Source of the DNA: Nymphaea colorata
Taxonomy: Eukaryota; Streptophyta; Magnoliopsida; Nymphaeales; Nymphaeaceae
Direction: 5' to 3'
NCBI RefSeq assembly: GCF_008831285.2
Contig: NC_045146.1
Location: 12,207,149-12,271,148 of the forward strand
Length of the DNA: 64,000 nt
Under the pieces are notes generated by a model. It ran no database searches, was not told the DNA's origin, and saw only the letters and a program-made list of their open reading frames with translations. This document shows, piece by piece, positions 1 through 64,000 of this stretch; the first letter of the stretch is position 1, and each line of letters starts with the position of its first letter. The position numbers and the translations under genes are program-made.

Positions 1-1483
1 CATGACACGATCGAGTTGTCAAGTCAGTTCCCTGGCCACTAACCAAATCATGTGTCGATTCGATCCAAATCCAATTTTTGACTTTGCCAACTGTACAAAA
101 AGTAAAGGTGAAGTCAACCATTTCATCTCCATGCTACTTATGAATTACGTTTGATTACCTTTAAGAAATTAGTTGCAAATAGTTTTTTTTTTTAATTTTT
201 AAAAATCGCTGTGGCTATTTTTTGGCTTAAGTTAATAGCAATTGCCTTTTGTGTTAATGATTTGACATGGAGACTCTGTCCACGCGCGAATGGTTCCTGG
301 TCGTGCCATCATCTATAAGGTTACTGAGTTTCGTGTTGCCAATGGACGACCTTATATATGTTGCTAATTTATATAAAATGTGCAGAAGTCTACAAAATCT
401 CAAATTATGTTTTTAATTTTAAAATAAAAAAATTGATGGAAGAGTACTTGGGAGTTGGGACTCGTCCAACCATGCGGCTCAGTTATATTGCTGGCTCTGC
501 CTGTATAAGAAGAAATCAGTTCAGAAAAATCCATCGACTGAGTAGAATTTTTTTCTAACAAAAAAGTCTGTAAAAACTCGTCTTATCAAATATATGTCGA
601 TCACTAATTACTTAGACAGAGCATATATAACAAAAATCAAATTACATCAAATCCAAATACGTTACAACACCTCGCAGACATTTGGAGAATGGAAGAAAAA
701 CTGGGTAGGAACAAGTAGAGATGTGAAAAACAATACAGCAGCAGTAATCATGGCAACTTATTCAAAACGGCACGCACAATATATGCGCATCGTTGCCATA
801 TACTCCAAAGCCAAAGAGCTAGCCTCCGCTTGTAAGGCACCATCAGCATTTCCGTCTAAGCCACGCACCTCCGACCCCATCGCCCAACCACCCAACCATG
901 TCTACATCAGGAAGAACATCTACACCAAAAACTTGACCCGCCAATTGGACCACTTTGTATGCGACTGCGATTCCCCCGACAGCCTGAGCGGCAGCATTTA
1001 GCTAAGAAGATATTTAACAAGGAGAATACGAATATTGAGTATGTTCTAAAAAATACAGTGTTCGTGTTTCAAGCAATATCATGAAAGAGAGACCGACTTA
1101 CTACTTCTACAATTTCTTCGGCGTTTCCTCCGTCCCGAGGCTGTTTGGAGCATTCTGCCATGGCATAAACTAAACTCATATTTGAACACAATGAAATTGA
1201 ACCATAAGAAACTATGTGCCAATAAATACTATAAATAATGTTAAAACGAGTTCAATCCATCCAACGACCAGAAAGAGGGAGTTAAGATCTTTGTCTAATT
1301 GAAGAAAGTTAGAGTTTCATTGGACAGGGGCATGAATCTTTTCTTTGATAACATAGAGTGGGAGGGTCAGTCTGACTCCAGGTCTCTTGTTCAATTAAAA
1401 AAAAAAACCATAAAGATGAAAGATGGGACGACTGTGGGAAAGTAATGAATGCACATCGTAACGGGTACAGTGAAGTAGAACAA
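1..1483. repeat. Segmental duplication block, copy 1
   Basis: This block is a diverged copy of 20640-22180 and 27530-29360. Shared landmarks, in order, are a cgatcgagttgtca-type stretch, a spacer with a poly-T run, the Met-poor stretch around 590-680, DC1 exon 3 remains, exon 2 remains and part of intron 1. The similarity stops abruptly near 1483 (after gaagtagaacaa), where IRE1-like sequence begins. Positions 1-770 hold no gene that I can support. Confidence 0.75.
775..1165 (-). pseudogene. Orphan DC1-gene exons 2 and 3, exon 1 missing
   Basis: Two 3' exons of the DC1 family survive here. Exon 2 lies near 1103-1165: acceptor catggcag, first full codon TGC, then CSKQPRDGGNAEE, and a donor GTAAGT. 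Exon 3 starts near 1000 after atcttcttag and reads LNAAAQAVGGIAVAYKVV, an acidic VDVLPDVDMVGW and then a frameshift; the family C-terminal helix resumes in another frame. No DC1 exon 1 lies upstream, because IRE1-like sequence starts at about 1484 inside what should be intron 1. The same frameshifted exon 3 occurs near 28.6 kb. Confidence 0.75.
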
Positions 1484-1492
1484 GTTATGTAG

Positions 1493-2264
1493 TATACATG
1501 TTTCCAGGAAGTGGCAGCTCTGGTTGGCAAGCACCAGAACTTCACCTTGGGAGATCACAGACATTTGCAGTGGATTTTTTCAGTTTAGAGTGTGTTCTTT
1601 TCTATTGTATCACAAAAGGCAAACACCCATTTGGGAAGTACTTTGAACGAGACACAAATGTTGCGAATAATCGTCTTGATCTTTCTATGGTCAAATCTAT
1701 TCCTGAAGGCTTTTGAGGTCATTCTGTCTCTACTTCTTTCAACAATTTTTATGTTTTTCTGAATTAGTAAAAATGGACAGTAAAAACCTCCATTTTTTAA
1801 CGACTTATGCTTCTCACGTAACTGTAACTAAGATCCAGCTGTTTGCAGGAAATTTCTGATCGGACTTGACTAGAGCACAAAATATAGGAGCAAAAGCTCT
1901 ACCTCTGAGAAAAGATGGTCACTTTGTCGTTTATTTTTGCCTACTAAAATGAGCAATATAATCTTAATCAAGTTAGTTCATCCATGAGAACCTGATTGAC
2001 AGGTTACTGATGCTTTTCATATCAAAGTGATGAAGTCTTGTTTTTCCCTGGTTGAAGCAACAGGATTATCTTGGGAATATGCCAGATGGGTTTGATGATT
2101 ACCTTACCAGTCGATTCCCAAATCTCTTGATTGAAGTTTATAAAGTTATATACGAGTACTGCAGAGAGGAAAGGTACTTCATAAAGTACCTTAAAGGCAA
2201 GATTAGATATTGGAGTCTCAATGAAGTGAAATACAAGCCTGTAATTGTAGTTCAAGCGAACTAG
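1493..2264 (+). pseudogene. IRE1-like kinase/RNase gene fragment
   Basis: This is a decayed piece of a plant IRE1 (endoplasmic-reticulum stress sensor kinase/endoribonuclease). After an acceptor-like tttccag, 1508-1716 encodes GSGSSGWQAPELHLG and AVDFFSLECVLFYCITKGKH, the activation-segment APE and C-lobe of the family, ending at a stop. A stretch after ctgtttgcag (about 1850) reads EISDRT..LEHK, resembling the start of the IRE1 RNase part. Then 2052-2264 reads GNMPDGFDDYLTSRFPNLLI followed by EVYKVIYEYCREE, the signature end of the KEN RNase domain. No N-terminal sensor, membrane segment or kinase N-lobe is present. Intron-like spacers are retained, so this looks like a DNA-level copy and not a retrocopy. 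It cannot make a working enzyme. Confidence 0.85.
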
Positions 2265-2609
2265 GAGAAGAGAAGTGTCCATGCTTGCTTTCAGCTGTAT
2301 ATCATGGCGTAAGGAGCTGGAGAAACGTGTGAATTCTGCTACGAGAACTGGGGCTTCAACAGAAAAGTTTGCCTTGATGTACAGGTAGAATCCCTGCAAC
2401 ATTGTGGCATTGTATTTATCTAAGAACCATCTGTTGTACAGTTACGTGTATGTTTTCATCACCTCACAATGTTATTCTAACAAGGGAATTTAATTCTGTA
2501 TATTTGTAGCGTACTCAAGATTATTTGGTTATTCTTGTGAACTGTCACATTCATCATCTATTATAGTAAACTGCTGGTGACGGTAGCTGCTCTTTTCTGC
2601 TTCCTGTTC
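2035..2609. repeat. Inverted repeat, left arm (IRE1 KEN fragment)
   Basis: This arm matches 3822-4182 in reverse orientation. It covers the IRE1-like KEN stretch and a downstream tract ending in the conserved ggtagctgctctttt...gcttcctgtt. Compared with the right arm it carries about 215 extra bases (roughly 2304-2518). Confidence 0.8.
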
Positions 2610-2627
2610 ATCATCTAAGATCGGGAT

Positions 2628-3062
2628 CGTTGACGAGAATTTATGGAGATGCAAAAAACGCGTCTACTTAAGCTGTTCAACTAGCTTTATTTGGAACAAA
2701 TCATGTTACTACATTGAAGCATGATATAATGGATTATGTAAAAGGGACGACACTTTATATTGAAAAAAAGAAAGAAAATCAAACGAACCGACTCATTGCA
2801 GTTTGAACACGAGTACAAACGGCATCTTTCGGCCAAGAAAGAACGAATCTTCTCAAAATCGCAAAGCCCTGTGTCAGTACTCTGCCCTCAGGTTACATGC
2901 AGAAGTAGAACGCTGATGCACAGAGAGCTCGTCAAACCGTTCGTGGCCTTATGGGACACGAGCGGTTGAGCTCTCTGTTGTAACATGATTTATTCCAAAT
3001 AAAGCTAGTTGAAGAGCTTAATTAGACGCATTTTTTTGCATCTGCATAAATTCTCGTCAACG
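2628..3062. mobile_element. 435-bp foldback (MITE-like) element
   Basis: The two ends are long terminal inverted repeats of about 83 bp, 2628-2709 and 2980-3062, both starting cgttgacgagaatttatg and ending near catgttac, with only a few mismatches. A second hairpin lies inside at 2922-2976 (agagagctc...gagctctct). There is no transposase. The 69-codon ORF at 2760-2969 has no recognisable similarity. I found no clear target-site duplication. A non-autonomous DNA element or foldback is the best reading. Confidence 0.7.
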
Positions 3063-3748
3063 GTCCCCAGTTTTCACTTCATATATACTCCTTAACCAAT
3101 TTCACTCTGTCAAAACAAAATTCAAAGAAATGAGTCATTCTTCAATAAAGATGTATTAATATTGCTGCTATATTTCTGAGCAAGCAAAGTTACCGTTCCT
3201 TTATAAGTGATATTATTAATCATATGAACAGTGAGGCAGTGACCACAAGATGCAAGAGAAAAAAAGTCTGTGTGTTTGACATGGTACATTTGGATACTTG
3301 CAAGAAGCGAGCTCCTTAATAAACACTCAAAAATATTGGCACTTCGAAACGTCTCCAAAATATGAAAAACACAATAAACAGAAGAGAACGCCTTTGGGAG
3401 AAATACACGCAAGAGAAAATTCATACTTAAATTTTAGACGGTAATGCAAAAGCGGTCATCAGATTCTTTGACATACTTGCTCGACATTATTGGAATTATT
3501 GACAAACAATACTTTTCGCGATGAAATTCAGATCTAAGGTCGTGATACTTTGAAATTGTTGTCAATATCCATGACTGTGGTCGGAAGCACCCGAAAGGGC
3601 ATCGATGGTGGATTTGCCGTTTGCACTCCCAAAGAACAGGAACAAAAACCAGACGGCCTTTTAAACCCTTGCTATCAAAAAGCTGACCCACCAAAGTTTT
3701 CAAATATTGACATCGGATTAATCAAACCCAGATTTAAGCTTAGAAAAG

Positions 3749-3767
3749 AGAGGGAGAGAGAGAGAGT

Positions 3768-3812
<45 letters not shown>
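3749..3812. repeat. (GA)n microsatellite
   Basis: A GA dinucleotide run, slightly interrupted (gtgagtgagag), lies next to the right arm of the inverted repeat. The stretch 3063-3748 before it holds short ORFs that I do not recognise. Confidence 0.95.
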
Positions 3813-3814
<2 letters not shown>

Positions 3815-3821
3815 ACTGGTT

Positions 3822-4182
3822 CTAACAGGAAGCCCAAAAAAGCAGCTACCGTCACCAGCAGTTTACTATAATAGATGATGAATGTTATAGTTCACAAGAA
3901 TAACCAAGTGACCTTGATATACAGCTGAAAGCAAGCATGGACACTTCTCTTCCCCTCGTTCGCTGGAGCTACAATTACAAGCTTGTATTTCACTTCATTG
4001 AGACTCCAATATCTAATATTGCCTTTAAAGTACTTTATGAAGTACCTTTCCTCTCTGCAGTACTCGTATATAACTTTATAAACTTCAATCAAGAGATTTG
4101 GGAATCGACTGGTAAGGTAATCATCAAAGCCATCTGGCATATTCTCAAGATAATCCTGTTGCATCAACCAGGGAAAAACAAG
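3822..4182. repeat. Inverted repeat, right arm (IRE1 KEN fragment)
   Basis: This is the reverse copy of 2035-2609. It lacks about 215 bases present in the left arm; the junction shows a short tca microhomology, as expected for a simple deletion. Confidence 0.8.
3892..4167 (-). pseudogene. IRE1-like KEN-domain fragment, second copy
   Basis: An open stretch of 91 codons reads NMPDGFDDYLTSRFPNLL then IEVYKVIYEYCREERYFIKY, near-identical to the plus-strand fragment at 2052-2264. It is only the end of the RNase domain of an IRE1-type protein, with no kinase part beside it, and is therefore non-functional. It forms one arm of the inverted repeat around the foldback element. The similarity suggests recent duplication with inversion. 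Confidence 0.8.
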
Positions 4183-4344
4183 GGAAACGAGAAAATCAGA
4201 AAAAGTAAAAAAAGGATTGAAAAGAGCATTTCTTTTTCAACAATTTTTTTTTTTTTTTTTTTTGCGTATGTATGTTGTGTGCACGGATGTAGGGGTGAAG
4301 GGAGGAGGGCAGCCACCTTGTCATGACCTCACATCAAATAATTG

Positions 4345-4480
4345 AAAAAAAAAAATACATTGAAAAGTTTATAAAATTTTAGTTGTACAATGTACATTTT
4401 ACATTTATAAAATTTTAGTTATACAATGTCGATACATTTTACATTTATAAAATTTTAATTGTACAATGTATTTTTACATT
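4345..4480. repeat. Short tandem repeat, about 3 copies of a 40-45 bp unit
   Basis: The phrase catttataaaatttta(g/a)ttgtacaatgt recurs three times with a period of about 41-45 bp. A related piece (tttagttgtacaatgt next to aatacatt) lies inside DC1 pseudogene exon 1 at about 13170-13225. Confidence 0.7.
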
Positions 4481-4629
4481 CTAGTTCAACCGACCCTAAC
4501 CGAATTCAAAGTTGAAATCACGGTTCTGCCCCTACACCGACTAGCACACGCAACTCTGTCTGGGTAATAGCCATTTCGTTTTGGTTTCATTGTGTGCTAT
4601 TAAAAAACAGTACCTAAATGCTTGAGGCG

Positions 4630-4870
4630 TGAGGACATGTTCGAGTTGTCGGTTACCACAATTATTTGGTGTCGCCTACCACACAGTTCAAGAAAGAAAG
4701 ACAGGAACTTACCAGTCCGCGGTTGAAAAAAATCATTTTTCATCCATATTGCAAGTATAAGCCATTTTCTGTGAATAAATATGAAAATTTAGGGGCTTTT
4801 TTATTGGCCTTTAAAACTTGAGGGCCAATTTGTTGTTGGCTCAAAACTTAGTGTCAATACGTAATCTTTT
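4630..4870. repeat. Dispersed repeat, inverted relative to 33190-33420
   Basis: The stretch containing gagggccaatttgttgttgg and ctcaaaactta is present in reverse orientation at 33190-33420. A weaker relative lies at 47000-47180. These look like ends of an old transposable element; no coding part is visible. From 4870 to 5160 I see nothing recognisable. Confidence 0.6.
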
Positions 4871-5166
4871 CTTCTTAAAAAAAATCCGGGAATTATATAT
4901 TAAAAAGTAGCATAAGACATTTCCAAAGTCAGTCAGCTCAAGTTACAATCTAATCGCTTTGCTGGTCCATTTGAGTGATAAGCTAAGCCTTCCTCATCAC
5001 TTGACTTTTTTGTGAAAGAATCAAATAAATGGGAATGGAAGGTTAAGATACATGGGGGGGGGAGAACTGTGGGAATGTGTGGGCAGCTGCCCTCACAGAC
5101 TCTTATACATCTGGCTCAAAGCTCTCACAACAACCACTGGCTGGCTAACACGATTTATGATCCGCA

Positions 5167-5460
5167 ATGAAGTACGAGTGTATGGTGGATCCATCAGGTC
5201 AAGATAGATCGCATTTTCAGACCCTTGAAGAACGGGAAAAAAAAATACAAGTTGCACGATTCCAGGCTATTGTTGGACAGCTTTCTGAAAATGATCAAAG
5301 TCGACACTACCAACAACATGATCTCCATCGTCACTCGAGAACTGTGGAATTCGAAACCGGTTTTGACACAAAATATTACTGTTTGCAACTTTTGACCGTA
5401 TTTTTTTCGAAAGGAAATCTTACAAGAGTTTGTCAACGTGAGGAGTCAGCTGGCCCTTAG
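5167..5460 (+). other. Unrecognised 97-codon ORF upstream of the Kunitz gene
   Basis: This plus-strand open stretch begins MKYECMVDPSGQDRSHFQ and has no motif that I recognise. It ends about 140 bp before the Kunitz start. It may be chance or decayed sequence; I do not claim a gene. Confidence 0.2.
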
Positions 5461-5541
5461 ATTACATGGTTGACTCCAGATTCTCATGCTTAACCTAACA
5501 CATCTTTGCCCCAAACCAGCGGACGCGTCAAGAACTCTCGC

Positions 5542-5547
5542 TATAAA
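5542..5547 (+). promoter_or_regulatory. TATA box of the Kunitz gene
   Basis: TATAAA within gctataaagagctc, 56 bp before the ATG at 5603, a normal plant core-promoter spacing. Confidence 0.65.
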
Positions 5548-5602
5548 GAGCTCGAGACCCTCATTCCATTTCTATTCATATCCCCACACATAAGCAGCAG
5601 CC

Positions 5603-6022
5603 ATGTCGTCGACGATCCTCACGTTGGGAATCCTGTTCTCGATCTTAACCGGCCTTGCCGGAGCGCAGCCCGCCTGGGTGAAAGACACAGACGGCCATCC
5701 GCTCAAAGGAGGCGCCCACTACTACGTATTACCAGCACAGAGCAGCAGCTTCGGTGGCCTGTACTCAACTTCCCGCAGCCGAGTACAACGTCCACATTAC
5801 GTTACCCAGATAGACAAGTCTACAGTAGATGGTGTGCCCGCCAGGTTTGCGCCGGTCAACGGCATGAACCTGGTTCCGCTGTCGACGGACCTGAACGTGG
5901 AGTCCTACAACTCAAACATATGCCCGGATCCGACCGTCTGGACGTTGGCTCCGGCGGATAAGAAGACCCGCCAGACCTTTGTGAGGTACGGTGGGGTTGC
6001 ACTGGCTGGTAGTTGGAGGTGA
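5603..6022 (+). pseudogene. Kunitz-type protease inhibitor gene, C-terminally truncated
   Basis: The reading frame encodes 139 aa. Residues 1 to about 20 (MSSTILTLGILFSILTGLAG) form a secretory signal peptide. The Kunitz STI signature follows: WVKDTDGHPLKGGAHYYVLP, then STVDGVPARFAPVN, LSTDLNVES, a Cys in SNICPDPTVW, and FVRYGGVAL. Family members are normally about 190-215 aa precursors with a further 55-60 aa that hold the second disulfide. Here the frame stops right after the FVRYGG region, and the next bases (gttcaaaaagtcagaaaaaa) match only the very end of the gene as seen at 53850-53880. An internal deletion of roughly 130 bp is therefore inferred. The TATA box and signal peptide are intact, so it may still be transcribed, but a stable inhibitor is doubtful. 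Confidence 0.8.
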
Positions 6023-6395
6023 CACCTCGCCGGTCATGTTCAAAAAGTCAGAAAAAAACTGATGTGATCTAACAAGAAATCTCCATTGAAATATGACCGA
6101 TTGGATCCCCATGATAACGATTGTTGTAAATCGAAATATTTTTTTTTTCTTTCAAGAAAATTTATCTAAGAAATGCCGGAACTTGATTACTGAGATATAG
6201 AGCATATATAACAAAAGCAAATTGCATCAAATCCAGATACGTTACAACACCTCACAGACCCTTGGAGAATGAGAGAAAAACTACACACGAACATGTGGGC
6301 ATCAGTAGTAGTCATGGCAACTTATTCAAATTAAAACGGTAAGGCACACTATAGCTTCCTTCATTACACCAAGACAGTTGAGGGAAAAAAGTCGG

Positions 6396-8381
6396 TCAGA
6401 AACCCCCGCCCATCCTTTTCATGTGCTCGAAAGCCAAAGATCTAGCCTCCTCTCTTAAGGCACTATCAAGGTAACCGCCGGAGCCAAACGGCTGGCCGAA
6501 GGTGCTCATGTCATCGTCGAAGTCGCCGTCGTCGTCGATGTCTGCGCCATCTTCAACGTCGTTATCTTCTCCGGCCTCCTCACCGAACCACCCATCCATA
6601 TCTATAGCAGGATCTATACCACCAAAAAGCTGACACCCTAGTCGGACCAAATTGACTGTCGCTGAGGTTGCCATAAGAGCATTTCCCTGAGAAGATATTT
6701 GGCAAGGAGAATAATATTGAGTATGTTCTAAAAATACAGTATTCATGTTTCTAACAACATCGTGCTATTATCTCTAATATTCGGTTATTAAATATAACTA
6801 CATCAATGATCATGCAATGTTTTCTAAAACAAGAATACGGTGTTCGTAAATGCTGATTCCCAATATGCCAGTGATTGCGTCCAAAAACATGCTGTTCGGC
6901 TATTCAACTAAGTATAATGGATGACCTCTTAAGAGTAATCCTTCTTCCTCTATATCTCCGAAAACACACACATTTTGAGGTGAGGTTTCAAAGCGTCAAT
7001 CACACTATGTTTAAGTTAACAATTACAAAATTGCAGCGACATGATTTACTGATGGTTTTGTTCACACACAGGGACACACAAAAGGGAGGTCTACGACCAT
7101 TGATTCCGTTGTCTTAACGCATTTTATAAAACTGCCCAAACTGGAGAAACCCATTTGTATGCGCAGGTTTATTGACATGTGTACTTTGTGACATCCCATC
7201 AACTTAAACTTGAAAATCACACACCGCCATATGGGAAACTATTTTTTGTAAAAACTGGAAAATGAAAATTATCTTTCTAACCTTTAAAATACTAGTGACA
7301 ACTTATTTACCATCCAGTGATGATTGAACTGAACTCAAAATGGTTGAGGATTTCAACTCCTATCTATATACATGTATAAAGTATGGAAAGAGAGTGAGAG
7401 AGAGAGAAAAAAAGTCTTACTAAGTTTAGTCTGCTCTGTTTGGTGGGGCCCTGTTGGTTATTGGAACATCCTGTCCTGGGTTGTTTCTTGAGGCACTCTG
7501 TCATGGAACCACATAATGCAAATTCATTCAAAGGTTATGGGATAGATTAAACTCATATTTGAATATAATGAAATTGAAGAATAAGAAAGTATGAGCCAAT
7601 AAACACCGTAATTCATGTTAAAAGGAGTTCAATATATCCAATGACCGAAAAGAGGGAGTTAAGACGTCCTAGTTTAAGAAAGTTAAAGTTTCATTGCCCG
7701 GCGGCATGAATCTTTGTTAACTTAGAGTGGGAAGGTCTATCGTGACTCCAAGTCTCTTTGTTAACATAGATGGAGGACGGACCGACTCCAAATTCGAGAT
7801 TAAAGAAAAATTCCTGGTGGCCATCGAGTATGATATGCATAAGGCTCCAAACATAATTAAACAGATTTCGCATACTTACTTGGGTGTAGAAAAAAGCTGC
7901 AACGGCTGCAGCTGTAGCAGCAATGCTGGATCTGAATGCCGCAAAAGCCACAGGAGGTGCGTCCCATGGCAGGTGGGCGGAACAGGAGCTGAAGTCGGTG
8001 CTGGTGGGCCGGGCTGAGTGCCTTTCGAGGCAGGTTAACGCATGGCAGATGGGCGTCGAATTGGCAAGTCTGGCAGTGGTAATTAAACCCTTGGCCACCG
8101 TTCCCGCATATGTCGCAACCGAAATGGCCGCTGCTGTAGGCAGATGCATAACGAAGCACGAGTTGGTGCTGGGGGTGCGCAGGGTTCTTAAGCAGCGTCG
8201 GCATAAAGCAGCAGGACCGGTGGAGGAAGAAACCGCAGAGGCCGCAACCGAAAAGGTCGACGTTCTCCGATGTGAAGGGGAGGTCGCATGCACGGCAATT
8301 TGCCGCCCTCACGCTGGCGTCCATTGTTCCAATATGTTGCAGCGGGTGGTGGTGGGAACCGTGCCGAAGCGTGGACGCCAT
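6396..8381 (-). CDS. DC1-domain protein with acidic C-terminal module, intact, 289 aa
   Basis: There are three exons on the minus strand: 8381-7880 (donor GTAAGT), 7497-7421 (acceptor gacag, donor GTAAGA) and 6686-6396 (acceptor ctcag). Phases are 1 then 0, and the joined frame is open. Exon 1 has three DC1 zinc fingers, with C-x2-C pairs and H-x2-C ends such as FGCGLCGFFLHRSC and CQTCQFDAHLPC. The third finger ends CSFFLHP, and exon 2 supplies the next ligand (K then C), giving H-x2-C. Exon 2 encodes the linker CLKKQPRTGCSNNQQGPTKQ. Exon 3 encodes a mildly hydrophobic start, an acidic stretch (EDNDVEDGADIDDDGDFDDD) and a helix ending EEARSLAFEHMKRMGGGF. DC1 proteins bind zinc and may act in protein or lipid binding; this one's partner is unknown. 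The ATG is preceded by a TATA box about 107 bp away. I am confident of exon 1; splice sites are inferred. Confidence 0.85.
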
Positions 8382-8487
8382 CGCTAAACACTTAGTAATA
8401 AGGTCGATCGTCTGAGGTCCCGAGCTCTTCCAATGGATGCAGCTCAGTATTGCTCAACTGGTGGAACAGATGTGAGACTGGCTCCTC

Positions 8488-8494
8488 TATTTAT
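8488..8494 (-). promoter_or_regulatory. TATA box of the 8-kb DC1 gene
   Basis: Minus-strand ataaata within gataaatagaggagcc, conserved in the same place before the 23-kb paralogue (23856-23862). Confidence 0.6.
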
Positions 8495-8525
8495 CGAGAG
8501 CGAGCGCTATGTTCTTCTTCGAATC

Positions 8526-8560
8526 ATACCTTTCTTGGCCTTTTGGCTAAGATCGAGTGA
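8526..8560 (+). ncRNA. U2 snRNA 5'-end fragment (not a full gene)
   Basis: The 35 bases from atacctttcttggcc to gctaagatcgagtg match the 5' end of plant U2 snRNA except for about two changes. The match stops before the GUAGUA branch-site recognition region. There is no upstream plant snRNA promoter element in view, so it is a fragment. It lies antisense, just upstream of the DC1 gene's TATA box. A second copy is at 23885-23918. Confidence 0.75.
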
Positions 8561-8666
8561 ATTTCTTCGTCACTTGGCCCTCACCCCCACGACTCAGTCA
8601 TCCCATTAAATTTATTGTTAAATAATTGTATCGTGGGGACGGTCCGGTTGGGGCGTCGAAGCGGCT

Positions 8667-8885
8667 TTAATTTCTAGTCCGTGTAGTAAAGACTTTCTTC
8701 AGGACCAAATATCTCACCTTGACGTAGTCAAACCAAACATGTGAAGAGTTTTCCACCGTGACTACACAGTTGAGAGGGAAAAGGACGGGGGCAGGGTCTG
8801 CTTCTTCCTTCCCGACAGAGGAAAAGTCATTGGCGTCCAACTTGGTCATGAAAAGAAAAGTTAATGGTTGCCTTCTAATTTCCAC
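8667..8885 (-). other. Conserved unrecognised coding-like fragment
   Basis: The 72-codon minus-strand stretch contains TKLDANDFSSVGKEEADPA and FPLNCVVTVENSSHVW, and then a gtgaga donor-like site. Degenerate relatives read on the minus strand at about 38360-38540 (PLNCVVV..DHTLR) and 44050-44130 (DYTLRMLEHV). It recurs, so it may be an old exon of an unidentified family, but I cannot name it. Confidence 0.3.
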
Positions 8886-8959
8886 CTTACTTCACATATC
8901 CGACATTGCTTTTTCGCAGGGATCGACTATTTGTCCAGCCCCGGGGTTCGGTGCCTTGT

Positions 8960-10600
8960 AAACTCTACTTTTTCCCAGGTTTCTTCATCTGTTAATTCAT
9001 AAACAGTCGTCATTCTCTATAACCTGCAAAAGAAACTTGTAAAATTTGAAAAACTCCAAGTTACCGAACTGCTTGTGATCCTTTTAAATTAAGGTTTACT
9101 TCCTATTGATGCGTCAAGATAAGCATGTGTAGCAGGTTCTAAACCTTTAGGCTTTGAACCACAACTTTGAAGGTCTGCATATTAGTGTTACACATACCAC
9201 AGTTTAGAAAAACAAAAAAGAGTTGAAAGTTTTTGTGTAAATAAATAGTGTACCGGATGCAGCAGTGTTGTTTAATGTCTTAAAAGAGGGTTAGTGATAC
9301 TGAAATAATCAGCATCCGCATTGATTTTAACCAGTCACATGATCCCAGGTTGGAAAGCCAGGGAGGGTGGTTAGGCTTCTTTCTGCAATGACAAAGTGCC
9401 GCGACATCTCATGATCAATTGCCCATCTGAACATTCTCAAAACAGGAAGCGAAGACAATGCATGGTGGCCTAGAACATCCACATTTGAGGATGGGGTTAT
9501 ATTTCAGCATTAACTTTAATTGATTTGTTAAATCGGATCATTGCAAACCCATTCCAGATATGAAATTTTAACATATACTTTTCCAATAATTTGGCCAAGT
9601 CCCCCTCAAGTCATAAATGAGCATGACCACCCACACATCGACGTGGAATTAACGTCGACCCATGTCCAGGATCCAACCCGAATGTTGAGGATGGAGATAT
9701 TTCAGAATTAGTTTTAATAAAGACGTGATGTTGGGGGCAGTATTTGATGTACTAAATCGGATAATTTGCAAGCCCACTCTGGATATGTAATATACTTCAA
9801 ATTTTTCCATACCCTCTTCAATAAATGGGGTAGGAGGGCCCCCACGGTACGCGCTTTGTTCAGTCACGAATGACCGAAGACCAGAATGACCGGCCCGGTC
9901 AACATGGCCATTCCCAGACCACGACACAAATCCAAGACCCGTATCCTCGGGTCAAGATCGTCCATCATCAAAGTACGGGGCCGTTCAGTTCAGGACGAGT
10001 TGGTATCCATCATTTAATGTCAAGCGAGGAAACGCCTCTGGACCGTAACATTGGACGTGCAACTAAATTGAACATCGGAGTTTAGTTAGTGAAGAGATTC
10101 TTAATGACTTATTTATGAGCTTAAGCTATTTTCTCTTGGCGAAACGATGCAAAGCACCGTCAATAAAATAAATGAATGAGTTTTTTTTTATCAATTTGAG
10201 GATATAAGCTGGCGTTGATCCGGTAGCGGATTAAATTGCTATTAGTTTGACAAGGATAATTTTAAAATTTCACCTTCACATTAACGTCTTGCATAGGTGA
10301 AGAGGCTCTTTCAGAGTTGAGCGAAGGCCTGTTTACGGCCCCAATGTTGGGCGTTGAGATGGTAATATATAAAAGTTCTGAAACATAACAATAAAACTAT
10401 ACACAACGAGCGATTAGTACGCTGTGTTTGAAATGTTGACATTCCTGAAGTTCATTATAACCCTGCAACCACTCTTGGCATTATGATGAGCTGCAGGCGC
10501 AGGCAACCCTAGTGTTACATAAAACTCACATTACAACAAAATGGGACAGATTATCTAAGGACAAAGAAGCAGAACTAGTGATAGAATTGTAGTGGTGAAG
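8960..10600. other. Intergenic stretch with a diverged direct repeat
   Basis: Two related copies of one repeat lie at about 9480-9600 and 9685-9830 (phrases atttcag.att and taaatcggat.att.gcaa). A third copy is at about 51770-51900. No gene is supported elsewhere in this stretch. Confidence 0.55.
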
Positions 10601-11283
10601 AATAGTAGAGGCATGGCAACTTATTGGGAACGCAGAGAGGAGGTTGCCAATGTAATTAGAGGTACTTGAAAGGCGGGGCAAGGAGGAAGATGCATCACCC
10701 TCCGATCATCCCTTTCATATGTGCTCGAAGCAAGAATCCAAGCTCCTTGCGTATACGATCGTCAACGACATGCAGGTCCCGGAAGGATACCCGGAGAAGG
10801 CTGAAGAGGTCGGTGATGTTCGAGACGTCCTCTGATCCGAAGAGTAAGGCGTCCATTACTTCACCCAAGCCACCGAAGGCGTCAAAGAGCAGGTGCATGA
10901 CAACTTTCCTTCAGATCAATTTTGCAAATCGTCCTACCTGCATTTTCATAAGAAATTAAATCACCCCTTCACTTCTCACCTCAGGAGACAGGACTTTACG
11001 AGGAGTAAATATTTATGCATGCAACAAATGTACACTCAACAAAACAGAAAGGGGGTTTGGGATCTAACGGAAACATCCGGCTTTCGAATCTTAGTCGCAT
11101 CCACCTGATCAACGTATGGGCAAATTCCCAAAAATTACGGGCATATAGAATTGGAAACAGTCAAAAGATTCATCAGAATGTTTTTAAAATTTTACTGGTT
11201 AAGGCAGTAAATTTTACCATTTTACCTACTACACAATATAACGTAAAAACATGCCGAACTTTATTAATACTCTGTAACACACA

Positions 11284-11288
<5 letters not shown>

Positions 11289-11377
<89 letters not shown>
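11289..11377. repeat. (GA)n microsatellite, about 89 bp
   Basis: Long GA run with one gg interruption, inside intron 2 of the 13-kb DC1 pseudogene. Confidence 0.95.
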
Positions 11378-11379
<2 letters not shown>

Positions 11380-11578
11380 GATAAAATGGGAATATATAAC
11401 AAAATTTGGGAACAAGAGGTCCCCTAAATATAAAAACAATCCGCAAAGAACAAAATTATGCAAGCAGGAGGAACAAATAAACAATACAATGCACAGAAAA
11501 ATAAGAGAGAAGAGGAAAGACGAAACGGCACAGTCACCCTACCGCAGTCAGGCGGCGGCGCTTTATCCGAATGGCGAA

Positions 11579-11893
11579 CTAGATATCCCCTTGCACAAGA
11601 CGAGCCACGGAATCTGGTGAAGAGAAGGTGCCCCTGAAGACCCTGTTGTTGCGCTCCACCCAAATGCGCCACCACGCTGAAATGAGCCACGGCCTCCAGA
11701 CATGACCCCAAGAAGCAGTCAGGTGGTGGGAATGACAAAAGAGGAAGAAAAGACGAATGGATGGTGGGTTTGGAAGATTACTAACAAGGGAAGGCCAAGT
11801 AGAAGCAAGGACACTAAAGAAAAAATGGCAAGAAGTAAAAAGGTGGACCCTAGACTCAGTCGCAACAAGACATAAGGAACACTGGTTAGCCAA
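11579..11893 (-). mobile_element. LINE (non-LTR retrotransposon) C-terminal fragment
   Basis: A 104-codon stretch reads QCSLCLVATESRVHLFTSCH and later SAWWRIWVERNNRVFRG. This is the zinc-binding (zf-RVT) and following region of plant LINE reverse transcriptase proteins. The catalytic RT and endonuclease parts are absent. It lies in intron 2 of a DC1 pseudogene in the same orientation. Confidence 0.8.
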
Positions 11894-12004
11894 ACTGATG
11901 CTGAGAGAGAGAGAGAGAGAGAGGAAAGGGAAAATAACATTAATAAAAGCCCAACAAAAAGTTGAACTTGAAAAAGATTACATCTACAACTCAACTCTTA
12001 ATAC

Positions 12005-12740
12005 TTGTATGAGGTTGAATGTACCATATTACCCCATAGGTTACGGGAAATTAACCAAACGTCATACAAAATGGAGGATGCCATGCGTTCCACTGAGACC
12101 GCCTCATTTCTATATATAATATCATTTCTGGAGTTCCAAATGACCCACCAAAACGTGAACAGCCAAATTCTCCAAATGGTGCGCCATTTCTTTTTGTGTC
12201 TCACTCTAGTTGGTTCATGGATCAGGTCCCGAATTGTAGATATGCTTGTGACTTCGATGGGAGGCATAGACCAGGTAAGTGCATAAAGATCTTGAGACAC
12301 TCGACAAAACCATACCAGGTGAGTGGTAGTTTCCTCGGCACAACAACATAGAGGGCATCTACTCGCAAGGTGAAAACCAGACCTTTTGAGGTTATTCTGA
12401 GTCTGAACGCGGTCCAATAGAATGAGCCATGCAAAAGTTTTGGATCGTCTAGTAGGACCTCCAGCCCAAAGAAGATTATGAGGAAACCAGTTGACCCCGA
12501 GAGGTTGAAGCGAGCTATATGCATGATGTACAGAAAAACGCCCTTCACCATCTCTAGCCCATGAAGAAAAATGCTCTATAGAATCCGTCTTTGAGTTGAA
12601 CTTGGTGAGGGTAGATATCCAAGCCTTCATCAAATGAGATGTTCTTCGTCTGTTGGGGAGAGAAGAGAGACTCTGCAAATTGTATTTGTGTCGCAAAGTC
12701 ATCGCACAAGTAGAGTTGGAGTCTTGGATGAAAGCCCACC
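12005..12740 (-). mobile_element. LINE (non-LTR retrotransposon) C-terminal fragment, second
   Basis: An open stretch of about 240 codons contains GEGRFSVHHAYSSL, WAGGPTRRSKTFAWLILLDR, CPLCCCAEETTTHLVWFC and IWLFTFWWVIWNSRNDIIY. These are typical of the zf-RVT zinc-binding domain and the tail of LINE ORF2. The RT core and endonuclease are missing, so it is 5' truncated. The protein differs from the neighbouring fragment at 11579-11893, so two insertions or two elements are implied. Its frame runs upstream into the (CT)n tract and the DC1 exon 2 by chance. Confidence 0.88.
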
Positions 12741-12751
12741 ACTTTAAAATA

Positions 12752-12775
12752 AGAGAGAGAGAGAGAGAGAGAGAA
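12752..12775. repeat. (GA)n at the intron 2 donor of the 13-kb DC1 pseudogene
   Basis: On the minus strand this is GTATCTTTCTTTTTCTCTCTCT, the CT tract directly after exon 2 seen in most family members. Confidence 0.85.
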
Positions 12776-13827
12776 AAAGAAAGATACCATTCCATCAATT
12801 CGCGCTTTCTCCTCTGCCTTGATTAAGCACCCTGCAATCAAACCAAGTAGCGCAAATTCACTCAAATATAGTTTTCATAAAATAGTAAATGACTTGTCGA
12901 CCAACGACGATTAGATATAGTATAACAGAAAGTTTCAATGAGCTAAGCGGTGATCATCCGTTGGCCTCCCCGCCAGGTATAGTCGCATATATAGTATAAA
13001 AATGCAAAAACATTGAAAAAAACGTTATGCAATGTAATAGATTTCAAGCACTACCTGGGTGTGCGTCGAAGTTGCAGCGGCTGCACATGTAGCGGCAATT
13101 GTCTATCTGACCGTGGCAAATATCACAAATGGTGCTTCTCACGGGAGGCATGACCTTACTCCAACTAATTAAAAAAAATACATTAAAAAAATTGAAAAGC
13201 TTTAGTTGTACAATGTTAAAATTAGAGTTTAGTTTGCCCCTACCAAAATAAGGGATTAAACAATTTAGCTGGCCCAAAAAAATTCTACTTTTTTCTCTGG
13301 TTCTACAAAAGTGGGAAACAAGAGGTCAAGGAAGTGGTGGTGGGCTTGGCAGATTAACATCCGAGGCATGAGAGCGCAAAAAAAGTGGGCGTCGAAGCGG
13401 AAACTGTCGCAGTGATAGTTGAACCCCCTGCCGACCTTCCTGCATATGTTGCACAGGAAGGCGTCGGTGGCGGGTGCATAAAGAGGCCGGAGCACGTGCT
13501 CATGGAGCGCAGAGTTCGACTGAAGCGACGGCAACTGCGAGTGCGACAGCAGGGCGCAGCAGCGGTGGAGGAAGAAACGACAGTAAAGGCAGCGATAAAG
13601 GGCGTCGACCTTCCCCGGTTTGAAGGGCTGGTCATCTTGTGGCCATCCCGTTGGTGTCCGATATCTTCATCAGCCGTAGGAGGCACTGGTCGTGGGCACG
13701 GTGCCGCTTCGTGCCGCAGCGTGGTCGCCATAGCTAAAGGTGGACGCTTTGGAATTGGGCGCTCTCAAGATCGCATGCAGATGCAGCTCGGTATTGAAAC
13801 GGTGAATCAGATGCCTGGCTGCTTCTT

Positions 13828-13834
13828 TATTTAT
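13828..13834 (-). promoter_or_regulatory. TATA box of the 13-kb DC1 pseudogene
   Basis: Minus-strand aataaataaagaagcagc, identical in layout to the 57-kb gene at 57448-57454. Confidence 0.55.
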
Positions 13835-14254
13835 TGGAAAAGCAAGCTGTTCTTCGTGCCCGGCTAAGGAACAACACACACAACTCTCATCTCGCTTTAT
13901 CAAAAAGAGAATAGAAGCAACAAAGAAGAAGACAAAAATTTACGTGGTTCGATCTTTTACTATTCATTCTCAGATGAACACAGACACTCTCAAAAAAAAG
14001 ACCAAAAAGAAAATTACGGCCCCCCTAACAACGTAAGTATTAAGGCAAACCCGCATTTGATTCTACGGTATTACAGATCAGTGTCCAATATAGATCATCC
14101 CCACAACTTGTCATCCCAAGTGCATCATACATGTGGGGACTATGCAGTTGGGTTGCTGAAGCAAAATTGGATTATCTCCAGCCCAATCTCAAAGAATTTT
14201 AACAATTTCCAACTGTTCTCCATTAAAAGGGTACCCTTCCCCATAAATAACATA

Positions 14255-15760
14255 TGACTAGCATCACCATCCACATCGACGTCGCCATCCTCATACCATA
14301 GACTCATTCAAACTCTGGATGCATTTCTAGACGTGTTCGACTCGTTTGGATGTTGCTATCATGCTCAAGAAAATTAGAGAAGACCAATAGTAAGCACAAT
14401 AAATGGAGGGATTAAATGGACCATGTAACTATTGTGCAAAGCAAGTACCATAAGAGGGCACGAGAATAAAGTCAAGCTTCATCTGTTCTCTCATTTTGTA
14501 GACCACTCAATCACTTGTGTATACACGTTAGTAACGGAAGGTTCAGGAAACCAATTAGAATTCTCTAAGGAAAAAAAAAAATGGAACATGAAAGCCCCAT
14601 TAAGTGAGAAAGTTCTGTAACTTTAAAATCTTTTTCATTTCTACAGAAAAAATTTGTATAGGAACATATAAATGTTTATTGTTTGTACAAAGCATGTGCA
14701 CTCTTTTAATAAATAAATAAATTGCACAGTGAAGCGGGAACTGAGATCCATTCAAAACAACGGGTACTCTGGTTGAGAATTTTCCTTGATTAAGATTTCT
14801 AAAAAGAGAAGATGGAAGTCAAATGGGGAAGTCCTAACATGAGAGATATTCCGAACAAAGTGTAACTTTCAATCGCTTATGTAAATCACAGTCTGGTAGG
14901 GACGCGTTGTAAAAAAAAGAACGATCGGCATCAGAAATGCTGTACCATGGTCACATTCGAAGTCTCGATTGATTTCTCGACGTGTTCTGCACGTTTGGAA
15001 ACCAACTTCAGTTATGTGGTCAAGCTCCCTCTCTTCCACATTTCCTAAGTCACTCAATCCCATATTTATGCGCGTTAGTAATAGAAAGGTAAAAAAAAGG
15101 ATCGATCGGCATCAAAAACCCATCAAGTTAGAAAGTTATGTAACTTAAAAATCTTTTGTTCTACCAAAAATTTGTGCAGGAACACATATTTTTTTACTGT
15201 TTGTATAAAGCATGCGTCTGCTCTTTTAATAAATAAACAAATTGTACAGTGAGGTTGGAACTCAGATGCAGATTTATCACTCACTAAATCTGGTGAGAGT
15301 TCATGAGTATGCGGACAAGTAATTCTATGATTCATTTCACACCCATTCAGATAAGACATGTCTCGAGACTCTCGACCCAATCACTTTGAAAATATTTGAT
15401 TTGAATAATCAAATAACATTACTTCCACCTTCAATTTACAATTTATTTATTTATTAAAAGAGTAAACATATGCAAAATTTGTTAAAAGCACTCACTCGAT
15501 TTTTTGAATCGAAAAAAAAAGACTCAGATCCTGCACAACAAACTACTGAATGCTAGCTAGAGAAGAATGCGTGATGCAGGAATGATATATGTATACTCAC
15601 TTCTTCCTTACTCTTCTAGATGATAAATATGCATGAAACAAGTTCTCGTTTCATTTCTCTGCACTAACTTGATAGCGACAATTGCACTGCAACTGTTCTT
15701 TCATTCTTTCAACCTTTTTTCTGTTCATGCTTGACGATCAGCACAACTGGAAACTCTGCT
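14255..15760. repeat. Intergenic repeat block K, copy 1
   Basis: Ordered landmarks shared with 17275-18800, 30120-31440 and 57770-59140: catcaccatccacatcgacg, taccatagactcattcaaac, acacgttagtaac, ttttaataaataaa, aatctggtgagag, gactctcgacccaatcact and cttgacgatcagcacaa. No protein is recognisable. 13870-14255 holds short ORFs only. Kunitz fragments end or follow several copies, so the block may be old Kunitz-gene flank. Confidence 0.7.
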
Positions 15761-16490
15761 ATGACCAATGTCACCGCGGTATGTCAGTATCGGTATGCCC
15801 GTACGTGGTGGTACATTTGGATCTAGTTTCGAATTAGAACCAGATTCAAACCATATCATAAAGAAGAAAAAGGGCATCTTCTTCTCCGTTCTCCCTCTCC
15901 ACCTCTCGAGCGTTCCAACGGCGGCTGCTGGTTCTCATTTGTTGGGCAGCGGTGGCGGCAGACATTAAACGGCGACAGACGACCGGTTGATAGTGACGGT
16001 TTTTCGGCGGCTGTTTTGGGAGAGGAGGAAGGAAGGTGGGGAGGAAGAGGGAGACACGACTTCATCCAATGTCTTCAAGGCACCCTTCACATTCTTTTGT
16101 AACCGAAATTTGCTAAATATGAGTATTCCTTGATATAAAAGAGTCCAGAAGAAGTAGTGAAATTTTCTGGTTTCTCATAAAGACGGGGAGTTCCACAGGG
16201 AACACTGGACACTAAGTGGAAGTTTGAAAAATTGGAAACTGGTTGTGTGTGTGACTATAACAGCACAGACACTCTGGAAAATGAAAGCTGTAGGGCCTTA
16301 CTTTCAAAGAAATCAGAGGCACAAGGTAGTTGGGAGTTGTACTCCCTTGATGTAGAAAAGAGCAACATTACTGGGACTAACAGTTTTCTATGTTTTCATG
16401 GTTAGGCACATAAGCGATAAGGATATGGCTTTTGGTTGTATCAAAATTTGTCTGAACCAGATTTTTCTATGTGAATTTTGTGTTATTGCT
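15760..16490. other. No supported gene
   Basis: Only short opposing ORFs are found (15768-15968, 15856-16065), with no known motif. Confidence 0.4.
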
Positions 16491-16860
16491 TGCTTTTGAT
16501 GTATGTTTGCCATTCAACTCGTTCTCAGAGTTGAGATGCACTTTCTAACCACAGCACCCTAGCAGTTTAAACCTTGCGACGCCGTCACAACTGGTAAAAA
16601 AATTTGACAAGGTCTAAATCTTTTAGAGAGAGAGATTTCTCTTTTCTTAATGTCAATCACAATAGAAACAATTGGATGGACATGCATGCTGACCTTTGGA
16701 ATCCCTTTTCAGCATATTCTTTGTCAATTGATTTAAGAATGGCTCCAGCTTTACCATGGACTCCTTCAAACTCTTGCTGCATTTCCACGTAGTCGATGCT
16801 CTTAGTTGTTGAGTAGGACAAAAAAAATGCAATTAAACATTTCCAATACAAAGACAAGAA
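16490..16860. repeat. Dispersed repeat shared with 31075-31440 and part of 59050-59140
   Basis: The three stretches share tgcttttgatgtatgtttgc, cattcaactcgtt, ccctagcagtttaa, a GA run, and then acaattggatgg.catgcatgc and gactccttc. No coding function is visible. Confidence 0.7.
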
Positions 16861-17274
16861 GTAATAATTATAGGCGTTAAATGGATATCTCTAGGGAAGA
16901 TTCTATGTCGGTTGGTGATGAAAGCTAAGAAAGTAGACCAGTCTACAGTGGGGCGACAACCCTGCAAGGATGAACCATCCTCCTCCATTCCTGAGCTCCA
17001 TTCTCTCAGGAAGATGGTAAGTTTACAATCTCCATTTTCTCATTTTCAAAACCTTCATTTTTAACTTTAACTTGAATATTTTGGTCATTACATACCCTTA
17101 TGCATGCACAAGAACGTGCATAAGCTTCGGTCCAATTGAGCATGAGTTGGGCAAAAATATGGATCCACACTCAAGAGAATATTATTAGAATTAAGAATCC
17201 GAACTTCCGTCGAACCAACCTGCAGTGGAGGCAGGATCATTAAATTCTATGATTTTTAACGGATGAATAATTAA

Positions 17275-18845
17275 GCTCATGCTTTACCATAGACTCGTTC
17301 AAACTCTGGATGCGTTTACGCATTTGGATGTTGCTCTCTTGCTCAATAAAATTGAAGAAGACCAATAAGAAGCACAATAAATCCAAGGATTAAATGGACC
17401 ACGTAACCATTGTCCAAACTAAGTTGCATTGAGTGCACGAGAATAAGGTCAAGCTACCTCTGTTTTCTCATTTACTAATCACTCGATCACTTATCTATAC
17501 ACGTTAGTAACAGAAAGGTCTGGAAACCAACTCTATAAGGAACAAAAATGATAGGCAACAATGTCCCACTAATTAGAAAGTTCCGTAACTTAAAAATTAC
17601 AAAAAAAATTGTGTAGGAACACATATTTGTTTATTGTTTGTACAAAGGATGTGGTACTCTTTTATTAAATAAATAAATCGCACAGTGAAGCTGGAAATGA
17701 TATGCAGATTTACGAACGCACGCTACCCCATTCAAAACAACGGTTACTCTGGTTGAAAATTTTCCTTGTGATTGAGATTCCTAAAAAGAGAAGATGGTAG
17801 CCGAATGGGGAAGACCTAACATGAGAGATATTTCAATCAAAAATTTCACTTTCAATCACTTATGTACTTGTCAATCACAGTCCGGTAGGGTCGTGTTGTG
17901 CATTAGTTAGTCAATCTACAAGTCCGTGATGAAATTGAGAAAAACAAAAGGAAAGAAAAATTAAATTTTCTTGCTTGGGAACGTCGAATGGACCCGTTCA
18001 AAGTTCAAGCACATGGGTCCCAAATGCAAATAGGACGAACACGCAGAGAGCTTGTGGCTCTTATATGCATTTTCGTCTTTCTCATCGTATTTAAGAAAAC
18101 AGAAATGCTTTACCATGGTCACATTCGAACTCTAGATGCATTTCTCGACGTGTTCCGTGCGTTTGGAAACCAGCTTCAGTTATGTGCTCAAGCCACCTCT
18201 GTTCTCACATTTCCCAAGTCACTCGATCCCATATTTATGCGCGTTAGCAACAGAAAGGTCAGAAAAAGTCGGCATAAAAAACCCATTAAATTAGAAAGTT
18301 CTGCAACATAAAAACCTTTTGTTTCTACCACAAATTTATGTAGGAACACATACTTGTTTGTTGTTTGCACAAAACATGTGTCTTAATAAATAAACAAATT
18401 GTACAGTGATGTTGGAAGTCGTATTCAGATTTATGACGCACGAAATCTGGTGAGAGCTCACGAGTGTGCTGACAGGTAATTTTATGATCCATTTCACACT
18501 CATTGAGATAAGACATGTTCCCAAACTCTCCACCCAATCACTTTGAAAATATTTGATTTTTGAATTATAAAAAAAAATTTAAGTTGGCTTCCACCTTCAT
18601 TGTACCACCATTTATTTATTTATTAAAAGAGTGCACACATGTACAATTTAGTAAAAGAATATACACATGCGAACACATTGGCATTGTCAAAGTACCGAAC
18701 GCAAGGTAAAAGAAGAAACTGCAGCTGTTTTTTTTTTTGTCCAACTTTTTGGTTTTTTTGTGCTTGGCGACCAGCACAATTGGGAACTTTGCTAATTAAG
18801 GGTGAGAGCTGACTATTACCATCTTGTGCATGACGGTTGTTGTTC
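17275..18845. repeat. Intergenic repeat block K, copy 2
   Basis: This has the same order of landmarks as copy 1, offset by about 2990 bp, suggesting tandem duplication of a unit of about 3 kb. The 107-codon plus-strand ORF at 17988-18311 lies inside; it has a hydrophobic ALICIFVFLIVF stretch but no known domain, and is probably fortuitous. Confidence 0.7.
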
Positions 18846-19070
18846 ATTATAAGTCACAAAAAAGTATCTTGACAAGCGTCAAAATTGAGCCGTTCCACTT
18901 ACATCCAGACCTGTGACACTCTTTCTAACCACATCAGTGCAACAATGGACAACTTTGGAAGGGAAAGGACAAAAGTCTACAATTAATAATTCGAGGAATT
19001 AAACGGACCACATGAATATTACGCGACTTAAGGGGCTTGGGTGCACGAGAATAAAGTCAAGCTCCCCCCT

Positions 19071-19166
19071 CGTCTGTCGTTTAACATACATCCAACCGTC
19101 CGGACGTTGCCTGTGCTCGGTGACAAGACTTGTCTAATGTTTGTGAGGTTTCACGGGTTGCATTAA
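19071..19166 (+). pseudogene. Kunitz inhibitor fragment
   Basis: About 30 codons read HPTVRTLPVLGDKTCLMF then VRFHG. They align with DPTVWTLAPADKKTRQTF and VRYGG of the 5.6-kb Kunitz gene, at the DNA level as well. No start or signal peptide is present. It is a remnant at the end of repeat block K copy 2. Confidence 0.7.
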
Positions 19167-19221
19167 AAAAAGAATGGATTCACCAACAAATAACATACGA
19201 AATTGGACCTAGGCTTTAAAT

Positions 19222-19605
19222 GTGGTGAAAATTAATTTTTATTCACGTCTAAAATTGTCAGGGCCTTACTTTTACGAGGGTGAAGGTTTTTCGAAGCTTT
19301 CGGCCTCTTTTATTCATGTTCAGTGTAGCGAAAGCTTTTATCAATTTTTTGTGATTGTGGATTCCATGAGAAGAATGTTATGCACTCGGCAGATCATCAC
19401 CCATGATCATCCCACACGTAAACCATCGACACGCCGTGGTCATGAGGCCCTGTTAAAACATCGTCATTCCTTTAAGTGTCTATCTACTTACGTACGAAAT
19501 CTGGTTGAGGGTAGACTTCTCTTGAAAGGAAGTCTCCAACTGAAGCTAGTTGATGACTATATGTCATTAACTAAGGCGGCCGACCATTGCCCTAATCGAC
19601 GATGA
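19222..19605 (+). other. Unrecognised 127-codon ORF
   Basis: The open stretch begins MVKINFYSRLKLSGPYFYEG and ends LTKAADHCPNRR. I see no domain, signal peptide or homologue elsewhere in the window. It may be a transposon relic or chance. From 19606 to 20000 I see nothing. Confidence 0.2.
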
Positions 19606-20009
19606 ACATTTACTTACTTGCTCTCACATGACTCTACGTAATTGTGGACGCATCATATGCGTCCACTGGAGGAATTGCCCTCAACCCATGCGTACCCCCA
19701 TGCACATTCAAACGTTGCACATGGGAAACCTATCTAATTCCCCAATGACGGACTTGCACTTTTAAAGGGACTGATGACCATGATGCATTTATACGTTTCA
19801 TTGCTGCACATTCTACGTGCATTGCTTTCTGCTTGACTTAGTGTCCAATTGGATTGCACATGTTTTTCGAGCAATGTCTAAGCTGACCAAGCAACATTAC
19901 CTTCTACTGACTTAACCGGGCCAGACATAATCAGTCCGCAATAAAAAACAATAGATCATGTAAACTAGCATTCATCGACCCTTGCTTTTAGCATGTCATT
20001 GAAGTTGAG

Positions 20010-20240
20010 ATTTTACTCATGTTTTATTTGAAAATACCGATAAACGTCACTTTTACTGATGTCTGAAAAAAAACATTGGAAGATGTCATTTCCAGCTCAA
20101 AAACATCTAAACATCATGGATGCCTAAAATAAAACGTCGTTATGTTTACTGACACATGGTAAAGTTACCTCAAAACTTTTACCAACGTTTTTAAATAAAC
20201 CTTTGTCGATGCATCCTACTCAACGGTAAAGGCTTCCTCG
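20010..20240. other. Possible DNA-transposon subterminal region
   Basis: Repeated short phrases around acgtc, gatgtctgaaaaaaaacattgg and aagatgtcattt resemble the subterminal repeats of plant CACTA-type elements. No transposase and no ends can be defined. Confidence 0.3.
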
Positions 20241-20639
20241 ACTAAGGCTTGAGTCCTTCTCCTTTTTCGCTTTGTTCCTTCTTTTCATTTTTCATTTCTC
20301 CTACCTCCTTTTTCACAAGCATTTACTAAGTTTTTTGGGCGACTACTAATGTTTTTCATCAATTTTTGATATCTAAATGATAAAAGGTAGGTTGATTAAA
20401 CTTTTTTTTTTTCTGTTCATGAATGATTTGTTTTAGGGTAATGATTTTAAGTTTTTTGTTTCAACTTTTTTGTATTTTTGCATTCCAGTCTTCTTCTCTA
20501 TGCAGCACAGGTAGTGTTGCTAAAGCAGAAAAGAGCTTATTATATTTGGTACATGTGTTCTTTATTTTCATGTAGTTTAATGTTGTTTTCTTTATTCGGT
20601 TTGTATCGCTGTAGCTATTTATGTTTGATATGTTCTTTT

Positions 20640-21756
20640 CATGAACGCTTTTATGAGAGACATGAAATGGATACTAACCGAACCATTTGCAAATATGTTC
20701 TCATCATCAATTTCTAAATATCCATAAGCCCCATGGAAAATCAGTGATTGAGAGAGGGGAGAGAGATAAATACAAATTAAGCAAATGTTATTGGATTCAC
20801 CAATTCCTTCTAGAGTTGTTGACAAATCATAACCAATATTATGTTACTCTATACGGAGTAGAAAGAAAGTATATTATACTTTAAGATTATAGTAAAAAAT
20901 ACACTACAAAAATTTATGACATGAAACAGTTGAATTTTCAAGTCCGTTCACTGACCATTAATCCGATCATATGTCGATCCGAGTCCGATTTTAGACTTTG
21001 CCAACTATAAAAAAAAAAAAAAAGGTGAAGTCAACCATTTCATCTGCATGCTATTTATGAATTACGTTTGATTAACAAAAAAAATCTGTAAAAACTCTTC
21101 TTATCAAAGACATGTCGAGCACTTAATTACTCAGACATTGCATATATAACAAAAATCAAATTACATCAAATCCAAACACGTTACAACACCTCGCAGACAT
21201 TTGGAGAATGGAAGAACAACTAGGTAGGAACAAGTAGAGATGTGGTAAACAATACAGGAGCAGTAGTCATGGCAACTTATTCAAATTAAAACGGCACACT
21301 ATAAAAGAAGGCCGGTTAGCTGCCTATCGTCGCCATATGCTCGAAAGCCAAAGAAGTAGCCTTTGCACGAAAGGAACCATCAGCATAACCGTCGAGGCCA
21401 CGCAGCAGGCGGAAGAGGTTGCCGAAGTCGCCGGACCACCCACCCGCGTCTACGACGAATGATGATGATGAAAATTTGAACCAACAAAACCCGCTAATTG
21501 GCCGATTACGAGTGCGGTTCTGGCCACCGCAGCCACAACACGCAGCTGAGAAGACATTTGACAAAGGGGATATTAACATTAAGTATGTTCTAAAAATACA
21601 GTGTTCGTGTTTCAAGCAATATTGTGTTATTATGTCTAATATTTGGTTATTGAATTAAAAAAATAAATTCAATTAAATGAATGATTCGATCTCAAGCCAA
21701 GTGGATCGAGCTGGGCATCGTATCGGGCTGGACCCGGCTCAATAACAAGTCTCTCT

Positions 21757-21804
<48 letters not shown>

Positions 21805-22180
21805 AGAGAGAGAGAGAGACTTACTGTTTCTTCTGCGTTTAGTCCTTCCCGAGGCTGTTCGGAGCATTCTGTCATGGCATAGATTAAACTCATATTAGAA
21901 CACAATGAAATTGAACCATAAGAAACTATGAGCAAATAAATACTATAAATCATGTTAAAACGAGTTCAACATATCCAACGACCAGAAAGAGGGAGTTAAG
22001 ACTTTTTTCTAATTGAAGAAAGTTAAGAGTTACATTGGCCAGGGGCATGAATCTTTTCTTTGATAACATAGAGTGGGAGGGTCAGTCTGACTCCAGGTCT
22101 CTCGTTCAATTAAAAAAAACATAAAGATGAAAGATGAAAGTAATGAATGCACATCGTAACGGGTACAGTGAAGTAGAACA
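20640..22180. repeat. Segmental duplication block, copy 2
   Basis: Homologous to 27530-29360 throughout and to 1-1483 in its right part. It includes exons 2-3 of the 23-kb DC1 pseudogene. The similarity with copy 1 ends at gaagtagaaca (about 22180), the same point where copy 1 joins IRE1-like sequence. Confidence 0.75.
21762..21820. repeat. (TA)n plus (GA)n at the DC1 intron 2 donor
   Basis: A TA run (21762-21801) leads into a GA run that abuts the intron 2 donor at 21824 of the 23-kb DC1 pseudogene (minus strand GTAAGTCTCTCTC). Confidence 0.9.
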
Positions 22181-22188
22181 AACACATT

Positions 22189-22222
22189 CAAAACCTGGTT
22201 TTGAAGGCAAAAACCAGGTTTT
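22189..22222. other. Short hairpin just right of block copy 2
   Basis: The arms caaaacctggttt and aaaccaggttttg face each other across 8 bases or so. A related non-hairpin sequence follows block copy 3 near 30015-30110. The rest of 22223-23220 shows no gene. Confidence 0.55.
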
Positions 22223-23855
22223 GCCTTAAAAACTTCGTTTTAAGCTGTCATACAAATGCTCTCCTAGTGTTTCCACAAAACCCTTGTCAGTCATTGCTTT
22301 TTTTTTTTTCTTCCCGATTTGTTGGAGCAAACTAATGATTTCTTGAAAAGAAATTTGGATCATGCATCTCTTTTTTTTTCGTAATCTTATTCTTTTCCTT
22401 GACCCTAAAAAATTACAAGAAAACCGCCTAACCTTTAGACGGATAACAAATGAGCATTCAGTTTCTGAAGGTCAACAATAGGCCCTCGGACTCCCATTCG
22501 ACAAAATAAGCGAACAACTCTTCTTTTGTGAAAATCCAACAGGAACCGTGGCCCTAGACTTCCATTTGACTCGGTGGGCCGCCCTTCCATTCGCACAACA
22601 GTTGCCCGGCAAAGATCCCGGAAAAGCTAAATTTCATGATATCATGAAATTTTTCTCAACAAATCTTTGGTGAAACAACTGCGGCGAGGCATGGATTTGA
22701 CCACATAATTGAAAAGCACAAAACCTGTATGAAAATAGTAGGCTTCAAAATATGTGTTTAAAATTATGTAAATTAGCTTTATTTGACGGTGTAACTGTAA
22801 AGCGAAGATATTTTGAGTTTGTACCAAAATGTTGAGAGGAAAAAACTTATATACATGTATGAAATTTGTGGGGAAAATTGTCTGGATATTATAGTCCAAC
22901 TGATTCGAGGCTATAAAAACACACTCTTGATTTATCAAAAGTTAGCTTTCAGAGGAAATTGGGGTTCTCTGATATGAAATCCTGTAAAGTAGGTTGCTTA
23001 TGTGTTTCCTTAAAGAAAGAAGACCATATGCTATAGATTGGAAACGACGAAAATACTTGTGAGGAGTCTCTTACTCCTGCAAGAGTGAAAGCGGAACCCA
23101 AAAAGCCGCCCCTATAAAGTTATTAAAAATAGTCTTATGATAAGAGGTGGAAAGACGCGGGTGGTGCAGAGCATGGAAAACGGCTTCTGATCAAATCCCC
23201 TGTTGGGCAAGACGATGACATGATTATACATAAGGCTCCTAACATAGTTAAACAGATTCCACATGCTTACCTACGTGTACAAAAATGTCGAAAATGCAAT
23301 CGCTGCAGCTGTAGCAGCAATGCTTTATCTTTTTGTGGCAAACGCGACAGGAGGTGCCTTCAGGTGGGCGGTACAGCAGCTCAAGTTGGTGCTTTCGGTG
23401 GTTTGGTTTTTGTGCCTTGAGGGGGCAGGTTAACGCATGACAAATGGGCGTCGAATTGGCAAATCTTGCAGTGGTAATTGAACCCTTTCTCACCCTCTCC
23501 GCATATGTCGCAATAGAAAATGCCGTCATTGTAGGCGGGTCTATAACGAAGCTGGAGCTGGTGCTTCTGGTGGAAAGGGTGCGCAAGCGACGGCGGCATA
23601 AGGCCGCAGGGGCGGTGGAGGAAGAAACCGCACTTGCGGCAACCGAAAAGGTCGTCCCCCGATTTGAAAGAGAGGTCGCATGCACGACACTTTCCCTCCC
23701 CACCGTTGATCTCATTTGCTCCCATTATTTCCAGGGGGTGGTTGTGGGATCTGTGCTTAAAAGTGGACGCCATCGCTAGCCACTTAGTAAGGTCCCGAGC
23801 TCTTCCAATGGATGCAGTGCTCAACTGGTGGATAAGATGCGAGACTGGCTCCTCT

Positions 23856-23862
23856 ATTTATC
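23856..23862 (-). promoter_or_regulatory. TATA box of the 23-kb DC1 pseudogene
   Basis: Minus-strand ataaata in gataaatagaggagcc, the same position as in the 8-kb gene. Confidence 0.55.
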
Positions 23863-23884
23863 CAGAGCGAGCGCTCTTCGAATC

Positions 23885-23918
23885 ATACTTTTCTTGGCCT
23901 TTTGGCTAAGATCGAGTG
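23885..23918 (+). ncRNA. U2 snRNA 5'-end fragment, second copy
   Basis: Reads atac-ttttcttggcctttt and ggctaagatcgagtga, with one base lost relative to 8526-8560. It shares the same flank (cacttggccctcacccccac), so it was duplicated together with the DC1 promoter. Confidence 0.75.
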
Positions 23919-23969
23919 AATTTCTTCATCACTTGGCCCTCACCCCCACGACTCAGTCATCCCATTAAA

Positions 23970-24980
23970 TTTATGTGATGCCGGAACAAACATCACATAA
24001 ATCAGCCACATAAGCGTAACTTACAAGATATAGCTAAGCACATAAGCATGACATCACATAATCATAAGATATTGCCAAACACATAAGCATAACACCACAT
24101 AGACATAAGAAATTGGGGTTTCGATACCGACATTCAAACCATATGGACAACAGAAAATAACATGTATTTAAAAATAGAAGCTAATACCAAAGCGTATAAC
24201 CAGTACGACAATGTCAAAGGCACGAAATGTCAACCAACTACTAAAACAATCAAGTCTGTAGCATGGACAACTTTGATGATCTCGTTCCATTTTTTATTTT
24301 TTTCAAAAAAAATAATTTCTCAGCTTTTTATATGATTTTAATACTTCATTTTTTAAATGAAGCATGAAACACATTCCGCGCGGGAATTTACAATTCATTA
24401 CGTTGAGTATTTTTTGTTTTTAATCACAACTTTGCAGCCGAGGTTTCAGCGGGATTTTGAAATTCCACGTGGGCCCCTGATGACTAGCTTCCGCCCATCA
24501 TATTTGTTTCCCTCTATTTTCAAACCGCCTAAGAAATCCAGCCGCTTCCCCCTTTTATTTCTTTTGCAGAGTTTGTTGTTCCGGGCGTTCTTGGGAAAAT
24601 TTCGAGGTTGTTGGGATTGGAGAATAAGTCTTTTTGGCGAATCAGTTGTTCCAAGATTTTCTTCTTGGCTTTGGGGGGATGTTGGCGTTCACGATTTAGA
24701 GTCTCTGCGTTCTTTCTTGAAGGGATCAGGGTATCCTGGAACCTCAAATTGATCTTATTTTCTTCTGCAATCTTGTATTCCATTGCTTCTGTTGAATTCA
24801 CTGTTTGGGCTGTTTCAGCTTGACAAAAGTTCGCTGTTAGAACACTACTAAAAGAATGGGCCGGTCAATATCTTGGTGATGAATATCATTGGTATAGATC
24901 TATACCGGGCCGGGGCAGATGACCACCCTCTACCTGGGGTTTCGCATGGCTTGGCCTTGAGAATATTATATTTGAGGTAC
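23970..24980. other. Intergenic stretch, cacataagc-rich then a UTR-like tract
   Basis: 23985-24110 repeats short cacataagcata phrases. 24357-24823 has opposing ORFs (131 codons plus strand) without any motif; its pyrimidine-rich, G/T-rich make-up looks like a 5' leader of an unidentified gene. No gene is called. Confidence 0.35.
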
Positions 24981-25460
24981 TCGGTCGTTTTAGAGTCACA
25001 TCCTACACTTCTTTATTAGATAACAAATGTTCTCAAGTCGACGATTCCATCTGCATGCTCGATACTCAGTCGTTTTAGAGTCACATCCTACACTTATTTA
25101 TTAGATAACAAAGGTTCTCAAGTCGATGCTCGATACTCAGTCGTTTTAGAGTCACATCCTACACTTCTTTATTAGATAACAAATGTTCTCAAGTCGACGA
25201 TTCCATCTGCATGCTCGATACTCAGTCGTTTTAGAGTCACATCCTACACTTATTTATTAGATAACAAAGGTTCTCAAGTCGATGCTCGATACTCAGTCGT
25301 TTTAGAGTCACATCCTACACTTCTTTATTAGATAACAAATGTTCTCAAGTCGACGATTCCATCTGCATGCTCGATACTCAGTCGTTTTAGAGTCACATCC
25401 TACACTTCTTTATTAGATAACAAAGGTTCTCAAGTCGACGATTCCATCTGCATGCTCGAT
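24979..25460. repeat. Minisatellite, six units of 85 or 71 bp
   Basis: Units start actc(a/g)gtcgttttagagtc at 24979 (85 bp), 25064 (71), 25135 (85), 25220 (71), 25291 (85) and 25376 (85). The short form lacks 14 bases around cgattccatctgcatg and carries its own base changes (cttattta, aaaggttc). Unit 6 is long but carries the short-type aaaggttc. Confidence 0.97.
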
Positions 25461-25589
25461 AGGGATTATTTGCGAATATACACACCCATGGTAACCTTCG
25501 ATTGGATGATTTGCAGATATGCACGCTCTTGGTAACTTTTGGAAGAGGATGCTCAGATACTTACTTTCTAAATTATTCAGGAGAACATA

Positions 25590-25860
25590 AGAAGATCTAT
25601 ACCACCAAAAAGCTGACACCCGAGTCGCACCAAATTGCCCTCCGCTGAGGCTGCCATAAGGGCATTTCCCTGAGAAGATATTTGGCAAGGAGAATAATAT
25701 TGACTATGTTCTAAAAATACAGTGTTCATGTTTCAAACAATACCATGTTATTATCTCTAATATTCGGTTATTAAATATAACTACATCAATTATCATGCAA
25801 TGTTTTCTATAACAAGAATAGGGTGTTCGTAAATGCTAATTCCCAATATGAAAAAATACG
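25590..25860 (-). pseudogene. Orphan DC1-gene exon 3 start plus intron piece
   Basis: Closely matches 6600-6865, the start of exon 3 and the adjoining intron 2 of the 8-kb DC1 gene. On the minus strand it reads GNALMAASAEGNLVRLGCQL and FGGIDLL after a ctcag acceptor, then diverges before the acidic tract. No exon 1 or 2 lies nearby. Confidence 0.75.
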
Positions 25861-27520
25861 ATAATGAATATGGAGATTTTTCAGTTTGATGATTTGTTCA
25901 ATTAGTTGGTTTAGAAGAAAGATATTTGAGATTGTTGAGAGCACGTTGCTTCCGGAGTCGATGACGTATTATGGAAATCTATATCCAACGCGTTTTCTCA
26001 TTGCAAGACTGTGCTGAGCAATGAAAGGAAAAAGAAGAACAGGAAGAAGCACCAACATGGAGAGTGCATTGACTTCAGCTGCAAGTTGTTCGTAACTCGT
26101 AAGTGGGCCGTTTTGAATTCATTAAAAAGCTTGAAGCAGGGAGACAGAGAAAACGAACTGTCACGTCCTGCTTGTCAATACAACAGGTTAATGGAAGCAA
26201 AAATTCTTACAGATTTTCTCTTCCAAGTTTTCTTTTCTTTTCAATTCAGTGATAACGAGTCACAGATTGTTCAGTACGTTGATCTGAAACCAGAAAATGT
26301 CAGCTACAATTAATTTTCCATTATCACCCTTTAATGACTTACATTAATAGCATATTAAAAATTGATAGAAGTAAACAAGAGTAAAAAATGCAATCCAATG
26401 GAGGACAATGTTGAGTCAAAAGGTTTGTGGTAACATTTTTCATTTTCCAGGTTATTATAAGCTTACTTCAAACCCTCATTTAAGAGTTTTAAAGGAAAGT
26501 GTAATGCTTATTAAAAATTACCAAAAAGCGGTCTCATGCGTAAAATTCTAGGCAAAAAGCAACCCTGAAAGAAAAAATCGTTTTATACGACACTGATAAA
26601 CATCTCAAAATAAAAAAGCAAATAAAAATGCGACGTACGAAGTAATTAACTTCTGCAAGGTTGCTGGTCCAAATTTTGTGATTATTTTCACAACCATAGA
26701 TGGTTTTGTAGTGCTGGAGAGCAGGACTTTTGATGAGCTTGCTTGGATGTATATGGGGCACCGATCTCAAATTAAGTAATCATTAAGATACTAAATATTT
26801 TGTTATTTTTTTAATTAGTTGACACTCTTTACAAATATAGAGTCTACAAATCACACATTAATCGAAATTAGCGTCCACAAAATATTTATTTTTCGTAGCA
26901 CGCACATACACCTATAACATATAAAAGTATTTTAAAGAAACTATTTATAATTACATTAATTAAGTTTATTAATAGAAAATCTATGGTACCCAATATAATT
27001 CTCGTTTTTACAAAATTTATTGACGACAAGGTCTAATAATCCCCAAAGTTGCTAAAATTGAATTGCTGAAAAAACACGTAAATGAAAGACAAATGAGATT
27101 GCCCCGACCGAAGGCAAAGCACCGTAAATAAAATAAATGGAGCTAATAGAATAATATGCGACATTTTCTCGAACAACACAAACAATTTTTTAATTTAACG
27201 AATTGGTGGCCAACTCGGCGAGTCCACTCGGATGTTTTCGTTTTTCCTTGGAATTGTCTTTTATCATTGGGCTATGATACACAAGAGTCAAGAAAATTGG
27301 TTGGAGGGGAACTAGTTTAAAAATATTCACATTGGAGCTTTAATATATATAAATACCTATTTAAAAATAACGAAATCGATGTAAGCAACACCAATCACCA
27401 TGTGAATCGGCCACTATTTCAATGGATCAATATTGCCGAAGTATAATTTTAACGGTTTAAAATGTCAAAATTCATGTCGATTCTCAACCTCTCAACTTTT
27501 TTTTTTTTTTTTTTTGCTTT
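25861..27520. other. AT-rich stretch with no firm gene
   Basis: The 100-codon ORF at 26011-26313 ends IVQYVDLKPENVSYN, after an acceptor-like ttcaattcag. DLKPENV resembles a protein-kinase catalytic-loop motif, but the usual HRD is not present and no further kinase sequence follows, so this is only a hint of a kinase remnant. Nothing else is supported. Confidence 0.25.
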
Positions 27521-27529
27521 GAGTTCTTT

Positions 27530-27639
27530 TCATCAAAGCTATTCTCACAGACATGAAACGAATGCTAACCCAACCATTTGCAAGTATGTTCTCATAATCA
27601 ATTTCTAAATGTCCATATAACCTATAAAGAACTAGTGAT

Positions 27640-27681
<42 letters not shown>

Positions 27682-29360
27682 AATGTTATTAAATTCATGA
27701 CTTCCTTCTAAAGTTGTTGACAAATCAAAACCAAGATTATGTTGCTCTATACTAAGTAGAAAAAAAGTAGGTTGTACTTTATGATTACAGTAAAAATATA
27801 TATAAAAATTTATGGCAGGACACGATCGAGTTGTCATGTCATCCCTGACCGCTTTACCTATCATATGATTCGATCCAAGTCCAATTTTCGACTTTTCCAA
27901 CTATTAAAAAAAAAGGTGAGGTGAACCATTTCATCTGCATGCTATTGATCAATTACGTTTGATTACCTTCAAGAAATTAGTTGCAAATAGTTTTTTTAAA
28001 AAAAAAAAAATCTGTGGCTGTTTTTTTGCTTAAGTTAATAGCAATTGCCTTGTGTGTTAATATCATTTTTCTCTTTCTGATTTGACGTGGAGACTTGGTC
28101 CACGCACGAATGGTTTCCGGTCGTGCCATCATCTATAAGGTTGCTAAGGTTTCGTGTTGCCAACAGGCGACCTTATATCTATCGATGAATCTAAAAAATA
28201 TCAAAGTATGTTTTTAATTTAAAAATAATAAAAAAATTGAGGGAAGAGTACTTGGGAGTTGGGATTCTTCCAACCATGCGGCTCAGTTATATTGCTGGCT
28301 CTGCGTGTATAAGAAGAAATCAGTTGTTCAGAAAAATCCATCGTCTGAATAGAATTTTTTTCTAACAAAAAAAGTCTGTAAAAACTCGTCTTATCAAAGA
28401 TATGCCGATCATTAAATTACTCAGACAGAGCATATATAACAAAAAGGAAACTACATCAAATCCAAATACGTTACAACACCTCGCAGACATTTAGAGAATG
28501 GAAGAAAAACTAGGTAGGATCAAGTAGAGATGTGATAAACAATACAGCTGCAGTAGTCCTGGCAACTCATTCAAATTAAAACGGCACAGTATAGCTTCCA
28601 TTATTACATCGGCGCAAGAGCCTCCGCTTGTAAAGGCACCATCAACATTTCCCTCTAAGCCACGCACCTCCGACCCCATCGCCCAACCACCCATCCATGT
28701 CTACATCAGGAAGAACATCTACACCAAAAAACTTGACCCGCCAATTGGACCACTTTGTATGCGACTGCGATCCCTCCGACTGCCTGAGCGGCAGCATTTA
28801 GCTAAGAAGATATTTAACAAGGAGAATACGAATATTTAGTATGTTCTAAAACATGCAGAGTTCGTGTTTCAAGCAATATTGTGTTATTATGTCTAATATT
28901 CGGTTATTGAATTAAAGAAATAATTTCAATTAAATGAATGAATCGAGCCCAAGCGAAGTGGATCGAGCTGGGCATCGGCTGGGCTTCAGCCGAGCTATAT
29001 ATATATATATATATCAAGAGAGAGAGAAACTTACAAAGTTCATCGGTTCCGGTGCGGTTGGAGCATCGTGTCATAGGCATAGATTAAACTCACATTTGAA
29101 CATAATGAAATGAAACTATGAGCCAATGGGCACTATAAATCATGCTAAAACGAGTTCAATACATCCAATGACCAGAAGGGGAGTTAAAGACTTGTTTTTC
29201 TAATTGAAGAAAGTTAGGGTTTCATTGGCCGGGGGCATGCATCTTTGTTAACATAGAGTGGAAGGGTCATTCTGTCTCCAAGTCTCTTGTTCAATTAAAA
29301 AAATAAAGACGAAAGATGGGACAAATGTGGGAAAGTAATGAATGCACATCGTAACGGGTG
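27530..29360. repeat. Segmental duplication block, copy 3
   Basis: Aligns with 20640-22180 and 1-1483, including catgaaacgaatgctaaccc, cacgatcgagttgtcatg and DC1 exon 3 and 2 relics. The part at 29395-29470 also matches intron 1 of the 8-kb DC1 gene (gatggaagacgaaccgactcc). Confidence 0.75.
28560..29070 (-). pseudogene. Orphan DC1-gene exons 2 and 3, exon 1 missing
   Basis: Exon 3 relic: after atcttcttag the minus strand reads LNAAAQAVGGIAVAYKVV-like sequence, then a DVDMDGW-type acidic stretch and the same frameshift as the copy near 0.8-1.0 kb. Exon 2 relic (about 29033-29068): TGCTCCAACCGCACC is followed by a gtaagt donor, but the acceptor AG is mutated (gacac). Both exons are dead. No DC1 exon 1 follows at higher coordinates. 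Confidence 0.7.
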
Positions 29361-29474
29361 CATGTCATGAGGTAGTTTTCAAGGATCTTAAAAATTATAC
29401 TAGATGGAAGACGAACCGACTCCAAGTTCGAATTTATGAAAAAAAAAAAAAAATCCTGGTGTCCATCGAGTTAT

Positions 29475-30115
29475 TTGAATATCAGTTGTAAACATCCACG
29501 GGAAGTTAGTGGTACCTTTTTACATTCTCCTAGCTTCGACACCATCCTTGCTCCATACAATCCATAAATAGCCTCAAAGGAAAGGGAGGGGTACAGGCAG
29601 TAAGGCGGCGTGCACTCAAGTAGTCATATTTAAATCTTGTGATGGGTGTCACACTCTTGCCTTATTTTTTGGGTTGCAAATGATGGTAAACATGGTATCC
29701 GATAGTCCATTTAGGCCATGAAGCAAGCCAAACGCATTTTGCGTCAGTAAGCATCTAAAAACCGTAAAGTCTAAAAGTTCAAGGGTATTTGGATGACACT
29801 TTCCAAAACACAGTTTTTTAAAAAGCTAGGTTTATTTAAAACCAAGTTCTTTAAGTGGTTTTTAAAAATTAGTTTTTTGTGTTTGGGTAAGACACTGAAA
29901 AAACAGTATGTGGATAACCTGAAGGGGGGCCAGGCCATTCACTTCTTCTGTAAAACCATTTTTCTGTGAAAAATGAGTTTTGGTCAAGTCCATTTTTCAT
30001 GTCATCCAAAGAAACACATTCCTGGTTTCATTGCCTCAAGAACTTCGTCTTAAGCCGTCATATATAACAAATGCTCTCTTAGATTTTCCACAAAATCCTT
30101 GTCAGTCATTACTTT
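29475..30115. other. Insertion relative to block copy 2, no gene
   Basis: About 650 bp separate the end of block copy 3 from sequence (cttgtcagtcatta) that in copy 2 follows almost at once (22290-22310). It contains phrases such as aaaacacagttttttaaaa but no coding motif. Confidence 0.45.
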
Positions 30116-30119
30116 TTTT

Positions 30120-31190
30120 TCCCTGTGATTAAGATTCCTAAAATGAGAAGATGAAAGTCAAATGGGGAAGACCTCCCATGAAGGATATTCCAAACAAAGT
30201 GTAACTTTCAATGGCTTATGTACTTGTCAACCACAGTCTGGTCTTGTGAATTAGTCAATCGATTTAGTAGTCAGAGATGAAATTGAGGAAAACAGAAGGC
30301 GAAAAAAAATAAATATTCTTGTTAAAGTTCAAACTCATGATGGATTTCAAACGCAAATAGGACGAACGTGCAGATAGCTTGGGGCTCTTCTGTGCATTTT
30401 CGTCTTTCTCATCGTACCATTCTGTCACGAAATCTGGTGAGAGCTCATGGGTATGCCGACAAGTAATTCTATAATCCATTTCACACCCATTGAGACGAGA
30501 CATGTCTCCAGACTCTCGACCCAATCATGTAAATATTTGATTGAATGATCAAATAAAATTTTCACTCGACTTCCACCGTCGATTTACAATTTATTTATTT
30601 ATTAAAAGCGTAAACAATATGTACAATTTATTGAAAGCACTCATTCGATTTTTTGAATCGAAAAAAAAAGAAATTAGAGAAGAATTCGTGATGCAGGAAT
30701 GATAGATTTATGATGCATGAAACAGTTCTTGCTTCATTTCTCTGCACTTATTGGATACCAACAATTGGCCTGCAACTGTTCTTTCATTCTTCCAACCGTT
30801 CTTCTGTTTATGCTTGACGATCAGCACAATTGGAAACTCCGCTAACAGGGTTGAGAGCTGACTATTACCATCTTGTGCTTGACCATGGGTGTTCATTTTA
30901 AGTCCCAAAAAAAATCTTGACGGCCTTCAAAATATGACGTACTAGGTTAATGACAAAACTGTTCTGTTTAATGAAAAAACAGAAATTTTTGTAAAGACAT
31001 AAAAAAAACAATTCGAAAAAAGTAAAAAGATTTAAAAGAACATGCATTTTCTGTAATTTCAAAAAATGGTCACTTCTTGCTTTTGATGTATGTTTGCCAT
31101 TCAACTCGTTTTCAGACTTGCGATACCCTTTCTAACCACAACACCCTAGCAGTTTAACCCTTATGAGGCCGTCACAACTGAAGTATAAAT

Positions 31191-31228
<38 letters not shown>

Positions 31229-31440
31229 CCAATCTCTCAATGTCAATCACAATAGAAACAATTGGATGGGCATGCATGCTGACCTTTGGGACCCCTTCTT
31301 ATCATTTTCTTTGTGAATTGATTTAAGAGTGGCTCCTGCTTTACCATAGACTCCTTTTCCACCTATTGGATGCTCTTAGTTGTTGGGTAGAACCCAAAAG
31401 AAAATGCAAGTAAACATGACGAATACAAAGACAAGAAGTA
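30120..31440. repeat. Intergenic repeat block K, copy 3
   Basis: The left part (30120-30900) matches 14780-15790 and 17755-18845. The right part (31075-31440) matches 16490-16860. A GA run at 31196-31227 lies within. No gene is recognisable. Confidence 0.7.
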
Positions 31441-31449
31441 ATAATTCTA

Positions 31450-32973
31450 GGCACTAAATGGATCACATAAATATTGTCCAACTTAAAGAGGCTTGCGTGC
31501 ACGACAATGAAGACGATGGATCAGCAGGCAAAACCTGCCGTCAGCGATCCTTTGGGCCTTTTGGGCTGGCGTCACCGTATTTGAGAGGGAGGGCGGGACG
31601 AGAGGGAATGCAAAGAGAGAGGCCGGGGAAAACCGTGCGACGACTGACGTCGGAGTGCCCAACAGAGTCGGACTGCTCAACAGAGTCGCCGTTTTCTAGG
31701 GTTTGTCCAGTCTGCGGTTCATAGTAAATTTATCACGACACAATGAAATTTAACCATTTTTCGATTTAAAACTTTGACATGGAAGGTTTTTGTATGGTAA
31801 ATTTAACTGTGTTTGGTGCATAAAATACAAATTAAAAGAGACTTTTTCCCTAACCATTAAAAGTGTAGTTTTATTGGTTTAAATACATTTTGGATTCATA
31901 TAACCATTGCTAAACTACTAACAAATTGGAAAAGGACATGCTCTACATTTACTAGAGACTAAGCTCGAAGAGTATGGACATGTTCCGAGAATGTTTTTGA
32001 AGAGTAAAAAGTCCATAGTTTGATAGACAAGAAAATTTTTTCATGAAAAAATTTGAAACCCAAACATCCTGGTTATTGATTCATGTTCTGATGTAAATTA
32101 GGCAGAGCAGTAAGGAAGAGTTTGTAATCGGAAATTGCATGACACTAAAATGAGTCCCGATTCATCCTAGTTTAAAACCCACGGGCTGATCAAATCAGAA
32201 TGCCATTCATAAGCATCAATGACAATGGAGACCTGCATTGGAGAAGAAAACATTCCCATGTTGCATACCGAAGCTGATGCACCAACCAAAACAGAAAAAT
32301 TTAATGCCTCCATAAGCGGAATGAGCTACAAGAAAGAAATCACGCTCCTCCGAACATGATGTCAAATTTAATAATGCCTCCAAAAGAGGAATGAGCTACA
32401 AGAAAAAAAGTCACGCTCCTCCTAAAATCACGCACCAGGCGGTGGTGAACTCCAAATCACGCTCAACCGTGAAGACTGAGGAGGGTCCGGCAAAGGGGGA
32501 ATCGAGGGAGGTCGTTCGGCAGGATGGTCCCGCAACGAGGGAGCAGTGAAGGCGACCGCAGGAGGCAGCACCGACGAGTGGCGACGAATGGGTCGGCAGA
32601 CAAGAGGCGAGAAAGTCGGCAGCACCTGTGAGGGAGAGGAGCGCGATGGAAGAAGCCCTAACTGGCTAAAAAATTATCTATAAAAAAAGGGGGGTTGGAC
32701 TTTTTTTCCAGGCAAATTTATCCAGGAAACGAGTTTTGAGTGGAATAATTTTTGCCACGTTTGATGGCGCCCATTGAAACCTGTTGAAACAGTACAAGAA
32801 AAAAAAAAAAACCTTCATAAACAGTGTTTTTCCGGACCATGGCCTAAAGGAAAATTTCTTAGTCGGGGAGACAAAATGATCTTTTTTTGATGATAGAGCT
32901 GCCCAATCTCATGCGATCGACGGCTCTCACTAGCAGTCAATTAGACGTAAATGAACCGGAGTCTTCCTTCACA

Positions 32974-33030
<57 letters not shown>

Positions 33031-33900
33031 CTGTTCACTTTCCTGCCTCCTCTTTGAGTTCACTTTCCTGCCTCCTCTTTGATTTTATTCTTGTTCTAAG
33101 CTTTATCCTCGTTGAGTACCTCTGCGACACGAAAAATAAAACGACGGACTTTGAAAATGTCTTATGCTACTTTTTAATATATTATTCCCGGAATTTTTTA
33201 AGAAAAAAAAATTACATATTGGCGCTCAAGTTTTGAGCCAACAACAAATTGGCCCTCGAGTTTTTGAAGACCAACAAAGAAGCCCCTAAATTTTCATTTT
33301 TAATTTTAGAGAACGGCTTCTGCTTACACTATGGATGGAAAGTGATTTTTTTTTATTGAATGGCAAATTTAGCCCAGAATTTTTGTTGATCACCACGTCT
33401 GTTCCTCCTTGTAGAGCGGGACTGTTCCCCGTCAGCAGATTTTCTTGTGGCTATGTCCTAGCGAAAGTTTGAAGGTTCATTTCCTTCTTGAGCAGACTGC
33501 ACTTATTTTCTTTAAGATGGCAGAATTCAGGATTTGCTTCTAGACCAAGGGATTACCGTAGGATGAGTGGTTCTGCATTGTCCAAGCTCTCAGGGCAGAA
33601 GGGCGTGGGCTTTCCGAATATGGTGGTGGCATTTCCAGGTCGTGGTAGAAGCGGCTTTGTTTATGATGAAGATGCCGTGCGTAGTCGCGGCAGAAAGTTC
33701 AAAAGATCATCTTGTGCTCTTCTTTCTTTTGACATGATAATTGTAAACAACCTTTTCTTTTAGGAATTACGCATATTCTTTTTTTCCCCTAATTGTCAAT
33801 ATATAAGCATGGTCCATAATTGCAGAAGACAAATTTGGGTGCTTAATCAAAACTTGAGATTGAGTAGAAAAGTCTATGGACTTTCACAAAATCAAGAAAG

Positions 33901-33934
<34 letters not shown>

Positions 33935-34250
33935 GCTTAAATATGTACTGGCTTATGAATGTGCATACAGAAAGGAAGTTATCTTAGAAAACCCCGTATC
34001 CTAAATACAAACTTCTCCTAATAAGAAAATTTATAAAGTATATTGCATTTAAGGGGGCTGCCTGGGTCTGCAGCTTATGATAAGCAAAGTTCATTCAGGC
34101 GCTATAACCAAATTCAGAAGTTGAACATCTCAAGTTGAGAAGCAGGAAATTCAGGTTCACAAAAAACAGTGCTAGCAGAAGGTGTGGACAATCAAACGAA
34201 AAGGAAAATTACGCACAAACTAGTTGTGGTTATTTGTAGTGGCGACGATG
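31450..34250. other. Intergenic region with repeats
   Basis: 31458-31724 has an unrecognised ORF. 32299-32420 holds two direct copies of a tract of about 60 bp (gcctccataagcggaatgag / gcctccaaaagaggaatgag). (TA)n runs lie at 32978-33028 and 33902-33932. 33190-33420 is the inverted partner of 4630-4870. 33488-33763 encodes an unrecognised 91-codon stretch (SGQKGVGFPNMVVAFPGRG). Confidence 0.45.
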
Positions 34251-34359
34251 GGCTTCATTAATTAATATGAGAATAGTAGCACTACCGATCACATGGAAAC
34301 TTACTCAAAACGAAAACGCAGACGTCGGGTTCCTTCGTGATACTGCCGAAGCTACAGGT

Positions 34360-37150
34360 TCAAGGGAAGCAAGAGGAAGAAGATGGCTCGCCCATGGCCA
34401 TCGTTTCCATATGTGACAGAAGCAACATGTTAGCCTCCTCCTGTAGGGCAATATCATCAGTACCATCACAAGCAGAGAGGTCGTAGAAAGTATCCATGTC
34501 GACATTGACGTCGTCGGGGCCAACGGGATCGTCACCGTCAACATCTAAATTGTCGTCGACTTCTTCATCAACATCATCACCATCACCATCACCATCACCA
34601 TCACAATCCAAATCAAAGGCCGCCGTCACACCCAAAACAATGGTGCCAATCAATACCTTGCCAATGATGCCTTTTGTGACGGTTTTCGTGGCGTGTTTGA
34701 TGACCTTCTTTGCCTGCGGTTTGTTGAGGAAATCATTTGCGGGAAATGTTGGGTCGACTATCTAACGGCACACTACTCCTCTATGTTCAATGCAGGATTT
34801 CACACACAAAAAAAAAAAGAAAAGAAAACAAAACAAAAAAAAGAAGAAGAAGACAGTAGAGCTCCATATGATGGCAAAGTATAACGCAGAAAATCATTCC
34901 CCCATTTTGTCCTGCTGGAGGGAAGCTTGTTTTAGACCTCCAAACACACAATACAGACTTTACTTACTTTTGGTAGCATCTCCCATCCCACTCGCTCATT
35001 TCAATTACTTTGGCTTCTTCTAGTAATTCATCACTACTTCACTACGGAATTGGCGAAAGTATTCTAAAAAGGTGCTTGATAACAAAACTATTGTCTTTGA
35101 GATGCATGTTTCTAAACTACTATATATAAGTTTGTTTTAAGAAACATAATTCTATAATGACTATATGGTTTAAGTGATCGAAATTTGGAGCAGGTTCAAA
35201 GAGGGTTTCATTGATGGTGAGCGATGAGGGTTTCCTCCCCAGTCGGGAGGCTGCCTCCACGGACATGGATATTTGTGTAGATGAAGATGGGGATTCCAGG
35301 ATGAGGGTTGCAATGGCCAATAAAATGACGGGGCTGGTGAGTGGTTTGGAGGATCCAAGTCGCCATCAAAAGGAGACCACGAACGCCCAACCTTCAAGAG
35401 TTGGGCTTCGGTGGTAGACAGCGGGGAGAGTTCCGACCCTACATTCAGTTCCAAAATGCTCCTTTAACGCCCTTTCATACATTCCAATTAAATCTGGGTA
35501 ACGGGCTTGGTATTATTTTTTTATTAAATTTCTTTAATAATAATATATATTATTAATAAAAATGTATTTTATATTTAAATTTTTTATTTTATATTAAAAA
35601 ATATTTTTTATTTTAATCGGACTGAGCTCAGATTTCAAGCGCCTGGCCGACCTGGGCCCTACTCTAATCGGACCGGGCAGGCTGGGCTGGCCGGATGCTC
35701 AGCCCAGGTCTAATTCTAATATGTATACGATTAACTAATGGATTGAATATATGTATATATATATTGACGGTGTCAAGGTAGGATCTTGTTGAAAAGAAAA
35801 GCCTGCTAAGAGAGAGAGAGAGTTACCTTTGCTCTTCTGTAACCTTTTTTTCTTTCTGAGGAGACCCGTTGCTTAGTTATGCAATCTGCAATGAAACCAA
35901 GTAGTAAATGGATGGATTAAATTCAAAATTGAATTTGTCGAAAGTGAACAAGGAATTATAGAATTTGTATCGACGGACGGACCAAAAGAATTTGTATCGA
36001 CACATAAAAATTAGTTAAAGCACTGCTGTTGGTGGGCTTAATTCAAGAATTTGTATCGACAAAGTTCGATCGGCACCCGCAGCGTTAAGCATATGAAACA
36101 TGTCAACCATACAGTCTACAGTTAATTTACGGAAATATTTGATGATCACAAGACCGCAAGCTTTTTTTCGTAAAACCAGCTGATGACCTTTCTCTTTTGA
36201 AAAAGGCACTGTCTTTAACTTTGTTCCTTTCTATAATACAGAAGGCCTCGTTACTTTTAACCACATGCCTATCAAATTATCCCATTTTGTGGGCCAGTTA
36301 CCAAACCGCTCTTTAGAAATCTTATGTTTTACTTTATTCGATTTCAACAACGACGATAATTCCTGTGATCGTTCCTACAAAATAAGAAGAGTCAGGGGGA
36401 TGGGTTAGTTAGTTCCAAGCGCCATTGACGACAACCTAATAAAGGACGTAGGGTGTTAAATTACATGATATCTTGAAATTTTTCTTAAGAAATCTTTGAA
36501 GAATATAGGCGTATCAAAATTTTGTATTCAAGAATACATAAGGTGCATTGCGGGTGGCCTACCTTGTATATAGTCAGAAATAAATACTCTAAAAAGATCA
36601 AAAAAGAAAAAGGAGGCATATAATAGCTTCCAAATCCATACTTACATGGGTGTAGATCAAAGACGCAGGTTTTGGCGCTGCAGCTGTAGCAGGCTCGGTG
36701 TATCTGAAGGCCGCAAGCGTCGCAGTGGGTGCTTCTCTTGAAACCTGGGCGGTACGATAGCCGCAGCAGGTGCTGGTGCCCGGGGATGCGGGCCGTCTGA
36801 TGCAACTGCAAGCACAAGGGATGGGCGATGAACTTGCAACTCTGGCAGCGGTACCTGAATCCGATGACGGTCTTCCCGCATATGTCGCAGGAGGCGTCAG
36901 TGCTGGCAGCCGGTGCATCAGAAAGGCAGAGCGGGTGCTTTGGGTGCGGATCCTGCCCCTCAAGCGACGGCGACAGGATGGCGCAGGGGCGGTGGATGAA
37001 GTAGCCGCAGCGGCAGCAACCGTAGAAGGGTTTCCCCGATCCGAAGGGGATGCAGCACGCACGGCAACTCGACGCCATCCCGTTGGTCTCCGACATTCCC
37101 ATCAGTCGCAGAGGGCAGTCGTGGAACCGATGCTGAAGCGGGGAAGCCAT
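34360..37150 (-). CDS. DC1-domain protein with acidic Asp/Gly C-terminal module, intact, 305 aa
   Basis: Exons are 37150-36646 (donor GTAAGT), 35885-35827 (acceptor attgcag, donor GTAACT) and 34713-34360 (acceptor ccgcag), phases 1 and 0, joined frame open. Finger 1: C29/C32, C45/C48, H53/C56. Finger 2: C88/C91, C102/C105, H110/C113. Finger 3: C143/C146, C154/C157, H167, with C170 coming from exon 2. The linker CITKQRVSSERKKGYRRAK is basic. Exon 3 begins AKKVIKHATKTVTKGIIGKV, then an aliphatic LIGTIVLGV, an Asp/Gly run coded by CATCAC-type repeats (34567-34606), VDMDTFYDLSACDG, and a helix EEANMLLLSHMETM. An upstream in-frame Met exists at 37216, but MASPLQHRFHDCPL aligns with the other family starts. 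Zinc binding is expected; the role is unknown. Confidence 0.87.
34567..34606. repeat. (CATCAC)n coding repeat
   Basis: Hexamer run in exon 3 of the 37-kb DC1 gene, coding Asp-Gly repeats on the minus strand. Confidence 0.85.
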
Positions 37151-37559
37151 GGCTCGCGATTGTCTCCTAGCAACGTCTCGCTCTGCCTTTTTAACTTCGA
37201 AGCTCTTCGAAAGCATGAAGCTGGACTACAAGTCAACGTTGGATTTCGGAAAACCACAAGGACGAACTTTTTTTTTTTTTTTTTTTTTTTTGTTTCTCGG
37301 AAACATTAAATGGAGCAGTGAAAAAACCAGGCTAATGTGAAGTGAAAAATGAAGTGTAACTGGCTTTCATCACTAGCAAAAATTTGTTTAGAAGCGCGTG
37401 TTATGCATTATTCTAGAACATATATTTGCTATCTTTTAATAAAATAAATGAAATTCACTGTGAATAGATGCACATTTATGATGCATTAACGACTCCATTC
37501 AATAATCTGTCGGCCAAGCAAATCTATTTTTTTTATATATGTGTGTGTGTGTGTTCAGG

Positions 37560-38960
37560 ACTCGCTGCTCACCCGATAGTGAGAATGAAAAGGAAAGAAC
37601 ATGTGGGGACTGCTGCTCTGGCTATCGGGAGAGCCATTGTTCTTCATAACTTGTGGCTCTTATTCCACGACTTGGCCATCCGATTGTCACTGGCATTGTA
37701 AGTGGGGGCGTCCAACCGATTGGACTTGTTATCCTAAAGTAATTTCTACCTCTTGTTTCCCAAAGTTTTCTTTTTCATTTATTTAATTCAGAATTAATTG
37801 TTGAAAACATAAAAGACGCAAAATAAACTGATTGTTTTCGTCAAGGCACGTGGTTTTTTTTTTTTTGTTTTTCTCACCAATATGGAAGCCGAATCAATAG
37901 CACAAATCCCTTATAATTCCTAAGGGAATTTTACAACCGTTTCCTAGCAATAATCTTAATAAATGGAGTTGTCACATTGATAACTCTTAAAATCCTTTCC
38001 TTCATTTGGCTTGTTTGCTGATATATGTTCTCTCAAAATGCTCATCCCATGATTGATGCCATCACCATCCTACACTTATACGGAAGTTTTAGAGTTATAT
38101 ATGGAGTCTCAACATCTATAAGACAGCCAAATAAAATGGTGTCGGCCGATATTTTCCATTGTTCCTCTACCTATGGGAAGATCCAGTGTTCATCGTAACC
38201 TGTGGCCCTTAGTCCACGACTTGGTCATCCGATTGTGATTGGCATTGTAAGTGGGGACGGTTCAGTTAAGGCTCCCAACTGGACTCAATCTCCAGTTGTT
38301 GCACGAAAGGACAAAGATTGAAAAAAGAAAAGAAAAGAAAAGAAAAAGATGGGCCTTCTTAAAGGAGAAAACGGAAACCTACCTCAAGAATTCACCCTGA
38401 CCGACTCAAACGTCCGAAGCGTGTGGTCCAACCGGACGACGACACAGTTGAGAGGAAAGAGACGAGGACAGGGAGAGAGTACTTCCAGTTCCTCCTCCTC
38501 AGCAAGAGCAGAAATCTTACGCGTCCAAGTTCAACGAATGTACTACTACTTATCCTAAAGTTATTTCTACCTCTTGTTTCCTAAAGTTTCTTTTGGTTTT
38601 CTTTTATTTATTTCAAAACTAATTGTTGAAAAGAATAAAAGAAGCAAAACAAAATGACAATCTTCAGCAGGGCCCGTTGTTCTTTTTCTCACCAATATGA
38701 AGCCTCCATCGGCCTTCAAATCAATATTTGTAAGGGAATTTTACAACCGTTTCGAAGGAATAATCCTAAATAAAAGGAGTTGTTACATTGCTAAGTATTT
38801 GTCACATTGGTAACTCTTCTCTCCTGCCATAAAGATTTCCTTTTCGGTTTATAAGGGGAATATCATCTCCTCAAATATTTCCTTCATTTGGCTTAACTGC
38901 TGATATTTCTTTCAAAATTCATATCCCATAATTGATGCCATCTCCATCCTCGTTATCAAA
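37560..38960. repeat. Direct tandem duplication of about 0.6-0.8 kb, two copies
   Basis: Copy a (37560-38090) and copy b (38150-38960) share, in order: ggcc..gagccattgttcttc-like text, ccacgacttgg.catccgattg, ggcattgtaagtgggg, ttatcctaaagt.atttctac, tcaccaatatg and tgatgccatc.ccatcct. A third partial copy is at 43840-44120. No protein is recognised; 37300-37560 and 38960-39620 have no supported gene. Confidence 0.7.
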
Positions 38961-39029
38961 GTCATAATCTTATGTCATCCTCTAGATCCTACAACTACAT
39001 TCACGACTTACCACATCTGGAATGGACAT

Positions 39030-39210
39030 GAGTTTATATATATACCATCTATAAGTGACTGTGAACAAGTGACTCTTCAGCCAATTTATGTAGCTCTGAT
39101 GGCAACTGATCAATTGAACAGTTTTTATTGAAGAATTTTTTTATTAGTTTTAGTTTTTTACCTCAATTGCAGGCATCGGAGAGATTCTTAAGATTACTAT
39201 CATGCACAAG
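39030..39210. repeat. Dispersed repeat shared with 44930-45090
   Basis: Both contain gctct.atggcaac, then ggagagattcttaagattac and tatcatgca. No coding function is visible. Confidence 0.6.
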
Positions 39211-39829
39211 CATTTTATCGCAATGAATCCATAAGCCTTCAACCGCCAGTACTTGCCATGACAAAAACAAAGAATTTGCTCTAAATAAGGCTGCGTCAGC
39301 TTAGCTATGTCCAGGTCTAATGACTGAGGACATCAGAGCTCAATGAGCATATGATGAATCCGATATCAGTTCTCCGGGGATCATGTGCTTGCTTAAACGG
39401 TGGTTCCCACTGGTGCCGAGTTTCTTTCCATTATTGGATCAGAGATCATTGGCTAACAAATACCCCTTAAAAGTGTTCAGATGGGGATTACTGCATGGAT
39501 TATCCACAAGCAAGTATTGCTTTGATAAAAAAGAAGGAAAACAAACAGTAGCGTTACTTTCCTTTTTCGGAGACATCAAATGAACCAGTTCATGCTTATG
39601 GATCCAAAAACAACAGAAGAAATTTAATGGACGAATTACGTGTAATTGGCTTTGATTATCATCAATAAATGATATAGGAACACAAATTTATGCATTGTTT
39701 ATTCAAACTATAATATTTCTAGTTAATTGTTGATTTCACAAGTAACCAACTTTTGAAAAATCGATTTTCGAAACAGAAAAAGGTGCTCCTGAGGTGACAA
39801 CAAATAGAACACTTAATTTATTTTTGTCG

Positions 39830-40195
39830 TTCAAATTCTGATACACGATAATTCCTGCAGACATATGGGCAATGAGACGGAACAAAGGAAGAAAAATTAT
39901 GCACAAACAAATATATATGATGTAAGATGTAATTATTAGAGGAGTTTGACTTATTATAAGAAATTATTCAAGACTCACCCTAGCTTCCTTAACGAGACTG
40001 ACACTATTGGAGTCGTCAAAGGCACTTAGGACGACGAAGACCTTCACCGGCGGCCACCCGTAAAAAGCAAGGAGACAGCCCCCGCGTGCAATGGATCGTC
40101 AGCGCCAGGCAGGTCGCCGGAGCCATTCATCTCGACGGTGATCAAGTAGTCGTCGTCGCCGTTGCTGTCGTCATCACCGTTGTATGGCAAAAAAA
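39830..40195 (-). pseudogene. Orphan DC1-gene exon 3 with its 3' flank
   Basis: On the minus strand, 40195-40060 reads NGDDDSNGDDDYLITVEMNG, then SGDLPGADDPLHAGAVSLLF. This matches exon 3 of the 49-kb gene (FDDLPGLDGVDDPLQAEAVS). The hydrophobic exon 3 start and exons 1-2 are missing; a poly-A/T run lies at its truncated edge (40190-40205). The 3' flank at 39840-39910 resembles 48900-48970 and 54325-54400, the 3' flanks of other family members. Confidence 0.75.
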
Positions 40196-40976
40196 AAAAA
40201 AAAAACCATATAATTACTGACTTAGTTATTAGTACTAGAATTAGAGGTTGGCCGTTGTATTCGTCAATTTAACCAGCCCCTAAAAGATAACTTGGTGTGC
40301 CCAAAAGAAAAATACAAAGCTTCTGCAAATGATTAGCATCGGGGCCTGCTTATCGTCGTCTTAGGCAGAAGGAAACCCTTCTTCATGTAAGGAAAAATTT
40401 AGCTACATTATTCTCTTGAACAGTTTTGACCATATAACGCCTGGCCAGACATTGGATTAATCCTCATGAGCCTTCATTTCACCATGCTTTCAATTGCGTA
40501 TGCTATTTTGTTCATATCACGAAAAGTGCTTCAGAAAATAACCAAAATGGACAAAGTAAAAAGCCACACCACCTTTAGAATTTTATACATAACAATTTTC
40601 TTCGAAAGCATGATCATAAAATTTTATATGGAATAACAACCAACTTGATCGCCAATCGGTGTGAAATTCACTCATGTGACGACTTTACCCATTTTTATAC
40701 CCAAGAGAACACCGGTAGAAAGTAAGGACAATGAGACGAAATTGTTGAAAAAAAACAATTTTTTTATGGACCTAGTTTGTGGCTTTCATGCAATTTGCCT
40801 CCAGGAGGCACCCCTTGAGATTGCGAAAAAAAACGTATACGTTATAATTTTCAAACAATTTAATTGGCCCCCATACAAATTTTTAAAAAATATAGTTAAA
40901 ACCGGTAAATTGTTAATATGAATACTGATATACGTATGGGTACAAATACGATGAAGTGGGAGTGGGTATGGTAATA

Positions 40977-41024
40977 TTAAAAATAAAAAATGTGCGCATA
41001 GGGATGCAGGAACACACACACACA

Positions 41025-41085
<61 letters not shown>

Positions 41086-43206
41086 GACTTGTTCTCACCT
41101 CCGACCATCCGTGTCATATGTTCCATAAGGAGGGAGGCAAACTCCGAGCGCAAATGTTTGTGAACACCAACACAGAAGCCAGGCGGCAGGTCGCAGAAGT
41201 TAATTTTCTGGCCGCCGTTTTTAACAAGAAGGCGGACGGGGGCACGGACGATGTTGGAGATGTTTTCGTGGTCCACAGTTCCGAATAACAAGGCGTACAT
41301 AGCGTCACTTAAACCGAAGTGACCAAAGAGTAGGTGCATGGAAGCGGTCTTTGCTAGGAGTTTCGTAACTTCCCACATCTGCATTTTGACAAAAAAAAAA
41401 AAAAAAATCATCCCTTATTAGAGATGTCAATGTATTCAATTTGAATATGACAGAACTGTTACTAAAAAACCTGATGGAAAAATTTTAATAGCTGATTAAA
41501 AATTCGGTTCTGATTGGATTTAGTTTTAAATAAATACCATACAACATCCAACAATCTTACATTGTATTCAGTTCAAAATTTGGATTCGGACATGAATGTA
41601 AAAATCATATTGGAATTATGAAGTGAGATTTCAGATTTAACTGCAGATATAGCTTTTCTTCATTCGTATTAGAATCCGAATTTTAATTCGAGTATATTAC
41701 TATCTCAAAGGTAGACACGAATAAGATTATATCCGATTTAAATATGATCTATTAGCACCCATACATCTGGTTGACACATTCTGTGACAATTTATTATCGT
41801 TTCATGAATTCGCTGAAAATAAAGTATTACAGGAATCTACCCCGAGACCTCAATGTCCAAGCAAAATAGAATAATGACATGCTTATGGCATACATTCTCT
41901 TGTCTAACTTTAGCCATTTCATATCATTAAATTGTAGGAAAATATTCGAAAACGTACACAAAGAATTATGTATACTATTCAAGACAAACAAAATTAACCT
42001 TTTCAATTTGTTAAGAATGCACCTTACTTGTTCTTTACTTAACCAAGCATATTTAGAAGAGCATCTTTCATTAATTTAGATTTAAATCAACAAAAATTAC
42101 CATTTTACCTATTAAAATATAACATTCAAAATTTGCCTATTTTTATACAATAATTAGGTTTTTATTGAAGAACTTTCTAGAGAGACATAATTACTTTTCT
42201 TATTCGTCCTCTCCTTCTGCCTGGTATGGTTCTCTCTGGGCTGGTTCTCTCTGGGTTGGTGCTTGGAGCTGCCTTAGTTAAGCACCCTGGAATGAAACCA
42301 AATATTACAAAATCGATGGTGAATAACAATGAGATGGATATACAAAAGTGGAAATTGAGTTAAACAGCAGGCATAAAAAGCCTAGGCTTCCTTCCTCCCT
42401 TTCTTTTGCCTTCAGGTTACTTCTGGGCCTAGGACCGCTAAATTGAAGGAAATTAAAATTTCATTTTCCGGGGCCACGAATCTTTGTTGACGTAAAAGGC
42501 TGTTGTGAGCCGAAGTCCAGCAGGGGCCAGGGTCCCCTCCAACTCCAAGCTGTGATTTAACGAAATCTCAGAAAGAAAGCAGGACTCGTTTTCCCATAGA
42601 AGCCATGTTACTAATAAATCACCTTTGTTTTTGCAATTTCTTGGAATGGACTCATATCTTACTGAGAATAAATGTGGATCGTCCATTTTCATAATGTTGC
42701 TATTGTTTTCTTAGTGATAGATTGGGTTCTGTTTCCCAGGAAAAAGAGAAAAGGACGTCATTACATACTCCAAAAACTTACCAGGGTGTACATCAAAATT
42801 GCAGGGGCCGCACCTGTAGTGGCAAGTGCGTATACAAAACCCGCAAGCGTTACAGAAGTCATCTTGACTACGAGGGAAGGGAGGAAGCGGAGGTTGAGGG
42901 GGTGCTCGTGGGTGCAGCTGCTCACCGTCTGAGGCATGTAAGCGCATAAAACGTGGGCGTTGAAGTTGCACTTCTGGGTAGATGAGGCTCCTGTAGATGT
43001 CGGGCTCCTGAAGGAGGTGGAGCTGGTGGCGATAGTGCGCAGGGTGCCCCCTCAAGTGACGGCGATATCAAGTTGCAGGCGAGAAGGTTGCTCCTCGATG
43101 TGAAGAGGAGGCCGCATCTACAGCAACTCCATGCCTTCCCGCCCGTCTCCCTCATGTTCATCGGTTGCAGTTGGTCCTGGCAGTGGCACGCTTGCTGATT
43201 CCCCAT
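40977..43206 (-). pseudogene. DC1-domain gene, broken in exon 1
   Basis: Exons are 43206-42782 (donor GTAAGT), 42286-42195 (donor GTAATT) and 41378 down to about 41100. Exon 1 is about 80 nt shorter than in its relatives: finger 1 (CCRCGLLFTS) loses its second half, and two or more frameshifts break finger 2. Finger 3 reads CNACGFCIRTCHYRCGPCNF and DVHPG. Exon 2 is open and unusually long, with an internal duplication (PERTSPERT), and ends RRRGRIRK. Exon 3 starts MWEVTKLLAKTASMHLLFGH and runs to LLMEHMTRMVGGENKS, where relatives stop (GMIGG, RMGGGF). Here no stop occurs and the frame enters the TA repeat (YIYIY...) to 40977. Exon 1 damage makes a working DC1 protein unlikely. Confidence 0.83.
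41012..41083. repeat. (CA)n(TA)n microsatellite
   Basis: CA run then TA run, directly after the expected end of DC1 exon 3. The exon frame continues through it. Confidence 0.95.
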
Positions 43207-43294
43207 AGCTACACTCAGTAAGATCCAGGGTTTGAGAAAGACAGAGAGCTGTCGAACCCTAAGCCTCGACCTCTTAGTGGGGGGCAACCTAGCG

Positions 43295-43300
43295 TTTATA
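43295..43300 (-). promoter_or_regulatory. TATA-like box of the 43-kb DC1 pseudogene
   Basis: Minus-strand TATAAA in ccctataaacgctagg, about 90 bp before the MGNQQ start. Confidence 0.45.
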
Positions 43301-43777
43301 GGGTTATTTTAAGGTTAGTCGAGTCGACAGGTTCAACCCAGAAAAGGAGTCAAAGATAGTGGGCTGCTGAGTTTCTAACGAGCTTCCTAGAAACTTCTAA
43401 AGGGGAGCTCGTTTTTTTCTTGCTCCTCACATTCGTTTGCCTTGCTTACAGTCATAACTTACCTATAAATCATGACGAATCATCTTACCCTTTGCCTACT
43501 TATTCCTCAAATTAACGTCACATTAGTAAAATTTCACTAGAATTTCTTCTCATTTAGTTAGATTGTTTGATTTAACATTTCATTTTAATACTTAGAACAT
43601 CTCATTTACTGTTAGAATTCATCCTAAATGAGGGCTACATTGGGAGGAAGATTGTAGAAGTCCTGTGAGCCACCTACCTAATTTAGGTGCCGTCCCCATG
43701 GGCCTTGCACTCCAATAATTGCCTTTCTCCCTCATCACCATTTAGTGCTACCGTAGTGGCAATCACGCTAGCTCACC

Positions 43778-43845
43778 CAAAAAATGAAAGGAAAAGAACT
43801 TGGGGGGACACCCAAAAAATGAAAGGAAAAGAACTTGTGGGGACT
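43778..43845. repeat. Tandem duplication of about 33 bp
   Basis: cacccaaaaaatgaaaggaaaagaacttg occurs twice in a row. 43300-43778 has no gene that I can support. Confidence 0.85.
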
Positions 43846-44279
43846 GCAGTTTACTGAGCGACTGGTCCTCTAGTTATGGGGAGGGCCATTGTTCTTCGTA
43901 ACTTGTGGCTCTTAATCCACGACTTGGTCATCCGATTGTGATGGCCAATGTAACTGGGAGCGGTTCGGTTAAGGCGTCCAACTGGACTCAATGTCCAGTT
44001 CTTGCTGGAACGGATTAAAAAAAAAAAATAGATGCACTTAAGGAGAAAAGGCAAACCTACCTCAATAAATCACGTTGACGTGCTCCAACATCCGAAGCGT
44101 GTAGTCGAACGTGAGTTGAATCAGAACTATGAAGGAATGTGATCCTCGGAAAAGGAAAACAAAAAAGTTGACATTAACTTGAAGTAGTTTGCCATTCTAC
44201 AATTTTGTGTAAGTTAAATTGCACCGGATTCTTGCAAATAGTTAATCTAAAAAAAAAATCTCGTGTAGCTACCAAACAA

Positions 44280-44660
44280 TCACCACCAAAGTTGATTTAG
44301 ATCGAAAGCGGATAAGCTACGCAGAGTGGCTGCTGCAAAATTTAATAGCCTTTCTACAATGTTGAAGTAATGCACACTGGTGCATTCGATATCCACGATT
44401 GAGGATGGACATACTTGAAAACATTTCCATAGCGCTATTGGCGGAAAATTTGTTAGTAGACATGAATTGCAGGTAAAATCTGGATCGACATGAGCACCCG
44501 AGGCGCTGCACAATCTGCACCGGCGTTGATAGCCACCAGCAACTCCGATGGCGACTTTTCTTGTTTTAGGGATGCCAGGCATAATTTCCAGCTACCGATC
44601 AAGTCTCGCCAAGACTTTATTATTAGAACAAATGCCAGTGGGGGAGCCACTTATTGTCTG
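44280..44660 (-). other. Possible retroelement RNase H-like remnant
   Basis: Overlapping minus-strand frames read PSELLVAINAGADCAAPRVL and later LLNFAAATLRSLSAFDLNQL. This faintly recalls the RNase H (RVT_3) tail of plant LINEs, but no catalytic Asp/Glu pattern can be confirmed. Confidence 0.2.
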
Positions 44661-45099
44661 GCGTGGACCTTAAGATTTCTTTATTTGTGCATTGACATTT
44701 TTTAATGTTTACCCAATGAGTGTCACTAGTTAACTAAAGTTACTAATGATTTTTCGTCTAATTAGGATTAGGAGAACAACAAGATGAAAAATGTATAAAC
44801 TGACAAAAATACTTGCCATCTTTTTTCTTTTGTTTTTCTTTTAACTATTCATCATGTTATATTAAATAGATAGTTGGGTGATTATCAAAAGGTCAAAAAG
44901 TAGAGTCACACCATTTAATTTTTCTGTATATATATATATATATATATATGGGTGCCCTCTCTTGAATGAGCGCCCTTCAACCAAATTTTCTAGCTCTAAT
45001 GGCAACGGAATTAAACATTTCTTTTTCTATTACATTTCAGTTTTTAATTCAATTATAGGCAGTGGAGAGATTCTTAAGATTACTATCATGCAGAAAAAG

Positions 45100-48000
45100 T
45101 TAATTACAAGTTTAATCCTCTGGCAACCAGCGTTCTTTGTATCAGTTTTCAGTTCTTGGGTGCAATGCCCCGATGTTCGAAATCAAGTAGGGAAATGCAA
45201 TTAATGGCACACTTTACGTTTTGGAAAACAAAACTGTGTGATGAACTTCGAGATCAAGCTCATCAACTCCATAGATGCCTCTGTCATGGCTGCGGACGTA
45301 GAAGGCGTGGTCCTCCTTGAGAAGACGTCCAACTCTTCCACCAACATCACGCGCCTATCTTAATTAAAAAAATTAGAAAATGGAAAACATTGTTTCCATT
45401 TTAAATAGAAAATTAACGACCATGGGTGAATCATGACAATCACTTCCTTCTAAATAGTGTAATTCTTGTTTTTTGTTCTAATTTTATAATTACCTTCAAT
45501 ATTTTATTCCTCGTCAGTTCTTATGGAGATTGACGAATTCCAAACCATTTTTTCGTGAACTATTTCGGTTGGCCCGTAAGTTTACCGGGCAACAAAACAG
45601 ATCTTCCACAAGCACTGGTGAAACATTGTTCGAAACGCGACAGCATGAAATTAAGTGGATTCTCTCCAAGAAAGCTCATGATTTGGGTTGAATAATATTA
45701 CTTGACGAGATGATAAATATGGACTAAGAACCAAAGCGATTTTGTTGTTTTAAAAGAATCTAAATGTTAAGAGCGAATTTCGTAGACAGGAACTTACCAC
45801 CAATACAAAAAAAAAAAAGAAAAAAAGAAAAAGACAAGCCCATCAAGAAGTGGTCGAGCCACATGGTGGCTAGTGTGGGCAACTGCTCACACCTGCCACA
45901 CAAAATTAGTTTAATATATATGTTATTGTTTTGATATATTTTATTGTTATATATGTAAGTGCCTCAAAAAAATGAGTGTTCCTACCAAAAAATTTTTTTT
46001 GGCTCTGCCATGAATGGAGCGCATCTGTCCGTGGTAGCATGGATAGCACTAGCTAAGGATCAGAAGAAGAGCGGCAGCAGGGGAGCAGGAGAAACGCTAA
46101 TAAAATAGGTCAACAGTGGCGTTAAAATGATGACAGCTCTAGCAGAGAAGCGCTAATTGAAATAGCCAATTAACGCACTAACGACTCTGCCGTTATAACC
46201 TGAAATCGCCATTTCAATCTGCAATAATCAAATGCAACCAAAAAGTCTACCGCCAAACTGTTAGGTTTCAAAGGTGATTTGTTAATTGCTCAATGGTTGA
46301 GCGGCTCGATTCATTTTTTTGTTTTTTCTTGTAAAAGTTTGACTACTTTCGGGAGATTCAATTTCCAAAATCTTGTTCCGCCATTGATCAAACTCAACTT
46401 TATAGGGAAGCAAGTATGATAATAAAATGACACTGATTCGAACAAGGAACAAGGACACCACATCCGATTGTAGTCACAAAGGCCATTGATCAAAGTAACA
46501 AGCATCTTGATTCTTGGGTACTCTTATCATGAACAAAAAATGCAGTTGCACAGCGTGGCTGGTACCTGACCACGCTTGCCGTCAAAGATGGTGGTCCAGT
46601 TTTCCTTTTCAAATATATGTTCTTTTAATTTAATCCTAAGGGACGTATTTTTTATAATTGCATGATCATGATTATTCTAACATTTTTAGAGAGAAGTGGC
46701 TGTTTGGGAAATAGGACCAGACGTTGGGTGCCCGCATGTAGTGGGCTTTTGTAAAATTTTAAAAATAGGTACTGTTGTACAACACTGCCAATATTGGCTC
46801 ATAAGGAGACGTTTGATGAGACCGGCATTGTGAAATTCTATAATTAAAACTTTCGTTTTATGATTAAATGGAAATTTCGGGTAAAAAACATAACCTGCTT
46901 CAACTTAAAAATGTCGGAATTAATTAATCATGTATTCATATTGGATATTGTATTTAAACTTTTTACCATCTTAACACAATATTGCACCAGCCACAACCTG
47001 AGGTTAATGGGAAAACGTATGGTTTTAACATTATAATTATTAACACTGAAAGTTTAATTTGGTGTTTTTCAAATGGACGCTTAAGTTTAAACCCAATAAC
47101 AAATCGATCCTTAAGTTTTTTGTGTGAACAAAGAGGCCCTCAAGTTTTTATGTACACTCATAAAATGACCACCTTTTTGACGGTTCCCTATGGAAAACGT
47201 TCCTTAAACAAAAAATGTTCCAATATATTACCTTAAACACCAAAATGCTTTTAACCTGAATTGTGGGGAGAGGAAAATGTTTTTTCCATTCCATTGTTGC
47301 GATGAATGCGCTCTCTGGCCTGGTGGTGTCCGGTTCCGATCGACCTCTCTCTGTCTGTCTCTCTACCTTCGACGGCTGCCCCTTTTTTCTTGAATGACTA
47401 TGCTGCATAAAGGGTTTCCTCTGAAAATGGAATAGGAAAACTGCAGACTACAACTATCTAATTTTATATGAAAACCTTCGGGCAGGAATGACCACATCTT
47501 CGGTGATTATTTTTTAAGATGAGTGTCATTCGATTTGTTCAATCCATACCTGTGATCTTTTATTAGTAATTTTCATGTTTTCTGGTTGAATTAATTCTTG
47601 TGAAGTCTGATGAGGCTTGCGGGTCTCCAATACGAATGCCTCTCATGTGCTTGTTTGAATGCCCACAAGAGCATCCAATACAGCAAAAACAACCTTAGGT
47701 TGTATGCCCGCCCACAATGCATTAACGCTCAACATCCACATATCTCATCTAGCAAAGCACCTTATACATTCTCCAAGTGTCAGCTCATATTTGGAATTCG
47801 AATGACATTTCAAACCTACATTAACTTGTTTTGCTCTTAAAGATGGCAATAAAGTTGCAATTATAGGTTCAATAATGCCAATAATTTTTTATTAACATTA
47901 TATTTGAAAGCTACATTCTCTTATAGTGCACGATGGTGTGGTTGACCGTCAAGTGCTGTTAGACAAACTTTCATGTGAGCTCTTGGAGAATCAATTTATC

Positions 48001-48572
48001 TGAATGACTATGACATCTAAAAGGCAGTTTTTTTTACCCTTTAGACGGTGTAGCACCGTTGCAACTCTTGCACCCAACTTATGATGGAATTTATAGCAAG
48101 ACTTGTGACATATGAGATGCTTAATCTAGCAGTTGAGAGGTAACTTAACTTCCTAGACCTGCCGTTCATTTTGCGTAATGCCATTTATAAATCTTTTAAT
48201 CCTTTCAATATCTCGATAATACAGCTTGTAGTTTCCCTAATATATTTTGTTGTTTGATTTCTTAGAGAAACTAAGATTCCCTTTAGAGGAATCTCTACCC
48301 ATAACTGCCTCACAAGTTCCTAAGCATGATATCTGACTTTTTCCTTTCGTGGGGGCTCCCATTCTACAGTCTCCCCCACTATCATCGCCTGTCATGCACG
48401 GAAACAATAACTATAGAGAGGCATGAAACTAAAGTCCATGGTGGCTCTTGCAATTTTTCAACTCACACGTAGACACTTATCGAGTTTGTTGTTTTTTAGA
48501 GAGAGAAAACAAATTTCACAGGGCACCTCCTATTTTATAAAATTTAAGGAGGACTAACTTTAAATTGTTAAG

Positions 48573-48654
<82 letters not shown>

Positions 48655-49110
48655 TCAAAATAACTGAATATTTTTTAAAGGTTTTGGAAAATCCAACAGC
48701 AGAGCCGGTTGCACGTGCCTACCGTCAGTTTGGCTGGGCCCCTTCAATACTCCAACGACAATAATCCAGAACAACGTTATTCAGGTGTTCAATTTCGTGA
48801 TACCTTGTCACTTTTTTCAATAATTCTCTACAGAAACAACAGCGATCAAATATGGGTTTGAGTCAGTACAACGTAAAGCTTCTAATAAATTACATTTTGT
48901 CTTGCAAATTCAGATACATGATAACACCAGCAGACATATATATTGGGACGAAACGAAGGAAGAAACATTTTGTAGAAAGAAGTAATGATGTCACTGTGGT
49001 GGTCAAGACGGGGTACAATCTGCGGATACATATAACAGTTGCCATGGCAACTTATTCAAGACGCACATCGTCATGTCCAGTCAGTATACTGACATTGCTA
49101 GAGGAATAAA
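45100..49110. other. Intergenic region without a supported gene
   Basis: Contains a weak relative of the 4.7/33.3-kb repeat at 47000-47180, the tgtgggcaactgctcacac element-like tail at 45870-46010, and a composite (AT)(GT)(AT) microsatellite at 48572-48651. The short ORFs have no motifs. Confidence 0.4.
48572..48651. repeat. (AT)n(GT)n(AT)n microsatellite
   Basis: AT run to 48590, GT run to about 48608, then a second AT run. Confidence 0.95.
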
Positions 49111-49116
49111 AGGCGC

Positions 49117-49926
49117 TTAAGAGGTAGAAGATGCTTCATCAAAGGCCATACCTTCCATATGTGTTAGAAGCAAGGAGACTGCCTCTGCCTGCAATGGGTC
49201 GTCGACGCCGTCAAGACCAGGCAGGTCGTCAAAGGTATCCATGTCGACGCCGAAGTAGTCGCCGTCCATGTCGTCGACGTCCTCGTCTCCACCGTCGGTG
49301 TCGTCGAGATCGTCATCTTGATCGGGAACGTCGGTGTCGCCGGAATCCTCAAGGAACGATCCTCCACCCAAACCAAGAAGGGCCAACACTACGTGCGCTG
49401 CAGCGGCTACTAAGACGCGTTTTCCAAATTCCTTCGCCTGCATGCAGTTCGTTGAGAAAATCACTTGTCTGTTGGATATCAGGTCCAATGGTTCTCCTGT
49501 CTCTCACTGTTGTAGAACTAACCCACCAATCGCTTGACTGTACTCCTACCTTTTCTTCTAAAAGCTTCCGTTACATTTTCTTTCAAAATCTTTGGTTGTT
49601 ATGTAATAAGAAGCCTTCGTCTTTCATGTATTTGATTTATTCAGAGCTAGCTATTAGAGCGAAAACTACCGGAAACCATGTGGATCGGAATGGGATGTGC
49701 CAGGTAGCTCGAAGGGCTATCTGTTCCGATCCACGACGTCTTCTTCCAAGAGTTCAACACCAAAACGGAAGGGAAGTTGTAAAACTCAATTCAATTACAC
49801 AGGGTAGTATCTTCCCCGGTCAAAAACATAACTGTCAGAGGGAATGGACTTTTCGCAAGTATGAATATTTGTGGAGACGGTCTCGTCAATCATCAATTGA
49901 ATTGATCCATCGGGCACTGCACAGAT

Positions 49927-49968
<42 letters not shown>

Positions 49969-51249
49969 TGCCTTGGAAGTTTTCTTCTTTGGCAGTCGCT
50001 TCCTTAAGCACCCTGTCAAGGAACCACATGATGCTAATTGATTTCAAAGCAATGGATTAAAGAAAGTTAAATTTGAACTTAATCAAAATGAATAAGAAGA
50101 AATTATCCGTCAAAGAACAGGGTCAGTCACGTTGACAGCAGTTCTATCGAAGTCCCTGCAAAAGAGGTATTTAAGATCTTCAAAATGAAGAAGATTAAAT
50201 ATTTTTTCAATGATTGGGTACTTGTTTGTTAGCAGAAGTGGCACGGTTGTTCTGACACAATTAACTTGTTATGAGAAAAGGAAAACGTTCCCACGGTAAT
50301 CATCCAGGAAATGTCTTACGTAAGTTAAGTAGCATGACATCTTGAAAATTTTCCAAGGAAACTTTTGGAGAAACAGCGGCAAGCAAATATATAACTTAGA
50401 ACATAAAAAACACGATACATAAATGTAAAAACAACTACACGAAATAGGTTCTTTGACGCACGATGCATGGCAAAGTGTCGATCAAACTTGAAGATGTTTT
50501 TGACAAAAGTTTAAAGAATTGTGTATTAACTTTTGTGGGTAAAATCAAAGGTCTAGCGGACTATAGTCCCTCTCCCACCGAAAGCTAAATCTTGATAAAG
50601 CCAATAGTTTCGAACAACAAAAACTACACAGTAAAAGATAAAGCTTCTACAAGAAGGAGGTGATGAGCAGTTGCTTTCCCTTAATCATACGTACGTAGAA
50701 CATGAATAAAAAATGGCATATAATTAAAAAGGATCCCATATACTTACATGGGTGTAAAACGAAGTTGCAACTGCTGCACTCGTAGCAACAATGGTGCACC
50801 TGACTGCCGCAAACGTCACAGCGAGTGCTTCCCGCGGCAGTTGGTTTGAACAAGAAACGCAGAGGGTGCTCGTGGCCGGGGTAATGGGCCGTCCGAGGCA
50901 GGTTTGCGCACAGGGGATGGGCGTCGAAGTTGCAACTCCGGCAGTGGTAGTTGAGCGCGCTGCCAACCTTCCTGCAGATGTCGCAACGGAAGGAGCCGGA
51001 CGGGTAGGCAGGTGCATAAAGAAGGCGGAGCTGGTGCTGGTGGTAAGCAGGATCGCCCGGAAGCGACGGCGGCTGCAGGGCGCAGAAGCGGTGGAGGAAA
51101 AAGCCACAGTTGCGGCAGCCGAAAAGGACGAGCTCCGATGCAAAGGGCAGGCCGCATGCACGGCAACTAGTTGCCGTTCCGTTGGTCTCCGATATTCCCA
51201 TCTGTTGCAGCGGGTGGGCGTGGGAGCCGTGCTGAAGCCTGGCCGCCAT
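49117..51249 (-). CDS. DC1-domain protein with acidic C-terminal module, intact, 287 aa
   Basis: Exons are 51249-50748 (donor GTAAGT), 50012-49972 and 49437-49117 (acceptor atgcag), phases 1 and 0. Three textbook DC1 fingers: FGCRNCGFFLHRFC; CDICRKVGSALNYHC with CNFDAHPLC; CDVCGSQVHHCCYEC with CNFVLHP. The last ligand comes from exon 2 (Trp-Cys). The exon 2 linker CLRKRLPKKKTSK is strongly basic and ends at AAG followed by GCAAGATCTCTC, so intron 2 appears to use a GC donor. Exon 3 starts AKEFGKRVLVAAAAHVVLAL (hydrophobic), then about 35 residues dominated by Asp, VDMDTFDDLPGLDG and the helix EAVSLLLTHMEGM. An in-frame upstream Met (51369) is rejected because MAARLQHGSHAHPL matches the family start and the TATA box lies between the two. 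It is the clearest member of the array. Zinc binding is expected; the biological role is not shown. Confidence 0.87.
49929..49965. repeat. (GA)n at the intron 2 donor
   Basis: On the minus strand the CT run begins within 8 nt of the end of exon 2 of the 51-kb DC1 gene. Confidence 0.95.
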
Positions 51250-51321
51250 AGCTAACAAACCTCTTAGTAAGGTCCTTTTGCAATTCGAAGCTCTTCGAAA
51301 GCAGCTTACCGGCTGCTCCTC

Positions 51322-51328
51322 TATATAT
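51322..51328 (-). promoter_or_regulatory. TATA box of the 51-kb DC1 gene
   Basis: Minus-strand atatata in gaatatatagaggagcagc, about 75 bp before the ATG. The gaggagc context is shared with other DC1 promoters in the window. Confidence 0.6.
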
Positions 51329-51399
51329 TCGAGACATTGTAAGTTCTCGAACGTGTGCAGAATATTCAAGGTCTTCTTGTGAACCAGCGACTGATTATT

Positions 51400-53340
51400 C
51401 GCACTCTATATCATATTCAGTTGGCGCGCCAGTTGACCTTGGAAGGTAGGAGAGCGATGACCGACGCCGGTGCCGCAGGTGGCTAGTTTTCTGTCAATTG
51501 CTCTCTCAAGTCTGAAAACGAGATTTTAATTATCGAGAAAAAAATGGAATGAGGTGTGTTACGACACTCTGCATCCTACGAGCTATGTCTATTCATGAGG
51601 AAATTCTGTGGGCTAGTGTGGGCAATGGCCCACACAGTACACGTTTACTGGACTTTTCTAAAATCTTCAGTCGGGTTCTGCTCCCCATCTTACCATTAAC
51701 ACACCAGCATGCTGCTGCCCACATCGTTTTGGGTGACGACTGATGATAAATCGTGGCCTCCACCCACTGTTGACAATGCAGATATTTCAGCATTAATTTT
51801 AGTTAAGCTATTGGCGGAAAATTTGATCTACTAAATTGGATAATTGCAAGTCACCAATATGAATTTCAACATTTTCCCATAGTTTCCCCAATTATAATGC
51901 ACTTATCAAATCGATTTTTGTATGAACATCAATATTATGGATTGGTTAGTTAAGAAATAAATTAGGTCCCCCGATTTTAAGAAGCGTACGTTTCATTTCC
52001 AATTTGAATATGAAGCTTGCCGTCGATTTCAGGTGATATAGACTGCATCTGTGTCATCAAAAGAAGGTGTAACATAGATTTTGAGAAAGTTTTGCAAATA
52101 GGATGGTCTCTCTCGTGGATATCCAATTCAGATCCACTTACGTATTTTTTCGTTTGAAAATTTTATAAAAAAACGCCTACCGGCCTAGCCTCCATTGTAT
52201 TTACAAATAGCTGCTCAATGTTAAAAGAAACACGAACATTCGCTGATTCAATGTAGTCACTCACAGTCATATGCTTTGTGTGAACGCTGAGACAAGACAT
52301 TGAAGTCGTGACGAAGACTTTGTTCCTCTTAAAAAGATAAAATGCTCTCCTCAAAAACAAAATAATTTAACTTCTAGGGCTGGAACCAAGAGAGGGAGAG
52401 GTTTCGTTTAAACTTAAATAAACTGTTTTCGTTTAATTCATGGGGCTGTACCGAATTTGCCGAATAATAGGTGGTTTCTGTAAAAAAGAACGTAAGGTCA
52501 AGTCCTAGGAAGTTCTTGTCTCAGTATCTTTTTTTATCTTCCCAAGATATTTTGGCTATCTTAAAAATAGTTAACGTCTTGTCAAACTTGTTATCCACGA
52601 GGCCCTTTTTCAATTTTCTTTTCTGAGTAAACGCATACTTTATCAGACGCCAACTGAAACTCTATATCCTGGACTTCAATAGACATGTCCTTACATCAGA
52701 AGCATTACTATTATGATATTGGAAGACGACGGAAATCACAATATACAAACTGAACCAAACTTTTTTTGTTAGATTCTCTCTCTCTCTCTCTCTCTCTCTC
52801 TTCTTCTTCTTCTTCTACTTTTTTTTTTCTTTTTTAAACTTTTTCCCAGATAAAGGATTGGTAGTCGCCGGATCCTTAACGTTGCTGTGATAAATCTGCT
52901 CGCTTACCTTTCATTACTTCAGTGTTCAGCCATTAATCCAAATTGACTCTTCAATTGAATGACTAGATGCATGTGGCCTTCCACTGTTAATTACCATGGT
53001 TAAAGCAGGGGCAGAATAAAAAATATTTTTGTGAAAGGGCACTCATTAAAAAGTTTTAAACATAATAAAAGGACACATTATATTAATAGAAACTACCAAT
53101 ATAAAAATAACTACAATTAGTGGGATTGTATGAGAAAATTGCTACACATACACTCCGCACTGGGGTTAAAGTAACAAAATAATGAACTTGTTCCAATTGA
53201 AAGTCACAATGATCTTAGTTTTTGCCAACGGTGTTGGCCGTCGCTAAATATCTCAAAATGCCATTGGCAATTGAATTAGTCTGTAAAATTCCCGTCAGCA
53301 AAAGACTATACCGGTGAAACCAGGAGAACTTATTGGATGA
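51400..53340. other. Intergenic region with repeats, no gene
   Basis: 51600-51640 holds an element-like tgtgggcaatggcccacac palindrome. 51770-51900 is the third copy of the 9.5/9.7-kb repeat. A CT/CTT microsatellite lies at 52775-52817. Nothing coding is recognised. Confidence 0.45.
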
Positions 53341-53384
53341 ACATGCATGCAGACCTTTGAGCTCTCTTTTTGGCAGTTCCTTCT

Positions 53385-53600
53385 TCATTTTATTCAAGAA
53401 AAGCTCATGTTTTACCATAGATTCGTCCAAACCCTTGATGCATTTCAAACGTATTGGATGCTTTTAGATGTTGTTCTACCATTCAGTCACATATTTATAC
53501 ACGCTCTTGACACTGGAAGGAAAACTAACCCTATTCTAGTTGACAGAAAAAAAAGGTCATACCAAAGAGCCATGAAGCTCGATAATTGAATAACATAAAA
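53385..53600. repeat. Intergenic repeat block K, partial copy
   Basis: gttttaccatagattcgtcc...gatgcatttc and a long-spaced tttatacacgctcttgacac match the block K landmarks at 14296-14530. A Kunitz fragment follows directly. Confidence 0.55.
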
Positions 53601-53617
53601 ATCAAACCCCATTCTCT

Positions 53618-53878
53618 TCCCTGCGTCGACAAGAAGACGCGTCAGAGGATTGTGAGGTACGGCGGGGTTGTAGTCGGGCCACACTGAGGAATTGTTTCAG
53701 GATGGAGGAGGTAGGTGACCACTACAAACTGGTTTTCTGTTCTAGTTTCTGCAAGACCAGCTGGGTTCGGTGCCAGAACCTTGGGGTTTATCTTGCCCTG
53801 AATGATGTGCGCAGGCTGGTACTTGGCGGCCGCGCCTTGACCTTGCGCGTCAAGTTCAAAAAGTTTGTAAACAACTGA
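53618..53878 (+). pseudogene. Kunitz inhibitor C-terminal fragment
   Basis: The first part reads KKTRQRIVRYGGVVVG, aligning with the end of the 5.6-kb gene, then stops and shifts frame. From 53711 an open 55-codon stretch reads VGDHYKLVFCSSFCKTSWVR, CQNLGVYLALNDVRRLVL and ends LRVKFKKFVNN with a TGA. This is the Kunitz C-terminal part, with its cysteines for the second disulfide and the VRRLVL strand. No N-terminal half or signal peptide lies upstream. It retains exactly the part missing from the 5.6-kb copy. Confidence 0.82.
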
Positions 53879-54059
53879 TGTGATTATGTTCCGGATATCA
53901 CGTTTTTCCATGGACCAGCAGTTTGTGTTTTTGAAAGGTGTATCTCGTTTATGAGCTCTTGCTTTGATACGGTAGGTTGTCAATTAGATTAGCTATTTTC
54001 TTCTTTCATCGCTATCTTATTCGATAGAATATATTGCTTATCCCTAAATCAATGAAGGA

Positions 54060-54079
54060 TCCATTTGCTTTAATTTGTA

Positions 54080-54123
<44 letters not shown>

Positions 54124-54149
54124 CAAAAAGAGAAAAAAATCGAATGGTG

Positions 54150-54186
<37 letters not shown>

Positions 54187-54200
54187 CAAAACAAAATTGA
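54060..54200. repeat. Two (TA)n runs in a short duplication
   Basis: TA runs at about 54088-54118 and 54152-54174, each followed by a similar aaaa..caaa..gaatggtgat tract, so the unit was duplicated. Confidence 0.85.
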
Positions 54201-54565
54201 ATGGTGATTGTAGCTATCGAATGTCACTTAGCTCATCTATAAGAGCTTCCTACTAATGGATGACTGAAAAGAAAATAACTTATCCTTTTAGCATAGAATT
54301 CCGACCTATTGGAAATCACATCGAATTCAAAAACATAAACAATTGTACCAGCAAGACATATTGACGATGAACCGAAAGAAACATTAAGCATAAACAAGCA
54401 GTGATAACTAGTTGTAGTACAGGCGACGATGGGTTTCAACCTGAGACTACTACAGACGCTAACCGCTTCGATATGATAATACTTCGGACGTAGCAACTTA
54501 TTCAAATCGGAGACTTCTGGTTCCTTCATGATACTGCCATTACCATCGCTGCAGGTTGAAGGGGG

Positions 54566-57380
54566 TTAGGTGGAACTTGTCCCAGTACCCGCGTCCATCC
54601 CTTCCACATGCGACAGAAGCAAGCAGCTAGTCTCCTCCTGTAAGGCATCGTCGACAGTACCATCAGAAGCAGGGAGGTCGTAGAAGGTGTCCATGTTGAC
54701 GCTGAAGTCGTCGTTGCCATCGGGAAAGTCACCGCCAATATCGGGAACGTCGCCGCCATCTTCATCATCGTTATCAACATCTGTGTAGTCCAGGATGTCC
54801 ATTGCCCCATCCAAACCAATAGTCCCAAGCACTACTTGACCGAATAGAGTTTTCGTGACGATTCCTGCGGTGAGTTCAAAGACTTTCTTTACCTGCAGTT
54901 CATTGAGAAAATCATTTCCGTGGGGACATTGTGTTCGACTATCTGCATTATAAGTATTTTTACAAGAGCTGGACATTGCTAAAAATTTTGGTGATGCATA
55001 TAACCAGCTTCCTTTTCATAGGTCTCCCACTGCCATAGGGCCCATTTCCTTTTTTTTTTTTTGTTACGATACCAAGTTTATCAACCAAGTTATTCTAAAA
55101 AGGTTTTTGACAAGCTCAAAAGTATTTGGTCTTGGAAACGCATGTTTCTAAGGTACTACATGCTTGTTTCAAGAAACATTATGATTATCATTATAGCATT
55201 TGAATGTTAAATGGAAGAGCAATATCCATAATCACATAAAGCATGTTTCTCGAATCAAATACATAGCTTTCTTAAACCGTGTAATAGTAAGGGCCTCCAA
55301 ACAATAGGGGTTGGACAACTGGACCAAGTAAAGAAGAATCTCTTGAGATAAAACAACAAAACAAAACCAAAACAGATGGGTTATTTCCCCGTTTTGGTAA
55401 TGCACCGAACACACCAAAGAAGAGGCTTTTATATATATAAGAGTAAAAATAAAAAGTGTAAATCAATATTAAACGACACAAATATCCATCATTCTTTTTT
55501 CCTTATTTTATTCTTAATTGTTCATCATGTTGAATCAGATGGCACAAATTAAATGGCGAGTGACTCTAAAAAACAAGTCACCGAACCCACCAAGAAGAGG
55601 CTTTTATGGGCGTAAAGAAAATTGCGTCCACCACCCCCTGCACACAACAAACATATGCCAACAAAAGGGCGGATATTGTTGAAAAAAAAACATCCTTTTA
55701 AGTCTTTTCACTTTTTCGATTCCCTTTTCTGTCTTTACAGGAATTTCTTTTATCAAAATAAAAGCATTTTTGTCATTAACCCTGTTGAGTGCATGACATT
55801 TTGTGCAATAACCAGGTTGAGTCAGTAGTACTCAAGTTTTAGATTTTAAGGCTTAAAAATATATAAGTGAACAAAATAGCTCAGAGGTATGCACTTAAAA
55901 ATAATCAATTTTTGTGAGTAACCGCCCATACAAGGCCACACTTACTCCTGGTTTCAGCCAAATTAATGGTATTCGTGGGGTCAGAGATAGGCAACTTGTT
56001 GGAAAGAAAAACATGCTTAGAGAGAGAGAGAGAAAGAGAGGGAGAGAGATATATACTTTTTCTCTTTTATACCCTTTCTTTCTTCCCGGGTAGGCCAGTT
56101 GCTTAGTCGTGCAGTCTGCAATGAAACCAAGTAGGGCAAATTAGCTCAACACCAACGGGTTGGATTAAATTCAAATATAAATTTAATGAAATTGAATGTG
56201 GAGATGAGCTAGGTTTTACTGATATTTAAAAATTAAAGGACTGACATAGGTGGTCTGAATTGAAGATTAATATATATAGACCTTAGTGGTAGATGGAGGG
56301 GCAGACCAGAGCACCTATATCATTACACATGTGAACATGTCAACTAGACAGTACTCTACATTTAATTTAATGAAATTTCTAATCACTAGACTGGTTTTTT
56401 CATAAATCCATCTGATGATTTTTTTTCTTTTCAGTTTCTTGGAATGGACAAAAATCATTCGTAGAAAATGGGGACCGTGCATCCTTTCAGAAAAATGTTG
56501 TTTTTACTTTTTGCTTTCTTGAAAAAGGAAGGTCCCTTCTCAGTACTTAATTATCATTGGTTTAGTTCATCATGACTTCAAACAACATAGAAAACTTATG
56601 TTTTACTTGTTTCAATTTCAAGAACTAGGAGAATTTCAAGAACTCAAGAAACCTTCGGAAAAACAGGAGCGACCAAATATGTATTTTACAAAACAATTAC
56701 AAACCAGAAAATAAATATAAAAATGCCAGGCGCATCTAGATTTGTGTTTAAGATTATATAGATTAGGTGCTTTGTGGGTGGCCCCCCTTGTATACAGTCA
56801 TAAATATACGCTACAAAAAATTCAGAAAAAATGGCATATAACTAATATTGATTCCAAAGCCATACTCACCTGGGTGCAGATCAAAGACGCAAGTTTTGCA
56901 GCTGCAGCTGTAGCAGCAATAGTGTATCTGAAGGCGACAAACGTCACAGTAAGTGCTTCTCTCCGAAGGTGGGCTGTACGAGAGGTGTAGAGGGTGATGG
57001 TGGGCAGGGCAGCGGACCACCTGAGGCATCTGAAGGCAGAAGGGGTGGGCGTGGAAGTTGCAACTGTGGCAGTTGTAGTTGAACTGGCTAACGGCGTTCC
57101 CGCATATGTTGCAGGCAAGCGCGCCTCTGCTGCTTGCGGGCGGTGCATAAACAAGGTAAAGTGAGTGGTGGCGGTGCGCAGCGTGGCCTTCAAGCGACGG
57201 CAACAGCAGGGCGCAGCCGCGGTGGAGGAAGAAACAGCAACTGCGGCAGCCGTAAAGGACGCTCCCCGGTCTGAAGGGCAGGCCGCAACCGCCGCAACTT
57301 GACGCCAACCCGTTGGTTTCCGACTTTCCCATCAGTTGCAGCGGGTGGACGTGGGCACCGTGCCGAAGGGTGGTCGCCAT
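54566..57380 (-). CDS. DC1-domain protein with acidic C-terminal module, intact, 298 aa
   Basis: Exons are 57380-56870 (donor GTGAGT), 56115-56057 (acceptor attgcag, donor GTATAT) and 54892-54566 (acceptor ctgcag), phases 1 and 0, joined frame open. Three DC1 fingers include YGCRSCCFFLHRGC, CNICGNAVSQFNYNC with CNFHAHPFC, and CDVCRLQIHYCCYSC with CVFDLHP. Exon 2 gives the final Cys (Asp-Cys) and a basic linker CTTKQLAYPGRKKGYKREK. Exon 3 starts VKKVFELTAGIVTKTLFGQV, then an acidic tract (DVDNDDEDGGDVPDIGGDF), VNMDTFYDLPASDG and the helix EETSCLLLSHVEGM. A Met three codons upstream (MQA) is possible; MATTLRH is preferred by alignment. Closest sequences are the 37-kb gene (exons 2 and 3) and the 13-kb pseudogene (start and promoter). 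Confidence 0.87.
55000..55990. other. Intron 2 of the 57-kb DC1 gene
   Basis: AT-rich intron. A short repeat (caccgaac.caccaa.aagagg then cttttat) occurs at about 55400 and 55580. No other gene is seen inside. Confidence 0.5.
56021..56048. repeat. (GA)n at the intron 2 donor
   Basis: CT run on the minus strand directly after donor GTATATATCTC of the 57-kb DC1 gene. Confidence 0.9.
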
Positions 57381-57447
57381 AGCCTGCATGATAAGTGAGG
57401 TCGAAGCTCAGTGCTCAAATGGTGAATCAGATGCCCAGCTGCTTCTT

Positions 57448-57454
57448 TATTTAT
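57448..57454 (-). promoter_or_regulatory. TATA box of the 57-kb DC1 gene
   Basis: Minus-strand ataaata in ccaataaataaagaagc, about 70 bp before the ATG. Confidence 0.6.
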
Positions 57455-57734
57455 TGGGAGAGCAGGCTTCTTCTTCATCACATCTTCAAAGACTTGGTCG
57501 TCCAAACAGCAATTCCTATTACATAATACATGTGGACCGTCTAGCTGGAGTGGCCAAGCACGATAAGAGGTTGCTTGGCTCTTAAAATACTCTGTAATTA
57601 TTTTATAAATGTATTTGAAAGATTTTAAATTTTAGGGTCTCCATTTGCCAAACGACCTATAAACGCTTATAGAAAAAGACAACACATATTTTTACGGCAG
57701 TATGTGAATTTTAAGAATTTCCAATTGTTCTTGA

Positions 57735-57947
57735 CTAAAGGGGAGAGAGCCTGCGCTCAGTCCCCATCTTCATAAATGACAGAACGCCAGCATCACCATC
57801 CACATCCACGTCGCCATCTTCAACAATGAAAACAGGCCTGGAGGGCTCACGGCAGACTTGCCGGTAAAGATCGTCCGGCGAAGAGGCATCCATCGTTGAA
57901 GCACAGCCACACAGGGGCCGCCAGTTCAGCATGGCACGGATCAGCAT
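57735..57947 (-). other. Unrecognised coding-like fragment
   Basis: A 70-codon minus-strand stretch reads STMDASSPDDLYRQVCREPS and PVFIVEDGDVDVDGDAGVLS. A partial relative (EDGDVDVDGDA) reads on the minus strand near 14258-14300, at the same place in repeat block K. I do not recognise the family. Confidence 0.3.
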
Positions 57948-59140
57948 TCAGGAGCAGAATTAGGAATCTGAACTTGCATCCAACTGGCAACGCAGACAGG
58001 GTCCTTAAATTCTATGATCTTAGAATATCATGTTATATAAGCAGCTTTCGCATGGACTCATTCAAACTCTTGATGCAATATTTCTCGACGTCTTTGACGC
58101 TTTTGGATTAAATGGACCGCATAACTATTTTCCAAATGAAGAAGACCAATAAGATCCACAATAATTCGGTGATTAAACGGACCACATATTTATTGTCCAA
58201 ACAAAGGAGGATTGAAGGGCACGGGAATCAAGTCAAGCTCCCTCTGTTCTCTCATTCTCTAGATCACTCAATCACGTATTTATACACGTTCATAACAGAG
58301 ATTTCAGCAAGCAATTCTATAAACATAAAAAAAAAAGCGTCGGCATCAAAGTCACTTTAAGTTAGAAAGTCTGTAACTTGAAAATCTTTTATTTCTACAA
58401 GAAATTTGTGTTGGTGCCGAGCCAGAATCTTTCAAATCTTTTAATGAATAAATAAATAAATTGTACAGACGCAGATGTATGACGCACGAAATCTGGTGAG
58501 AGCTCACAAGTATGCGGGCAAGTAATTGTATGATCCATTTCACAATCTTTGGGATAAGTCGACGTGTTCTGAAACTCTCGAACCCAATCACTTTGGAAAA
58601 TTTTTTTATTTTTTAATCAAATGAAATTTTCACTTGAGTTCCATCTTCATTGTGTAATTTGTATATTTAATAAAAAAGTAAACACATGTATAATGTATTC
58701 AAAGCACTGATTTGATTTCTTTGAATGTCCATCCATCCAAAAAATTTCGAAGCCTACAATACATATTGGCATCGTGAAAATATCGAACGGGAGGTAGAAG
58801 CAAAAAGCGATGCAGGAAGGACATATATTCACTTCTCCTTTGTTCTTCTCATTTCATTTATTTACACCTGTTCAACGTCAACCCACGAGCTCTACAGCTG
58901 CTCTTTCTTTCTTCCAACCTTCTTGTTCTTCGGTGTTTTATGACTAGGGCAATTGGAAACTCTGTTAACGGGTGAGAGCTAACTATTACCATTTTGCGCA
59001 TGACAGTTGGTGCTCATTTTAAGTCACAAAAAAGAGCATGAGGAGCATCAAAATTGAGGTATTCAACTTCGATTAATGAGACTTGCGATACCCTTTTCTA
59101 GCCACAAAACCCGAGCAGGCTAAGGCTTGCGAGGCCATCA
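57770..59140. repeat. Intergenic repeat block K, copy 4
   Basis: Same ordered landmarks as copies 1-3 (catcaccatccacatccacg, tcaaactct.gatgca, acacgttcataacag, acgcacgaaatctggtgaga, gggcaattggaaactctg). No gene is recognised in it, nor in 59140-60700. Confidence 0.65.
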
Positions 59141-60752
59141 CAACTCGTATAAAAGATGGAATAATGAGAAAACATTTTTTGTTAACTTCAAAGAAACTAA
59201 CAAGCTTCGTAGGCCAGCATGAACAAAAGTTTGACAACCACAACAACAAAATTCCAAAACGAAGAGATAAGGCTGAAATTTAAGAATACATGTCATGAAG
59301 GTATAAAATGAACAAAAAAACCAAAACAAAAATCAATGAAATTTGATTTGATAGACTTAAATTTTGATTCTAAAATTGAAAATGACATGTTTGATTGACA
59401 AAACTAAAAATTAAAATTTTAGAATTGATGAATTAAAACCTTCATGACATGTATTCTAAAGAGATGAAAAAAAATTCTAAAACTCTCGAATCATAACTCC
59501 ATTCTTTAGGGTAGAATCACAATTCTTGACTTTTGATTTATTAATTAGCCTATAATTCTGGAATCCTTTTTTTTTTTGACAACTTATTTTCATTTTATAA
59601 AAAAATGAGAATTTTATTTCTAAAATTACACAGAGCGCTGTCGAGAACGAGGACGAGCAAATGGAGCCTTCGGCCTGTGAAGTTGACAAGTATATTCATT
59701 GAATCATTGATCATTTTATTTGGGCATGTACGTAAGGTTTTTTTTTTTTTTTTTTTGAAGCTATGTTGTACAATTTTACTAAACTGTTCCTAATCCTTAC
59801 CCAAATCCTATTGATGCCTCCAAATAAGCTGATACAAGAATGGCGGATCTTCTGGTCAGTGGTCTTGAACCAGAGCTTTGAATGTCCATTTATGTTATTC
59901 ATATCCTAATTGCAGATCAACGACATGAATTTTTGAAATAATTTAACATTCCAAATTAATTTAATTTAAGTACACTTCATTCGGTACTCCTATTTAAACT
60001 CCAAAAAAAAAAAAATCGTTGTTTGATGCTAATCCAAGTGGCTTGCCTGCACCGAGTAGCTCATTGACAAGTTTATGTTGCCTTGATTGTTTGAAAAAGA
60101 GGAACACATTTAACCCCATACCGTGTTTACAACAGCGGCATAATGATAAAAAAAAATTCTCAGAGGCATATTCGGACTAGTACTTTGGTCTAAATGCTGA
60201 CAGGAATACGTTGAAGTATAGCGTAAAGAGTTTTTTAGTATTGAAAGATAAGAAATCATTTAAAAAGCAACAGACCTATGGAGCGAAAGAGAGAAAGAGG
60301 TTGGGGCAGTCGGTGGCTCGTTCTTAACGTGAATCACCGGTTTCTGTTTTTGTTGGACATTTTTTATTTTTTAGGAGTGAGACAACTCCTAAATCCAACT
60401 TAAGCTTGCCCTGTTCAGAAATTAGGATGGAATCGCTTGTTCGTGATTTATTTTGGACATTCAGGTTGCTATGTCTGAAGAAAATGAAAATGAACTTTTA
60501 GGAGGACAAAAAGAAATTATGAAAAAGTTGTATATTTTTTTATAAAAGTTTTTAAAAATAGCTCAAACCTATTTTGTTCCCCTACATACATGCACACAAC
60601 TCGACCCAAATAGTCCAAACGGGAGCTTTTTCTGCAACTAAGGATGGGCAATGGGCCCATCACCTGTGATGGAATGGGTATTGGAGGCCCGACCCGGCCT
60701 GATATATGTATTTAAATTTCATTATTTCACATTTTTTATTTTATTTTTCTAT

Positions 60753-60810
<58 letters not shown>
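60753..60810. repeat. (CT)n(TA)n microsatellite
   Basis: CT run followed by a TA run. Confidence 0.95.
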
Positions 60811-60811
<1 letters not shown>

Positions 60812-60822
60812 ATGTGATGCGG

Positions 60823-61190
60823 ACATACAAACTTTTGGTGCATCGCCAATATCTCCCTCAAAAATTTTTTTGTGCTACTAATTTCTCTCTTAAAAACGCT
60901 TGATACAGTGTTTATGAGATATTAAAAAGTGAAATGTTAGGACTTTCAAATAAGGGTAGACCTCAAACTGGGTACGCGATGGGTATGAATTGAGTTGATG
61001 GTCTAACATACAAACTTTTGGTGCATCGCCAATGGCTTCCTTAAAATTTTTTGTGTGCTACTAATTTCTCTCTTAAAAACATTTGATACAGTGTTTCTGA
61101 GATATTAAAAAATGAAATCTTAGGAGTTTTAAATAAAGGTAGACATCAAACAGAATACCCGATGGGTATGAATTAAGTTTGGTCGAGTCT
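60823..61190. repeat. Tandem duplication of about 185 bp
   Basis: Both copies begin acatacaaacttttggtgca and continue through gatacagtgttt.tgagatat to gatgggtatgaatt. The second copy starts at about 61008. 61190-61800 has no supported gene. Confidence 0.9.
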
Positions 61191-61810
61191 AACCCAATAA
61201 CTAAGCAAGCCGAGCTTGGGCTGCCGCTAAAGGCTTTAGTTCAGCTCAAGCCCGACTTTGTCGAGTCTCATCCCAGCTCGGCTCGGCTCGACCCGATGTC
61301 CAGCCTTACTTGCAATCATTTTTTTTTATGACATAGATGCCGGGTAATTTATTAAAAACGTAGTCATTTTTCTAAGCCTGCCTTGGCTACCTTATCCTGA
61401 CGTTGTAAAAGTTATTTATCATCGTGAAATCATCGACACATCCACAAAAAGGTGAAATTATCAGGGAAGCCGTTACAATCGACTAATCAAATCTGTTACT
61501 ATCTTTTTTCATAATCATGAAGATGTGATCTATGCGGTTCACAAGTTGAGCTCGAAAACCATCTTGTGATTCACAGGGAGTGAAAATTCGAGGGTCTCTA
61601 CTTGCACAATTTTGACAGACTGCAAACATTTAGTTTTCCAATTTTAGTCACGTCGCATGACTTAAATGTAGGAAAATTTTGCCAATTATTATTCTATTTG
61701 TTCTCCAAATGATAGCCAATCCACTAGGGCTTTGGACTACAAAAATGATGTATCAACTGTAATGGCGACGACGGGCTTCATTAATTTGACAATGCTGCCG
61801 GCAGGGCAAC

Positions 61811-64000
61811 TTACTCAAGTGCATGTTCCTTGGTGATAGTGCCAATGTTAGAAGAGCTGGTTGATGGGGGTTTGGTGGCCGAGGAAGATGCCATATACTT
61901 CCGAAGCAATTTGACAGCCTTCCTCAGCAAACTATCGTCAGCTTCATCGATGCAGTCAGGTAGGTCGTCAACGGTAACCACGTCGAGGCCGCTGAAGTCG
62001 CCGTTGCCGCCGGGGAAGATGGTATCGACGGGGAGGTTGTCGAAGCAGTCGCACAAGAACGCGAGGTCCTCGGGTCCGAAGAACAGGACGTCCACCACTT
62101 CACCCCAGCCACCGAACGCGTCAAGCAGTAGGTGCACGCTGACTTTCCTCGCAACCCGTTTTGTAACTTCCCATAACTGCATGCGTTTTCACGAGACTTC
62201 AATAATCACCCTCTCAATTCGCTATATCCGTGATTTCTTTTCAACACTTGCAGGAGTCGGTCAGTTTTCAGGCTTTTTTTTCCGCCTTAACTTGTATTAG
62301 GACGACGAACAAATTCATTGTCACACTTGCTTTTGCAGTTTAGAAATTAATATAAGCCCGTATTTTGAGAGTTACGGTGCCTACTTGAGATTTTTTGTGC
62401 ATGGTCTTAACGTTTAAGCCCGTATATATATATATATATATATATATATTTGCTGTCGTGTGTCGGATAGTTGTTGGATTACTCATTAAAAATTTGCCAC
62501 TAAAAGAACCACCTATCTTTAAAAGCACCATAAACCGTCACTGTTCCATAAACCGTGGCTTACACAATTTAGTTGCAATTTTAAATTTTAGTCATCCACC
62601 ATTGAACTCTATGTGTATCAAAAGAGAGAGAGAGAGAGAGAGAGATACCATTTTCTCTTTCGTCCATTTCTTCTTTGATTTGGTTGCCGGTTGCTCATGC
62701 TTTTCTAAGCACCCTGTGAATAAATCATGTAATTCAAATGCCTCAATATTGAATTTATGAAATTGAACAAGAAATTTTAGTTTGTAGCATTGAACTGCAT
62801 TCATGTCAACAAGTGGTCCAAACTGACGAGAACAGGAATTTCCATTATGGGAGCTACACTCCCCGCCTTTAGGAAGAAAGAAAAAGTGGAATTTAAGACT
62901 TTCAAGTTGAAAAAGTTGAAAGTTTCATTGTCCAGGCGCATGCAGCTGGTTAAGAAAAAGTGGCAGGATTCAGGGCCGGACCGAACGGAGTCCGAAACTT
63001 TTCCTTGGGGAGTAATTGTATTTTCACAATTTTTTTATAGGGGTGAATAATATTTTTCCGAGATATTTGCCGTTGCCAAACTAAAAACCTTTTTCAAAAT
63101 ATTAGGTAGAAACGTTTGTTTGTTCAAAATCGGAGGGTAGGTCGCCCATCGTGGTAGTTGGAGGGACAGGCCAGAAGTTCCATCGCATGCAATTGAAATA
63201 TTAGTTGAAATCATCGGAGGCGGAACTAGTGCAGACATTGCACGAAAACCATCAACAAAATTTCCGAACTGGAAACTAGTTTTCTTAAAACCGGCCGTGT
63301 CCGTTAACTTTATTTTCTTTTCCAATTTATTGGGGATAGAGCTGGTTATGGCTTCGGGAACATACTTAGAAAGCATAATTTCAAAGTAAATATAGTAAGT
63401 AAAATTTGCGTTCGAGATTATATAAAGTGTTGATTATATAAAACTGTACCAAAATTTCTAGAAAAAACTATGAACGAAGTATTGCAGGAAAATCAAGGGT
63501 CGATCGCAATATAGTCCCTCCGCAAGCAAAATGTTAATAAGACCAGCAGGAATGGCTTCCCGAACAACAAAGACCATGCAGTACAAGATAAAGTTTTCTA
63601 TGAGAGGGAGGTGATCAGCAGATGCCTTCTCTTATACAAAATCATGACATAAAATAAAAATGTCGTATAATTAAAAAAAAAAAAAAGACCCAAAAACGTA
63701 CCTCGGTGTAAAGCAAAGTCGCAATTTTTGCTGCACTTGTAGCAGCAGTGGTGTATCTGAAGGCGGCAAGCGTCACAGCAGATGCTGCCTTGGGTAGGTG
63801 GGCGGAACAAGAGGCGAAGGGGGTGCTGGCGGCCGCGGCTGCGTGCCGTCCGAGGCATGTGAAGGCACAAGAAGTGGGCATCGAAGTTGCAACTCTGGCA
63901 GTGGTAGATGAAGCCGCTGCTGCCGCTGTCCCCGCAGATGTCGCAACGGAAGGCGCCAGAGGGATGGGCGGGTGCAGAAAGAAGGTGGAGCGGGTGCTGT
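61811..64000 (-). CDS. DC1-domain protein, 5' end beyond the window edge
   Basis: Exon 1 enters from the right edge and ends at 63702 (donor GTACGT); exon 2 is 62713-62649 (acceptor tcacag, donor GTATCT); exon 3 is 62176-61811 (acceptor atgcag). All parts in view are open. Exon 1 shows the end of finger 1, finger 2 (FRCDICGDSGSSGFIYHC, CNFDAHFLC) and finger 3 (CCDACRLQIHHCCYKC, CDFALHR). Exon 2 adds Gly-Cys, giving H-x2-C, and a basic linker (CLEKHEQPATKSKKKWTKEK). Exon 3 is of the second type: LWEVTKRVARKVSVHLLLDA, FGGWGEVVDVLFFGPEDLAF, LDVVTVDDLPDC, then a basic helix LLRKAVKLLRKYM and a Ser/Thr-rich end. It is less acidic than the exon 3 of its neighbours. Zinc binding is expected; the role is unknown. 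Confidence 0.83.
62424..62450. repeat. (TA)n microsatellite in intron 2
   Basis: TA run inside intron 2 of the edge DC1 gene. Confidence 0.93.
62623..62644. repeat. (GA)n at the intron 2 donor
   Basis: Minus strand GTATCTCTCTCTC: the CT run starts inside the donor site of the edge DC1 gene. Confidence 0.93.

Follow-up and report, generated by a model that had tools for sequence, protein, structure and literature searches.

Introduction

DC1 proteins are numerous in plants and are commonly catalogued as stress-related zinc fingers; their mode of action is poorly known. The closest described systems are the plant DC1/CHP-rich proteins (C1_2, PF03107), such as tomato SlCHP, Ipomoea CHR and pepper CaDC1, and the proteins analysed here likewise contain three C1_2 stretches. 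Their genes form tandem clusters, as do the tomato DC1 genes, for which the accessible part of PMC10707348 describes clustering on chromosome 1. The exon plan differs, as the genes described here have two introns (phases 1 and 0), whereas in the accessible parts of the published surveys 15 of 21 tomato genes are intronless and Ipomoea genes mostly contain at most one intron.

The DC1 family has no single cellular site, published proteins being cytoplasmic, nuclear or vacuolar-membrane. In the available sections of the respective reports, a three-C1-domain protein of tomato resides chiefly in the cytoplasm when alone and encounters a fungal effector in the nucleus (PMC11085264), IbCHR10-GFP is distributed like free GFP (PMC13033517), and VLG is located at the vacuolar membrane (PMC10707348).

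DC1 proteins are already known; the acidic tail that we describe, encoded by a third exon, is a new variation on them. Among the matches listed from the open-access DC1/C1 literature, so far as the text of these papers was available, no acidic C-terminal module was described, which does not prove its absence; the papers compared included PMC10707348, PMC13033517, PMC3427875, PMC9878698, PMC11085264 and PMC11963502. The word 'acidic' has no occurrence in the main text of the DC1 family papers PMC10707348 and PMC13033517.

Outside the family, the tails resemble acidic activation domains of the VP16 and CITED2 type, described by the composition rule in the accessible part of PMC10550315, in that their acidic tiles contain W, F, Y and L and that the models, at low confidence, show little structure beyond short helices. 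In contrast to these domains, one of the tail classes described below (class II) fails the strict form of the rule, and the DC1 proteins of the cluster are not known transcription factors; the likeness is one of composition and predicted structure. As its own exon, with a simple charge layout and three classes in tandem paralogues, the tail offers a direct experimental handle. If it activates transcription, the DC1 family would gain a mechanism.

A DC1 cluster with a three-exon plan

The window, by which we mean the whole stretch of DNA analysed, comprises 64,000 nucleotides of plant nuclear DNA (C9:12207149-12271148). In the genome searched (407,766,735 bases, 783 contigs), the PF03107 (DC1) profile gave at least 70 matches, 29 of which form a minus-strand run on C9, from 12.16 to 12.29 Mb, that spans the window. 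A further DC1 cluster is present on C2 of the same genome.

Gene modelling was restricted to copies without visible stops or frame changes, and splice sites were hand-picked from candidates in the sequence alone. Four window genes gave open spliced models of three exons, all on the minus strand, encoding 289 aa (8-kb gene), 305 aa (37-kb gene), 287 aa (51-kb gene) and 298 aa (57-kb gene). Exons 1 and 2 were placed at 8381-7880 and 7497-7421 in the 8-kb gene, at 37150-36646 and 35885-35827 in the 37-kb gene, and at 57380-56870 and 56115-56057 in the 57-kb gene; the third exons encode a class II tail in the 8-kb gene (6396..6686) and class I tails in the 37-kb (34360..34713) and 57-kb (54566..54892) genes. 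A fifth gene, at 62 kb on the same strand and absent from the first-pass annotation, is truncated by the window end, with exon 3 (class III tail) at 61811..62176, exon 2 at 62713-62649 and exon 1 past the end; completed outside, it follows the same plan and encodes 309 aa. The plan recurs in four genes wholly outside the window, namely g12276 (298 aa), g12177 (276 aa), g12167 (309 aa) and g12282 (310 aa).

In all nine fully modelled genes intron 1 is in phase 1, intron 2 is in phase 0, and the last Cys of finger 3 comes from exon 2. Intron 1 follows the His-Pro of finger 3; then come the short exon 2, the phase-0 intron and exon 3. Exon 2 begins by supplying the missing Cys (HPWC in the 51-kb gene) and continues into a linker, which was expected from the first-pass annotation to be basic and is indeed net basic in eight of the nine genes (+3 to +7; 0 in g12177). 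Unusual donors are required in intron 2 of the 51-kb gene (GC at 49970-49971 (-), AAG|GCAAGA) and in g12177 (GTGGTA and GTCTCT).

The C1_2 profile matched all four spliced window proteins in three stretches each, at 77.7-96.4 bits (cut-off 26). Support for exon 2 from this score is mixed, since splicing it in raises the score in two of the three genes compared (37 kb, 75.8 to 80.8 bits; 51 kb, 94.3 to 96.4 bits) and slightly lowers it in the third (57 kb, 78.3 to 77.7 bits). Paired CxxC and closing HxxC motifs, the Cys/His zinc ligands, are present in all three fingers of the four proteins. The C1_1 profile of typical (phorbol ester/diacylglycerol) C1 domains placed the spliced 37- and 51-kb proteins above its cut-off and the 8- and 57-kb proteins below it.

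Architecture of the 51-kb gene and its tail

In the 51-kb gene (minus strand), exon 1 (50748..51249; C1_2 96.4 bits for the spliced protein) encodes three DC1 fingers, of which the third still lacks its final Cys, and exon 2 (49972..50012) adds this Cys and the basic linker WCLRKRLPKKKTSK (net +7). Exon 3 had been annotated at 49117..49437, and the open, phase-0 model reproduces these limits exactly (49437-49117), with the 8-, 37- and 57-kb genes behaving alike. It comprises 106 codons and a stop and has a net charge of -27, so that the charge along the protein runs from +7 in the linker to -27 in the tail.

The tail opens with block A, a hydrophobic segment of net charge +2 (residues 182-207; 49360..49437), the counterpart of which in the 57-kb relative is a helix modelled at low confidence. 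An Asp-rich stretch of 32 residues follows (residues 211-242; 49255..49350; net -18), then the core VDMDTFDDLPGLDG (residues 245-258; 49207..49248) and a C-terminal Leu-rich segment (residues 260-280; 49141..49203), predicted as a helix in correspondence with the 57-kb tail model. The string D-M-D-T-F-x-D-L-P, which had been attributed to three genes, occurs exactly in the 51-kb gene only: the 57-kb core starts with N, the 37-kb core ends in S, and the 8-kb gene reads DMSTFGQPF.

A tail family in three classes

A profile of the 37-, 51- and 57-kb tails, run against the 1303 window ORFs of at least 30 aa, returned ten rows at E<1, all of them tail loci. They included two tails outside the profile, those of the 8-kb (E 3.5e-9) and 62-kb (E 3.8e-7) genes. 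A profile of the last block only recovered tail loci and one unrelated ORF (E 0.86). Applied to 3178 ORFs from sixteen further 10-kb stretches of C9, a six-tail profile gave eight rows, corresponding to seven distinct tails because one locus lies in two overlapping stretches. All seven are located 0.8-1.8 kb downstream of DC1 matches, one of them at C9:17.87 Mb, 5.6 Mb distant. The same profile found no tail in five stretches at C9 11.80-11.90 Mb, which are home to other DC1 ORFs. A genome-wide search with the 57-kb tail, which speaks for tails close to class I, hit six places, all on C9. Judged by these matches, the tail exons are homologous and form one family.

Six DC1 ORFs elsewhere in this genome (five on C2, one at C9:11.9 Mb) lack this family and have different tails (best profile E 0.35). 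In prokaryote genomes, a search for relatives gave 249 pattern matches, none of them confirmed by tblastn. A DC1 ORF on C2 at 18.30 Mb carries a Gly-rich acidic tail (net -11) with no significant match to the window tail profile, and another at 18.31 Mb has a short acidic run and a helix-like end, LEVARKLLHMRMLEG, with a faint likeness to the last block (profile E 0.35).

Ten tails were grouped by eye into three classes. Class I (37, 51 and 57 kb) has a net charge of -22 to -27 and the core [DN]MDTF[DY]DL[PS] followed by LLLxHxExM. Class II (8 kb, g12167, g12276, g17872) has a net charge of -16 to -21 and the core DMS[TS]FGQ followed by ARSLAFEHM. Class III (62 kb, g12282, g12177) is less charged (-4 to -13), with GEVxD in block A of all three tails and WxVTK in two. 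The zinc-finger, basic, acidic layout originally proposed stands as an order of parts (three DC1 fingers, linker, tail), but acidity varies by class and the linker of g12177 is neutral. The g12167 tail (C9:12165050-12165370) contains a seeming internal duplication, with GHQILGW repeated, that lengthens its acidic part.

Further minus-strand copies in the window, which the first-pass annotation did not mention, are damaged. The 43-kb copy has a class III-like tail (41094..41378) and an exon 1 broken across several frames, and a 40-kb tail remnant (40059..40136) has no recognised DC1 head alongside. Degenerate tails were located in the 13-kb copy (10695..10955, in-frame stop), in the 23-kb copy (21316..21654, frame changes), at about 1 kb (788..1052, internal frame change) and at 28.7 kb (28617..28850); the last is absent from the list obtained with the 37/51/57-kb tail profile. 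In the 13-kb copy, a zf-RVT (reverse-transcriptase-linked) fragment (12001-12822 (-), E 5.9e-16) separates exon 1 from the tail.

Exon shuffling of heads and tails was considered after DNA matches showed the 8- and 51-kb genes to be alike in intron 1 and exon 2, with no match in exon 3. The idea was dropped, as topologies 1, 4 and 8 of the eight compared were acceptable for both exons.

Domain searches and predicted structure

None of seven tails reached the cut-off of any Pfam family, the sole row being a Cupiennin match of the 37-kb tail (E 0.52; 11 bits, cut-off 27). The PDB sequences contained no convincing relative of the tail, with a single row at E 0.98.

AlphaFold models were computed for two tails, each from a six-row alignment. 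The 57-kb tail had a mean pLDDT of 50.2 with helices at 2-25 and 82-101, the latter best scored (blocks of pLDDT 68); the 62-kb tail had a mean of 49.4 with helices at 2-21, 25-46 and 81-98. The predicted layout, at low confidence, thus has helices at both ends and an unstructured middle. Disorder is favoured by these models and is not proven by them, because low pLDDT values are usual for many proteins with six-row alignments. The first-pass annotation had seen here a module whose order of parts fitted no named domain. No name emerged from Pfam, the PDB sequences or the literature matched, but the region is predicted to be unfolded and, going by the models, 'disordered acidic tail with a C-terminal helix' describes it better than 'domain'.

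Acidity, composition and a possible partner-binding role

The tails stand out from their surroundings in acidity. When 311 stop-to-stop window ORFs of at least 60 aa were ordered by the acidity of their most acidic 60 residues, the first five all held tail exons, with a net acid of 27 (37 kb), 26 (51 kb), 22 (57 kb), 20 (8 kb) and 16 (62 kb); the 40-kb tail remnant ranked sixth (11), and the next ORF reached 7. The 51-kb tail exon (net -27) is thereby second among the 311, and over all ten tails the net charge ranges from -4 to -27 by class.

We applied the composition rule for acidic activation domains to every 39-residue tile. According to the accessible text of PMC10550315, the rule was built on human factors, and tiles that contain long acidic runs have a lower chance of activity. 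Among the 311 window ORFs only tail loci passed, five by eq. 1 and six by eqs 2 and 3, with the 40-kb remnant counted every time. The strict form (eq. 1) was passed by five of the ten tails (37k, 51k, 57k, 62k and g12282), that is, three of three in class I, none of four in class II and two of three in class III, with every passing tile inside the tail. Eq. 3 was passed by nine tails, of which g12177 and g17872 passed it through a single tile and passed neither other form; g12276 failed all three forms. In a control, the post-DC1 tails of the six other DC1 ORFs of the genome all failed (0/6). Class I and two of the three class III tails thus have an activation-domain-like composition.

A nine-residue activation pattern was also tried and set aside: it matched 2, 3, 1 and 2 times in the 8-, 37-, 51- and 57-kb tails, against shuffled means of 0.7, 1.3, 1.5 and 1.4, which is no clear enrichment.

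Our leading interpretation, to which we give a probability of about 0.38, is that exon 3 encodes a disordered, partner-binding tail that is perhaps activation-domain-like. Given the passes of the composition rule, a coactivator-binding, activation-domain-like tail is the most likely single reading in class I and in some class III tails. Against it stand the failure of class II under eq. 1, the human origin of the rule, the fast change of the tail within classes and the varied cellular sites published for DC1 proteins. Fingers and basic linker together would anchor the protein, be it to a partner, to nucleic acid or to a membrane. The tail, in the order hydrophobic helix, Asp-rich linker, short core (resembling [DN]MDTF in class I) and terminal Leu-rich helix, would present hydrophobic residues in an acidic context and bind a second protein, and this binding might recruit a coactivator as acidic activation domains do. 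The exon-3 tail itself is real, fast-evolving and, by prediction, mostly unstructured, while protein production, cellular place, partner binding and an effect on transcription are what we infer. A bolder version, which we consider decidedly doubtful, would make the DC1 subfamily a set of lineage-specific transcriptional co-regulators, in which fast-changing fingers pick the partner or nucleic acid, the separately spliced acidic exon recruits coactivators and switches of tail class between tandem paralogues set the strength or kind of output.

Evolution of the tail

In Nei-Gojobori comparisons of the four window genes, exon-3 pN/pS was 0.54-0.71, with an upper bound below 1 in five of six pairs, at a dS of 0.62-2.20 that puts synonymous sites near saturation in several pairs. 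Exon-1 pN/pS was 0.69-0.92 (upper bound below 1 in three of six pairs). Within classes, with more copies included, exon-3 dN/dS was 0.26, 0.34 and 0.64 in class I, and in classes II and III it was 0.73-1.10 in eight of nine pairs and 1.85 in the ninth; the pN/pS upper bound fell below 1 in two of twelve within-class pairs, both involving the 51-kb gene. With exon-1 dN/dS (DC1 fingers) at 0.62-0.87 within classes (nine pairs, eight genes), these values imply fast evolution of the subfamily in both exons. Strong purifying selection on the tail was accordingly dropped as a description, the five-of-six signal of the four genes having shrunk to two of twelve within-class pairs once more copies were added. 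The comparisons point instead to some constraint between classes and to weak or diversifying change inside each class.

In pairwise tail comparisons, 37 of 41 internal gaps had a length divisible by three, in a set of preselected open copies with overlapping pairs. A neutral copy would stay stop-free with a probability of 0.05-0.36 at the divergences tried, so a single open copy proves little and the case rests on nine matching models.

The foremost alternative to a partner-binding tail, although a rather unlikely one, is that the tail is near-neutral: a weakly constrained, disordered spacer or solubility tail with loosely kept acidity and no fixed partner. The class II and III dN/dS values fit such a spacer, as do the many length changes and the class-dependent core motif. 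However, the terminal block and the core F are common to classes I and II despite near-saturated synonymous sites, and the exon-3 upper bound is below 1 whenever the 8-kb gene is paired with a class I gene (three pairs).

The fingers also change fast, with Cys/His ligands kept in the four proteins checked. Exon-1 dS is 0.41-0.51 in all six window-gene pairs, against the 0.62-2.20 of exon 3, a gap that gene conversion in exon 1 or a mutation difference could explain.

Electrostatic and membrane alternatives

Measured in 21-residue windows, charge in the 37-, 51- and 57-kb proteins peaks at +9, +9 and +6 in the linker and reaches -12, -13 and -10 in the tail. Such a charge reversal between linker and tail would also suit an electrostatic latch, in which the tail would fold onto the linker and fingers, or hold a basic partner, and so tune binding to nucleic acid or acidic lipid. 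We regard such a latch as unlikely: in g12177 the linker is neutral and the tail just -4, and the conserved terminal helix would be left unexplained.

The hydrophobic character of block A likewise allows a membrane role, with fingers, basic linker and block A docking on a membrane and the acidic part facing the cytosol, and the accessible text of PMC10707348 does place VLG, another DC1 protein, at the vacuolar membrane. Block A had been described as hydrophobic or basic amphipathic. Hydrophobicity stood, but amphipathy is weak and the moment mostly lies within shuffles: of 1000 shuffles, 46 (37 kb), 72 (8 kb), 202 (62 kb), 346 (57 kb) and 602 (51 kb) reached the observed value. An amphipathic membrane helix as a general trait was therefore rejected, four of five copies not exceeding shuffles at the 5% level. 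With the 37-kb copy alone weakly above them and the block A helix predicted at low confidence, a membrane module is improbable.

Finally, it is very improbable that exon 3 lies outside the transcript and owes its acidity to simple repeats: although the models come from sequence only, the 51-kb gene requires a GC donor, the 37-kb stretch holds a GATGGT-like run and same-residue acidic columns mostly share codons in 37k/57k (3/18 differ) and the 8-kb pairs (2/12, 3/11 and 4/11), all nine gene models fit, the codons differ in 8/17 columns for 37k/51k and 9/16 for 51k/57k, and net acidity lies 4.2-5.9 s.d. above first-order Markov draws (four exons, 2000 draws each), the highest draw equalling the 8-kb value and remaining below the other three exons.

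Minor features of the window

The GATGGT-like run lies within the acidic stretch of the 37-kb tail. Only the 37-kb copy has a calcium-loop-like DxDxDG run, spotted by eye. At 5594-6019 (+) lies a reading frame for a Kunitz-type protease inhibitor (E 5.7e-22, profile positions 1-111 of 176). Antisense to exon 3 of the 51-kb gene runs an open frame of 266 aa (49128-49928 (+)) without a Pfam match, which is probably a by-product of GAC-rich codons.
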